Program-made: the position numbers and the translations under genes
Origin: Macrolepiota albuminosa
Lineage: Eukaryota > Basidiomycota > Agaricomycetes > Agaricales > Agaricaceae
Direction: 5' to 3'
NCBI GenBank assembly: GCA_027475525.1
Contig: JAMWFC010000056.1
Span: forward strand, 496,001 to 560,000
DNA: 64,000 nt
The notes under the pieces: generated by a model
Database searches by the model: none
What the model saw: only the letters and a program-made list of their open reading frames with translations
Told to the model about the DNA's origin: nothing
Part shown: piece by piece, positions 1 to 64,000 of the stretch
How positions within the stretch are numbered: position 1 is the first letter of the stretch
Layout: every line of letters begins with the position of its first letter

Positions 1-1
1 G

Positions 2-2947
2 TGCAGTAACCTTCTTGCTAACCTACCTTTTGCATGGTTGAACAGATCCTTTCTTCCATACCTTACAGAAAAAGCAATAATCCCACCTTCTCAAATAGCC
101 ATGCAGCCCGGGATACAGCAACGAGATATCATTTCCCTCGTTTCGCAAATTCAAGCTTGGGCAGCTAGAGAAAGGGAACCCTTGTTTATCCTGCAACGTG
201 ATCAACGGAAAGGGTTCGACATGCTGGAGCCACAAGGTTTTTATGATGCCATATCTGCTTATCACCTTCCAGAGTCAATAATAGCGCTTGACCAATCAGC
301 TCAAGCTAATGTTCCTTACCGAGTTAAAACAGCTTATGCATTCACAGATCACTTTGTCGTCGATGGCGTAACCAAGCAAGGAGGCTCTTTGTCTCCCCTC
401 AAATGTACTCTCACGACTAGCCTTTTAAATCATTGGATACAGGATCAATCTTCTGTGAATCCTGGCTTTAAAATCAATACTCACCAAAACCGCATGGGCC
501 GCCCTCATGGTTCGTTTGACAACATCTCCATAACAGTTGCCGTGTTAGAAGCTATGGACGATTCTTTACTATTCAGAAGAACTTGGTCAGGCCTATGCAC
601 AAATGCAAGACTCGCTGATGTCTTCCAAACTTCTTACGAATGGGAGACAGCTTGGGATAAAACCGTTCTCTATATCTTTAACGCGGATCTAAACCCTCCA
701 AATCAGACCTCAGCCTTGGTCCCTTCCGTACCCAAGGATAATCCTTCAAGCAACAAGACGAAGTGGAACCCTGTAAGGATTGTGCGTGATCACGTCTCCT
801 TCCTCAGGGTTCCGATAAACCATCCCGATTTGCAATTTCTTAACATTAAAAGTATCATAGACTCTTTTAATTTTCCCTACTCCAGAAAACCCTTTCCGCT
901 CACCATCTTAGTTCGAATTCTATCCCAGTGCCTTTTCTCAAAATTGTGTCCTTGCCTCACTATGCAACCCATCTCTTCCACACATGCAGAAAAACTTGAC
1001 CATCTCATCGCAAAGAAAATCCATACATATCTCGGTTTCCCCTTCCAATTTAATTCATCACTTCTTAACCTTCCATCCTCGTCCTATGGCCTTGGTCTCC
1101 CCTCTATTTCCATCCTAAACGAGCTCGCAGCCCTCAATGGCCTCCGTCAAGATCTCAACCACAACATCCCCCTCTTTCAAAACATGGCCACCATTACACT
1201 CGCTGACTGGGCATGTTCCTTTAACTCCTGCATCGTACCTACAATCCTTCCTCCCTCAACTCCTTCTACCACTCAACTCTCACACAAAATCCCTCATGCA
1301 TGGAGATATGGAGTATTGGCCCTATCCAGAAATAACCTTCTTCTACCCCCAACCGACTTTTCTCCTCTCCTATCCCCAAATACCGCTCTCGAACACCTTG
1401 CTAATATTACAGATTCCTTCTCTGGCCTTTCTTCTCTTCCAAAACTCCCTCGTCTACCTCTCTCATGCCTTTTAAGATCCAACGTACGAACAATTGCCGA
1501 CGTTGGTTCCTTTTCTTTCCCTGATATATATTCTATTCACTTTACCTACAAAAACCCCTCGTTCCCTTCTCTTTCTTTATGGAATGATTGGCAAATCCTC
1601 CTCACATGGCTTGCCAATGTTGTACCTCTTCTACCATACTACTCCCCTTCTGGACCTGACTCTTTTTTACCTAGAGAAAAACGTCAACAAATCGCAGAAA
1701 AATACTTGAAAACCATTGCTTCTCCACATTCCACATGCAATTCCCACTCGATTCCCCCCTTTGCTCTCAACTGTCCCATCCTAACATCTGCTTCCGACGC
1801 TTCCCTTGTTTCCGAAATCTCACCTTTTTCACATGAACTTCAAAATTCATCTCTTACCTGTTCCGCGATTACCAATCATACTTCGGTCGTAGCGTCCCTA
1901 TCCCAGTCTAGATACAGAGCATCAACGTCTCATGCAGAGGTCGCGGGTTGTCTGGCTGCGGCTTTACTCACCAATAACGACAGACCTCACATCATCTTCT
2001 CCGATTATCTGCCCATCGTAAAGTGGTCAAAGAATCCTTCCGGAGCACCCACTGCATTCCATCTCTGGCTCCAAGACATTATCGCCCGACAACGACCCAT
2101 GACAGATCTCTACCATGTTAAAGCGCACCCAAACAGCACCTCTTTCCCTGCTCGCCTCAATAGAACAGCCAACTTCTTAGCTTTGCATGCCCACTCAACA
2201 TCCAATCCTCCACCCATCTTTCCTCAACCTTCATTCTTTCTCCCATCCTTCTGTATCTTCTCCCAAACTGAAGGGTTCATCGAAGGCGACCTACAACAGA
2301 TTCTAGTCCAAAAATTCACACAGAAATTCGTGCAGGACTACTCTGTTTGGTCAAAACTCCTTGTCGCCCCAGACCTGTATAACCCGTGCCCTGTGCCTGC
2401 CTTCCCTTATGAGCGGTCACCCTATGCTTATTCCGCAGTAATCCAGCTCTACTCTAGGAGTGCACAACTCGATTCAAGGGAAATCTTAGCGGGTCGACTG
2501 AAGGATGAAGGTTCTCTATGGTGTAGATTTGGATGTAATGACGTCGAAACAAGTCATCATTTATTCGTGCATTGCGCTCACTTCAACTCCATTCGCATGT
2601 TGGCAATCTCTACCGTTGTTGACGCAACAAGAAACTCTCTTCCTCCTGAAGTTAACCCTGATATAACAGAGGAAACTATGAAAATCGCCCGCGCTCTGTT
2701 TCGAGATTCTGTCATCTGGCCATCGTTTCACACTAAATACTATCTCAGCTTCACTCCCATCATGCCGAATTTACCCCGGCCAACTCAACAAACCGTATTC
2801 AACTGTTGGCACATTGAATCCATAAAGCTGGCTGGTCGGATATGGGCCTCTGTAAGGAGGAAAGGGTTCAGCGATAAATTTGGCTCTGACAATGGGAAAC
2901 AACAGTATCGCATTCTGGACGTTGTAAAGACTGTTTTTGCTCTATAG
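2..2947 (+). CDS. Non-LTR retrotransposon ORF2 (reverse transcriptase, RNase H, zinc knuckle), 5' end outside window
   Basis: The frame is open from the window edge to the stop at 2945-2947, so the element is cut by the window start; the first internal Met is at 38. Visible RT landmarks are RKGFDML (motif A), QGGSLSPL (motif B) and AMDDSLLF, which takes the place of YxDD (motif C). An RNase H-like segment follows (SDASLVSE, then SHAEVAG, near residues 585-640), and the tail has a CCHH knuckle of the zf-RVT type (WCRFGCNDVETSHH) near residue 830. This order is that of LINE-type retrotransposons (Tad1/I-like). The protein would copy element RNA at a nicked target. The frame has no internal stop over 969 codons, so the copy may be fairly recent. 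The first motif C residue is Ala rather than Tyr or Phe, which may be a family trait or an inactivating change. No poly-A tail is seen just after the stop. Confidence 0.85.
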   Translation, partial: CSNLLANLPFAWLNRSFLPYLTEKAIIPPSQIAMQPGIQQRDIISLVSQIQAWAAREREPLFILQRDQRKGFDMLEPQGFYDAISAYHLPESIIALDQSAQANVPYRVKTAYAFTDHFVVDGVTKQGGSLSPLKCTLTTSLLNHWIQDQSSVNPGFKINTHQNRMGRPHGSFDNISITVAVLEAMDDSLLFRRTWSGLCTNARLADVFQTSYEWETAWDKTVLYIFNADLNPPNQTSALVPSVPKDNPSSNKTKWNPVRIVRDHVSFLRVPINHPDLQFLNIKSIIDSFNFPYSRKPFPLTILVRILSQCLFSKLCPCLTMQPISSTHAEKLDHLIAKKIHTYLGFPFQFNSSLLNLPSSSYGLGLPSISILNELAALNGLRQDLNHNIPLFQNMATITLADWACSFNSCIVPTILPPSTPSTTQLSHKIPHAWRYGVLALSRNNLLLPPTDFSPLLSPNTALEHLANITDSFSGLSSLPKLPRLPLSCLLRSNVRTIADVGSFSFPDIYSIHFTYKNPSFPSLSLWNDWQILLTWLANVVPLLPYYSPSGPDSFLPREKRQQIAEKYLKTIASPHSTCNSHSIPPFALNCPILTSASDASLVSEISPFSHELQNSSLTCSAITNHTSVVASLSQSRYRASTSHAEVAGCLAAALLTNNDRPHIIFSDYLPIVKWSKNPSGAPTAFHLWLQDIIARQRPMTDLYHVKAHPNSTSFPARLNRTANFLALHAHSTSNPPPIFPQPSFFLPSFCIFSQTEGFIEGDLQQILVQKFTQKFVQDYSVWSKLLVAPDLYNPCPVPAFPYERSPYAYSAVIQLYSRSAQLDSREILAGRLKDEGSLWCRFGCNDVETSHHLFVHCAHFNSIRMLAISTVVDATRNSLPPEVNPDITEETMKIARALFRDSVIWPSFHTKYYLSFTPIMPNLPRPTQQTVFNCWHIESIKLAGRIWASVRRKGFSDKFGSDNGKQQYRILDVVKTVFAL

Positions 2948-3143
2948 TATTTTCATTTTCGTTTCTTATCCCAACAAGGTACTTACGTATACCTGAATTA
3001 CATTATGTAATGTAGTTGGGAATTCAGTTGTCATTTGTCATTTGTCATCTCCACTACCTTACTTAAGGTAGCTTTTTGTTACACTACTTGTAGAACTGAA
3101 TTGAAGATTGATCTGGTTCTGTTGTGTGACTCTGAGCTCTTAA

Positions 3144-3170
3144 CATTGTTTCAGCTTGTTATTCTCAACA
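3144..3170 (-). repeat. Putative LTR start of the Copia remnant, copy 1
   Basis: This 27-bp stretch ends in ttctcaaca (minus strand TGTTGAGAA) and matches 4409-4434 with a few mismatches. The two copies bracket the gag remnant in the position expected for the 5' ends of two LTRs of a minus-strand element. Similarity fades beyond this stretch, so the assignment is tentative. Confidence 0.3.
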
Positions 3171-3280
3171 CTTCTCCTTGAGCAAAATACTACTGGCAGT
3201 GTGCTTCCTCTCAAGCTAAAAGGCATAATTGACCTCATCATCTTCATTGTCAGGAAAAATAATGATACCAGCAAACTTTG

Positions 3281-4018
3281 TATCTATCACCTTGAAATGC
3301 TTTTGTTGAACTTCACATGAAGCAGCAAATGACCAGTCCTTCCACAATAGAAGCAGATGATGTTGGTACTAGTCTTCTTTATAGAGACCATGGCTCTCAA
3401 GTAGACCTTAACTTCCTCTGATTCTGGCTTGACAATAGAATGAGCAATATTCTAGCAACTCTCCTCATTGAGTAAGTGAGTGATGACAAAGTTGAGCATG
3501 AGCTCTGTGGAAGCAATGGCAGTGAGAGAAATGATGACAGTCTCATAAGAAGGGGGAATACCAGCAGTGAGGACTACAATGATATCTTCATCAGATATGG
3601 GAACATCAATAGCAATAAGACAGTTGGCCAGAGAATGCACTTCTCCAATCCAAGCCTTCATGGTTTGGTCCTTCTTCATAGAAGCAGTGATGAAAGCACT
3701 ATGGAGTGCAAAGCAACTACTAAAACCACAAGCATGATGAATCTTGCCAAGATTCTCCCAAATGACATAAGGATTGAAGTCAGTCATATGAGCAAGCTGG
3801 GCATCCTCTACACCAAGAATCAATAGTGCCCTAGCCTCAGCCATCCTCATCTTGATCTTCTTCAACTCTTTACCCTTCAAATTCTCCAACAACACCTTCT
3901 CCTCCAACAGATCCCAATAACTTTGATGAACCATCACAGCCTCTATGCATATTGACCATTTGATGTAGTTTGTATGAGAGAGGTGGGGAAAGCAAATAGA
4001 ACCATCCACTAATGACAT
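3281..4018 (-). pseudogene. Decayed Copia-type gag (UBN2-like) with zinc knuckle
   Basis: Read on the minus strand from the ATG at 4018, the frame resembles the gag polypeptide of Copia retrotransposons: an N-terminal block with NYIKW, a middle part with VIWENLGKIHHA, and a tail ending LLNEES. A TAG at about 3452 interrupts it. Past the stop the same frame continues to a zinc-knuckle-like CFYCGRTGH around 3325-3356, in which the last Cys is lost (reads V). No protease, integrase or reverse transcriptase follows, so this is a truncated non-functional remnant. The 27-bp motif described separately at 3144-3170 and 4409-4434 may mark the LTR starts. Confidence 0.7.
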
Positions 4019-4408
4019 GGCAACAACTAGAAATAGAAATAGAAGTAGAGGGCAACAAAAAGAAAAGATGGTAAATTGGATAAACTCAAAAAATCTCTGC
4101 AAGATTCAGCACTTGCAACACAAGATGGATTTTAGCCTCCAAGGAGCAGGTGACAGATTTTAGCCTCTGAGGGACAAAAAGAGACAGGTAGACAACCAAG
4201 TGACAGATTTCAGCCTTTGGTGGGCAGGCGTGAGTCACTCAAGGTATTTGTGAGATGCTTAGCACTTGTGTTGGAAAATCAGACAGAGAATCCAGCAAAA
4301 AGAAGCAGAGCACACAGTGTTACAAGTGCTGAGAAGTGCGTAGCTACTACAGGATCTGTCTATCAGTTAAGATAATAAAGTTCAAAGTCTGTTTGACATG
4401 TTCCGTTC

Positions 4409-4434
4409 ATTGTGTGAGCTTGTTGTTCTCAACA
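4409..4434 (-). repeat. Putative LTR start of the Copia remnant, copy 2
   Basis: Partner of 3144-3170; both end in ttctcaaca. It lies upstream of the minus-strand gag start, as a 5' LTR would. Between here and the gag start (about 4125-4225) there are three imperfect copies of a short motif containing gattttagcct. Confidence 0.3.
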
Positions 4435-4507
4435 GCTATCTGTCATGAAGGCAGTTCACTGAGGATTCCTTTGTCTGTCTCGTAGGTTCTTGGATCTGGT
4501 CTTATAA

Positions 4508-4659
4508 TTCATCTCGTTTAACAGGTATGTATTTACAACACCTGGTACAGACATTCAATATCATTCTCTGCACCCAGTGCACCAGTAAATAGTTCTTTAG
4601 CTTGATTCATCTTGTTTAACAGGTGTGTATTTACAACACCTGTTACAGACATTCAATAT
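4508..4659 (+). repeat. Two 54-bp direct repeats 98 bp apart
   Basis: Copies at 4508-4561 and 4606-4659 differ at about three positions. Each contains tgtttaacagg or cgtttaacagg followed by tatttacaacacct. A third partial copy (tctcgtttaacag) follows at about 4663-4675. They may be broken LTR ends. No coding sequence is seen between 4680 and 5400. Confidence 0.6.
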
Positions 4660-5406
4660 ATATCTCGTTTAACAGTCTTGTTATTGCGCCGCTTTGCGAA
4701 TCGCGAATAACATTCTTACAACAACTCACCGGTCAGGGAAGAAAGGGGCTTTTTTCGTAACGATACAAATGTCACCTTTATGGAAGTGGTACAAAAGGAA
4801 TATAAAAACAGCGCATGTGCGGCTCAGATGCGATCGGTCGTTATAATTGCCCGATCCCTACTCTGAGGGTTCGGCCTTTTTGACGATCCTTTGGGATTTC
4901 ATGCCATGCATTTGGTGACATTGATTATATATCGATTCAATGCGTGAGAAAAAAGAACCATTTTCTCTAATACCAAATGTTTGTGCTCAAAACTCGAAGC
5001 TCTGAAAAGCAGTCAATGTACGTGCGGACACTTTCCACCCTTGAGGCGAAGAACATGTCTATGGCCTACTGCAGGTTCCGATGTTAATGTGTCTGTGTCG
5101 TCCGTGCGGCCTGGACTTCATCTTGTCATTCGCGCGTTTCATAAAACGATTCTTTAACTCCTTCGGTTTCAATTGACCATAGACCAGGGATCTGAACAGT
5201 AATGTATGGAGTCGTACCGGCTGCCAAGTATACACGACCGGCGAACGGCAGATACTTCATACGGCAACCCGGTCTCGAAAAGAACCCTATCTATTTTAGA
5301 TATCACAGCAAACGAAGGCGACCTTTGTCACGAGGTTATGAATTTTCTTCCCTCCGGTTCCTCTTCGAAGCCGACGAAACATGCAGGTATTGCCGAAACG
5401 TGTGCT

Positions 5407-5414
5407 TTATAAGT
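5407..5414 (+). promoter_or_regulatory. Possible TATA box of the monooxygenase gene
   Basis: TTATAAGT lies about 50 bp upstream of the chosen start codon at 5461. This is a spacing-based inference only. Confidence 0.3.
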
Positions 5415-5460
5415 ATGATAGGTTGTGCGAAGCAAAACTTCCATTTAAATATTCAACTTC

Positions 5461-7151
5461 ATGACTGGACAGACGATTCTCGACGTCCTCATTGTCGGTG
5501 CAGGCTTTAGTGGTGTATATCAGTTGCACAAACTGCGCAATGCCGGATTCTCTGTTAAGCTCTTCGAGGCTGGCAGTGGTTTGGGTGGCGTCTGGTATTG
5601 GAACTGCTATCCCGGCGCACGCGTCGACAGTGCCTTCTCGATTTATCAATACTCTATCGAAGAACTGTGGAAGGGCTGGACTTGGAAAGAAAAATATCCA
5701 GGTCAGCAGGAGTTGATTGAATACTTCGATTACGTCGACAGAAAGCTCGACCTGAGCCGCGACATCTCCTTAAACACTCGAGTAACCTCCGCGTCGTTCG
5801 ACACCGTCACGAGCCGCTGGACTGTCTTCACTGACACCGGTATAATCGTCAATCCTCGCTTTTTCATCCTTTGTACGGGATTTGCATCCAAACCTCTCTT
5901 CCCTGACATACCGGGGCTCAACAACTTTCGAGGAACCGTACATCACACCTCCTTATGGCCCAAAGACGGTGTTGATATGGCTGGAAAACGAATTGGTGTC
6001 ATTGGGACAGGAGCCAGCGGTGTACAGGTGATACAAGAAGTCGGACCGATCGCGGGCCATCTCACCGTATTCCAACGTACACCGAATCTCGCATTGCCAA
6101 TGAATCAGTCCGATATCAGCGTAGCTGCTCAAACCAAGATGAAGGAAGAAATGTATCCCATCCTTTTCAAGCGTCGTCTACAAACCGCTATTGGTTTTCA
6201 ATATGACCATCTAAACCGCGGTTATTTTGATATGTCCCCGGAAGAACGGTATCTCTTGCTCGAGGCCCTGTGGTCAGAGGGAGGCCTCCAGTACGTGTTC
6301 GGCTCGTGCAATGACATAGCCACCGATGAGAGGGTAAATGCCGAGGTGTATGCTTTTTGGAGGAAGAAGGTGCTTGAACGGGTCCGTGACCCCGAGATGC
6401 AGCACAGGCTTGCGCCGAAAAACCCGCCGCACCCGTTTGGCGTGAAACGCCATAGTCTGGAGCAATCGTATTACGAGGTATTCAACCAGCCGAACGTTGA
6501 TCTCATCGATCTCAATGAGAACCCGATCATCGAAGTCGTCCCGAACGGCCTGAAGATGCGGGATGGAGTGGTCCATGAATACGATGTGCTGGCGCTCGCT
6601 ACGGGCTTTGATGCATTGACAGGGAGTATCTCTCAAATTGACATCAAGGGGATAGATGGCATTTCTATAGGAGACAGATGGAAAAAGGGTCTTTCGACTT
6701 ATTTGGGAATGACAGTTACAGGGTATCCCAATATGTTTTTCCCATATGGCCCCCACGGTCCGACTGCCTTCTGCAACGGGCCCACATGTGTTGTAAGGTT
6801 CTCTCATCAATCGGCTTTTGGTCCGACGCTTACGTTTATCAGGAACTTCAAGGCGACTGGATCGCCGACTGTCTCGTCTACCTCCGACAAAACAACTATA
6901 CCTGTATTGACGCAACGCGGGAAGCATCCGAGGGCTGGGTCAAACGCGTTGCTGACCTATGGTCCGTAGGTCTCTTTGACCGTGCAAAGTCCTGGTACAC
7001 AGGTGCAAATGTGCCGGGAAAGCGCGTCGAGCCGCTCAACTTTGCCGGTGGTATCCCATTATACACCTCCTTGATTCAAGAGAGTGCTCGAGGCGGGTAT
7101 ACAGGCTTCACGCTCACTCCGGTAACCACAAGTGTTGAAACGGCGCCCTAG
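5461..7151 (+). CDS. Flavin-containing Baeyer-Villiger-type monooxygenase, one intron
   Basis: Exons 5461-6792 and 6843-7151 join in phase 0 across a 50-nt intron (GTAAGG..CAG), giving about 546 residues. Without splicing the first frame runs into an unrelated tail, whereas the second exon carries the conserved C-terminal pattern (GDWIADCLVYLR, then SWYTGANVPGK). The N-terminal FAD Rossmann motif is G13-A-G-F-S-G18. The Baeyer-Villiger fingerprint FRGTVHHTSLWP is at residues 156-167, and the NADPH Rossmann motif GVIGTGASG starts at 179. Enzymes of this family use FAD, NADPH and O2 to insert oxygen next to a ketone; the substrate cannot be read from sequence. It stands alone, between transposon debris and a membrane protein gene, with no biosynthetic neighbours. 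The ORF looks intact. Confidence 0.88.
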
Positions 7152-8791
7152 CTAGTGCTTACAATGATGTGTAGACTTAGAACAGCCAAAGGCTTCGACG
7201 GATCTTTCAAGCACTGGCTTTGATCTTTGGGTAATTGGAGAACTAAGTATCCATAATTAGTAATGACGCGGACGTGTGTTCACGCAAGCTGTATACCACT
7301 TGAGTGCTTGAGTGCTTGAATGAATGCGAGGGGTCTCAGAGTTCGTTAGGCTGGCTTACTGTTATACTTAGAGGTCACGCCGGGAGACCTGTTAAAGACG
7401 AGAGCGTCGTTCCTAAGGCCTTGGCGCCCTTGAGCTTAAGCCCCGGATTCGGCTTAACTTTTCTCTCACGGCGTCTCCCGATTCTGTTGTCTTCTTGGTC
7501 GGAGCTTGGGCAGCACTGGTTCAACAACTTAAAGCATTAGCCGCTTTAGCTCTCGACAATGGCAAGTTCTCACCACATCCATAAACTTTCCTCCTGCATG
7601 CCTTTCCGATTGACATCAACGACGAGATGACACCGCAGACTCTCCAAAATGATCTGCGAGCATGACACTGAAGTTCCAACGCTTACACATCCCTTGCGTT
7701 GCGTCGACTACCGGGACTTCTAAAGCACTACCACATCACCGATGATGTACAGAGGATTGCCTCCGCGCCGTTAAACATGCACAGCGATTTATGGTCATAT
7801 ATCAGTGGTTTGATCGTTTCAGGGATAGATATGTATTACTAATACTTCTCTGGATTATTTTACTGTACGAACCGACGGCTTATATCGTGCTTCCCGGATT
7901 TTCTCTGATCAGATAACTCTGCAACCATCAGGAATCGTCAGCCAATGCGTGATACTGGAATGCATGTGTTTTCATGACGTTTGTAGGACCTGGATTCATT
8001 TCGCTGCCATTGACATACTTTCTAGAATACTGCGAAACAGCTATCAAAATCATGGTAATCGGCACCTGCCGGTTCTTTCAATGCTCTTTGTGCTTATGCT
8101 GATTCCAATTCGCTGATTAAGCGATATTCAGGTGGTAAGGATAACACAATCTTGCAGTCAACGGTTGCTACCCGTCAAAGCCTACCATTGCTTAGTAACA
8201 AATGAATCATATTCGGCCGTAGCATAAGGATGGGATCAAGATTTCTCATCTACATCAACGATTTACTAACGTTGAAGCTTGCAGCAGATTCCTGATTACG
8301 GGTAACGGCCCTCTCCCATCTGGAATTCTGACGACGTTACCAGAGTTGACGATGGTTGTCATTTGTTAAATCAATATCCTGGTCGTTATCGACCTGTTCT
8401 ATGTTCCATCGCTGTCTTATAAGATTTGCGACATGTTAACATACTGATTCGAGTTCATTATGTCCCTACACCGCGGGACAAGTCTGAGTGTCCTACAAAT
8501 GTGAGTTAAGTTTTGAAGTTGTTGCCTGCAGTGCATCTGACATCTCCTCTGAAGATCCTGTCTTTCGTTACTCTCCATCGTCAAGGCCCTTTTACTTTCA
8601 AGCCCTCCTACCACTTTTCCTGGAGACTCCCTAGCAATTTCTTGGGATGCTTCACCGAATGATCCAAAAGATTTTGACTTGGACGTCGGTTTTTGCGGAA
8701 ACTTTGACAGCTCTTTCCTTTTTACCCAAACAGCCATTGACACGCAATCATCCAATCTGCGTCATGCGACGATACTAAAGACACTTCCTAG
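7152..8791. other. Intergenic stretch, no gene recognised
   Basis: Only short frames with frequent stops are present. No domain, tRNA or clear repeat was seen. The 5' part of the next gene (first exon or exons with a signal peptide) probably lies in the last few hundred bases but could not be placed. Confidence 0.4.
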
Positions 8792-9984
8792 CGGATTAGA
8801 ACTCCCGTAAGTGCAAATGAACATGCATCATTTTCTACATCCGACACAACCTCAGTGTGGAATGCTTCATCAAGGCCTTCAACTCGTGAGTGTGCACCAA
8901 CTGTATGTTATATGTGGTTAAAGTGGTTCCCCAGGGCTACAGGAGTACTTCTCGATTCAATACCAGTTACCCTCGCGACCTCGGATTCATCGCCGGTTAT
9001 AACAACAACACGGTAGGCAGTTGGATGTTGGATCGTTGCACAAAGAGCAAGACTGACACATTTGAAGTACCACGAGAAAACAGGCCTCGCATACCACGTC
9101 TACTCCAGACAACACAGAGACAAAACACACTTTCACTCCGCCTTCCTCTCCACCTTCATCTCCAAAAAAACCAAAACCTTCATCATCCTCATCCTCCTCC
9201 TCCTCCTCCTCATCATCATCTTTTACGGATGTTTCTCCTTCATTTCCTACGGATGTTTCTTCTTCAGATTCTTCTTCATCGTCTTCATCTACAGTCCTTA
9301 CCTCTAACACCGCGAAGCTCACCACTTCTCGTGTCCAGCCTGGATTCACAAATCTTCCAGCTTCCACAGGAGCTCTATTAACCACCTCAGGACCCACCAC
9401 CACCACCACGACTTCTCCGGATACTCAAACCCACAGTTCCTCGAGTTCTGACAACGCTGCAAGGCCCATCGGACCTCTGTTGGGGGAGGTGCTCGGAGGC
9501 GTCTTCGCCTTCCTAGTACTTTTATTCATCTCAATTACCTGGTGTGTTTGGCGTCGCCGGCGCCGTCGTCGAGAAGAACGAAGGATCGCAAACCCATTCG
9601 TCTCGGATAAAGAGTATTCTCAACCTATAAGCAAACGAGGTATGCCCCGAAAAACAAAACACGCATTGTCGTTGTTTCCTCTGATTAACTCATTCGTTTC
9701 CGCTTTTGTTAGAGGAAATTGAGAATGAAAGAGTAGCTGACATGGGCAGTGCCGGGACTTTTCAGTCGAGCCAGGAGCCGGTTTACCTCACAACAAAGAA
9801 TGATCTGGAGAGAGGTGATTCTGTAAGGAGTCACAGGTCTGAGACGGAGACGGGACCAGTAACAACGACAGTGGAGGAAGCAGTCACTCTGTTGAGGGAA
9901 CGAGTGATGGCACTGGAAGACCAACATAGGGAGCTCACAGGTGAAGTACGTAGTGCTGTCATCCCACCAGTATATTCGCGGTGA
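8792..9984 (+). CDS. Mucin-like Ser/Thr-rich single-pass membrane protein, 5' end unresolved
   Basis: Four exons fit together with matching phases: 8792-8885, 8943-9012, 9068-9639 and 9713-9984 (introns of 57, 55 and 73 nt, all GT..AG; the joined length is a multiple of three, about 335 residues plus stop). The first three exons encode a Ser/Thr/Pro-rich ectodomain with poly-Ser. It is followed by a hydrophobic segment (LGGVFAFLVLLFISITWCVW, nt about 9495-9555), a run of seven Arg as stop-transfer, and a charged cytoplasmic tail with a short coiled-coil-like helix (LLRERVMALEDQHRELTGEV). The architecture is that of wall-sensor or Mid2-like proteins common in basidiomycetes; function is inferred from layout only. 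The start is missing: upstream of the acceptor tag at 8791 no convincing signal-peptide exon was fixed. Confidence 0.65.
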
Positions 9985-11385
9985 TTGGTGGTTTATACCG
10001 TCGAAGAAAAGCCTTGTTCTTTAGTATTAATGTATGTGTAAAAGACGTACTTTGTTTTTTGAAATAGGTGTAGACTCTCAACTTTTGGGTATTCTTAGTA
10101 GAGTAATATAAGGGTAATTGTTCTTGGTTGGCGTATTCTCGACAATCATTAGAATGCATCGGGTCTCGACCACGCCGACTTCAGGCGGGAAAATTGCTAA
10201 AGGTTTCTAACGTAAAAAGTTGTTATCTAATTTCGGGTTATGATCGTTCAGCGGCACTTGAGTGCTGATGCTTGAGCCTGGATATCGGGGCATGGAGAGT
10301 TGGATATCTCCATTCAACGACTCGTATAGGAAACCCTGTCAGCCTAGGTCCAGACATGACTACGAGACAATGGGTTGGCCGGTGGTTCAGAAGCGAATTA
10401 GAGAATTTCAAGCACTTGATGGGTGTTGTCATGATCCCTCACACAACTTCAAGGACCAACGTCACTTCTCGCCTCGATACTTGATTAATCCTCAACATGT
10501 CGTACATTTGTTCATTCTCGCCCCTTAACTACTTTTACTCTCACGAGCTTTCTATTTCTTAGACTTCTTTCATTACAACTACTCTCTATTCTATGATTGT
10601 TATACAGCCCGGTGCGCTCCTCCATAGCCAATCCGCTTTATCCACGATTTTTAAATTCCAGCATTGATCTACCCTAAACCTTGGTCAAAGTGCCAGAGCT
10701 TATCAAGTAGCTGATTGATTGTATTGATCGTCCTTGTTTGGTGTCTTGACACGTGTGAACCATTCCCCCACCCTTCCTTCAAATCAAAACGCGATCTCAG
10801 CATAGAACTGAGATGATGTTATGTTTTGCTGTCAGTCTCTGTCCTTGAAACTTCTTCAGATTCTTCCCGCTGAGGGTCTTTTCCCAAATATTTCCTCTGC
10901 ACAATCCTTGATGTGTCGATTTGTTCTAGCCCTCGACAGGCACTGCTTACTGGTGCTTTTGTCTCTGATTACTCTATAGGCTAGGGCCTGTGTCATTACT
11001 ACGTCAGAGACTTGTGATGTTATGCATCTCATGTCCTGATGTCTTTACTATGCCATGCCAACAATTTCTAAGCCTCCCCAGTCCACCTTCATATGACAAG
11101 AGCATCGGACTACTTTACACTTTACATACACCAATCCCAATGATCTAGTGCTCAAATGTTTAAGTACACAACTTCTATGCATTTCATTGCATTATGCTAT
11201 GCTAAAAAGCAACACTTTGGATAGCCACGGAGGTGAGACACCCATGATATCAAAATGGATCTACACAATGCTTGCCAAGGGCTCAAACTCTGACACTGGC
11301 ATACATAGAAAAAGATGGACACACTTTCTTTGCATGCAGAGCCTTTTTTATGTATGTTGACTTTGGCATCAAGGTTTTGTATGAG
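9985..11385. other. Intergenic stretch, no gene recognised
   Basis: Only short frames without recognisable domains. It ends at the 35-bp direct duplication that flanks the DIRS-like element. Confidence 0.4.
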
Positions 11386-11429
11386 AGAAAATGAAAATCA
11401 TCAAAATGGGATTTTTCTTGGAAAAAAAA
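11386..11429 (+). repeat. Left copy of a 35-bp plus A-tract flanking duplication of the DIRS-like element
   Basis: The 35-bp stretch beginning agaaaatgaaaatcatc and ending in an A-tract recurs at 39500-39545. The two copies lie just outside the terminal repeats of the nested DIRS-like element (11430-39479). They look like a long target duplication or an outer split repeat. Confidence 0.6.
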
Positions 11430-11611
11430 TAGCACCCTTCCAAATGAAGGCACGTCATGCAGGAGGGGTGTATTTTGACGTGTGACCATAGCGTGACTGC
11501 AAGTCGTTTGACTCTCTCCCTCTAACTAGTCGTTCGAGCAGAATACCTTTTAGCAGTTTACTCTGCGAGACAGATTCCAAGTCTCTGTTTTCATAGTCGC
11601 AGTTTTATTTC
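11430..11611 (+). repeat. Left terminal direct repeat of the DIRS-like element
   Basis: It starts tagcacccttccaaatg and ends agttttatttc. It matches 32644-32717 joined to 39371-39479 with scattered transitions. Several differences are C/T or G/A, as expected for an old methylated repeat. Confidence 0.7.
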
Positions 11612-11747
11612 ACTCGCATTGTACTGTACTTGATTGAAACTTCTGTTAGACTCTTTTCTTCCTTCTCTTAAATCCTCCTCGTCGTTCGTCCTTCTGTCCT
11701 TACTTTCCTTGCTCCATATTTTTCAGTTCTCCTCCCCTCATTTTTTC

Positions 11748-12257
11748 ATGTCTAATCCGACTAATTTGAGGATTCGTGGTGGAAAGTCAGGCTCTTCCTT
11801 GACGGCGCATACTCTTAGGCCCTCTTCTGTGTTGCAACGTGAGGGTTCCCAGGCGGCGGACATGCTGCCCAATGCTGGGCCTGTGGAGCTTTCTGCGGAG
11901 TCTCCAGCCGACGGCGTTGCTGGCGACCTGGCTGTGCCTACTTCAGATGCAGGCTTGGGCTCCCAGAGGGAGAGGTCTCCTTTGCCCACCATACCTCCAT
12001 CCAAGCATCATAAGTACAAGGTGTCGCGTGACGAGAACAATGATGTTGAGATTGTGCTGTCCCCATCAGTGGCTGACGCATATATGTGCAACTCTGTTCC
12101 TGTATTTGTCAAGCAGGGTACTGTTTGCACTCCTGGCCTGGCCCCTTGCACTCGTGCCCCCTCACCAATTGTCGAGCATTTGGGTGCTGAGGACGTTTAT
12201 TGGAGGTCGTCCCCTAGTTTGGAAGCGCCCCTCACGGTGGATTCTGACAAGCAATGA
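11748..12257 (+). CDS. First ORF of the DIRS-like element (gag-like, no known domain)
   Basis: The reading starts at the ATG at 11748 and runs 169 codons. The product is Ser/Pro/Ala-rich and polar with no recognised motif. It lies just after the left terminal repeat, where DIRS elements have their first ORF. The remaining 400 bp before the Gypsy insertion are pyrimidine-rich and may hold an intron ending near 12660. Assignment rests on position only. Confidence 0.4.
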   Translation: MSNPTNLRIRGGKSGSSLTAHTLRPSSVLQREGSQAADMLPNAGPVELSAESPADGVAGDLAVPTSDAGLGSQRERSPLPTIPPSKHHKYKVSRDENNDVEIVLSPSVADAYMCNSVPVFVKQGTVCTPGLAPCTRAPSPIVEHLGAEDVYWRSSPSLEAPLTVDSDKQ

Positions 12258-12661
12258 GTGATTACTCTCACAGATTCAGGGCTGTTACAGCTTTTCTGGG
12301 CCCATGGCCTCAACCTCGATCGTAGAGGTATGTTTTTGACTTTTGCAGCGTTGTTTGTTCCTGCCCTTGAGCATGTCTCCACATTTTTTGTTGTGCTTCG
12401 GTACATATTGTTGTTAAATGCTTTGGCGCATATTGTTGTTAAATGTTGTCATGGGTGGCTGTTGTTCACAATGGCTTATTGTTCGCACTTGCCTTATTTT
12501 TGTGTTATCACGCATAGCTGTCTGTCTTTGCTACGCCCACGGTTCACCATTCTATTGGCCGTTCTTGTTACTTATGCAGACATGTTCACCTTGAATGAAC
12601 TTTTGTCTTACGTGTGCTTCAGCATGCTGATCTGGTTTTTTTTTTTCCAGTTTTGTTGCAG

Positions 12662-13611
12662 TGATAGGACCCTATACAGGTTAGGCGCATCAACGGCAGG
12701 CTCGGCACCGGCTCCGGAAACCTTGCCGCATTCGTTCCGAACTTAGCGCACGCGTTCTACCCATTTTAAGCCATTTCTGACGGCCGCGCACGGCAAGAAG
12801 CAGATCCAATCAGTGATAGCGCCGATCGGCAGCAAGAATGACAACTGACAGATGGCATCAGTCACTGACGACAGCGCTTAGCGAGAAGCTTGATGATCTA
12901 TCAAAAACTGACGGACAGCTTGGCGTTTGACCTTGGCGTCTGACACCGCTTACCGTCTCGATTTGGCGCCCAACGTCGCTTAGGTGTTCTGACAGACAGA
13001 AGGGTGATGGAGTGATGGTTTAGCTTCGCGATCTGTCGCCTGGCGTCGCTAAGGCTCTTGAATGGACGGTAGGGATCTGAAACCGTTGGAGCTACCCCTT
13101 TGAAATTTTCCAGTTTACCGCACTCTGGCGTCATTAGCCACTGGCGACGGTGAACTCCTTGTAGTATATATATTACTTACCGACTTGTACATACAGCAGC
13201 AGAACAATAGACCACAGTTTACTCCCCTTTCCTCAGTCTCCCTTACGCTCAAGAGCTCATTTACGCTACAGTCGGCAACGTCGAACTCATCGGTAGTTAC
13301 AGACGCTCGCCAACACTCGACACACTCGTGCCTTGCAACTACGGCAGGCATTATCGACGCTTAGACTTCGCTAAGCTTACCGTGCTCTTGCCGCTTACCT
13401 TTGCCGTGTTCGCTTACCGCTCTTTCCTAGGCGCTTTACCTTAGCGCTTTACACTTGCCGACCCCGTTACCGACTTTTACCCTTTTTCACAGATGCGTTC
13501 TCTGGGACCTGCCCGGGACTCCTCAAATCACTTATAGCGCGCCCAACGCACACTCTTGGTACGGTAACACTCCAGTTACATTTGTTACTGACCAAACTTT
13601 GGGCGTCATCA
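12662..13611 (+). repeat. 5' LTR of the Gypsy element
   Basis: 950 bp, begins TGATAGGACC and ends CATCA. It contains a TATA-like stretch at 13165-13175. It is dense in TTACCG, TTGCCG, TTAGCG and TTGGCG: six such hexamers fall within 13381-13500 alone. Confidence 0.92.
13165..13175 (+). promoter_or_regulatory. TATA-like box in the 5' LTR
   Basis: A run tatatatatta inside the LTR, repeated at the same place in the 3' LTR (about 13520 + 10 kb). Likely the core promoter for the genomic RNA; inferred from sequence only. Confidence 0.4.
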
Positions 13612-13612
13612 A

Positions 13613-13631
13613 ATTGGAGCCCACCGCGAGG
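13613..13631 (+). promoter_or_regulatory. Candidate primer-binding site
   Basis: Just downstream of the 5' LTR end, after two or three bases, the sequence TTGGAGCCCACCGCG begins with TGG, as expected for pairing with a tRNA 3' CCA end. The tRNA was not identified. Confidence 0.4.
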
Positions 13632-13991
13632 GATCTCTAGGGCAGAATTCCGCCAGAAACCCGTCTCCAGCGTAGGCGCCGCCTGCTAGACCAGTCGGCA
13701 GAAGGCATAGCTCCTTCCCACCCATCAACCCCACAACCACCTGGTGCCTTACCGGGTCTCTCTCTAGCCCAGGAACTACAGAACGCCACTGTAGACGCTT
13801 TTCCTGATCTCTTCCCGCATTCCCTCGATTACAGTGCCGACGACCCCTTAGCGTCGCCATTTACCGTACCGCAACCAATCACCCCCATTACTCCGCTAAC
13901 GCCTCTTTCACAACTCATTTCTCTTACCCCGTCGCCAATTTCTAGAACTCCTTCCCCACTACCGCTAACCGAACTCGCCAACACAGTCGCT

Positions 13992-16304
13992 ATGGAACAA
14001 CAAGTCCAACGCATGCCGCCACGCAACCACTTCTCGGCACCGAAATGGGACGAGACCAAGCCACGGGAGCTCTCCCAGTATTTCAAGGAATTGGAGTATT
14101 TATTCAGAGATTGTAACATTACCGACCACACGCAGATGAAGGAGTACGCGGCAAGATACGTATCGTATGACACGGCAGAGACGTGGACAGGTCTTACCGA
14201 GTTTGCCGCCTTTGTCCCTGCCGCACCGCCAGCTCCAGCCCAAGGCGCTTCGTATGAGGACTGGAAGACAGCAGTGATCCAGCTGTACCCTGGCGCCGAG
14301 GAGGCTACCCGATACACGGTAAACGAGTTACAGAAACTAGTACAGGAATCTTTCGACAGTGGCACATCGTCGCTTGGCGCATTCTCTACATATTACCGCG
14401 AATTCCAGAAAGTCGCTAGGTGGCTTCTGCAGAACGGCAAGCTCTATATTAACGAGGAGCGTCGCCTATTTCAGCAGGGCATCCCGACTTCACTGTGGAC
14501 GCGTATTGCTCGTCGCCTAGAGATAGTTCATCAGGCTCATCACCCAGACGAGCCCTATAACGTTGCCGACGTCTTTGAAGCCGGTAAATGGGTTCTCAAG
14601 GGAACGGACACTGGCGTTGGACTGCAGCGCGCTAGGACGAGCCCACCCCCTGAGCGAACTAACGGTATCATTCCCATCCCGCCTCCTGTTGCCGACTTCG
14701 TTAAGAAAGAAGAGCTCAATGCTGCTATTACCGCCGCTGTCGCCTCCGCGATGACACGTATCGAAACTATGATTACCACCAACCTGACTGCTAACCGACC
14801 CGCTAACGTACCCGCACCTGGCCCTTGCCACTTCTGTGGGGAAATTGGCCACACCATGACTAGAGGACGCTGCGCTACCCTCGAGAATTACGTTCGCCAA
14901 GGTAGAATTCGACGAGCTATCGACGGCAAGATAGTCCTCACCACTGGCGCCACCATCCCCAACTACCCAGACAAGAAGTCCTTCCAGGAGCGAGTTGATG
15001 AATGGCATAGGCGCAACCCAGGACAAATCGTTACCGGCACGCTATCTGGCAACGCTAACCCCGACCCCGAACAGGCGACCCAACAGCAGATGATTCACGA
15101 GGTCCTACATTTCGACAGCGTTGGCGACCACCCTACTTTCTCGCGGGAAGAGCGTATCGCCAAGCTGCAGCAGGAATTAGATTCGCTAAAGAACCAGGTC
15201 TTTGATGGGGTTGAAGTTAAGCAGCCTAAACAACCTCTTAAAGGATACAAGCCAATGCCTCCCGCTAGCAAGTTACCGACACCTGCTCCTGCCGCACCTC
15301 CTGCCACTGCCCCTGCTCCTGCCTCAGAACCACCGTCGTCCGCTACCGCTCCCGACCCGCCTTTGCCGCCTCTCCATCCCTACTCCGGGATTCCCGACCG
15401 TTATCACGCTCCCGCACAACGAAACTTTGCCGCTCCCGAGAAACGTCCTGAGGGTGGCTACCGACCTACTGCGCCAATATTCGATATCGAGAAATCCAAC
15501 CACGTCTTTAACCGCATCATGAAAACCAATGTTACCTTATCAGTAGAAGAGCTTTGTAGTATTGCTCCCGACGTCCGCAACCAAGTCAAGACGGCAGTCA
15601 CTCCTCGACGACCCTTGGCGACAGCCGTTGCCGAGGTTGATGAACTCGACGACGCGCTTCCTGGTTTCTCTGTTACCATCGACTCTCCCGACGCTGAAGA
15701 TTCTCCAGCCGACTCCATCGCTAACGCCACCTCGGTGGACCCAGTAGAGACCTACCTTAGGTCTGTAGACCATGGAGAGGACCCCGCCATTCTTACCGTC
15801 GCTCAAGAATCGCATGCTATCCGCTCGGTAGCGCTAACCGTAGACAACAAGCACGAAGTAGAGGCAATCGTGGATAGCGGGTCTCAGATTATTTCTATGG
15901 CAGCAGAAGTCGCTAACGATCTAGGCCTCATTTACGACCCTACCGTTATACTAAATATGCAGAGCGCTAACGGTACGGTAGACAGATCCCTAGGCCTCGC
16001 CAAGAATGTGCCGTGCACCCTTGGCGACATCACGTTTTATCTTCAGATCCACATCTTACGTTCACCAGCTTACGACCTACTACTGGGCAGACCCTTCGAC
16101 GTCTTGGCGCGATCAGTCGTCAAGACAGTTACCGACGAGGAAACGACCCTCACAATTAGCGACCCCAACTCCGGAATCCGACGAACGGTGCCAACGTTCC
16201 CTAGGGGACAACGAAAAGGCGCCCGCGCTAAGCCCCCGGAGTTTACCGACCAACACGCCAACGAGCCTCCACACCGGTGTTTTCACAGACCATCGAGGAG
16301 GTGA
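13992..16304 (+). CDS. Gag polyprotein with retropepsin-like protease
   Basis: 770 codons. The N-terminal half is a helical capsid-like domain (SAPKWDETKPRELSQYF near the start). A zinc knuckle of the form CX2CX4HX6C occupies residues 279-294 (CHFCGEIGH..). A long Pro/Ala-rich linker follows, then an aspartic protease core with DSG at residues 628-630 and a second conserved patch ending LLLGRPF. The protein would assemble the particle and process the polyproteins. It overlaps the pol frame by 28 nt, and pol lies in the -1 frame. This fits either -1 frameshifting or re-initiation at the pol ATG at 16277; the sequence does not decide. The ORF is intact. Confidence 0.9.
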   Translation: MEQQVQRMPPRNHFSAPKWDETKPRELSQYFKELEYLFRDCNITDHTQMKEYAARYVSYDTAETWTGLTEFAAFVPAAPPAPAQGASYEDWKTAVIQLYPGAEEATRYTVNELQKLVQESFDSGTSSLGAFSTYYREFQKVARWLLQNGKLYINEERRLFQQGIPTSLWTRIARRLEIVHQAHHPDEPYNVADVFEAGKWVLKGTDTGVGLQRARTSPPPERTNGIIPIPPPVADFVKKEELNAAITAAVASAMTRIETMITTNLTANRPANVPAPGPCHFCGEIGHTMTRGRCATLENYVRQGRIRRAIDGKIVLTTGATIPNYPDKKSFQERVDEWHRRNPGQIVTGTLSGNANPDPEQATQQQMIHEVLHFDSVGDHPTFSREERIAKLQQELDSLKNQVFDGVEVKQPKQPLKGYKPMPPASKLPTPAPAAPPATAPAPASEPPSSATAPDPPLPPLHPYSGIPDRYHAPAQRNFAAPEKRPEGGYRPTAPIFDIEKSNHVFNRIMKTNVTLSVEELCSIAPDVRNQVKTAVTPRRPLATAVAEVDELDDALPGFSVTIDSPDAEDSPADSIANATSVDPVETYLRSVDHGEDPAILTVAQESHAIRSVALTVDNKHEVEAIVDSGSQIISMAAEVANDLGLIYDPTVILNMQSANGTVDRSLGLAKNVPCTLGDITFYLQIHILRSPAYDLLLGRPFDVLARSVVKTVTDEETTLTISDPNSGIRRTVPTFPRGQRKGARAKPPEFTDQHANEPPHRCFHRPSRR

Positions 16305-19300
16305 TTGGCGACGATCACGGAGATGTGGCGCTAACGCTGGAATATGACCATTCAACTGGTCTTGTAAATATTTTGTCTACCGCATATCTTGACAAAGAAG
16401 TTTTACTTTCCTCGACCGTTACCGACGCTGAGCTTTCTCAGAAAAACCCAGATATTACCGACTCAGCTCTAGCGTACTTATATCTTACCGCCTCTGAATC
16501 GTTTCAAAATATAGCGTCTACCGATACTTATCTCACCACTCTCCCCGGAGCCTCGCCTCCTGCCGTTCTTGGACTTGCCGCTCCTCAGGCTACAGTTCCC
16601 CTTTCCACATCTGTGTATAACCAAGCTAACGCTCCCAAAAGGAAAGGGGTTCAAGTTAAAAAGAAATATAAGCCAGTTGCGCTTAAAACAAAACCCATCG
16701 CTACGCACTCTCCCGAGACTTTCAGAATCGAGCGCCAGATCATTGGCGACCCTCTTGCCGACATGCCGGCCTTATCACCGAATCCGCCACCCTTTCAGCC
16801 CACAGGACGTTTTACCGAGGAACGCCAACAGCAGTTCGCCAAGGAGCACGACACAGGATTTTTGACCAAAGATGAGTTAAACGTCCTTACCGATCTTGTC
16901 GCTAAGCAAGACAAAGCCTTCGCTTGGGAGGACTCCGAACGCGGCAGCCTACGTACAGATTTCTTCCCGCCTGTTGTAATCCCGACTATTCCTCACGTGC
17001 CGTGGACTGAGCACAACCGACCGTTACCGCCTGGGATCGAAGCCGAGGTCTGTCAGATTATTAGGACTAAGATACAGGCTGGCGTCTACGAGCCCTCAAA
17101 CAGTTCTTACCGCTCCCGTTGGTTCTGTGTCCTCAAAAAGAACGGCAATCTACGCATAGTTCACAGTCTTGAGCCGCTGAATAGAGTAACCATACGACAC
17201 TCTGGCGTACCGCCTTTCCCTGACCACTTTGCCGAGTCCTTTGCCGGGCGCATTTGTGGCGCCACCCTTGATCTCTACGTTGGCTACGACGAACGTCTGA
17301 TACACCCCTCTTCCCGGGATCTCACTACCTTTCAAACTCCGTTTGGCGCCTTGCGCCTAGTTACCTTGCCGATGGGCTGGACAAACTCAGTCCCTATATT
17401 CCATGATGACATTACCTTCATCCTCCAACCCGAGATACCGCACCATGTCCTTAGCTTCATTGATGACGTTGGCGTCAAAGGTCCCAAAGACTGGCGACTC
17501 GTTAACGGCTTACCGGCGACCCATCCCGAGAACCCCAACATTCGCTTAGCGCTATGGGAGTTTTTCTTGCTGCTCAATCGAGTTCTCCAGCGCATGAAGT
17601 ATAGCGGTGGTACCTTTAGCGGCCACAAGCTCCTTCTTTGTGCGCCAAGGTTCAAAATACTCGGTCACATATGCACTCCCGACGGTCGCGTTCCCGACGA
17701 GTCTCGCTTAGCACTCCTAGAGCGATGGGGTCCTTGCCGCGACTTATCTGAAGTTCGCGCCTTTCTTGGCACCGTTGGCGTTCTGAGGATATTCGTCAAG
17801 AACTTTGCCCATCGCGCACATGCCCTTAACCGACTCACCCGCGCTAACGAGCCCTTCGAATTTGGGCCAGACCAGGTCACTGCCCAACGCGACTTAGTAA
17901 AAGCTCTGCAGGACGCCAAGCCCCTAGTTCCCATCGACTATAGCTCTGCCGACCCTGTTATCTTGGCGGTGGATACCTCGTACATTGCTGTTGGCTACTT
18001 CTTGTGCCAGTGCCTTAGCGACAATCGGAAACAGCGACGCTACAACCGCTTTGGGTCTATCACGCTAAACGACAGAGAGTCTCGCTACAGCCAGCCTAAG
18101 CTAGAACTCTATGGGCTCTTCAAAGCCTTCCGGTCGCTAAAGATGTATTTGATTGGCGTACGGAACCTTATCGTTGAAGTCGACGCTAGGTACATCAAAG
18201 GCATGCTGCAGAATCCCGATATCCAGCCATCCGCTAGCATGAATCGGTGGGTAGTCGCTATCCTCATGTTTCACTTTGAGCTGGTACACGTCAAGAGCTC
18301 TTTCCACGGCCCAGATGGACTCTCTAGGCGACCACGGCAGCCTGGCGACCCGGCAGTGGACCCACAGGCTGATAGCGATTTCGAGGACTGGATCGACCGA
18401 CTACATGGTTTCGTGCACCTCATTCAACAGCCAATTCCCTTACTACGACGGCAACAGCCTACCAGCATCCTGTTACATCCCATAGTCCCTTACCGCCCCG
18501 AGACCTTTAGCGCACCCCTCACGTTCTACACGGCAAGCATCCACAGTCAAAACTTGCCTCCAGTAAAAGTCGTACAGGAACCTCAGTCGCTAAGAGAAGA
18601 CAGCAAAAACCTGACCTACGATGCCGTTCCCCGATCCGCCAAGGCAAAGGCGGAAGACAGTCGCCTGTTAGTAGTTGAGCAATGGATCCAAGACCTTAAG
18701 CGACCCCCAGACCTTACCGACGAACAATACGCTACCTTTATCCGCTATGCTACCCACTTCTTCTTTACCGACAACCGACTTTGGCGACGAAATCGAGATG
18801 GCGCACACAAGCTGATCATCAAGCCAGAAGGTCGTTTACGAGTCCTGCGCGCCATGCATGACGAGCTAGGACATAGAGGTCTGTACGCTACTCGAGCCTC
18901 TCTGTTAGAACGCTTCTGGTGGCCACACGCTAGTGCCGACATCGCCTGGTACATTAGGACTTGCCACCTCTGCCAAATTCAACAGACACGCCAAGTGCTC
19001 ATACCGCCAACCGTTGCAACGCCAGCTCCCCTCTTCAGCAAAATCTACGTCGACACCATGCATATGCCCAAGTCTGGTCGCTACAAGTACATCATTCAAG
19101 GTCGTTGCTCGCTAATCCACTGGCCTGAATTTCGAATGCTCCAGAGAGAAAATACCGACGCGGTCGCCAAGTGGATATTTGAGGACATCATCTGCCGTTG
19201 GGGAGCGCTAAGAGAGATCGTCACGGATAATGGTGCGCCCATCATCAAAGCGCTAACATATCTCGCCAAGAAGTACAACATTCATCACATTCGAGTATCT

Positions 19301-20026
19301 GGCTACAACAAGCGCGCCAATGGCCTGGTAGAGAGACCCCACTTTGACGTTCGGCAAGCGCTCTTCAAGGCAGTCGATGGTGACGAGTCTCGTTGGAGCG
19401 AAGCGACCTATTCAGTGTTCTGGTCGGAAAGAGTTACTATTCGTAAGCGCATGGGTTGTTCTCCCTATTACGCGGCTACTGGCACCCATCCGTTACTCCC
19501 TGCCGACATTATAGAAGCGACATATCTTCAGCCAGCGCCCAACAGTATCTTAGCGACTACCGACCTTGTCGCCAGACGAGCTATTGACCTCCAACGAAGG
19601 AAAGAAGATTTGGAGCGACTTCATGAAGTAGTCTTTAGCGCCCGTCGCCAAGCAGCCCTGCGATTCGAGACCGAGCATAGCGCTACCATCAAAGATTACA
19701 ACTTCCCGAGGGGCGCGCTAGTGCTTTTGCGCAACTCCAAAATCGAGACCTCATACAATAAGAAAATGCGCCCGCGCTATCTAGGACCCTTGGTAGTTAT
19801 CTCTCGTAACCGTGGAGGCGCTTACGTGCTCTGTGAATTAGATGGTTCAGTACTACATCGACCTGTTGCCGCTTTTTGCCTACTGCCATACCTCGCTAGG
19901 GAACAAATCGACTTGCCGCTGGAAGCGCTAGATATCGACACCGCCAAGCTGAGAGAACTTGAAGAAACCGAGCTATTGGACGATGATGACTTGCCGACTT
20001 TAGTTGAAGAAGAAGAAAACGATTAG
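16277..20026 (+). CDS. Pol polyprotein: reverse transcriptase, RNase H, integrase
   Basis: 1249 codons, no internal stop. RT is marked by FIDD at residues 394-397 and by LPMGWTNSV before it. RNase H follows (ILAVDTSYIAVGY). The integrase has an HHCC zinc region (HDELGHRG.., CHLCQ) and a DDE triad at D926 (VDTMHM), D984 (VTDNGAP) and E1019 (GLVERPH). The D-E spacing of 35 is that of retroviral-type integrases. The C-terminal part has a GPY/F-like module (RPRYLGPLVVI). No chromodomain is seen, unlike the Gypsy element at 32.7-39.4 kb. All catalytic residues are present, so the element could be autonomous and active. Confidence 0.92.
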   Translation: MFSQTIEEVIGDDHGDVALTLEYDHSTGLVNILSTAYLDKEVLLSSTVTDAELSQKNPDITDSALAYLYLTASESFQNIASTDTYLTTLPGASPPAVLGLAAPQATVPLSTSVYNQANAPKRKGVQVKKKYKPVALKTKPIATHSPETFRIERQIIGDPLADMPALSPNPPPFQPTGRFTEERQQQFAKEHDTGFLTKDELNVLTDLVAKQDKAFAWEDSERGSLRTDFFPPVVIPTIPHVPWTEHNRPLPPGIEAEVCQIIRTKIQAGVYEPSNSSYRSRWFCVLKKNGNLRIVHSLEPLNRVTIRHSGVPPFPDHFAESFAGRICGATLDLYVGYDERLIHPSSRDLTTFQTPFGALRLVTLPMGWTNSVPIFHDDITFILQPEIPHHVLSFIDDVGVKGPKDWRLVNGLPATHPENPNIRLALWEFFLLLNRVLQRMKYSGGTFSGHKLLLCAPRFKILGHICTPDGRVPDESRLALLERWGPCRDLSEVRAFLGTVGVLRIFVKNFAHRAHALNRLTRANEPFEFGPDQVTAQRDLVKALQDAKPLVPIDYSSADPVILAVDTSYIAVGYFLCQCLSDNRKQRRYNRFGSITLNDRESRYSQPKLELYGLFKAFRSLKMYLIGVRNLIVEVDARYIKGMLQNPDIQPSASMNRWVVAILMFHFELVHVKSSFHGPDGLSRRPRQPGDPAVDPQADSDFEDWIDRLHGFVHLIQQPIPLLRRQQPTSILLHPIVPYRPETFSAPLTFYTASIHSQNLPPVKVVQEPQSLREDSKNLTYDAVPRSAKAKAEDSRLLVVEQWIQDLKRPPDLTDEQYATFIRYATHFFFTDNRLWRRNRDGAHKLIIKPEGRLRVLRAMHDELGHRGLYATRASLLERFWWPHASADIAWYIRTCHLCQIQQTRQVLIPPTVATPAPLFSKIYVDTMHMPKSGRYKYIIQGRCSLIHWPEFRMLQRENTDAVAKWIFEDIICRWGALREIVTDNGAPIIKALTYLAKKYNIHHIRVSGYNKRANGLVERPHFDVRQALFKAVDGDESRWSEATYSVFWSERVTIRKRMGCSPYYAATGTHPLLPADIIEATYLQPAPNSILATTDLVARRAIDLQRRKEDLERLHEVVFSARRQAALRFETEHSATIKDYNFPRGALVLLRNSKIETSYNKKMRPRYLGPLVVISRNRGGAYVLCELDGSVLHRPVAAFCLLPYLAREQIDLPLEALDIDTAKLRELEETELLDDDDLPTLVEEEEND

Positions 20027-20240
20027 AAAAGAATATTATTGATAAGCTCCTTTTTCTATTACTTACTTTACTTATCTTTCTTGCCGGTACTTACTATACT
20101 ATATTCAACAGACAATTTCTTACATAGTCAAGCCGCAGCGCTAGCGTGTCGCCAACGCTTGGCGCCTTGCGCAACTCTCGCCAAGGGTTTTTCGCTATGA
20201 TGATCTACTGAGCGTTTCCCTTTTTCTTCAAAATTTGTCT

Positions 20241-20394
20241 AAGTCCCTCACCTACTACTCTTACTAAAACCTACCTTACAAGGCTTACCCGTCCACTCTG
20301 CAAGGAGGCGGCAAAAAAAGTCCCTCACCTACTACTCTTACTAAAACCTACCTTACAAGGCTTACCCGTCCACTCTGCAAGGAGGCGGCAAAAA
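20241..20394 (+). repeat. Perfect 77-bp tandem duplication between pol and the antisense gene
   Basis: Copies at 20241-20317 and 20318-20394 are identical over all 77 bp. The unit begins aagtccctcacc and ends in an A-run. It lies in the noncoding gap between the convergent pol and antisense genes, so no frame is affected. Confidence 0.95.
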
Positions 20395-20453
20395 TATATA
20401 TATATCGAACACGGCAATAAGAAACAAAGCGGCCTATCTACGCTAAGGTCCGC

Positions 20454-22846
20454 TCAATCACTGTCATCATCCAACGGCAAGGAACTATCCGACAACGGCA
20501 AAGAGGAGTCACGAAGTGGTAAAAGGTCGCCCGGCAAGATGTTGTTGGCGGTTTGCCAATCCATGGCGGCTTGGCAGTCGTCCTGGTAATCTCGCAGAAC
20601 GCGCAGGCTGCGCCCCAAGTTGGAGTAGCGCAAGCGAAGCGCCATGAGCTGTCCCCGCACTCGTTCCCGCTCCCGACTCATTGTGGCCTCCATCGTTGCC
20701 GCTCGCCTCGAATATCGCTCCAGCATCTCGCGGGGATTTAGCGCTACGACTGGATAAACGAGATCCTGCCCCAGCCACTGGAAAGCGTCGCCAGTGACCG
20801 TCGGCTCCGGCTGAGGGGTCCAGGCAGGATTAACCCTGGCGATGACGGGGCGTCTTGGCTCCAGCCCGGCAACATCCTCTGGATCTGACACCTCCCAAGG
20901 GGCGACGTTGCCGTAAGGCGGCAGCCATCGCCACTCAGGCTCCTCCCTGGCGACTCCTGCCGCCCCCTCACCCTCTCCCGCTACCACCTCCTCGTCGCCT
21001 TGGCGCTGCGTCGCCAAGGTTTCGTCTTCCTCCCCTTCAGCGTCCTCATCCCCTCCAGCTGCCGCTCCCTCTGCCTTCTCCTCCCCCATCTCGATGTCGG
21101 CGGGGGCCTCTTCTCGCTCCTCTTGTGGCGCCAAGTCGCCAGCTTCTTCCCGCTCTGCCTCCACCTGCTCCTCGCCAAGGGACCGTGCCGCCAAATGAAT
21201 AGGCGACAAGAGGCCACTTGGGCCAGCCTCTGAGTCACGAGGCGGGAGGCGACTAGCCGCCAACGCCTTCTCCAGGTCCTCCATTTCGGTGTCCTTTGGC
21301 GCTGGCGAGGGGGAAGGCGACGACGATACAACACGGGGGCGCTTTGCTTTGCCCTTCCCCTTGCTTGGGGAGGGGGCTTGTCGTTTTTCTGGGACCGAAG
21401 TCCCTTGGCGCTCGCCGGCGCCTCGATTGCCGACAGATTCCGTCCCATCCCCTTGGCGTGTCGGCAACGCCAAGGCGGCTCGTCCAATAGCTGCCATGCC
21501 ACCGGCAGCGACCTTCCGCTTCTGGCCCTCCACAAACTCCCTGGCCCTCCTCACCAAAACCGCGCGCGAAAATGTCTTCTCAACGAGGGCGTCTGGCGCG
21601 CCGCCACGCTCGCGACTTTTGGCCCCGTCGATGGTGCAAGCGCGCTTGAGGGCACCACAGCGATAGCAAGGCTGGGCCCCGGTCGGGAACCAACAGCCTT
21701 CTGGGTCGTTGTCGGCCCAGCACTTATCACACTAGCGCTACAAGTCAGCAAGAGACTAAAGGAGACAGAAATGTCGCTTACCGCCCCCCGAGCCTCCTTA
21801 AACGCTTGCCGGGTCGCCAAGGCAACGGTTTTCTTCCCCTTCATCTCCTCCATAACGACCCCGGCCTCCTGCCCCTCGTCAAGGACGGCCTCATCGCGAC
21901 GCGGCAAGAGCAGTCCCTTCAGCTCTTTGTCGTCGAAGCTAGACTGCGTGGGCGCCTAGACAAAACACGGTAAATAAAAATAATCAGACTTCCAAAAGAC
22001 CGCTTACCGCGTACTGGGGAGCCTTTCCCTTGCGAGACTTGGAAACAGTGGTTAGCGTGGCGCGGCAGCGGCAAGAGCAAAAACTCACTTTCTTCAAAGC
22101 CTTACCCGGCTTTACTGGGGAGCCCTTCCTGCTAGCCGGCAGTGCTGGGCTCTGTGCACTGCCGGCGCGCGAAACCTTGCTCTGTTCCCTGGCGACTGGC
22201 GCCTTCCCAGCGGCAACGTCCTCCATCTCTGCCGCCAATGCGGCCACTCTCTCTCTCTCCTCTAGCGCCCTGGTGATCTCACGGGCGTCCTGAGATATCT
22301 CCTCCTGCCTTGCCGCGACCTCCTCCGCAACCTGCATGCGCGCCAAAGGCGCCAACACCTCTTGTTTACTGTGTGGTGACAAGTCAGACCAAAGCTAAGT
22401 CAAAAATGGGTTAGGAATACTCACTCTGCCGCTGGCGTGCTTACCGTCATCGGCAAGGCACCAGACAAAATGTCCTCCAACTCGTCCTCGATCGTTGGGA
22501 CAGGCGGAGGCGCCTAGGAACCCAATCAGCTAGCGACACGGCAAGGACTAAAACAACTTACAAAACGAGAAAATGGCGCTAACCAGTCGGCGCCACGATT
22601 GTCGACGTACCGCGCCCGGCACCACTCCCGCACTTCAATTTCTCTGTCCCAGCCGACGCCAAGGACGCGAACTTCGTACCAGCGCTCCAACAACTTCATC
22701 ACGGCAACGACCAAGTTTGGAGGCGCCTCCGCGCCCACACCCTCGATGCGCCTAATGAAGTTGTTGGCCTTGTCGATGTAGGCAGAGGCAGCGTCTTGAG
22801 CCTCACGGGAGGGAACGGGGGGCGGAGTTGGAATGCGGAAAGACAT
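20454..22846 (-). CDS. Antisense transposon gene: predicted Cys-cluster DNA-binding protein, six exons
   Basis: On the minus strand six exons join in frame: 22562-22846, 22445-22513, 22089-22394, 22008-22037, 21782-21955 and 20454-21722. The introns are 48, 50, 51, 52 and 59 nt, all in phase 0, with donors GTAAG or GTGAGT and YAG or AAG acceptors. The product is about 710 residues. Exons 1-4 give a helical N-terminal part with coiled-coil-like Glu/Arg runs. At the start of exon 6 a cysteine cluster CX8CX8CX2CX6C appears (residues 289-317, ending PCYRCGALKRAC); its second half matches the CX2CX6C half of fungal Zn2Cys6 clusters. A basic Ser/Lys/Pro stretch (SPSKGKGKAKRPR), a long acidic region and a helical C-terminus follow. 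I infer a nuclear DNA-binding protein; no homologue was checked. The gene converges on pol and has its own TATA-like box. Confidence 0.75.
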
Positions 22847-22913
22847 ATAAATTTTAATTGAGCGCCAGGTAAAGATGGGGAGGAGAAACGAAGTCCACAC
22901 TTATGCGCCAGGA

Positions 22914-22920
22914 CTATAAA
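22914..22920 (-). promoter_or_regulatory. TATA-like box of the antisense gene
   Basis: Minus-strand TTTATAG lies about 70 bp upstream of the antisense start codon at 22846. It sits inside the element, so the gene does not depend on the LTR promoter. Confidence 0.4.
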
Positions 22921-23002
22921 CCAAATCTCAAGAACGCACGGGCCACTTGTCACAAAAACGGTAACGGTAGCCTTATTTGGTGACTGAGGACAGTCAATTT
23001 TT

Positions 23003-23016
23003 CAGTCGGGGGGAGA
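23003..23016 (+). promoter_or_regulatory. Polypurine tract
   Basis: A G-rich run (gtcggggggaga) directly abuts the 3' LTR at 23017, as expected for the plus-strand DNA primer. Confidence 0.7.
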
Positions 23017-23966
23017 TGATAGGACCCTATACAGGTTAGGCGCATCAACGGCAGGCTCGGCACCGGCTCCAGAAACCTTGCCGCATTCGTTCCGAACTTA
23101 GCGCACGCGTTCTACCCATTTTAAGCCATTTCTGACGGCCGCGCACGGCAAGAAGCAGATCCAATCAGTGATAGCGCCGATCGGCAGCAAGAATGACAAC
23201 TGACAGATGGCATCAGTCACTGACGACAGCGCTTAGCGAGAAGCTTGATGATCTATCAAAAACTGACGGACAGCTTGGCGTTTGACCTTGGCGTCTGACA
23301 CCGCTTACCGTCTCGATTTGGCGCCCAACGTCGCTTAGGTGTTCTGACAGACAGAAGGGTGATGGAGTGATGGTTTAGCTTCGTGATCTGTCGCCTGGCG
23401 TCGCTAAGGCTCTTGAATGGACGGTAGGGATCTGAAACCGTTGGAGCTACCCCTTTGAAATTTTCCAGTTTACCGCACTCTGGCGTCATTAGCCACTGGC
23501 GACGGTGAACTCCTTGTAGTATATATATTACTTACCGACTTGTACATACAGCAGCAGAACAATAGACCACAGTTTACTCCCCTTTCCTCAGTCTCCCTTA
23601 CGCTCAAGAGCTCATTTACGCTACAGTCGGCAACGTCGAACTCATCGGTAGTTACAGACGCTCGCCAACACTCGACACACTCGTGCCTTGCAACTACGGC
23701 AGGCATTATCGACGCTTAGACTTCGCTAAGCTTACCGTGCTCTTGCCGCTTACCTTTGCCGTGTTCGCTTACCGCTCTTTCCTAGGCGCTTTACCTTAGC
23801 GCTTTACACTTGCCGACCCCGTTACCGACTTTTACCCTTTTTCACAGACGCGTTCTCTGGGACCTGCCCGGGACTCCTCAAATCACTTATAGCGCGCCCA
23901 ACGCACACTCTTGGTACGGTAACACTCCAGTTACATTTGTTACTGACCAAACTTTGGGCGACATCA
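23017..23966 (+). repeat. 3' LTR of the Gypsy element
   Basis: 950 bp, same length as 12662-13611; differences include A for G near 23070, T for C near 23383 and A for T near the right end. Begins TGATAGGACC. Confidence 0.92.
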
Positions 23967-23973
23967 AATTATT

Positions 23974-24975
23974 TGATGACGCCCAAATTGCGCTAAGGTG
24001 CACTATCACTAGTACAGCTACTTAGTCAATATAGCTTTGGGCGCGCTAAGTATGGGAGAGAGTCCCGGACAGGTCCCAGAGAACGCACAGTAGGCAAGAG
24101 GTTGGTGGTAAGGAAAAGGGGTGATTGGCGCTTATTTAAGGCCCAAGAATGCGGCAAGAGTATGCTAAAAATCACCAATGAAAGGTGCTAAGAGGCGCGG
24201 GAAAGAGTTGCCAAGGAAAGGCGCTAAGGAGCGCGGGAAAGAGTCGCCAAGGAAAGGCGCTAAGGAGCGCGAGAGAGAGAGTCGCCAAGAAAAGGCGCTA
24301 AGGAGCGCGAGAGAGAGTCACCAAGGAAAGGCGCTAAGAGACACTGTAAAGGGGTCACTAAGAGGCGCTAAGTGTTAGCACCTAAAAGAGATGATAAAAT
24401 GACGAGATTGCTTAGCAGATCTAAGCGCAAATGCCTTGCCGTAGTTGCAAGACACTAAGAGATTGCAGACAGAAAGGGTGAGAGAGAACTAAAGCAGAGT
24501 CCCCTTGCCGACACGGTCAACAAAAGGGTAGTCTGTTGCGTAGGGTGACCAAAATGTTGGGATACAATCCCTACTGCCAAATTGATTGAGTACTACTAAC
24601 AAAAAGTAAGTATTTATATGTAAGTAAATGCCCTGAATTAAACTATATGGTGAAAAAGGTCCACAATCATGCTGTCGTTCTGAGTCGGCAAGAAGCTAAG
24701 CGACGTCAGGTGCTAAGGTGAAACTCCAAGCTGCCTGTCATAAAATACTTCATCATTCCTGCTGCCACCGGCTAAGAGCATCATGGGTGCCAAGTGTCTG
24801 TGTCCGTGTACGGCCCTGAAGGGTGAGTGGCAAGGTGCGGCAAGGTGTCAAGAGGAGTGCTAAGAATAGATGGTGCCATAAAGAGTGGTCCTGGAGTAAT
24901 TAGAGGCTCCAGCTGCGAGTTATTAACATAAAAATATGCAAAAATTAGCCTCTGGAGCGCTAAGACGTGCCGCTC
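23974..24975 (-). mobile_element. Inverted, diverged LTR remnant of a related Gypsy element
   Basis: Read on the minus strand, the segment ending at 23974 closes with GGGCGTCATCA like the LTR next to it. Further in, it keeps the block around gcgttctctgggacctg (plus 24070-24092). The two LTRs therefore meet tail to tail across a 7-bp spacer, forming a near palindrome at about 23951-23990. It also shares the CGCTAA/CGGCAA hexamers, the last near 24960. The right boundary is vague and the remnant carries no coding sequence. Confidence 0.6.
24181..24362 (+). repeat. Minisatellite, about five units of 36 bp
   Basis: Imperfect units beginning aaaggcgctaaggagcgcg and ending gccaagg, inside the inverted LTR remnant. 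Units differ by substitutions and small insertions. Each unit contains one or two CGSYAA hexamers. Confidence 0.8.
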
Positions 24976-24999
24976 CTGGTGGTCCCAGTGTGCCAATGT

Positions 25000-26482
25000 G
25001 AGGTGCTTGTGTTGGTGCTATCTGTGGTCATCTATAATGGGAGCTCATCAGCAGCACTTGCATGTCATCCATGATTGTATCGGCAATGGTGCTGCTGCTC
25101 CATTGGGCAAACATGGCATTCCTATGCCTGGTACCCCACACCCTGCTGGAAATAATGGCCTGGCAGTGTCTGGCCATGCTGCCTTGCATGCTCCTGGGGA
25201 GCATTTGCTTCCCAGTCATCATGCATCTGGCATTCTGGTGGGCGGCTCTGGCCTTTGTGCACTATCTATTTCTCCTGGCACCACTCCACCTTCATGCATG
25301 TTGCATGGTTTGCCCCTGCAGGTCGGTTGCTTGTTGTCGTCGGCAGACAAGATGTATCTGCATAAAGTGGTGAAGGCATTGGAACAGGGCATGTTTAAGT
25401 ATATCCCCCTTGATCTGTTGACAGATGAGATGTGTCGGTGGGCGGCCTGGGAGCCACCGCCTCCAGAATTATCCTTTGTTATTGTAAATGGGAAACTTCG
25501 ACTCCCTACAGCCTCCTTTGACACTATGCATGAGTCAAAGTTGACCTTCGATGAGTGGTTGGCAGCTCCAGACAATCTTGTGGGTGCGATGCATCTCCAT
25601 TTACAGGCTGACTCGGACAGCAGCTCTGGTGGCCGTGTTGCCAATGCCATTGCAGATTCATTTGCTGCTTATTTTGGCACCTCAAAGCCCACCTTAATGC
25701 GTGACTGGATTTCAGTTTGATTCTTGATTACGATCAGCATTTACGGGCATTGTATCTATATGAGTCGCATTCCTTTTAGATAGATACGTTTCAGCTTGAT
25801 ATTTGGCAGGAGTATGTGGCCATGCTGCATGCCAGTAGAGTCAAGACTTTGGATGGCAGACTCACCAAGATGGAGTCCTTTCTTGTGCATGGGAAGTCTT
25901 CCTCCTCCAAGTCTTGCAACACCATGCCCCGTTCAAAGTGTTTGTCCTGTGGGTCTCTTGAGCACAAACTCTTGGCCTGTTGTGCTGCCCCTCAGTTTCT
26001 CCAGTGTGACAGACGCTCATATTGTGCTCTGACTGGTGGCTTGGTCTGTTTTGCCTTCAATGGTTTCTTTTCCTGTGATTGAAGCTCCAAGTGTGTGCAT
26101 GCCCATGTTTGTTTCTTGTGCAGAAGTTCTGGCCATGGAGCACAGGCCTGTTCTGCTTGACAGTATATTTTCTTTATCCACACCGTTGATAGCTGATTGC
26201 TGGGAAAGTGCCTTGCATGCAGCTGGGGTGTTGGATCTCTTTGCAGAGGTACCAGAAGGCCTTCACAGCGGCTTTGACATTGGCATAGATTCTTTAGTTC
26301 TCTCTCGTTCCTTTTCTCCTCACAATCATTATCGGATGTCTGAAGCTCACAATTTTGTTATTTTCAAATATAGTTCTGAGGTGGCCCTAGGCAGGATTTT
26401 GCCTGATTTTGACCCTGCTCTTGTTGAAGATTTGTTTGGCCCTTTTAGAACAGCTCCTTGGGTAAATTACATGTTACATTAG
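25000..26482 (+). pseudogene. DIRS-like gag/Cys-rich and N-terminal RT region, frameshifted
   Basis: A frame from about 25300 to 25720 encodes a capsid-like region (KVVKALEQGMFKYIPL, FDEWLAAPDN). After a frame change, 25816-26082 adds a zinc-knuckle-like CLSCGSLEHKLLAC and a second Cys-rich stretch. 26170-26460 encodes ADCWESALHAAGVLD and RTAPWVN, found just before the RT palm in DIRS-type elements. At least three stops or frame changes break it. This is the continuation of the element that starts at 11430. Confidence 0.6.
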
Positions 26483-27789
26483 ACCTGTCCTTTCCTTGGA
26501 ATGATCCCGATTGTCCTTTGGTGAACTCCTTCATCAATTCCAATGACTTTCTTTGCAATTGAGGAACCTTTGCTGCTTGCTGGCTGCTGGTTGCAAAATC
26601 CCCACCTGATACTGAAGTTGCAGTTTTTGATGTTGATTCTGCTTTTTGAAACATCCCAACCTGTCCTCAGGATTGGTTAAAGCTTGCTGTCTCAATAGAT
26701 GGCAAGATCCATTTTGACTTTTGATTAAACTTTGGTGCAGTCTCTGTGCCGGGAGTGTTCGGTCGTGTTGCTGATGCAATTGTTGCCATATACCGCCATC
26801 ATGGGATAGATGATGTTCTCAAGTGGATAGATGATTTTATTTTCTTCCGATATGCTCAGTTACAAGACTCTATATTTGTTTACTCTTAGAATGAGGCTCT
26901 TATTTGCGACGTTGTAATGGATTTGGGCTGGCCATGGTCTACAGAAAAACATTTGCCTTTTGCTCCCTGTTTCACATATATTGGATTCTTATGGTCCCTC
27001 AAGGCGAAAACCGTCAAATTGCTTGATCAAAAACGCCTTAAATACCTTGCAAAATTGTCTGAATGGTCTCACACTTCAAAAGTCTCTCTAAAGATGACAG
27101 AATCCCTCATCGGAATGTTGAATCATATTTGTCTTGTTCTCTCAATCGGGCCTTCTTGCCTTCCGTCTCTCTTTGCATTCTGCACTTGGTTTCCAACAAA
27201 TTGCAGTACATTTGTTTCTCTCCTTCCTTCCAACACTGTTATGGAAGATATCTTCTGGTGGCATGATGCCTTAGAGCATTATTGATGCAGTTTCCATGTA
27301 ATTCAGCCCCCATGCCCTTTGCACCTGGATGTTTATGTTGACGCATCTACAACAGGCATTGGTTTTGTTGTTGATGATAAATGGTTGGTGTGGCAGTTGC
27401 AGCCAGGCTGGAAGTTGAATGGTCGAGATATTGGATGGGCAGAGATAGTCGCGGTGGATCTGTCCATATGCGCTCTTGTCAAAGTGGGTTTTAAGAACTG
27501 TCACATCGTTTTCAAATCTGATAACTTTGGCATTGTCGGGGCTTTAGCAGCTGGTAGATCCAGGAGCCTTCAAAAGAATGCCATTCTGTGTCACATCATC
27601 AACACCTTCCAATTAAATGCAATCTGGCTCACTATCACCTTGACATCTTTGGCAACGAATAAAGCTGATGGTCCTTCTTGTGGGCTCTTTCCTCTGAAAC
27701 GCACATTGTTCCCTTTCCCACCTCGAGTTTCTCCTTACTTGACTCCTTTTGTTCATGGCTCTGTTCAACACTCTCAGCTTGTAAATTGA
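26483..27789 (+). pseudogene. DIRS-like reverse transcriptase and RNase H remnant
   Basis: Scattered frames keep the RT core: KWIDDFIFFRYA near 26820-26858 corresponds to the catalytic DD box. GWPWSTEKHLPFAP and YIGFLWSLKAKTVKL follow at 26917-27040. After a stop at 27283, an RNase H-like frame (27319-27789) has VDASTTGIGFVVDDKW, AEIVAVDLSICAL and KSDNFGIVGAL. The order RT then RNase H and the wording of these blocks fit DIRS/Ngaro retroelements. Many stops make it inactive. Confidence 0.65.
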
Positions 27790-27872
27790 CTATAACATTC
27801 TGTCCTGCTGTTGTTCCTTTACAGTCCAGGCATTTCCTTTTTTATAGTTCAACTAAGACAATAATATGTATA

Positions 27873-27877
27873 GTATT
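27873..27877 (+). repeat. Target-site duplication GTATT (left) of the gag-only element
   Basis: GTATT at 27873-27877 is repeated at 31105-31109, directly outside the two LTRs. Confidence 0.85.
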
Positions 27878-28091
27878 TGTCAAAGGTTAAGTTTTGGTGA
27901 GAGGTGCATTGCATTGAAATTATGTAATCACAAGTTAGTATTGCCACATAGGTAACCAAATAAATAAAGTCGTGTTTTGTTGCGTCCTTCTTCAACGGTC
28001 AGCGTTTATTCGTCCTCGGTCAGCTCTCCCACCTCTTGCAGCTATCCTTGCATTCTCTATGGTTAGCTTTTATTTCCTTAGCCTTCTGACA
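27878..28091 (+). repeat. 5' LTR of the gag-only element
   Basis: 214 bp, TGTC..GACA ends; matches 30891-31104 with scattered, mostly transition differences. Confidence 0.85.
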
Positions 28092-28802
28092 TGCTATGGG
28101 CCCCAACTGCGCACAAATTCAGCACACAGTTTATTTTTGTTAAAAATTTTCATCACTTCTGATCATGGCACCTTCTCATTACAAAATGCTTCACACATTC
28201 AATCCAGACAACAGGTTTGATGGATCAAATTATGATGCTTGGGTTACAGAGCTGGAGATGACATTTGTTGGGCATGACATTCTGGCACACATCAAGGGTG
28301 AGGCATCTTGCCCTAGCGATTTTTCTGCTGCTGCTCTTTGGTCAAAAAATGATCAGTCTGCTCATGCCACCCTCTACAAGACCATCTCCTCTACCAACAT
28401 CATTCATACTCACTTCAAGAATACCAACCCTGCTCAAACTGCTAATGCCATCTGAATCAGTCTCAAAACTGAGTTCCAGAAGGACAGCCATGCAAAGCGC
28501 TTTGAGCTCAAGAAGTGCCTATATAATCCTATCCATAATATTAAAAAACCAGTCTCAGTATACATTCAAGACATCATCTCTGCTCACAATGCTCTCACTA
28601 TGCTTGGCCATGCTCCCCCTCTCATTGATGTCATTGACTCCATTCTTATGAATCTCCATCCCAACTTCTCTATTGTTTGCACTCTTCTCACTACTCAGGC
28701 AGAGGAACCTTTGCTTGCCACTGTCAAGAAGATGCTCACCGATCAGGAAGATACACATACTGCACTCAATTCCAATGCAGCTGATGAGGTTAGGGTGATG
28801 TA

Positions 28803-29024
28803 CAGTGGCTCAAAAAACTGTCCCAATGTTTTATATTTTTTGAAAGATGACATTGGCATGAAGGATGGGAAGTATGTAAAATCCTGATTAAATCATGTAA
28901 AATACTATGGCATCGTAGCTACAGAATGAATCTAGGTTTATGTAATCAAGATCAAAACTGATGGAGCAATAGCCATTTTAAAATATTCACTCATTGGGAC
29001 AATTTTTTGAGCATCTCTAATTTT
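28803..29024 (+). repeat. Left terminal inverted repeat of the Tc1/mariner element
   Basis: The outer end (GGCTCAAAAAACTGTCCCAA) recurs in inverted form at the inner end (about 28991-29014), so each TIR is itself palindromic at its edges. Confidence 0.85.
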
Positions 29025-29189
29025 TCAGGTTTATCCTTATTTTACTCAGAAATAAAGAGTAAGTTGCATGTGGGAATATAACCAAAGTCATGTGACCATG
29101 TTTAGATATATTTGGGAGTAGTTCAAGCTGGTTGAACCACATCTTGACCTTCAACCACTATCATGAAACCTATTCCTTCTGCACAACAC

Positions 29190-30133
29190 TCTACTGTTGC
29201 TTCTCTTCTTGCTCAAGGGTATTCTCTGGTCAGATTGGAGCTCAAACTGGTCTAGGTAAGTCTACTACTGGGAGGATTGGTAGAGAGTTGGAGATGGACA
29301 AGGAAAACCATCCTGGAGGCCATCCTGCTAAGCTTACTCCATGTGATAAACAGGCTATTATTTGACAAATCTCAACTGGCCACTAATTTTATCAACAACA
29401 TCATTTCCAACCCTGTCTCTTTCAAGACTGTCTGGAATGTGTTGAAGGAGGAGGGGTATTGGTCTGCTACCAAGAGAAAAGTTCCTATGCTCAAAGCTAA
29501 ACATTGACAACTACAGCTTAAATGGGCTCAGAAGCATCAGAACTGGACTATAGAGGACTGGAAAAGGGTGTTGTGGACAGATGAGACAAAGATTAATAGG
29601 ATTGGGTCAGATGGGAAGCAGTATGTGTGGAAGCTACAAGAAGAAGACATTTCAAGACCAAACAACTACACCTACTGTGAAGCATGGAGGAGGGAATAAT
29701 CTCATGGTATGGGGCTGTATGAGTTGGAATGGGGTAGAAAAGCTTGTAGAGGTGGTGGGGATCATGAATGCAGAGCAGTACTGTGAAATTTTAGATGATG
29801 GAGCAAAGGAGAACTTTGAGAAGTTGGAGATGGAGGAGGGTGCCTACTACTTTCAACAGGACAATAACTCCAAACACAACTCCAAGAGGGCTTTAATGTC
29901 CTTTGGTGGCTAGCCCAATCCCCTGATCTCAACCCTATTGAACATCTCTGGAAGTACCTCAAAGAGCAACTTAGGCAGTATGAAACACCTCCTTATGGTG
30001 TGCATGAATTATGGGAGAGGGTTGCAAAGGAGTGGGATGAAATACCACCAGAGGTATGCCAAAGACTAATAGAAAGCATGCCTAGAAGGATTCAAGCAGT
30101 TATCAAGGCAAATGGAGGACATACAAAGTACTA
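29190..30133 (+). pseudogene. Tc1/mariner transposase remnant
   Basis: Pieces in changing frames keep the N-terminal helix-turn-helix region (QIGAQTGLGKSTTGRI, near 29235-29280). The first catalytic block WTDETKINR is at about 29577-29603, the second QQDNNSKHNSKRA at about 29853-29895, and the third SPDLNPIEHLWKYL at about 29919-29960. At least two stops and two frameshifts interrupt it. The spacing of the last two blocks fits a DD34E-type enzyme, but the frameshift between them prevents an exact count. Confidence 0.75.
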
Positions 30134-30139
30134 GATACT

Positions 30140-30361
30140 AAAATTAGAGATGCTCAAAAAACTGTCCCAATGAGTGAATATTTTAAAATGGCTATTTCTC
30201 CATCAGTTTTGATCTTGATTACATAAACTTACATTCATTTTGTAGCTACGATGCCATAGTATTTTACGTGATTTAATCAGGATTTTAAGTACTTCCCATC
30301 CTTCATGCCAATGTCATCTTTCAAAAAGTATGAAACATTGGGACAGTTTTTTGAGCCACTG
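30140..30361 (-). repeat. Right terminal inverted repeat of the Tc1/mariner element
   Basis: Inverted partner of 28803-29024; it shows the same inner and outer inverted pair. Confidence 0.85.
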
Positions 30362-30890
30362 TATAGTAGGGTAAAGGAGAAGAGGAGGAAAGGAAAAGGC
30401 TCAATGGATAATGATGAGGCACTAAGATATGAGTGGCTCAACCCTTGTAACAAGGATGTTTGCCACTGTTGTGGCCTTCCTGGACATTGCTCATCTCGAT
30501 GCATTGCAGACATGCCACAGAAGATAAAGGACAAGATTATCAATGAGGCTACTGATCGCTGCTGTCATCACAATCAGTCTTCATCCACTTCTGACTCTGA
30601 TGTTGCTGCTGCCACCAATTTCACTCATGATTCACATGCCACCTCTGACACCGACAGTTCTGATTCCAATAATGACAAGCCCATTCAAGCCATGTCTGCC
30701 AGAGAGTTTACACATGTCCTTACCCAAGTGACTACAGAACGAGAACATCACCAGCAGTTGGGTATGAACAAGAAAAAATGGCAAGATCTCAAGACTCATC
30801 TCAATACCTGATGAACAGTGAGTTGTTTCATTGAGTGGGTGGGGACTTTAATTCAGTGGGGGACCTCTGCACCTCGTCTCCAAGTGGGGG

Positions 30891-31104
30891 TGTCAAAGGT
30901 TAAGTTTTGGTGAGGGGTGCATCACATTGAAATTATGTAATCACAAGTTAGTATTGCTGTGTAGGTAACCAAATAAATAAAGTCGTGTTTTGTCGTGTCT
31001 TTCTTTGACGGTCAATGTTTATTCATCCTTGGTCAGCTCTTCCACCTCTTGCAGCCATCCTCGCATTCTCCATGGTCAGCTTTTATTTCCTTAGTCCTCT
31101 GACA
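30891..31104 (+). repeat. 3' LTR of the gag-only element
   Basis: 214 bp partner of 27878-28091, followed by the GTATT duplication at 31105-31109. Confidence 0.85.
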
Positions 31105-31226
31105 GTATTTGTGCATACACAGTGTCACAGTAAAATTCTTATTTGTCTATGTTTATAGCATTTGTTTATGCTGCGTGTTAATTAGGGGTTGATTCTTGGT
31201 TTAAGGGAAATCTTCACATCCGTATA

Positions 31227-32400
31227 ATGCCCATTTACCTCTCTTTGTTGCTGAGGGAAGCTGGTGCTTCTACTTTGTTTGCCAGAAATCATGCCACATA
31301 CAACCCTATTCCTACCAATTCTACCAAGCAGCATCGTGGTGCTGCTCCTTGCATTGTGGAATCTTCAACTGCGACACCTCATCCTTCAAGTTCTGCAGTT
31401 TTGAGAAGAGTGCTTGTTGATAGGGTTATTGCCCATTTGTGGGCACCGTCTATGTCTAAGAGATACTCATCAGTGGTTGCAGATTTTGCCAAGTTCTGCC
31501 AACTATATGATGTTCTGCCTGCTGCTGTTTGGCCCGCTTTGGAAGACTTGCTGTGTTTCTACGCAGCGTCAATGGTGGAAACATTGGCAGATAGTACCGT
31601 CTCTAATAAAATCTCAGGTTTGCACTCCTACCACATTCAACATGGTATGCCATGGCATGATTCAATTATACTGAGACATACTGTGAAGGGCATGGAAAAT
31701 CTTTGGCTGGAATCATCCTATCAGAAGAAACAACCTCCTGTGACTCTAGAGATGTTGCAAATAGTTAAAATGAATCTTGACCTTTCTAATCCGTGTGACG
31801 CTTGTGTCTGGGCAGTGGTTACTACTGCTTTCTGGAGCCAGATCCGCATAGGCAAATTTCTTCCTGCATGAGAACGCAATTTTGATTCAACAGTATTGCC
31901 TGCATGGTGTAACTTTAGTCAACCTAATAATACAGGCTCCAGATTGTTATTTTTACCTTGGATAAAAAAGGTGGGATGTAAAGGCAAGACTGTCGTTATT
32001 ACGCATCAAATCAATGACTGCAATCTGATCAGCGCTCTAGCTAATCACGCTTGAGTCAATGGGGTTGCTTCAGATTCATCCATTTATTGCTATGTTAATA
32101 GGAAGGGTCATGTCATTGCGCTCACTACTCACAAATTACTCCTTGTCATCAACTCTATTTTGAGCTGCCATTCTCTACCCCATTCTCTACCAACCATTAG
32201 CAGTCATTGATTTTGCATTGGGGGGACTACGGCTTTGTTGTTGAAGGGAGTGCCACCGGATGTAGTCAAAGCTTTGGGTCGATGAACGTCAGATGCTTTT
32301 TTTAGGTATTGGCAAAACTTACAGTTGATAGCTCTGATTTATGTAGAATTACTACATCCAATTTTGTCATATTTAGATAGGCAATAGTCTGCGGTGGGGG
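31227..32400 (+). pseudogene. Tyrosine recombinase of the DIRS-like element, truncated by stops
   Basis: The open part (31227-31871) has the core-binding helices (SKRYSSVVADFAKFC; TVSNKISGLHSYHIQHG) and the first catalytic patch AFWSQIRIGKF, where the Arg of the active site is seen. After a stop at 31869 the same protein can be followed with interruptions: HKLLLVINS, then FCIGGTTALLLKGVPPD (the HxxR patch, Arg lost), then SDAFFRYWQNL at about 32290-32325 with the putative nucleophile Tyr. DIRS-type elements use this enzyme instead of an integrase. Confidence 0.75.
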
Positions 32401-32643
32401 ATTCATCTACTTTGTCTCTTGGAGTGGGGTCAGGTTCTTTGCACTGACTCGTGGATGTATCCTAGTATCTCTCTCTTATTCTAGGTGGATTACCTTCAAG
32501 CAGAGAGACTCTTGCCCATCATATGGACATCGTGTTTAGAAAGATTAGAGCTTTGCCATACACTCTTCTAAGCTTTATCTCTGTAGATATTTATCATCAT
32601 AGCTAGATATTTGGTTTAGGCCATGCCCAGAACTAACATGAAA
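32401..32643 (+). other. Decayed 3' end of the DIRS-like element
   Basis: No coding sequence is recognised between the recombinase remnant and the right terminal repeat. Confidence 0.4.
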
Positions 32644-32717
32644 TAGCATCCTTCCAAATGAAGGCATGTCATGCAGAAGGGATGTATTTTGATGTGTGAC
32701 CATAGCATGACCGCAAG
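32644..32717 (+). repeat. Right terminal direct repeat of the DIRS-like element, first piece
   Basis: Matches 11430-11503. The repeat is cut after GCAAG at 32713-32717, where the chromodomain Gypsy element begins. It resumes at 39371 after the duplicated GCAAG. Confidence 0.7.
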
Positions 32718-33235
32718 TGTAAGGGCGACCTCTAGAGGCTGTGGCTCAGTCACACAGCTGGCAGAGGGAGATCCAAAGTGTATTAGAATATATACTGACA
32801 ATATCAAGGTAGCTACTCACCTGGCAGAGGGAGATCCAAAGAGAACAAGTCTGGGGATTCCCTATGCCAGGTTGGACGCTTCTGGGGCCTCTGAAGCATG
32901 GGAAACAACTGTACAGTACAACAAAACCTTAAAAACTCGAAAATTGACTAACCAAACAAGTGTGCAAACAAGGGAGGAAAACTCCGGACTTTAGAAGTCA
33001 GAAAGGCAAACTCTGGCTTATCTAAGCAGCCTGGAGCGGTGCTGAAGGGCCCACACTTGTCTGAGTGATAGCTAAAGAACCAGAGCACCTCAAAGGTTGA
33101 GAATAGTACTAACAGATAGTGTTGAAAAAGTAGTAACAGCAAGATGAGAGAATGATAGAAGAAATAAGGAAGTGAATGAAAGGAGAGTGAAGAAATAAAG
33201 AGTGAAAGAAGAAAGGAATGAGGAGTCCCCTGACA
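32718..33235 (-). repeat. 3' LTR of the chromovirus
   Basis: 518 bp. In element orientation it starts TGTCAGGGGACTCC and ends CCCTTACA. Confidence 0.93.
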
Positions 33236-33250
33236 TCACCCCCCCTCTAG
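33236..33250 (-). promoter_or_regulatory. Polypurine tract of the chromovirus
   Basis: In element orientation AGAGGGGGGGTGA directly precedes the 3' LTR. Confidence 0.7.
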
Positions 33251-36200
33251 AGTGCGGCGTCTCGACGTGCTGGATAGAAGTAGTTCTGGATGGCCTGGTC
33301 TACTTTGGAAAGAGAATAGAGGCCTCTGATTGCCCGAGGAGCATTGGGATGCTGTTGATAGAATTCCTGGACCAAGGCAGGGGCATGGACATTCTCTTGT
33401 GGCTCCCAGGAAACGTCCTCAATTCCATAGCCCTTCCACTTGACCTTGAACTGAAGCTTATTCCTAAAGAGTCGGCTGTCTAGGATCCGTTCCACTTCGT
33501 ACTCTTCTTGGTTGTTTACCAGAACTGGTGGTGGAGGTGGCTGTGGACGTCGACCTGGGATTGGATCCTCTGGGGCTGGAGAAAGCTTCACCACATTGAA
33601 GACTGGATGGAGTCGACTCATTCCACTAGGCAGCTTGAGTCAATAGACAAGTGGGCCTACCTGTCTTACTATAGGAAAGGGTCCTAGACGACGGTGAGAG
33701 AGCTTCTGAGAAGGTCGGGTAGTGGCAATGTCAGAGGCATCCAGGTAGACTCGATCTCCAGGCTTGTACTTAGGGGCTGGAGTTCGTCCACAATCGTAGT
33801 AGCGGGCCATGTCATCCTTTGCCTTAGCTAAAGCTGCCTTGGCTTCCTCCTGGGCTGCCTTCATCCGATCTATGAACTCGTTGACAGCTTCATTCTCTGA
33901 AGGTCGTCCACGAGGCTCAAATCCCATCCGAGGATGTCAACCAGTATCTAGAAGGAAAGGAGACATCTGGGTGGCAGCATGTACACGGTTGTTGTACTGG
34001 AACTCTGCCTCTGGTAATAGATCGTCCCAGTCATCCTGTCGTTCATTGCAGAAGAGCTGGAGATACTGTTCTAGCTCCTGGTTGACACGCTCAGTCTGGC
34101 CATCAGACTGGGGGTGGTAGGCTGTGGAAGTGTGGAGTTTGACATGGAGGAGGCGATACAGTTCTCTAGTAAACTCTGCCACAAACTGAGGTCCGCGGTC
34201 CGAGACATAAGCATCTGACAACCCATGGAGCTTCCAGACATGCTTCCGGTACAGATTGGCTGCGCCCATGGCTGAGCAAGTAGTGTGTGTTGGAATAAAA
34301 TGAGCACGCTTGCCACAGAGATCCACTACCACCATGATCGCATCATATCCATGAGAATCAGGTAACTCAACAATGAAGTCTACCGAGGCCACACTCCAAC
34401 GCTCAGCTGGGATAGGCAATGGATGAAGCTGTCCCACAGGAGGCTGACGACGAGGCTTAGTCCGAAGGCAAAGATCACAGGTGGAGGTGTAAGAGCCAAT
34501 ATACCGTGACATTTGAGGCCACCAGTAATTCCGCGAGACCAGCTCCAGTGTCTTCCATCTGCCAGAATGTCCTGCAACTCAAGAGTCATGATGCTGCTCT
34601 ACAATCCACCTCCGGAGGTCTGGCAGGTTGGGAACATAAATGCGTCCCCAGAAGGTGAGAAGACCATTCTCCAGAGACCACTCGTCAGTGCGGACAGACT
34701 TCACTCCAGTTTTCTCTTGAGCATGCAAGGCCATGGCAGCCTTAGCTACCAGATCTTCTTGAGCGCCCTCCCGGTTACCTCGTCAGATGTCTCGAAGGAT
34801 GCTCACTTCTTCTCCCTGGCCAACCACACCTTCTAGAGCACGGATAGCAAACAGTTCTGGCTTCAGAAGTACAATATTGTCATTGTCACTAGCTCCTGAA
34901 CCATGGTCTGCTCGCCTAGAAAGCGCATCTGGCTTACCCATGCTCCGTCCAGGTTTGTGATGCAGAGAGAAGTCGAAGTTGGCCAGATACAAGGACCATC
35001 GAGCCTGTCGGCGGTTAAGTTTCTTGGCCGTCCGAAAGTACTCTAAGTTCTTGTGATCAGTCCACACCTCAAATTTATGCCTGGCACCCTCAAGGAAATG
35101 TCGCCACTCCTCAAATGACCGAATGATAGCTAGCATTTCCTTGTCATGGATCTCATAATTTCGCTCCACGGCATTGAGACTCTTGGAGTAGAAAGCCACG
35201 GGATGCCACTTACCATCCTCCCTTGACTGTTGAGAGAGAACGGCCCCAGTAGCAAAATCTGAGCTATCAGCTTCGACACGGAAGGGAGAGTCATCATCTG
35301 GGAATATAAGGACAGGCTTTGAAGTGACTGCCTGTTTGAGGGCATCAAAGGCTGTCTGCTGTGCTGCATCCCAGTGCCAAGGAGTGTCCTTAGTGGTGAG
35401 ATCGAAGAGGGGCCAGGCATGATGTGAGAAATCCTGAATAAACCTCCGGTAGAAGTTGGTAAAACCCAGGAAGGCCTGAATCTCCTTCTTGTTCTTAGGC
35501 TCTGGCCACTCCGCTACACCAGCCACCTTGACTGGGTCCATCTCAGCCATTCCATGAGAGATGATCAGTCCAAGATATTCAACCTTAGTCTGCTCAAACT
35601 CGCACTTCTCTGGCTTAAGATAGAGCTGGTGCTGGCGAAGACGTTCCAGTACGATGCGCGTAATCCGACGATGCTCCTCTAGAGTCTTGGTATAGATGAG
35701 AATATCGTCAAGGTATACGCACACAACACCTTCTGCTATGAGGTCTCGGAAAATGTCGTTCATCATGGTCTGGAAGGTGGCAGGGCTATTAGTGAGGCCA
35801 AAGAACATTACCAGAGGTTCAAAAAGTCCACGATTTGTTCGGAATGCTCCCTTCCACTCATCTCCTTCTTTGATGCGCACATTGTTGTAGCCTCAGCAGA
35901 CATCCAACTTGGTAAAGTAGTGCGCACCTCGGAGGTTGTTGACAAGCTCTGAAATGAGTGGTAAGGGGTAGCGATTCTTCACAGTCATCACATTCAAGAC
36001 TCGGTAGTCCTGAACCAGACATAGAGATCCATCCTTCTTCTTAATGAAGAAGACTGGAGAGGCCATCGGAGACTTTGAGGGATGGATGCGACCAGAGTCT
36101 AAATTCTCCTGCAAAAAGGCATCAAGCTCATCCTGTTCTCTGGGAGAGAGTGGGTAGACCTTGCAGCTAGAGGGCTCAGCATTGGGTGTAAGCTCAATTG

Positions 36201-37305
36201 CATGGTCCCACTGCTTACGCTCTGGCAGGGAGTCGAATGATGCCTTAGAGAAAACATCCTCAAAGTCTTGCAGGTGATGAGGAACCGCATCTCGGAACGA
36301 CTTAGGAGCAGAGTTGGCAGCAAATGCCTGAGCTAGCCGCTGGGAGGTAGTTTGGCTAGCTCTAATCTCTGCTACAGTTGGTGGAGGTCGTAACGTAGTT
36401 GCATAAATCCTATCACCTGTCTCGATAGCCTTGTCTGGAGACTCTGGGTCAGGAGCACATCCAAATTCACCCTCGTGTCCATCTTCCATCTGGGCTTCAC
36501 TCACTACACCTCGAACGTCCTCATAGAGGGCCTCTCTATAAGGGAATGCCAAGGGAGGAGGATCCAGTAGGTCGAGGTCTGCAAAGGGGAGGTGTCCAAC
36601 CCGGCAAGCCCAGATAGCAGCACGCTCACAGACTGACTCTCTGCGCTCCTCTCTAACTTTCTTGGCACATGTGGAACACCATCGAGGGCAGCGGCTCATG
36701 CTCACCTTACCCTTGGCCCAGTCAATCTCAGGATTGTGATCACGCAGCCAGGAGAACCCAAGTATCATGTCCTGCTTTCCTAGGCTGGTAACCGCAAAGA
36801 CTGCACGCTCAGAATGAGTCTGATAACGAAGGACTAAATCCACCACTGAGCGGATGGATCCAGCTTCATTGAGCGTACCGTCAATGTTGTAGACTGGAAT
36901 AGGGTGAGAGAGGGGACGGGTAGTGAGCCGGTGTTGTTCCACATAATGGGTGTCTAGGAAGAGTCCAGTAGTGCCACTGTCCAAGAGAGCTATGACGCTT
37001 CGAGTCTGCTGAGTGTCAGTTGTCTCAATCTCCACATTCAGACGCAGAGAGTTGGGAGAGGGAGTAGAAGCAACAACATAGCGACGGGGAAGGCGTTGTT
37101 CCCAAGCTGGGACACGTGGTCGTCGGACAGGAGAAGGAGGGGAAGGAGTCTTAGCTGAGGCTTGGACCAAGGGGGTATTTTGTACGTCGGAGGGGGTGCT
37201 TACAGTTTCAGTCAGAGAATCAGGAACAGGGAGCGATACATTAGAAGACTCTACTGATTGACATGTAAACTGATTAGCACCAGGCGGCGGAGGCATACAA
37301 CTCAT
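33247..37305 (-). pseudogene. Chromovirus pol: protease, RT, RNase H, integrase, chromodomain
   Basis: One frame with five TGA stops (35893, 34783, 34579, 33937, 33640, lowest base of each codon). In order: aspartic protease DSGTTG near residue 108; RT with FIKKKDGSL and YLDD (within CVYLDDILIYT); RNase H (RVEADSSDFATGAVLS, then TDHKNLEYF); integrase with VDFIVELP, VSDRGPQF and QSDGQTERVNQ; and a chromodomain (EEYEVERILDSR.. VKWKGY..VSWEP) at about 33350-33515. Where family alignment memory allows, stops sit at expected Trp (TGG to TGA) or Arg (CGA to TGA) positions. Chromodomains steer integration to heterochromatin marks. Confidence 0.88.
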
Positions 37306-37313
37306 CCGTTGCT

Positions 37314-38656
37314 CTATTGAAAACCCTCCCCTGCAGAACCAAAGGACCCATCCGATGGTTCTGCTACAGCTTCCACAGGACCCAAGGACTCCTCCAAAGG
37401 TTCTGCTTCAGTCTGTACATCTGGGGAGGGGTTTCCTCGAACGTCTCGGGCAGCAAGGAGCTGGAGAAGGAGCTCCTCCTGCTCTAAAGCTGAGAGATAG
37501 CGCACCTCTAACCCCTGGGGACAATACCGAGCGAAGTGACCAGGCTTTCCACAGCGACAGCAGAGGAGAAGAGATAGCGCACCTCTAACCCCTGGGGACA
37601 ATACCGAGTGAAGTGACCAGGCTTTCCATAGCGACGGCAGAGGAGAGGAAGGGAGGAACGTTGACGAGAGGCATCAACATCCATAGGTACTCCAAAAGGA
37701 AGAGGATGTGCCGCAGGTACCTGAGCTGGGGGTGGAGCGCGAGATGGAAGGGAGGGCTGGATAGGATGACGAGCAGAAAAAGATGCCTGTGGGGTGGAGC
37801 GAGGGGCAGTTCCACAGTGGAGCTCGCGTCGTAACTCCATGAGCTGCCACTGATCACGTGCTACCTGATACCAGGTCTCAATACTCGTGTCATCAGGTTG
37901 TCCCTCAGCCATGCTGTCGATCTGATCCATGAGAGAGGGGAGGAGGCCATCTCGGAAGGTGAGACAGAGCTGAAGACCATCCGGATAACAGGCCTGTTCA
38001 GCAAGAGCTCTGAAGGAGTCAATGTACTCATCTAGGGTCCGCTTCCCCTGCCCATATCGATGAGGATCTCGGAGAGTGAGGGCTGCCACCTTAGCAGGGT
38101 CCAAGGGGAAGAACTCTGTCCGAAACTCCTTCTCAAACTGATCCCAACTTCCAAAACTCTCCACTCCTCCAGGGCATCGAAAGACTCGTAGCGCGTATGT
38201 TGAAGCTCGCCCAGACTTCATGTAAGAAAGAACCCAAGCGATCTTGAGAGCATCAGAGGGAAAAGCCTCACCACTGAGCTGAATATAGGTGATGCAGGAC
38301 TGCAGGAAACGCTCGCCTATCGCTCGGTCACCATTGAATGCGTCTGGGAGTGCTGGGCGAGGAATATTGGCATGAACTGGGGGGGAGGCCCCAAAGCGAG
38401 GGACTGGGGGTGTGCCAGCCCTAACTGGAGGTGCCTGGAGAGGGGTAGGAGTGAGAGGGAGGCGCTCTAAGAGGGCCTGAAGGGAATGGGAGATAGTGTC
38501 TGTGGCCTGACGTAATCCAGCAAGTTCGGTGGTGTGGAGGGTGAGGGAAGCTTGAGTGGTCTGCACCTGAGTCTCCAGAGCAAGCAAGCGACCCCAGGCA
38601 TCATCCTGAGGGGCAGAAGCATCCAGGGGAGTGTCTGAGGGGGCTGGTTGGGTCAT
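37314..38656 (-). pseudogene. Chromovirus gag with frame-breaking 77-bp duplication
   Basis: Starts at the ATG at 38656. The capsid region (HANIPRPALPDAFNGDRAIG.., then DQFEKEFRTEFF) is intact. At the zinc knuckle a 77-bp near-tandem duplication (37494-37570 and 37571-37647) shifts the frame by two, so the upstream reading ends after an altered knuckle (CRRYGKPGHFTRYC, second Cys lost). The original frame continues from a second, intact knuckle (CCRCGKPGHFARYC) to a stop at 37314. Deleting one unit would restore a single gag frame of about 420 codons. See the separate finding on 77-bp duplications. Confidence 0.8.
37494..37647 (+). repeat. 77-bp near-tandem duplication in chromovirus gag
   Basis: Copies start at 37494 and 37571 with the same gagatagcgcacc; three internal substitutions separate them. 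Confidence 0.9.
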
Positions 38657-38729
38657 AGAAGCAACAGAGGGGCAGGGAGTAATCCAGTGGGGGAGGGACC
38701 TAAAGGGGCAAGAGAGGGCTCAAGCAGGC

Positions 38730-38770
38730 TGAAGGGGGCTCTCAGACCAAAATGTAGAGACTTGTTCTGC
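38730..38770 (-). promoter_or_regulatory. Region after the 5' LTR with a possible primer-binding site
   Basis: In element orientation a TTTGGTCTGAGAGC stretch lies about 18-30 nt after the LTR. It resembles initiator-tRNA type sites (TGGTATCAGAGC) but is offset from the LTR edge, so it is tentative. Confidence 0.25.
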
Positions 38771-39365
38771 TGTAAGGGCGACCTCTAGAGGCTGTGGCTC
38801 AGTCACACAGCTGGCAGAGGGAGATCCAAAGTGTATTAGAATATATACTGACAATATCAAGGTAGCTACTCACCTGGCAGAGGGAGATCCAAAGAGAACA
38901 AGTCTGGGGATTCCCTATGCCAGGTTGGACGCTTCTGGGGCCTCTGAAGCATGGGAAACAACTGTACAGTACAACAAAACCTTAAAAACTCGAAAATTGA
39001 CTAACCAAACAAGTGTGCAAACAAGGGAGGAAAACTCCAGACTTTAGAAGTCAGAAAGGCAAACTCTGGCTTATCTAAGCAGCCTGGAGCGGTGCTGAAG
39101 GGCCCACACTTGTCTGAGTGATAGCTAAAGAACCAGAGCACCTCAAAGGTTGAGAATAGTACTAACAGATAGTGTTGAAAAAGTAGTAACAGCAAGATGA
39201 GAGAATGATAGAAGAAATAAGGAAGTGAATGAAAGGAGAGTGAAGAAATAAAGAGTGAAAGAAGAAAGGAATGAGGAGTCCCCTGACAGCGAAATAAGGA
39301 AGTGAATGAAAGGAGAGTGAAGAAATAAAGAGTGAAAGAAGAAAGGAATGAGGAGTCCCCTGACA
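38771..39365 (-). repeat. 5' LTR of the chromovirus, lengthened by 77 bp
   Basis: 595 bp. Identical to 32718-33235 apart from one base (A at about 39040 versus G at about 32989) and the perfect 77-bp tandem duplication at its outer end. Confidence 0.92.
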
Positions 39366-39367
39366 GC
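39214..39367 (+). repeat. Perfect 77-bp tandem duplication across the chromovirus LTR edge
   Basis: Units 39214-39290 and 39291-39367 are identical. The unit includes the last bases of the LTR plus two bases (gc) of the target duplication, so the copying happened after insertion or during assembly. Confidence 0.95.
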
Positions 39368-39370
39368 AAG

Positions 39371-39479
39371 TCGTTTGACTCTCTCCCTCTAACTAGTCGT
39401 TTGAGCAGAATACCTTTTAGCAGTTTACTCTGCGAGACAGATTTCAAGTCTCTGTTTTCATAGTTGCAGTTTTATTTCG
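39371..39479 (+). repeat. Right terminal direct repeat of the DIRS-like element, second piece
   Basis: Matches 11504-11611 and completes the repeat begun at 32644. It is followed by about 20 bp of unrelated sequence and then the right copy of the flanking duplication. Confidence 0.7.
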
Positions 39480-39499
39480 CCCACCCATCCGCTATCTTT

Positions 39500-39545
39500 A
39501 GAAAATGAAAATCATCAAAATGGGATTTTTCTTGAAAAAAAAAAA
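39500..39545 (+). repeat. Right copy of the flanking duplication of the DIRS-like element
   Basis: The 35-bp core is identical to the copy at 11386-11420; the A-tract is longer (11 versus 8 A, with a G inserted before it on the left). Confidence 0.6.
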
Positions 39546-41660
39546 GGATTCTTTCATGCACTTTGCACTTTTATATAAAATGTTTTCAGCCAGGTCTTTG
39601 ATAATTCTAGATAGCCATGAAATGGGTACCAATTATGTACATATTTTTGAAGGATTAAGAAGACTATGGGAGAAATTTATTTCATTTTTACCAAATACAT
39701 ATACATACATGCTAGATCTCTGCCAAGTGCTGTCAGCCATATCCAACTTATTTCAAGAACCAAATCATTAAGAATATGATGACTAAGCTATTTCTTACTC
39801 TCCAGCATTTTACAGGCCCAGAATGAAAAAAAAAAAAGCTCTTTATCTCAAAAAACACATGCTTTACAGATATGGCTGTCATCTGTCAACAAAATCTGCA
39901 ATAACAATAATGGACAACCTATGCAAAACATATGGCTTAAAAAAAAGAAAATTCTCATTTTCTTTGTTTTTTACTGAGGTGAGGATTATTGGGGCAACGA
40001 TGCAATTTCTTGTGCTCTCACACATGTAACAAGTCGATAGATAAATTTACATTGTCCTGTCATACACCTCAATTCAAGAACTCAGATTGCCTTGAATTCT
40101 GCAAAGTTGGAACTTAGATTTGGTTAAAATTTCCCCTCAAATTTGCTATTTTTGCAGACAAGGTTTCTTGGGAGCTTCCCAGGGCCTCAACATAGATACA
40201 AACACAACAGCATCCATATTTCATCATACAACTTCCAGAAATTACAAGCCCTTCCAATAAATATATTTTCATTAAAAAAAATTGAAACAGAGGCATGGAG
40301 GATCATCAACCAAGAGGATAAGGACAATTGCAACCCTTTGAAAGAGCTGGAAGAAAACAACAAATTACATAACCCTCCAGGCCTTTCCTAGAAGTTGACT
40401 TAAATACTACTCTCACTACTGTCACTACTGCTACTATAAATAATATGATCTATGATCTTGGATGCATGCACTGTGGCCTTAGTAACAACAACTATCATCA
40501 CCCCACTCCTGCTTGTGAGAGTGGGCTCTGGTATTGTTTGTTGGTTGTTCTGGCTGCTATGAGGGACTGGACTGTTATTGCTGTCAATAGGCTCTACCAC
40601 TATATGCGAGGTTTTGTACACCAACCAACATGTAACATCCTCTCAAGTTCCTCCTTTTTGGCCATGCATTCCTGTGAATTTGAAGCCACTGGGGCCACTC
40701 AGTTGGTGGTTCTTGTCTGACACCAGCTATCTACGTCGACGCTATCCTGATCAAGCAGACTCAGCCATGTGCGCACACTTCAGGCTGAAAAAGAAAGATC
40801 TCCACATTATAACCACATCCCACACCCTCATCAAAGAAGCTGAGCTCCTCATGTCAACTCTCTCAGGATGCTCATCGCTTCCATCTGCACTGTCACTTGC
40901 ACATCCAGCCCATCCAGCACATCTACTGCCTTAGTATTCATTCAGCATTCGAATTCTGCCTTCCATCTATCAATGGACACCAGCTCTCATGCATTCTTAT
41001 CTTGGAAAAGGTTATGCACTTCTTCACCATCATGCATGATACCTGCCTGGAGGTTGGAAACATGGAGGGATCACGTGAATGTTTGTATTGAGTAAAGGGG
41101 CTCATCGCTATTTGACTTTTCTGATGGACATGATTTTATATACAGTTACAATAGGTCTACCGAGGTGTATTCTTGTAATACGACCTTAGCTATTGCTATT
41201 AGTTAGCAGAGGTAGATATCAGAAGGAAAATAACGATAATTTCCATTTTGCATTTGCAAGACCTGCCTGCAATTGTGTTTTGAATCTGAATCTTCGTACT
41301 CGGCAGGATTAGAAAGAGCCTGAGGATGCATGTGCAGAACATACATGCTGTTTCTTTTCTTGAGTGTCAGTCGTAGCGTCACGGTGCTGAGGCTGAGGCT
41401 GATGTGATTGCGTGGTCTTCGTGCTTCAGAGTATGTAGAAATATTTGATAAGGACATACATAAGAGAAAAATAAATCTCTGCCACCCTCCTCCGAGTCAA
41501 TCACGTTTTATGTAGCCATTGTACCGAGGATGCACAAAGTAAGTAAGTACCCATTAGATTAGCTGAGCCCCAATCCAGTCATTATAAACCTCTAGCAACC
41601 TGCAATACATCTACGTATAGCTATATCCTATCTATTATCAACCAAACCCGCGGTGCTAGA
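39546..41660. other. AT-rich stretch, no gene recognised
   Basis: Short frames on both strands (for example plus 40445-40934) show no known domain. Composition is AT-rich up to about 40400. It may hold old transposon debris. Confidence 0.4.
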
Positions 41661-41711
41661 AATATCCATCACATCACCACATCAACGTTCAACTGCTCAA
41701 CACATCATGGA

Positions 41712-42858
41712 TCAACACCCCAACCCCAACTCCACCAACCTGACATCAATCAAGCGTAACATGGTATCAAGACCCAAGAGGACACCTCGATCAGGGCCTA
41801 AGCCACGCGCGACAGTCGTATGTGCGAAATCGACGATCCTAACTCGATACAACGCGTGCTCGTCGTGCTCGTTGTCGTGCTCGTGCTCGTGCTCGTAGAT
41901 GTGGTTATGGTTATGGTTGTGCTCGTGCTCGTGGTTTTGGTTTTGGTTATGGTCGTGCTCGTGGTTGCGATTGCGATTGTGGTTGTGGTCGAGATCTATC
42001 AGGCCCAGGCCCTGCTCTACACGGGCCCAATCAGCCTCATACACGATAAACAAGCTCCCGCCTACGACGCGCATCTCGACGAGCGCGTATGTCTCGCGGA
42101 TACGAGCGATGGCGGTGCGTATACCGCGGAGGACGGGCACGAGGAGGCGGCGTGGGAGACCGAGTGTCGATGACGACGACGGAGACGAAGACTCGTCGTG
42201 CACGGGGAAAAACCGCGCGATGCCCTCGTGCAACTCTTCTTCTCCAATCGACTTGCCGTACGCTTTCGACGTGCAGACCGGCTGCGCCGTCTCGTTATCG
42301 TGTACCTACGAACCATTGACTATCGATAAGCCCAAGGACTATAAATAAAAAGAAACCACCACCACCGGCGCACGCTACGCACTTTGAATTCCGCGAGACG
42401 CACGCCGGTGCTCAGGGACGTCGTCTCGCGCGCTGTTTTCTGCATACGGCGCACCTTTTCGGGATGTGTCGCGGCGTCGTGGAATACCGTGCCGAGCTTG
42501 ACGTCCAGCGTGTTAGGTTTGGCGAATGCGTTGCAGAGGTTCTCGAGCAGGAGGAGTTCGGTGCGCCCTGGTGGGGCGGTGGCCATGGGCATGGGCAGTG
42601 CAGGGGGTGGGAGTGGGAGTGTGCCGAGGAAGCGGGGGATATAGGGACGCATGGGTGCGATGTGTGGGTCGGTGAGGAGGGACTCGTAGAAGCGGCGCTC
42701 GGCAGGAAGCGGGGGATATAGGGACGCATGGGTGCGATGTGTGGGTCGGTGAGGAGGGACTCGTAGAAGCGGCGCTCGGCGGGGTAGGCGGGCTTGATGA
42801 TGAGAGTGCCATCGAGGGTGGTGCGCATGCCTGCGTGGCCCAGGACAGCGAGGGACAT
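41712..42858 (-). CDS. Inositol polyphosphate kinase (IPK family), frame broken by a 77-bp duplication
   Basis: Exon 1 is 42383-42858 and exon 2 is 41712-42305, with a 77-nt intron GTGCGT..TAG in phase 0. The signature PxxxDxKxG reads PNTLDVKLG. Downstream blocks are SKAYGKSI, EMRVVGGSLFIVYE and VDFAHT..GVLLGLDTML, as in IPMK/IP6K-type kinases, which phosphorylate inositol phosphates with ATP. Exon 1 contains a perfect 77-bp tandem duplication (42627-42780); with it the frame breaks after PYIPRFL. With one copy, exon 1 is 399 nt and the whole gene codes for about 330 residues. A His/Asn/Glu-rich low-complexity insert (about residues 240-285) precedes the conserved DFAHT block. It shares a 60-bp divergent promoter region with the lyase gene. 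Confidence 0.8.
42627..42780 (+). repeat. Perfect 77-bp tandem duplication in IPK exon 1
   Basis: Units 42627-42703 and 42704-42780 are identical and shift the kinase frame by two. Confidence 0.95.
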
Positions 42859-42891
42859 GATTTACTCTGGGCTTGTCGCGGCTGACAAGTC

Positions 42892-42899
42892 TATATATA
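42892..42899 (+). promoter_or_regulatory. TATA box between the divergent kinase and lyase genes
   Basis: TATATATA about 30 bp upstream of the lyase ATG at 42920 or 42929 (second one in a good gccATGG context). It is symmetrical and could serve either side. Confidence 0.35.
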
Positions 42900-42919
42900 C
42901 CAAGTGTTCTGACATTGAC

Positions 42920-44545
42920 ATGTCCGCCATGGAATCAAGTCAAGCCGTCGTCGTGTTTCCCTCCGTCTTCACCGCCGTAGCCTTCACACAGACATTGACA
43001 ATGTGGCGCAGTCCGAAACGAATGGACGACCTGAGCGCATTCAACATCTCGGCGTTCGCAGGGGGACAAGACAACCTGGAGATCATCCAAGGCATCCCCA
43101 GCAGCATCACCCCGCACAGCCACACCAAATGGAGGGACTCGTCGTCGCTGCAGCTGCTGTATCCCGCCGGCAGCATCAACCCGGCCCACCGGCCCGTCGG
43201 CGGCGCCCAATTCTACGCGGCGCCCCTCGACCTCTCCCGCGCACACAACGTCTCGCTCGCCTACAGCGCCTTCTTCCCGCCCGACTTTGACTGGGTTCGC
43301 GGCGGGAAGATGCCCGGCCTCTACGGCGGCCACACCGGCTGCTCCGGCGGCAACCCCGCCCTCGACTGCTGGAGCACCCGCCTAATGTGGCGCTCCAACG
43401 GCCGCGGCGAGCTCTACCTGTACGCACCCAAAACGAAACAGCCGCACACGCTATGCACGGACCCGCGCTCCGTGTGCGATGCGGCCTACGGGCTCTCCAT
43501 CGGCCGCGGCGCATTCGCATGGGCACCTGGCCGCTGGACGACTGTACGCCAGACCGTCGCGCTCAATACACCCGGTAAGCCTGATGGCTGCTTCGCCCTC
43601 GACGTCAATGGCGTGCGCGTTATTGATCGCTGTGATATCTTTTATCGCGATGCCCCGCATGGGCCAGGTACTGGCGCAGGAGACGGAGACGGAGGCGGTG
43701 GAGGCGAAGGCACAGGTGGTGGAGACGGAAGCGGTGGTGGAGGTGGAGACGGAGGCGAAGGAGAAGGAGGAGGAGGAGGCCTCGGCGGGCTCTTGGGCCA
43801 ACTGTTGAGCGATCTCTTCAAGCGCGAGACGCGCGGTCCGAGTCCCCCCATTTCGACGTTTACCCTGACTTTACCCGCTTCTGCTGTTGCTTCTGCTGCT
43901 GTAACAGCGACGGCGGTGGCGGTGGATACCCAGGCGGGGCGAGACGGCGACAACGACAACGACAACGACAACGACGTGGCGCATCCGACGCGGATGTACG
44001 ATGTGCAGGCGCAGCAGGCGTGGGCTGTACCGCAAGCGCAAGCGCAGCCCACACCCCCTCCTCTTCCTCCTCTACATTCCGCTTCAGCTTCCAAAGCCTC
44101 TAAAGCCTCAGCCTCAGCCTCCTCAGCCTCCTCTGCTTCCAAAGCCTCCCCAGCCTCAGCATCCTCCCCCTCCAAAGACACCAAAGACGCCTCCGACGCT
44201 GCCGACGAAGACGCCAACGCAACCACAACCACAACACACGACGCAGTCGTCGGGTTCACAGGCCTTTTCTTCAGGTACGCCCGCCCGCCCGCTCTTCCTT
44301 CTCGCGTTCACTTATAAACTCTCTTTCTCTTTCCCTCTCTTTCTCTTTCTCTTTCACTTTCTCACTTTCTCTTTCTCTTTCACTTTCTCATTTTCTCTGT
44401 GTGCTTTGTGTTCTGCGTGTGTTTTGTGTTTTATGTTCTGCCCTTAACCCACAGCTCGTTCTTCGGGGGCCACGGCGCGCGGTACGCCACGCCGACAGAC
44501 CAATACGTCTGGTTCAAGGATTTTTCCATTTCCTACAACTCTTAG
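42920..44545 (+). CDS. Polysaccharide lyase family 14-like protein, one intron
   Basis: Exon 1 runs from the ATG at 42920 (or 42929) to 44274; a 180-nt intron (GTACGC..CACAG) leads to exon 2, 44455-44545. The N-terminus is weakly hydrophobic (VVVFPSVFTAVAF), possibly a signal peptide. The core has FPPDFDWVRGGKMPGLYGGH, CSGGNPALDCWSTRLMWR and GELYLYAPK, then LSIGRG and LNTPGKPDG, and finishes in exon 2 with FFGGHG and DQYVWFKDF. These are PL14/alginate-lyase-like fold landmarks. Enzymes of the family cleave uronate polymers by beta-elimination. A long Gly/Asp/Glu-rich and Ser/Ala/Lys-rich insert of about 190 residues (nt 43660-44240) sits inside the fold, before the last strand. About 530 residues in total. 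Confidence 0.8.
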
Positions 44546-45122
44546 TCTTAGGTCTGAGGCCGACACCGACGCCGACGCCTGAGGGGTTGAGGGGTTGAGG
44601 GGTTGAGAGTTTGAGACCTTAGGTGGGTCGTGTCGCATCGCATCGCATCAGTGAGCATTTGGGTATTTGGTATTGGGTATTGATCAGATAGATAGATAGA
44701 TAGTATATAGCAATGGTGATGGTGATGGTAATAGCAATGAGTGATGGTCATGGTCATGGTGCGCCAGGATAATGGATATGGATATGGATGCGGGTGTGGG
44801 TGGGTGTACAAGAACGAAATCAATGATAACAATGATAACGACGATAGGTATGCGGTGCGGTGCGAATATGATGAGGATTAATATACATAAAGATATATAA
44901 AGTCCGTCCTATGGTACGAAAAGCACGAAAGCACGTCTATAGCCAAAAAAAGGTCGATGCGTTGCTGTTGGGTTAGCTTTTTAGTGTCGGGTCTTGGGTG
45001 TTGGGTGTCGGGTCTTGGGTGTCGAGTGTCGAGCATCAAGCGCCAAGTGTCATTGGTATGGTGTGTGAGCGGGGGTAGTGGGGGTGGAGTATCAACCAAA
45101 ATCTCCCCAACATCAAAAGTCA
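44546..45122. other. Intergenic low-complexity stretch
   Basis: Contains a gaggggtt triplet repeat (44581-44607), a gataga run (about 44687-44702), ggtgat/ggtcat runs and a tandem of about 17 bp containing gggtcttgggtgt (44985-45020). No gene is seen. Confidence 0.6.
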
Positions 45123-47035
45123 TCACGAAACAGCCTTGACACGCACGTCAATAAATAGCTGCACGATCTCAAAGCATATCGCAAGTAATATATGCCCCAC
45201 GAGATCCATGAACGCAGAATGGATCGGCAGAGCGTACATATCCGGATCGCAATCCTTCGCCCAGAGGTAATTCGTTAGCCGTTTCGCCACATACAACGAT
45301 ACGAGTTCCTATCACCAAAAAAAAAACAAAAAAAAAATAAGCACAGTCAAAAGCGAAAGAAAAAAAAGCAAGGGCTTACGGCGCAAAAGAAAAAGAGGAC
45401 GGAAAAGAAGATGAATGTAAATGGGAGGCGGAGCCAGCCGAGAGCGCGGAGAATGGAGAGGAAGAATATGTCTACCGGTAGAGCTATAAGCGCGAGCGTG
45501 ACCATGACGAGACGCGTGCTCGGCTCTGTCTTTCTGCTGCGGGCGTCCGGCGACGCGAGCGACAGCGCGCCGGCGTGCAGCGACGTCGACAAACGGGATA
45601 TCAATATCGACCCGACGCTCCCCGGAAGATCTGTGCGAGTTTTGGAAAATTAAGAATGAAGAATGATAAACGGAGCTTGAGACGTACCGCTGATAACGAC
45701 GGAGAGCAAGACAAAGCCTTCGTACCGGCTCGCAAAAGTGTCCAGGACGATGCCGGCACCGCAGCTTAGGATCATCGCGCCGAGAAGCGGCGGCCACCCC
45801 TGCGAGAGGAGCGGACGTACGTGGGGATTTCGCATCGTCATCACGAGGCAGAGGATGCCGAAGCATATTATGAGGATGCCGAAGATGAAAGGGATGGGCG
45901 TGTGTATGACTCCGATGAGCATGGCGGATACGGCGCTCATCCACAGGAGGGTGACGAGGTCGCCCAGACAGGAAGCAACGGGCGGTGCGATGTTGTCTGT
46001 TTACGACGTGAGATTGGATCATGAACTCGAGGCACGACGTTACCTGGATCACGGCCGTACCGCCGACACAAGACGATGAGCCCGCACATGAAGGAACCGA
46101 GCGCGATGCTCGATAGTGACGCGGCAGTCATGCCCGTAGAGGCGACCATGGCCAGTCTAGAGACGCGGTGAGAATGGGCCTACGTCAAGAGATGGCGTAC
46201 TGGCTTTTCAATGAAGAAAGAGTTGTAATTATCCGTCGGTATGGGTATAGATTGCCGTGTTGCCAGGAGGGAGGCCCCGAGGTGATGCGCAGCGCGCGCT
46301 GTTATGTTGTCGGTGGACGTGCCGTTGATGGAGGATTGGAGAATGGGGGCTGGCGTTGAGCGTGGTAGGATTATCCCCAAGAGATATGCAATCCATGCTG
46401 CTATGAACGAGACGACTGCTGCTTGGACTTGAAGCAGTGTCAAGTTGCCCGTGATCATTGAACGGCGGACAATGGGGTCGTCGAGCTGGCCAATATTAGC
46501 TGCGGTGCATAGACGCGCAGATAGGTTCATTTCAAGGTTGCCTTTTAGGTTGAGGAGGACAGGTATGATCATGAGGAGCTGATGGACCTCTCTCATTGCA
46601 TGCCAATGCTAGAGTGGGAAAGTTGATGATACAGACTAGAGTACAATGAACTGGACATACAGAGACTTCGTCAAGAAACTTTCCAGTCAGTAAAAGCCCT
46701 ACAGTTGTAAACATCAGTGTTGGTGCGCTCTATGTGAGATTAGTGAGTTTGGCGCCGAATAACGTGTTCCGTCTGCGTATCACCTCGGTGACAATGCCTC
46801 GAATCTGGGGCCAAAGGTGACCTGCACAGCCCAAGAGTTCACGAGTGTCAAGACCGCGTCCATACGAGGCCAAAAGAGCCTGACTACTATCGTCGTCGTC
46901 GTCGTCATCATCGTCGCTGTCGTGGATGACAATGCTCGCTGCTGGCGGCTGGGGCGGCGGCTTCTCTTCAATATCGCTAAGACCGATCATCTCAATGTCG
47001 TCAACGAGCAGATGCGAGGATTCAGGACAAGACAT
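45123..47035 (-). CDS. SLC41/MgtE-type divalent cation transporter, seven exons
   Basis: Minus-strand exons: 46784-47035, 46661-46729, about 46201-46608, 46044-46156, 45688-45996, 45380-45630 and 45123-45308. The signature LKGNLEMNLSARLCTAANIG is in exon 3, and DPDNIAPPVASCLGDLVTL is formed across the exon 4/5 junction. The end VSLYVAKRLTNYLWAKDCDP.. PIHSAFMDLVGHILL is in exons 6-7. Family members move Mg2+ or other divalent cations across membranes; about ten hydrophobic segments are visible. The N-terminal cytosolic part has an Asp run of nine. All junctions fit except exon 3/4, where the reading is off by one base with the donor GTACGC, so that boundary is unresolved. About 530 residues. 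Confidence 0.82.
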
Positions 47036-47279
47036 GGTGGTGGTCAACGACGAAAAGATGCTTTCGGCGCGCCCTCAGGGAGTTTATTTACTAATATTTT
47101 CTAGAAATAAATAATAGCGTGTGAAATTGACTTGTGCCCGCTCGAATCAGCGTCGCGCTCGTCCCCAACCACCGTCAGCACACAGGCCTCGTCGTCGTCG
47201 GCTGCGTCCCACAGCGTCCTCATCGTCACGGCAGGCGGTCCTGTGTACCGCCGACGCCGCCACCCACGGTAGCCCCCCA

Positions 47280-49395
47280 ATGTCGTCAAAGCTGCATTCG
47301 TTCCCGCCGGCGCCCCCGTTCCAGTCATCGTTGCTTAGAAAGGCCCCAGACTCGATACCATTGACCAGCGAACTCGAGTTTCTGCACGACGAGCTCAAGG
47401 AACTGCGCAATGCGACGCTCAAACGCTCGAAAAAGGCCGGCGAGGATCTCAAAGCCATTGAGGAGTCGATGCGGCGCATGAAGGAGAAGGAGAAGGGAAA
47501 GGCGAAAGCTATTGACAGGATCAAGAAGGAACACGACTGTACGTGAATTTCTGTGGCGCAAGGGTGGCGCTTATCCTTGCATAGTCACACCGAAACTCGA
47601 GGTCGACGACGCCCAGTTGATTGGTCCTTACCATCCACAAAAGCCTCGCATGTCCTCGCAGTCCATGTCCTCGCTGCCGGCCTCGACGAGGTCGTCAGTC
47701 GACCCCCGCAGATCGTCAGTGCTGAGCCTGCATAAATGCCTGATTTTGACCGTCAATTAGTGCTGCAGAAGACTCCAAGAAGATGAAAACGAAGCGGAAA
47801 CGCGACCCTGAAGAGAGTGGTATTGAACGAGGCAAATCTCCATTTATTCTCGAAATGTACTTGCTAACGCCACACCAGATCTTCAGCGTCCGCGCAAACA
47901 AACGCCACCCGTCGCAATCCACGTCCAGCCTCCACCGCCTGCACCCACAAAAGCCCAGAAATCAGTAGCTTCCTCGTCCCAACCCCCTGTCAAGGTCACT
48001 TGTCTTGCTAAAATATTCCTTGTCCCACTCAACAACAACCCACCAGACCGGCCCCGACTTTTCTCTTCCCCCAACCCACCCCCTTCTCGCCCCACGGCCC
48101 CCGATACCCCCACCGCCAATACCAGGGCCAAGCAAGCCCACCGAGGTCACTGAAGACTTCAGCAAGAGCAAAGTCCCGTCTCAGGTGACAGTCACCACCT
48201 TCTACACGAGCATCGAGCCGTGGATACGCAACATCCGCGAGGAAGACGTCGGTTTCCTCGAACACTCCGCCGATGAGGTCGAGCCGTACGTCCTGCCCAA
48301 GCTCGGCCGGCACTACCTCGACGTGTGGGAGGACCAGGACGCGGGGCGCGTGCCCCCGTCACTGCCCGGCCAGGACAGCGGGGACAACCGCTCGTTTGCT
48401 GCGCCCCTCGCCAAGTGGGACCCGTCCACGCTCGGCGAGGTCGACCTCTGTGCGGAGGACCATGGGCACGGCCCGCTCACGGAGCGCGTCATCAGTGCGT
48501 TGTTGCCCATTGCAGACTCGGGCTGGAAGGGCGTCAAGGCTGCGGAGGATGCGATGGAGGGACGCCCCGGGGGCAGCGGTGCCGCTGCGGCGAGGAAGGA
48601 GAGGCTGAATGTCACGGAGCTGGAGGTCAGGATACGGGATACGATGAGGTATCATGGGCTTTTGGACGGCGTGGTGCGTGTTTCCCTTGGCCGTGTGTAT
48701 AATCTCGATGAACGTTTCTCTCCGCACAGCCCGAGTACGCAGACAAAGTCGACGACCCCATCGCGACTGCTCTGCGGCATGCACAGCGCGAGCTCCGGCG
48801 TGTCGTCGGGATGAACAAAGCGCGGCGGGAGCGCCTCGTTAGCATCGCGCGGGACCGGCTGGGGTACCAAGAGTACCTCGAGCTGCGCGATTCTCTGGAC
48901 AAGAACATTTCGAACCTCTATACCAAGTTGCAGCGGAAAGACACGCCCAAGGTTCTCAAGAAGAAGAAACAGAAGAACGGGGGGGACATGCCTTCGTCTG
49001 TGTCTGCTGCGGGGACGGCCGCGGGCGGTGGGTCGGGGGAGACGAGTGCGAACGGTGCACCGGGAATGCCGGGCCCGTGTCCCGCTGCGCTGGGGTTCCA
49101 TGTAGACGACGAGATGAAGCTCCGGGTGAGCGAGCAGCTGATGCAGCTTGTGGAGACGCGCAGGCAGTGGGTAGATACGGTCGGCGCGGTGTTTGAGGCG
49201 AAGCAGCGGGAGCAACCTGGGCGGATCTGGGGGTTCCCCGAGGAGAGCGTGTTCTTGGGCATCGAGGAGGAGTTGGGCGGGGCGCTCAACCAGCAGATGT
49301 CGAGTGCGGGTGTGGATTCTGCGGGATCACTACGGACTACTGATGAGAAGGGCAAAGGGAAAGCGCGAGGAGACGACTCGATGGATGTAGGATAG
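47280..49395 (+). CDS. NGG1: SAGA histone acetyltransferase adaptor subunit Ada3/Ngg1
   Basis: Exons 47280-47538, 47585-47714, 47761-47831, 47879-47994, 48047-48673 and 48730-49395 join in frame to about 622 residues. Start MSSKLHSFPPAPPFQSSL; an N-terminal helix (ELEFLHDELKELRNATLKRSKK) is followed by a Lys/Arg-rich linker. The conserved C-terminal Ada3 region holds TTFYTSIEPWIRNIREEDVG, PLTERVISALLP, RIRDTMRYHGLLDG, YQEYLELRDSLDKN and TRRQWVDTVGAVFEAKQREQ. Ada3 links Gcn5 and Ada2 in the SAGA/ADA acetyltransferase module in the nucleus. The third intron (47832-47878) fits only as a GC..AG intron. It diverges from the transporter gene across 245 bp and converges with RPA34. Confidence 0.85.
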
Positions 49396-49585
49396 TAAGT
49401 TTTTCCTTTTTTACTTCTTAATTACTTTATTCCTTCATTGTGCAATTGCTCCTCCCTCCCCCTCCCTGTTGCTCTTTGCTATTCTTGTGTGTAACCTCTC
49501 CGTACTACATACAATGTGCTTCGTGGACAAAAACCTCTCGTTGTGTGTCAAAGTCTGCAGACAAGAAGGCGTAACTAACGTTGTA

Positions 49586-50694
49586 TCACGTCTTGACCTT
49601 TTTTGATTTCTTCTCCTCTACGCTATCTCCTTTCCTCTTCTTCCCTTTTGTCTTCTCCTTCACCTCCGTCGCCTGTGCATTCGCGGGTTTCGCCTTTTTC
49701 ACTGTGGGCGGCAGCGAAGGGGCAGCCCGCGACGGGGACACATCAACATCCATCGCATCCGCTCGTGTCTCCGTCTCCTTCCCCTTCTTCTTCTTCTTCT
49801 TATCCATCTCCGGTGATCCTACCTTCGCCCGCCTCGCCTTCGCATGCGTAGCAGACGAAGTCGGTGCACTGCGCACGTCGACGTCCATCCCACCTTCGTC
49901 CTGCGTCCTCGCGTCACTCAGAGACCCATACGGCTTGAACGAGTGTGTGAGGACCTCCTTTGGATAACTCTCGCGCGGCGGTTGGGTGTACGGGTGGATG
50001 GGGACCGACGGGGTGGGTGCGGCTGCTTGGGCGGATACGACGAGGTGCCGCGCGATGGGCCGAGGTGCTAGCAGCAGGGTCGTTAGTTTTAAAAGATCAA
50101 AGTAAATTAAATCATGGAAAGAGCGAGGGGTTTTCTCTTTTTTTTTGGAGGAGACGGTCTTACCGGGGTATAGGTTCCCGTTTTTGCTTTTTCGCGGGAG
50201 GAGACACGAGAGCGATTTGATTTCCTCGCCGCCTACGTCTGCCCCGTCGTCGTCGTCTTCCTCGTCGGCTTTCTCACCCAGAGACCATACGTCGAACGTC
50301 GCGTGTTTCCGAGCAAGCGTGCCAACGCGTACATTCTTCTTAACAGACTTCCGTTCCAGCACGGCGCCCTCCAAATATCTAGGTTTAATCTACACACGAC
50401 ACCCTCGAATAGAGCTCAATTGATCGTTTGAGGGAGTAGGAAACATACGCTTTCTGGGACACGGATCAACCATATCTCGGTGTCCTTGTCATTAGCGACT
50501 GCGTCCCAGTCGAACTCCCCCGCATTTCCCGCGTCGTTCTGCAGGAGAGTGACACCGGGCGGCGGTGTGTAGTCCCAGTGCAGAGCTGGGCCCTCGTTCT
50601 TGCCCTTTCCGTCGGTAGGTACGTCTGCTCTCTTTTTTCCTTTGTCTTTGTGTTGCGTTGGAGGCGGACTTGACTCTCGGTCTGAGGACGACAT
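49586..50694 (-). CDS. RNA polymerase I subunit RPA34-type
   Basis: Exons 50449-50694, 50164-50389 and 49586-50067 give 317 residues with consistent phases. The blocks DTEIWLIRVPES joined to IKPRYLEGAVL match the dimerisation region of RPA34.5 (the A34.5/CAST family), which pairs with A49 on RNA polymerase I. The C-terminal third is Lys-rich (KKKKKKGKETETR, VKEKTKGKKRKGD), as usual for this subunit, and would locate it in the nucleolus. The middle holds an acidic run (EEDDDDGADVGGEE). Its stop is 190 bp from the Ada3 stop on the other strand. Confidence 0.78.
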
Positions 50695-50952
50695 TTTGTA
50701 GAGGTTGTGATTTATTACTGTACGGTGATTGCTTTCAAATTTTGGCCATTACATTACATATGCCCCCGTGACCAAATGATAACAAGATTGATCTGATCAT
50801 TCTACCGAAGAAAAGAAAAGGCTCTCCATATAAAATATCGAAATTACAATGAATCTTTGACAACGAGCAGGAACCAGGAACCAATCTCCTTCCTTCTTTA
50901 TTTCGTCAAACTCGGAATCTCGTAGGCATCCTACGGTTTCCAATACTTCCGT

Positions 50953-52214
50953 TCATGACCCACGGTAACCATGATACCAAGTGGCGCCATAGCCCGGATG
51001 AAAAGCCCGCGACGAGCTGCCATCCCACTCTCCTGGCACCACCGGTGGTATCACAGGGGCACCACTGGGAGCATGCTGTTTCGGAACGTACGGATTTCCG
51101 AAATTCGCAAAACTCCCAGGAGCCTGCCAGTGGGAACTCTGTGCAGAATGTCCAGAGCCGCCGTCGTGAGGGAGGTGCGATCCGTGTGCGGTTCCATTTC
51201 CAGGAGGATGAGGGGAGGGGGATGACCCAGGAGAGTAGTCATCCAATTCATCTGGGATCACGGGACTAGAGGGAGGAGTGAAGTGTTGACGAGTGTAGGG
51301 ACTGGGGAATCCTGGATATGGGTATCGAGGCTGATCAAGGCCTTGGTTTTCATGCGGAAGACTACCTGCATGCGGATGTCTTGAGTATTCAAACCCGTGA
51401 TTGGAATTCAAAGGACGAAAGTGAGATACGTGTGAGGCTGCGTATGGATTTCTTGAGTGCTCAGGAAGATATGCATGACTGTCCGCATGTGACACGCTTG
51501 AGTGTCCAGAACCACGATTGAAATGCCAACCGTGCGCAGCCCCATTGTTGCGATGAGAAGAACGAGAAGGTCCAGGCCTCTGGTCCAGCAAGTGATCTGG
51601 CATCATTGGCGGTATCACAGGACTATCGTTGGGTGTACTCGGTCGACGCGTGTATGGACTCTGTTGATATAGTGCATGTGGATCTCTTGAGCGTTCATGG
51701 CCACCATATGAATTCCAAGCAGGGGAGTAGGATCCATGTGTAGCGCTATTGCCGGGGTGAGAGGTGAAGCCAGGAGGTTGCGGTTGGCTGGGCTGGTTTT
51801 GATTCCACGCATGGAAATACTCATATGGTATCACCGGGACATGGTCTGGATTGGCTGACGGTAGGATGAAGACGGGTGGTTAGGCACGAAGCCTGGAGGC
51901 CCGAGTCCATTCGTTAAATGGGAGGGATCAGCTACCTGATGTGTAGGGGGCGCGGACAAACGCTTGTATGCGGGGTCCCCCCCGTTTCGAGTAGGAGCTT
52001 GAAGATAAGCTGGCGCACCGGGTAGCGGTCTTCCATGAGTTGAATAATAATTGCTTCCGCCCGTGTTTGATGTTACAATTGATAATTGTGGGCGAGGACC
52101 TGGCCCGTGCTGAGATGATATAGGATGATTCGAGGTGACTGGTCTTGAATGAGATCCTGGGAGGGAAGAAAGGCTCGCCAAAACAACACATAACGATGGA
52201 ACAAGCGACCGCAT
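50953..52214 (-). CDS. Secreted Pro/Gly/Ser/His-rich repeat protein, frame change near 51835
   Basis: The N-terminal part (52214 down to 51831) begins with a signal peptide (MRSLVPSLCVVLASLSSLPG). It is Pro/Ser-rich and stops at 51831. A second frame, overlapping at about 51870-51835 and ending at 50953, continues with the same composition. It contains three or four loose repeats of about 70 residues, each with a PVIP core (SPVIPPMMPDH, SPVIPDELDDY, APVIPPVVPGE) and a YSRHPH-like stretch. The two parts probably belong together through an intron or a one-base error that I could not fix. No known domain; perhaps a wall or adhesion protein. Confidence 0.5.
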
Positions 52215-53521
52215 GAATACAACACTCTACTCTGTAAACACAGAACGTTGCACAAGAAGGTAAACCTGTCGGACACAAACTACGATTGTACGACCGAGCT
52301 TACCTTGGTGATTACAATCGAGGTGAGAGTTCCTAAAACTTATTCGTCAAGAATCGACCTAAGCACATCGAACATATGTTAACAAGATAAGACTGTATAC
52401 AATTTACTCCATTGCTCTTACCTGCGAATTCTTGAAGGGCGTATCAAACGTGCGGTCTCTTCATCAAGTCAAAGGCCTTCTTATAAGAATTCGCGTACTA
52501 GACGAAGTGGCAATCATCTCCCGATCATCGCCGCGTTTCATAGGTGACTGTTATTCATGATGTTTCTGCATTTCCATCTGATGCGATGCTCTCGACAGGC
52601 TCTGGATCAAGACGTTAAATGGAGGCTCCTTCCCGTCGACGTGTTTATGATCGGTAGTCATCAGCAAGGGTGATTTCGTTCATCACTTGGAGTTCCATGT
52701 AGCCCATGTGATTGAGTAATGCTTCAATCCAGAGAGTACAGAAATGCGGGTATCATGGCCCCGGAGAGCTTTCTACTCGGTCTGCGCATAAATTGCGAAG
52801 CTGAAGGTTATCAACTAACAAAACCTGCAGAAGCTAAAGAATCTTCAGAGAAATGTATAACGGTAGAACCAGTTGCATTCGTGTGTTTCAGGTTCTGTGA
52901 GTCTCGTAACCTGAACGACAGAGTGATCGACGAGATTGTGTTTTGTGTATGCCGAGGGATAAAGCTAAAGCTTAAAGCTTAAAGTTAGGCTTGAATGGAT
53001 ACTTTCATCTTGCCGCCTCTTACCAGTGATATTTAGTAACTGAGTAGGCGGGTTTAGAACGCCACAGATTAAAACAAGTAACTTCCTTTGCCACAACAGA
53101 GACCTTCAAGGCTAAAATGCAGAACAAATGAATGATGAAACGAGAGTCACGATAGGACACGAATTGGCCGGAACAGAACGGTGTTGAAAATCTACAGGTT
53201 GACGGGCGGAATGTTCATAGTTTCTCAGAGCTGCACAGTGACCAAAGGAGGCCAGTTATCAAATCGCAATACAGGCTTCGCACCATCGTCGGTTAGTCAA
53301 GTGACTTGAACAATATCTAGGAACATCCAATGAAAGAGAAAAGAAGAGGAATGCTCATTCCACGTTCTTGTGATGGTAGTCAGGTCATGCATGAGGCCTT
53401 GAGGTTTGGCCGTGGGGCACGTGGTCGGCGAGCTTTAATAACGCATGGTTCCACCATAACGTCCATTTCCCGTACCTTTTCGACCTCAACGAACACTTCT
53501 GAGCATTGGACTGCAGCGAGC
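52215..53521. other. Intergenic stretch, no gene recognised
   Basis: Short frames only. It would contain the promoters of the secreted protein (-) and of the RING gene (+). Confidence 0.4.
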
Positions 53522-54600
53522 ATGCTGATAAATTGCGCTATATGTTTCCAGGACTTGACTCTTGACGCGTTTCGGTTCTTGATGGGTTGTGGTGAGCATC
53601 ACGATTGCATAAAGCTTCTCATGACGCTTGCACAGTCTAACTTGGGCGGCGTAAAGGTCATGGCTTTTGTACCGAATGCGTCAACACAATGAACACTACG
53701 ACAAAAGAATGCGCCCTCTGTCGTTATCCGATATCACCCTTCGCGCAGCCGCGGCAAATCTACATATCTTTCGCGGAACCTTCACCATCAGAGCCATCCG
53801 ATGCCATCGATTGCCTGAAGAAGATAGATTACGACTCTCCCTCCACAAGCCTTCAAAGAGCTGCGAGGAAAGTGAAAATCGAGGCCCCTACGGCGGACAA
53901 AACTACTCTGGTAAGCTGACTATCTCCAGCGCACATTTACGGGGAATATAATGCCATTCTAGAGAGCTATATTGCATTACGTGGCTAGACTTGAAACAGT
54001 CCTAACCCCTGTCAAAGAGGAACTCGAATGCGAGAGGGCTGAAAAGGCTGCTATCAAAGAAGAATTGGACACATTGAAACATTCGCGAAGAGGGTCAGAC
54101 GAACTGCAGGCGAGGTGTAAGCAAATGGAGAGTATACTCAAAGAGACGATGGATGCTCAAAACTCTCTGCAACGATCGAGAGACAAAGCGAAGAGACACT
54201 TGCAGCGTAGTGTGGATGAAGTCGCTAGGCTGAACAAATTACACGAGAAGTTCGATTATGCTCTTAGGAAACAGAAAGAAGAGGTGGCAAAATTAGAGGT
54301 TGCTCTCAAGGAGGCTAACAACGATGTGGGAACTTCATCCATATCTTTTCTTTGGATGGAAACTGACCTTCCTTCCTAGAAACACGTTCTAAAGAAGAAG
54401 CTCCACATTCTCACTAAACAATACATGCAACCTGCCAGGCAAGACTCACACCCAGATGACTCACTGCAAATTTTGGAGCCGGAAGAAGGGGTACGATTTA
54501 TGCTTTGCTATGGTAGACATTAATCATTATTTACACAAAGGAGAGAGCCAGACTGCCTATTGTCAAGAAATTAATTGTTCGGAAGACGACGAGCAACTGA
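53522..54600 (+). CDS. RING finger and coiled-coil protein, five exons
   Basis: Exons 53522-53591, 53657-53910, 53963-54325, 54380-54490 and 54541-54600 sum to 858 nt (285 residues) with matching phases. Removing the first intron brings together CAICFQDL.. MGCGHGFCTECV.. CALCRYPI, a complete C3HC4 RING at residues 5-50. Residues 135-260 form a long coiled coil (EELECERAEKAAIKEELDTL, then EKFDYALRKQKEEVAKLE). The tail is basic (PIVKKLIVRKTTSN). RING plus coiled coil suggests a ubiquitin ligase that dimerises; its substrate is unknown. The start ATG at 53522 is the nearest one before the RING; the same frame is open further upstream. The acceptor of the first intron is AAG. Confidence 0.75.
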
Positions 54601-54878
54601 GTTCGAGGGGTTTCTAGGGGCGAATGTCCAATCCCTAGTACACTTCCATCGAACCCGACATCACCTTCACCCGCACGTCGTCTTCCCTAGGTCTCCAGGA
54701 GACACCTGTATATTATCCGCGCAAGTACGGGCATGATACCTAAAGGACTATATATATGTATAAAGTGGTGCTGCTGTATTATTAGAATGTAATTATTAGT
54801 TTGTTCTTTCCGTCAAGATTGATCCAGCTCTACATACCTGAAGCACGCAGTACAAAATACAACAAAGAATCAATTTCT
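54601..54878. other. Short convergent intergenic region
   Basis: No feature recognised besides AT-rich runs likely to hold polyadenylation sites of the two convergent genes. Confidence 0.4.
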
Positions 54879-57800
54879 TCATTGTGCCAACCCGAACATC
54901 GCCAAAACAATCTTCGAGTGCTCATCGCGCAATCCGACATCGCCAATGTACCCCAATCGCCCTTTCCCGACATGCGCAGATGCTACAGGCGACTGTAACT
55001 TTTTCGCAGCGGCATATCCTTGTGCAGGGACATAGAGGGCTGTTTGCGGCGTCACCCCAGAAACAAAGAGGCCTTTCATCGTGAACGCAGAAGGTAGCAC
55101 CGATGACTGGCCGAGCTCATGCTTGCTGTTGACAGCAATTTCGCACCTGGTGTAATCACCACTCTGCCAAGGCAGCCCCCAAGAATCTTGGAAAAACTTC
55201 CCAAGTTGATCAAACCTGACATGTGAGCTGAATGAGCCGCCCATAACGACGGTGCCACCGGCTTTGGTAAAGGCGACGAGCCGCGACAGAATGTATGCGT
55301 TTTCGGCGCCGACAATTGCGGCATCGGTGATCAAAATGCCGACGAGATCTTGGGAGCCCAGGAGCTCGAGGACACGTTCGTGTGAGAGGCCGTGGAGTAC
55401 TTCAAGTTTACTCTGAAGCAGCTCGAGAAGGTCGCCTTGCACGCCAGCGAAGAACTTCTCGTTTCCAAATGATAAGATCATCATGAAGGGCCTGCGTGTC
55501 GGCCCAATAGGTAGACGCCTAAACTCTTCCTCAGCAACGACCGCAGTCGTGGACATAGAAGAGGTTGGAGCTTCGTTGCATGGTTGTCCTGGAATAGGTC
55601 CAGTATTGATCACGGGGCTTTCTTTCTCCTGCTTCGACGGCGGCGAGGGTTCCTTCTTCGTCTCTTGAACAGCCACCGGCTTTGCAACCGTTGCAGTATC
55701 CGCCTTATCCACTTCCGTCTTAAGCTCGTCCAACAGCCCAAACATCGCCAACACCACATCTATTGTCTCCATCTCTGCATCCACATCCCCTACATACCCA
55801 AAATACCCATCTCCAATCTTCCTCCTCACAACAGGCGACTCAGTGTGGTCATTAAATGGCAAGGAAGTTTGATGTTGCAGATCATCTGCAGGGAGATAAA
55901 CAGGGTCACTTGAGGCGAGTCCTCTGAGGTGCAAAGCCTTCATACTGTATGAGCTTGGAAGGGACGAATTCTTCGTAACCAAATCATGTTGATCATTCCG
56001 CAGGAACCTGGTGCGGTGATATGCTCCGCTTTTCCATGAAGGGCCCCACGCATCATTAAAGAACGAATCCATGTCAGATACAGAGACAAATGAGCTGAAG
56101 GTACCGCCAACGACGACAGTACCACCTTGCTTCACATACTTGAGCAGGTGTGGTAGGATTTCTTTGTGTTCCGGCTTAACGATTCCGTTATCAGTGACGA
56201 AGACCCCAATCAAGTTTTTATCAGCAAGTTTCGTCAGAGCTGCAGAGACTGTGAGTGCTTGGAAGACGCCAACTCTTTCACGGATAGCTGAGAGGCAATT
56301 GGCATGGCTCGTGGCGAAGACTTCGTCGTTCTCCAGAGATACAAGTAATAAGAAAGATTGTTTTGAAATTTTTGGGGCTACAGGTGCGGCTGACTTTTGC
56401 TTTGATGAAGCGGTTGATGTTGTCGGAGCCGGCACAGGTGCTGTAGGCGGAGGAGCTGCTTGCGGTACAGGACTTGCTTTATGTACAAGCGACGGAGCAG
56501 GTTTTGCATTTTTAGTTGATGTCGTAGCCTTAGACGGACCCGCTTTCGGTTGTGCTTGTTGTGGTCCCAACAATCCCATCATCGCCAGCAACAACTTCGC
56601 CGAATCATCTTCCCAGTTCACATCGCCGATATAACTCAAATATCCTTTCCCCACACGGGTCCTCACAGCCGGAGACTCATTCATATTAGTAATCGGACTC
56701 GGACCAAATACCAGGCTCTCAAGGCGGGAATCACTCGTGGGCCGATACACCACAACGTCAGGGGAGATATCTTTCACATGGAGAGCTTTCATGCTGTAGG
56801 ACTTAGCCAAGAGTGGATTGGACTTGGCGAGTTCATGGGCTGGGTTAAGGGAGAAAGTCGTGCGATGGTAGGAGCCGGGTTTCCAAGGGACACCCCATGA
56901 TTTGAGAAAGAATGTACCCATATCTTTGGGTTTGACAAAAGTACTGAAGGCTCCGCCTACAATGACTGAGCCGCCAGCTTTGGCGTACTCCACGAGCTTC
57001 GCCAACGTCTGTGCATTTTTACGATTCGTAATTCCTGCATCGGCGACGAAGACACCAGTGATGGCGTCTGAAGAGAGGATCCTTAGAGCTTCGCTTTGAG
57101 CGGAAGCAATCTTAACGGGAGATTTATACTTGATGAGATTGATCGTTGGTTGCTTGTACGAATCTGTGATACCGCCGTCTAAAGCCAATATGAGAACAAA
57201 CTTGGCCTCCGAAAATGTCTCGGTATCCTCGTCTTCCTCTTTATCTTCGTATGACGTCCCTTTTAGAGTGGCAGGAGTCACTGACGTTTCTCCCGATGAT
57301 GATGTTTTTGCGGCACTCGCTGACGGCGTAATTGGTGGAGGTGCAGAGCCAGGTTTCTTGGATGCAGATATATGAAGCATCGCATGAAGAACAGAGATTG
57401 AACCATCTTCCCAGTTGACATCCCCAATGTATCCTACATATCCCTTTCCAAAGGGAACCTGCACGGCAGGCGACTCTGCTGTCTTGATTCCCGCTTCCTT
57501 ATACACAATAGCATTGGGTGCGGCACCCTGCACGTGCAGAGCCTTCATGCTATATGACTGAGGCAGGGAAGAACCAGATTTGGCAAGGTTGTGAGACTTG
57601 TTAAGCTTGAATGTCCCGCTGGTGTAGGAACCACTTTTCCAGTTGAGTCCCCAGGATGTTGAGAAGAATGGTCCGAAGTCGGGAAATTTGACCCAAGCAC
57701 TGAATGAACCTCCCATAACAACGGATCCTCCACCACGGGCGAACTCAACTAACTTCTTTAACACTTGGGCGTGGGAGCCATCAGTGATAGCGGCATCGGC

Positions 57801-59215
57801 CACGAAGACAGCTTGGAGATCGGATGAAGCAAGGTGTGTGACTGCTTCGCTCACATTGACGGCTTTTTTCACTGTTATCTCGGCCTGTAGTGCAGCAAGA
57901 GTAGGTAATTTGTACTCTTCTTCTAAATCATTGTCCAAAGCCAATACAAGAACAAAACGAGATCCAGTGGAGGCGGCTTGTACATTTGGTGAGAATGAAC
58001 TTTTACTGCTGTCTGCTGCCACTGGGTGGAACTTAGTATTGGTTTTGAAGTGCACAATCGAACCTTTGCCCTGACCATCGCGCGTGTTGAGCCTCTCTTT
58101 TATCATAGCCACCTGTTCTGGATGGTGCCACCATCCGTGAGGAAGAAAAGTCCTGTCATGTGAGTAAACGCATTTTGCCTCGCCGAATTTGCATGAATCC
58201 AACAGGGAATAGACGCATACGTTCCGACCCCTAAAGATGTTTGTAAAACAAAAGATGACAGAAAGAGCAAAACCACGTACAGTTCGTCTCGTTCGCTTAA
58301 ATTGTCGGGAGCATGCGAGTAGCGACAGGTGTCCTTGCGCGAGCACCCTCCATGATTGTAAAAACGACACGGGACACCGTTTCCAATATGATTACAATCA
58401 GTAGAATCGGATTCAGTGTCCGACACATCCATCGGTTCATCGTCAACGTAGGGCCAACCATAGCTTAGCACACCAGTATTGGCATCGTCCCAGAATTCAT
58501 CATCCCCATACTTGTCGTAGAAAAATTGGGTTTCCGTTATTCGATCACGAGCTTCAACACGAGTAGAGTCTTGTTCCAATACAGTTTGAAAATCTGGGTC
58601 AAGAAGTGTGATCAACCGAGAGACTGCACTATCCAAGAGGGATGTACCTATTAAAGCTGCTCTGTACTGCCCGCTTTCTTTGCGTGCCAAGCCACGACGA
58701 TAACGAGCCTTGACCATTTTGGGGTCCAGCACCAGTGCTTCTGTTGCTGCGTCTTCAGCCTCATCGTATCTGGAATTTGCGAATTTCTACTAATGCAGAA
58801 ATAAAGCAATGCAGAAACGCACTCTTCCAGCTTCAGGTACGCCGCAGCCAAATTGGAATACAATACGGCAGTAGCCTTGTATTCTCCAATAGCTTCCTGA
58901 TAAGCGTCTACAGCTGCCTCATAGTCTCCACCTTGGAACAAGTTGTTGCCCTAAAAACCTTTAGTACCTTGGTGTCGGAGCTGGCAGTACAAAGGGGCTG
59001 ACAGTGTTTTTCAAGGCTTCAGACCTGGCTTTCTTTTGAGCAACGCGGTCAGCTCGCTTTTTCTGTCGTTGGAGCGCAAGGTCGGCGAGAGCAGCACGCG
59101 TCAAAGGGGTTGGCTGTGATGGTGCTGCATTTGATCCATGACTAGAAGAGGCTTGGTTCTTGGTTTCTTCTTGAGTTTTAGCTTGTGAAGCCCGATTTTT
59201 TCCGTGATTTGGCAT
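54879..59215 (-). CDS. TPR and CCCH zinc-finger protein with four copies of a 200-residue domain
   Basis: Minus-strand exons: about 59002-59215, 58823-about 58975, 58648-58769, 58281-58593 and 54879-58230. Junctions of the last four fit in phase; the first needs an intron of only about 40 nt. The N-terminus is basic (LQRQKKRADRVAQKKARSEA). A TPR unit follows (NNLFQGGDYEAAVDAYQEAI.., then MVKARYRRGLARKESGQYRAA) and two CCCH fingers (CRFYNHGGCSRKDTCRYSH and CVYSLLDSCKFGEAKCVYSH). Then come four repeats of about 200 residues starting near nt 57960, 57200, 56350 and 55490. Each has an FVLxLALD start, a GGSVVMGGSFS-like block, SYSMKALHV, ESPAV and GYIGDVNWE. The repeats look like a degenerate class-I amidotransferase-type fold, an inference from GGS and GY.GD blocks. 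Probably an RNA-associated protein of about 1,390 residues. Confidence 0.75.
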
Positions 59216-59773
59216 TAGTTTTTGAAGAGATTAATTTTTTTGACAATGACCTGGCGCGCTTGCAATCAGACTTGTAAAGACAGAGGCAAGTTCAAACGTG
59301 ATGGCATGAATTATCCGTGGGAGAAAATTATCCCCGATTGGCGATTTTCTTTCAATGTACTTTGTCGGTTGGGCGAGGATCAATGTGGAGCTCAACGCAT
59401 CTACTGCGAAGAGCACTGGCAAGATAAAGAAGGGGGCACCGAGTTCGAGGGTCTGGGTCCCTCGATGGCACCTGAGGAAGGGAGTGGTCACGACAGAGTA
59501 TTCTCATGTGCAGAGCGTCAGCTGTATATGGTTTCGTGTCCGTTGCTTGCCAGCCTCCTTAATGTCTGCCGCCCCGTTGACTACCCTCTCATTGTAAGGA
59601 ATCAATTCAAAACTCAACGGGCATCTAGATACCCAACGACTGGAAGAATCGATTGCAAAAATAAGATCTATACGGAGAATGAGCTGCGATGCACTCGGAT
59701 ATACACATTGAAAGCCCTCTAAATCTATATTAAAAGAAACATACATGAATAATTAAATGAAAGACAAGCAACG
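59216..59773. other. Intergenic region between two minus-strand genes
   Basis: A plus frame (59222-59722) is open but has no recognised domain and lies against the promoter of the TPR-CCCH gene. Confidence 0.4.
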
Positions 59774-62630
59774 TCACGGCAAAGTCCAATTTTCCATGAA
59801 TGGGAACCATGGATGAACCTGAATGTCCCACTTCAAAGTCTTTATATCAAAGCTGTCGAGATTCGCTACATTTGACGGGAGACCGCTCAATCTGTCACAA
59901 GCGCCAATCAGGCCTTTAACAAACTGTGGATTGACGTTAGCGGTGGCAATCGTCTCTATAGACAGAGTGGGCACGGACCTCCAGTCGATCAGTGGCCCAG
60001 AGGCTACTCCACCCCCCCGAAAATCCCGCAGAGACCAGATTCGTAAGGATATCTCTCGCCATTCCTATTGTGTCCGATGGAGAGAATGAATTATCCTACA
60101 GCGAAGATCAACATGTGCATTCAAGGGATGACGATACGAACGTACGAGGTAAATGTCGGCGCACAGTGGCAGGAGACGATATAGTTCCGGATGTCCCACC
60201 GTCTGCGTATTAATGTTATCATATTCCGGCCGAAAGGCCCACTTGTATCGTCGGAAAAAGGCTGGTCGCATTCGGTTTGAGTCAAAGTTCAATACCGCCA
60301 TGCATGACTACGATAAAGTTAATTATGATAAATTGGTGGGTTACGAGAGACATACCACAAAGGTAGCAACGGACATGAGTTGGAGGGCAGTCAGAAGATT
60401 GTGTTGGAATTTCAACTCTTGGTGCGCAGATGAATCTGATTTGTGTCAGTAAAGAAGCGATCATCAGAAAGGATCGAATACACCTCGCGCCACTACTGCA
60501 ATTAAATCATCCAAGCAGGATAGATGGTCCTCAATCACCTGTGATACGTAATAATACGCGAAAGGTCGTTCTTCTAGAGAAAACAATTCGAGCTGAAATC
60601 CCGAAAATACGATTTCACGAATGGAAGATAGTCTCCATATCAGAGGAACCTTGGGAAGATGCATAAGAATGCTGTTTTTAAAAGGGGGCTATGAGTGAGG
60701 TCAGTTCTCCATACACATTTTCAACAGAAGGGCTTACAGTGTCCTCAAGTGATGCCGTTATCTCTGTGAATGTGTCATACACTTTGTGCCAGTTCAGCAA
60801 CGAATTGACAAGGTGCCGCCTCCGCCGCGGAGGGTTTAGCCCTTGTCCTCTGATATGCGGAGTAATTAGCTATGAAGTCAAGGCAAAACAGCGGACAGAA
60901 CATCACACAATGACAACAGCAATACACATAGAAAGGAAGTGTGAGATATAATTGAGTTCAACAACATACATTCACGAGGCAAATGAGACGTGCCTTGTAC
61001 AGAAGATTTTCTGATGATGAAAATTGGACAGCCTGGAGAGGTGCAACAGATTTTACGATGTCTGTATACGAGACACCAAGAGTTTCGAAGAAGAAGCGGT
61101 CTACCATCCAGGAAAAGCTGAATTTCTTTAGTATCATGACGCCATCGTAAAAGGTGGACTGATAGGATGTTAATGTTTACTTTAAACGAAAGCTAAGGGC
61201 CGACCTGCATATATGAGCGTAGGTATGGTATTCGCAACGGTGGGTTTGGTAGCCATACGCGAAGATTTCCAACAATCTTAGGTTACTGAATTTAGCCCCT
61301 CCTTAATCAAGTATAATGAATGACCTTACCTCCCAAGTCGATAGGCAATGTGCTTGAGCAAGAAGACAAGCCTCTTGCCACCCGTCTAACAGCCTATCTA
61401 TAGCTTTCCACGTTTCTTCAGGAAGGGGAATGGAAAGCACACGAAGCGGTACATTAGTCTTGAGGAGCCTCGCAATTGAAGGATCGAAGGCATGAAGGGC
61501 CGGCGAGGAGGCGTCTGGTTGAGGTGAAGGATGAGAACGGATGAGCATCAGTTGTTCACGGGCACTATCAATTAGGCTCTGATATTCCGCCGGGTTGGAG
61601 AAGACGTCAGCTTGCATAAGCTGCAGGATAGTCTGACAGAGTTATATGAACGAAGGTTCGACATGGAAACAAGACCTCATGGAGTCACCGTTCGTAGTGA
61701 CATTCTAGCTTGGAGAGCATTACGCCATAGGACGGGAACTAGAGGCAGTATTGAAGAAGTAATGCTGGAAGAGTAGAGAGTACCTACTATGAGTCGCCTT
61801 CTGCAACCATACAATCGCTTCCTTGAGTTTGGATGCAACAAATTTGACCGGGGTTCCTTCTAAGAGAGAAACGTCGCACTTTTCCCCCTGCCAGTCCTCC
61901 ATCTGCAGAATTTCGAATCATAAGCGCTTGGAAAGAATCGCGTTGGATAACCACCAACCTCTTGGACACATCCTTTCGACAACTCCCGCCACGAGAGATC
62001 ACAACACTTAAGAAGTGCCATAACCCATGATCTCAGGACATAGTAGACAAGCTCTGGAGGACGTGATGGACCAAAGCTTGTCAGAGCATGCGGATCGACA
62101 AACTCGGGTTCTGTTGCAGCCAGCGCATGTACGTAGAGAAGGGTAAAGACAGAATGAGACAGTGGATTTCCTTTGTGCCACTCCATCTGAACACGGACTT
62201 GAATCTAACTCCACTCAGAGAAAGAATGAACTCACCTCATAAGTAAATGCTCTGTCTATGATCCAGCATAATTCCTGAGGCAGCAAAGGTGCAGTTGGGT
62301 CAAACAGTGGGGTAGCTTGATCCTCCAAAATCAGTCCACTGTCCAGACGCGGTTCACCAATCTTCGGTTTTTTAGTTCCACATGGTACCTAGACCCTCTC
62401 CAGCTCACCTCGAACGCACCCATCGCATCGTACAGAGTGAGGTCATCCATGAAAATAAATGATCCAGGCTCCATCACTGAGTGTAGCGAGCTCTAAGCTG
62501 AATTACTCGGCGTGATACAAGCTGGGCACGTACCAGCTGCCGCGTCACGGAAGACGTCCGTAACATCCTCGAAGTCAAAACCAGTACCCGGCGTAATTTC
62601 CTCTGGGTCATCGACGATTATGCGGTCCAT
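59774..62630 (-). CDS. MAK10: NatC N-acetyltransferase auxiliary subunit Naa35/Mak10, many exons
   Basis: Start ATG at 62630 (MDRIIVDDPEEITPGTGFDF). Conserved pieces follow in order on the minus strand: MEPGSFIFMDDLTLYDAMGA (about 62490-62420), LLPQELCWIIDRAFTYE (about 62290-62240), MEWHKGNPLSHSVFTLLYVH (62186), EDWQGEKCDVSLLEGTPVKF (61902), FDPSIARLLKTNVPLRVL (about 61470), STFYDGVMILKKFSFSWMVD (about 61150), LITPHIRGQGLNPPRRRRHL (about 60870-60810), FSGFQLELFSLEERPFAYYY (about 60600), RRYKWAFRPEYDN (about 60250), and a last exon ending at 59774 with LKWDIQVHPWFPFM. The protein anchors the NatC complex at the ribosome for N-terminal acetylation. I count at least ten introns; several boundaries in 60000-61300 were not fixed. 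The start lies 123 bp from the divergent tRNA synthetase gene. Confidence 0.82.
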
Positions 62631-62753
62631 GATACTGCAGAGCGTCCCAATGGCGGCCTGTATCCACAGTTCGAAAAAAATCGCAGTGTAATAGATGACC
62701 GTCCAATTAGAAGCGCTTGAATGGGGTTAGTGTGGTGGCTGTGCAAATTTTCG
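62631..62753. promoter_or_regulatory. Divergent promoter region of Naa35 and mitochondrial TrpRS
   Basis: Only 123 bp separate the two start codons, so the promoters must overlap. No clear TATA box is seen. Confidence 0.5.
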
Positions 62754-64000
62754 ATGTTCTTCTCAACGTGTTGTCTGCCCCGACACATCGGCCATCTCTC
62801 GACGACAGCACGCCGAGCATACAGTTCATCTCCGCTTCCGCGCACTCAAGGACGCGTAGTTTTTTCTGGTATCCAACCTACTGGCATCCCTCATGTGAGT
62901 AGCCACGACACAAAACAAATTTCCGACTAATAGAACGCCAGCTAGGCAATTACCTAGGAGCTCTTTCAAACTGGGTTCAGTTACAAAATACAGCTGCACC
63001 TGAGGACGAACTTCTGTTTTCAATAGTAGGGTGGCATGCTTTGACTCTCCCACAAAACCCCTCTGCACTTGCCGTCTCTAGAAGGGACTTGCTTGCGACT
63101 CTGTTGTCGATTGGGCTTGATCCTAAACGTTCAATAATGTTCTATCAGGATCATGTAAGTATTGTTGAGTCTCACGTTGCTGTTAACCTCATTTGCTTGC
63201 TAGAATACGGCACATACTGAACTCGCATGGATTTTAAATTGTATCACACCTGTTGGTAGGCTTCGACGAATGACAACATGGAAGGTTCGTGGAGCTGGAA
63301 TGATACAAGGTATATTCTCATGTCCCTGACAGGCTCGTTTAGCAGCGTCACGGAACGCGAACGACGAATCTGAGGTTGATGAGTCTTGTTTGAATACGGG
63401 CCTCTTCACCTATCCTGTCTTACAAGCGGCCGACATCTTGGTCTATAGGTGAAGCCACTTTGTGGATCTTAGATATTTGCTCATGGCTCACGTAACCCAA
63501 GGTCTACTCATGTCCCTGTTGGAGAGGATCAAACGCAACATCTTGAACTCTGCCGAGACTTGGCAGAGATTTTCAATCGAACTTTTGCACCTTCCTCCCC
63601 TCCTTTCCCTCTTCCTGTTCTCATGAGCAGTACGTTTCCCGTCGAATCCCACTTTTCCCTTCTAACATCCTCCCGTAATACAGCACCCTCCAGAAGGATA
63701 CTCTCCCTCCGCGACCCGACCTCAAAAATGTCGAAATCCTCCCCTGATATACCATCCAGGATTCTCCTCACAGATACCGCTACACAAATCACAGCTAAAA
63801 TACGTTCAGCTGTTACGGACTCCATTGCTGGAATTACGTACGACCCTGTCGCGCGGCCTGGGACATCAAACCTTTTAGTCATCCTTGCGGCATGTACAGA
63901 AGAGAACGTGCACAGTGTCGCCGAAAGATATGAGGGAAAGCGACATAGTCAACTCAAGGCTGACGTTGCAGATGCTGTGGAAGAAAAACTTAGAGGGCCG
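62754..64000 (+). CDS. Mitochondrial tryptophanyl-tRNA synthetase, 3' end outside window
   Basis: Exons 62754-62894, 62942-63154, 63204-63284, 63333-63448 and 63502-64000 (open at the edge) join in frame. The N-terminus is Arg/Ser-rich without acidic residues (MFFSTCCLPRHIGHLSTTAR), a likely mitochondrial presequence. The class-I nucleotide site reads SGIQPTGIPHLGNYLGAL, made only by splicing exon 1 to exon 2. The second signature is KMSKS (DPTSKMSKSSPD) at about nt 63735. THVPVGEDQTQHLELCRDL and NTGLFTYPVLQAADIL are typical of bacterial-type TrpRS. The enzyme charges mitochondrial tRNA-Trp, including for UGA-as-Trp codons. Introns are 47-53 nt. Confidence 0.9.

Follow-up and report, generated by a model that had tools for sequence, protein, structure and literature searches.

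A short DNA word under selection throughout a fungal Gypsy retrotransposon, and the conserved antisense gene whose product possibly reads it

A young Ty3/Gypsy-type LTR retrotransposon of the fungus Macrolepiota albuminosa shows, along its whole extent, selection for a single short word: TTRSCG, which reads CGSYAA on the opposite strand. This selection is visible even at the fourfold-degenerate sites of pol. The element also carries a conserved antisense gene downstream of pol. It is quite possible, if short of probable, that the protein encoded by this gene reads TTRSCG across its own element, the likeliest use of such reading being an anti-silencing activity of the VANC type. The element lies in a stretch of 64,000 nucleotides (contig JAMWFC010000056.1, positions 496,001 to 560,000), referred to here as the window, which is part of a 100-Mb assembly (GCA_027475525.1). 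The results apply to one genome, to copies related to one another, and to an assembly that probably contains k=77 joins. If the protein does read the word, an antisense accessory ORF would acquire a function, and self-recognition or anti-silencing would have evolved in retroelements; the resulting prediction is one protein, one hexamer. To our knowledge, sequence-specific anti-silencing by transposons is known mainly from the VANDAL elements of Arabidopsis, and a search of the full-text literature by titles and the beginnings of abstracts, with most subscription papers beyond its scope, yielded no matching system. The features of the element are as follows.

12662..13615, forward strand: 5' LTR, 954 bp, with 22 TTRSCG sites (LTR comparison)
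13641..16304, forward strand: gag and aspartic protease ORF (Pfam DUF4100, gag-asp protease), with 46 TTRSCG sites
16232..20026, forward strand: pol ORF (Pfam RNase H, integrase H2C2), with 58–59 TTRSCG sites
20241..20394, no strand assigned: 77-bp unit repeated exactly in tandem, lying between the pol ORF and the stop codon of the antisense gene, probably an assembly artefact
20454..22846, reverse strand: antisense gene of six exons, 711 aa (gene model and conservation)
22846-22562, 22513-22425, 22368-22089, 22037-22008, 21955-21782 and 21731-20454, reverse strand: exons of the antisense gene
22561-22514, 22424-22369, 22088-22038, 22007-21956 and 21781-21732, reverse strand: introns of the antisense gene
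21636..21731, reverse strand: cluster of six cysteines, CX2CX8CX8CX2CX6C, from the first codon of exon 6
20547..20735, reverse strand: long C-terminal helix, residues 333–395 of exon 6 (AlphaFold2, pLDDT 84–96 by block)
23017..23970, forward strand: 3' LTR, 954 bp (LTR comparison)

The element, at 12662–23970, is a young Ty3/Gypsy-type LTR retrotransposon, with two direct LTRs around gag and pol. The LTRs differ at only four of 954 positions (99.58% identity) and the insertion is, thus, young. The original prediction of an intact young Gypsy element agrees with this LTR identity and with the presence of both the gag/protease and pol ORFs; its start at 12662 was also correct, but the LTR identity moves its end from 23966 to 23970. 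The two ORFs overlap for a short distance, in different frames, and the domain order is protease in the gag ORF followed, in pol, by RNase H and then the integrase zinc domain (Pfam). No Pfam match to a reverse transcriptase or an integrase core was obtained for the pol ORF, and the FIDD motif is presumably that of the reverse transcriptase. In a check for a target-site duplication, the flanks (TGCAG and AATTA, assuming that the LTR ends in ATCA) were unequal; the 3' flank resembles an inverted LTR end.

A total of 53 tandem units were found (periods of 30–400, at least 88% alike), 52 of which have a period of 77, 40 of these being exact. These 77-bp duplications sit in unrelated places of the window, their exact runs extend 0–3 bases past 77, as would be expected by chance, and their period would fit edges joined in an assembly graph built with k=77. 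They are most likely an assembly artefact, and the idea that they serve as a mutational defence was provisionally rejected on these three grounds.

The antisense gene runs from an ATG at 22846 to a stop at 20454, with the coordinates and the six exons originally predicted, its product having 711 residues where about 710 had been announced. A DNA-level search of this genome, with scoring of the best 40 of 532 candidates, gave 47 matches to the antisense region at 79–100% identity, the larger of which were mostly full length. An alignment was built from 38 fetched copies, found via the antisense gene itself, and the window copy (39 rows in all); one of the copies (L046) has a 100-N gap, and the 50-base runs in L015 and others consist of T or A. 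The whole frame is open in 28 of the 36 complete rows (the partial rows L044–L046 being left out), and three of the eight rows lacking an open frame (L014, L025 and L039) have a 77-bp duplication inside it. Within the exons, the 39 rows show 27 distinct indel events, and the length of 22 is divisible by three; the other five are three 77-bp duplications, a 361-bp deletion (L044) and a 5-nt event for which a 2-nt displacement of the acceptor of intron 3 compensates. In introns, multiples of three account for 4 of the 23 events tallied from the alignment. All 187 intron copies end in AG, and the donor site conforms to GTRAGY in 184 of them; it is through these conserved sites that the splicing of the gene is apparent.

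The substitution pattern agrees with this picture. Over 105 pairs of 15 intact representatives, drawn from 21 at 97% identity, the median dN/dS is 0.108 (range 0.068–0.190; median dN 0.067, dS 0.615), whereas a value near 1, with no conservation of the frame or its cysteines, had been named at the outset as a result that would count against the prediction. Some of the lowest ratios (0.04–0.05) occur around the cysteine cluster, and the highest (0.25–0.32) in residues 147–239. Judged by comparison of its copies, the antisense gene is real and under purifying selection.

The placement of the gene was followed from the side of pol. Of 3,921 candidates in a pol search, 81 were scored, at 96–100% identity (96–99% for the 80 matches other than the window's own), and 34 of these have a scored antisense-type gene no more than 4.5 kb away, which lies downstream of pol and on the opposite strand in all 34 cases. 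The remaining 47 are uninformative, because antisense scoring covered the best candidates only (40 of 532, 76 of 2,118 and 70 of 2,370 in the different searches). The expectation that homologues would sit antisense in Gypsy elements, thus, held for every scored neighbour in this genome, in which there are more than 2,000 word-level candidates for the antisense gene, most of them unscored. That the frame arose by chance, or is a host gene captured recently, and does nothing for the element is scarcely credible: the absence of named homologues is all that speaks for it, whereas the open copies, the low dN/dS, the indels in threes, the number of candidates and the uniform orientation all argue against it. 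Outside this genome, the relatives among the matches listed are Termitomyces proteins only, at least 22 in all, in searches that reach just those proteins of similar length sharing exact five-residue words (the result sets of 9, 13 and 15 overlap).

The second part of the finding concerns the word itself. The presence of a short motif family on both strands had been claimed at the outset, and the observed enrichment is stronger than that claim. There are 197 TTRSCG sites in 12662–23970 (107 forward, 90 reverse), or one per 57 bases, with 5–12 per 500 bp throughout the element; counting one LTR, there are 175 in 10,355 bp. The pattern ranks first among 138,240 two-degenerate hexamers in the window element, with a z of 33.1; across 50 Markov simulations, z reached no more than 6.03. 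Its four forms, which are similarly frequent (59, 54, 43 and 41), are the four most over-represented hexamers in the element. Codon shuffles, which preserve proteins and codon usage, give far fewer sites than are observed (gag 46 versus 9.6 expected, pol 58 versus 10.8, antisense coding sequence 33 versus 8.0), an enrichment of 4.1–5.4 times. The remainder of the window outside 12662–26000 (50.7 kb) has 46 sites, and another Gypsy element at 33161–39366 has one site in 6,206 bp, where about four would be expected; 17 sites lie in the remnant adjoining the 3' LTR (23971–26000). A preferred spacing of 13 bp is not claimed: 12 direct pairs are present in the window element (eight after exclusion of the 3' LTR copies), none in the antisense-gene representatives and two in five other elements. 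Genome-wide, the direct pair with a 7-base gap occurs 4,279 times, versus 57 for the reversed control, many of these pairs being mutual copies.

Selection on the word was assessed at fourfold-degenerate sites, with motif positions taken from a third copy and silent sites compared in other pairs, so that no site was chosen for being conserved itself. For pol, 10 of the 18 rows in the alignment were used, L013, L014 and L028 having already been dropped for length; 4.5% of the fourfold sites differ inside the motif and 17.7% outside it, a ratio of 0.255 that is below those of all 58 usable CpG-containing controls. In exons 1 and 6 of the antisense gene (14 of 39 rows), the corresponding values are 16.7% and 37.8%, a ratio of 0.443, and two of 59 controls are lower, one of them having a word in common with the motif. 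When all positions are taken, third-party divergence in the antisense region is 0.109 inside the motif and 0.160 overall, with 4 of 59 controls lower (19 representatives); in pol, the two values are 0.019 and 0.062, and the 1 of 59 controls that is lower shares a word (12 rows). Among 60 pattern families, comprising TTRSCG and 59 permuted CpG-keeping controls, TTRSCG stands first in exact retention (0.656) and in gain from near-matches (0.079, the direction of gain not being polarised), and last in loss (0.306), over 207 pairs of 21 antisense-region representatives. Slow change at fourfold sites inside the motif, together with the excess over codon shuffles, indicates that the word is maintained at the DNA level, which may be read as purifying selection on the DNA sequence as such.

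The density of the word is kept while its sites move. In four more distant elements (L047, L048, L050 and L051), the antisense gene is about 66–68% identical to that of the window at the DNA level, and exon 6 is 54–56% (BLASTP) or 60–61% (MAFFT) identical at the protein level. These elements have 32, 29, 29 and 31 TTRSCG sites, respectively, in 2.3 kb, of which only 12, 15, 14 and 10 are at the positions of those in the window copy, so that between about one half and two thirds are at other places and density is kept despite turnover. These observations bear on the proposal that the motif arose from composition, biased mutation or gene conversion and has no reader. The copies share a common descent, and they have probably undergone conversion or recombination with one another, given that the identity between two elements varies from one part to another. 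Where motif and non-motif states are a single base apart (109 distinct differences in the antisense region; 24 in pol, at positions 1, 2, 5 and 6), the differences are, moreover, most commonly transitions (T/C at position 1, C/T at position 5, G/A at position 6), as CpG decay would give. However, each of the six positions is represented among the 109 differences, and transversions are present as well, a pattern that one mutation bias alone would not produce; codon shuffles and nearly all CpG-containing controls fail to reproduce the effect; and the density is retained in elements that are about 66–68% identical, with 14–21 of their 29–32 sites at other positions. An explanation without any reader is, thus, very improbable.

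A reader of the word would have to account for its presence on both strands, in the LTRs and in coding sequence, and for its rather even spread, features for which the best explanation is a protein that binds double-stranded DNA and requires full coverage. The obvious candidate, and the best explanation, would be the antisense product of the element itself. The link between protein and motif consists in their co-occurrence in elements that were fetched for carrying the antisense gene. The part of the protein encoded by exon 6 begins with the cysteine cluster (CDKCWADNDPEGCWFPTGAQPCYRCGALKRAC in the window), for which the five-cysteine form originally proposed, CX8CX8CX2CX6C, captured all but the first cysteine; this cluster is identical in 31 of the 39 rows, and between the window protein and nine relatives there is no variation in its six cysteines or in several of its other residues. 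The basic Ser/Pro stretch, rich in Lys/Arg, and the acidic region that had also been predicted are plainly visible in the sequence. AlphaFold2 models of exon 6 of the window and of the Termitomyces protein P0001 are confident for helices only; the C-terminal helix is present in both, and P0001 has, in addition, a long helix at 128–197, modelled with partial confidence. The 63-residue C-terminal helix is likely to be a coiled coil. Structure modelling, suggested at the outset for the cluster, gave no confident fold there (pLDDT 34–47), and this region was, for that reason, not used for a fold search. Only weak, non-significant matches were obtained for the antisense protein in Pfam, in which no known DNA-binding domain was recognised, and a sequence search of the PDB with exon 6 gave no match. 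In these features, the antisense product may be said to resemble a DNA-binding, dimerising regulator.

The word might instead be read by a host transcription or chromatin factor, or by the Gag nucleocapsid or the integrase, with the antisense gene kept for an unrelated task. TTRSCG covers gag, pol and LTR alike and shows no clustering around the antisense gene; a CCHC-like knuckle, identified by eye, is present in Gag; pol is nearly identical in the 80 other scored matches; and in the four distant elements exon 6 differs by about 40–46%, with the motif almost unchanged, a constancy that a conserved reader, be it integrase or a host factor, would match well. The cluster of these same four elements differs, however, from that of the window at just 2–3 of its 32 residues and could equally do the reading. 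A factor serving Gypsy elements in general fits poorly with the single site in the 6.2 kb of the other Gypsy element in the window, and recognition of single-stranded RNA with the similar numbers of sites on the two strands (107 versus 90). A reader other than the antisense product is a rather unlikely, if serious, competitor.

We put the chance that the antisense product binds TTRSCG at somewhat better than even; its use for anti-silencing, rather than for transcription, cDNA packaging or tethering, is inferred at one further remove. According to the proposed mechanism, the antisense gene would encode a nuclear, dimerising DNA-binding protein that recognises TTRSCG, and the element would fill its whole length with the word through the choice of bases in both coding and non-coding sequence. 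Any copy would thus be recognisable to the family's own protein, which, once bound, would keep the chromatin of the element open, or recruit activators through its acidic region, such that copies would escape silencing.

The same protein might bind the word for replication, by coating or compacting the cDNA, by assisting nuclear import or by guiding integration. An even coverage suits a coating protein more than a promoter factor, and the sites of the window copy are indeed evenly spread at 500 bp (dispersion 0.26, with the same evenness in 2 of 5,000 random placements). For plant antisense ORF products, some of which are nuclear, participation in the pre-integration complex has been proposed, according to a review (PMC7264820). 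Evenness depends, however, on scale (P of 0.01 at 250 bp, 0.004 at 750, 0.018 at 1000 and 0.20 at 1500), it is weaker in seven other copies (P of 0.02–0.12 at 500 bp), and the largest TTRSCG-free gap, at 310 bp, is close to the 335 bp given by chance; nothing here separates a role in replication from a function in chromatin. We regard a replicative role as improbable.

A further elaboration, towards which we remain sceptical, is that the element bears a recognition code in its own sequence: the six-cysteine protein would coat most nucleosome-length stretches and shield the family against silencing, and protein and code could co-diversify, elements of the L049 type moving to another code. Elements with near-identical pol have much more diverged antisense genes. 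In three (C1, C105 and C126), pol is 97–98% identical to that of the window, and exon 6 of the antisense gene merely 54–61%. Copy L009 is 99.6% identical to the window in the antisense region and 94.4% in pol, and L010 is 92.6% and 97.1% identical, respectively; this contrast, together with the diverged exon 6 beside a near-identical pol, marks the antisense gene as a variable module swapped between pol backgrounds. Such exchange would follow from the identities unless the assembly has misjoined copies. In L049, the cluster is altered (CDKCWSENDPEGCWFPTASLPCYRCDALKRGC), and there are 15 TTRSCG sites, two of them in common with the window, with a weaker enrichment. An altered code in this element was considered and rejected, its top pattern, YTASCG, being equalled in strength in 14 of 100 simulations, which is not significant. 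Co-divergence of protein and motif is not established, the L049 pattern lying within the range of the simulations.

Three known systems invite comparison. The signature of fungal Zn2Cys6 proteins is CX2CX6CX5-12CX2CX6-8C. The antisense product resembles these proteins in its six cysteines, arranged as CX2C...CX2C, its basic flank, its acidic region and a helix able to dimerise, but it has eight residues between cysteines 2 and 3, where the signature has six. PF00172 was absent from the Pfam results for 16 members at E values up to 10, and for exon 6 of the window at E values up to 1. The original prediction had invoked Zn2Cys6 proteins and their CGG-containing sites; this assignment is rejected on cysteine spacing and Pfam, and the CGG content lends it no support, 97 of the 197 sites being of the CGG type and 100 of the CGC type, without CGG. 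The conserved gene, the selected motif and the antisense placement on which the interpretation also drew have, by contrast, stood.

The aORF-3R are antisense ORFs between pol and the 3' LTR of Grande, RIRE2, Retand and PvRetro13, and brtn, from the Boty element of Botrytis, is an additional antisense ORF (PMC7264820, PMC8365987). As far as the accessible text of the 2020 review goes, aORF-3R are conserved and present in most copies, some of their products are nuclear, and their roles are undetermined (PMC7264820). The gene described here has the same position and antisense orientation and is likewise conserved and present in most copies, with 28 of 36 frames open and all 34 scored neighbours antisense to pol. 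Compared by description, it differs in its six exons and six-cysteine cluster, and in the saturation of its element with a motif, which is not mentioned for aORF-3R in the accessible part of that review (PMC7264820). Fungal DNA transposons with TET/JBP genes may represent another route against methylation (PMC12730594, from the part available).

A parallel in working exists with the VANC proteins of Arabidopsis VANDAL transposons, which act in sequence-specific anti-silencing and for which binding and demethylation have been demonstrated (Hosaka et al. 2017, PMC5735166). VANC21 binds YAGTATTAY, which is abundant in its own family, mainly in non-coding tandem repeats (PMC5735166, PMC10398659, accessible parts). 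The elements concerned differ, VANDAL being a plant DNA transposon and the present one a fungal LTR retrotransposon, and so does the layout of their motifs: those of VANC are described in the same sources as non-coding, in tandem and in the same orientation, whereas TTRSCG is dispersed on both strands (107 forward, 90 reverse) and extends into coding sequence, by silent choice (46 sites in gag and 58 in pol). The antisense product may, thus, be VANC-like in its working, without demonstrated homology, the proteins among the matches listed in our searches being those of Termitomyces only. In both cases, as far as the VANC sources describe theirs, a transposon encodes an accessory protein with variable regions, and a short motif is highly enriched in its own family, as TTRSCG is here, and rare in other elements. 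Target density is thought, in the same sources, to confer specificity on VANC, and the same logic would apply to the protein and hexamer described here.

Across the window and the fetched loci of the same genome, the period was exactly 77 bp in 52 of the 53 tandem duplications found. Four such duplications lie in the window:

20241-20394, 77-bp tandem duplication
37493-37646, 77-bp tandem duplication
39214-39367, 77-bp tandem duplication
42627-42780, 77-bp tandem duplication

They are also present in 17 of the 20 loci L009-L028, which carry copies or relatives of the antisense gene, and in L039 and L049; their sites are mutually unrelated, and they disrupt the reading frames of L014, L025 and L039. 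This period fits joined edge overlaps from what we take to be a k=77 assembly graph, and the duplications are most likely edge joins of this kind rather than biology. Six copies (L015, L016, L032, L033, L035 and L038) have a homopolymer of exactly 50 T (A on the other strand) just past the end of the antisense gene, perhaps another assembly trait.

The relatedness of pol and that of the antisense gene are unequal between the same elements (L009, L010, L011, L047, L048 and L051, with their pol neighbours); L009 and the window element, for example, share 99.6% identity in the antisense gene vs 94.4% in pol. This pattern suggests either module exchange or assembly chimeras. The gag and pol open reading frames of the window element (13641-20026), each taken from stop to stop, are in different frames and share 73 bases, an arrangement that points to programmed frameshifting.

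Direct pairs of the TTRSCG hexamer at a 13-base spacing are over-represented in this element (n=12, of which 8 are independent of the 3' LTR), an excess not seen in antisense-gene copies or other elements; it is possible that this is a dimer spacing. These pairs, and the other regions considered for the hexamer, are:

12920-13420, 13848, 13963, 15615 and 19251, direct 13-base TTRSCG pairs
23971-26000, inverted LTR-like end and 36-bp tandem array, directly after the 3' LTR
33161-39366, minus strand, second Gypsy element, YLDD reverse transcriptase motif (by eye)
L049 (C101, 185500-187750), more distant relative, altered cysteine cluster

TTRSCG is weak in L049, in which the best hexamer, YTASCG, is not significant over 2.3 kb. 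The region beyond the 3' LTR contains 17 TTRSCG sites and is probably an older relative; no target-site duplication is visible. The second Gypsy element has one site in its 6.2 kb and is useful as a negative control for the hexamer.
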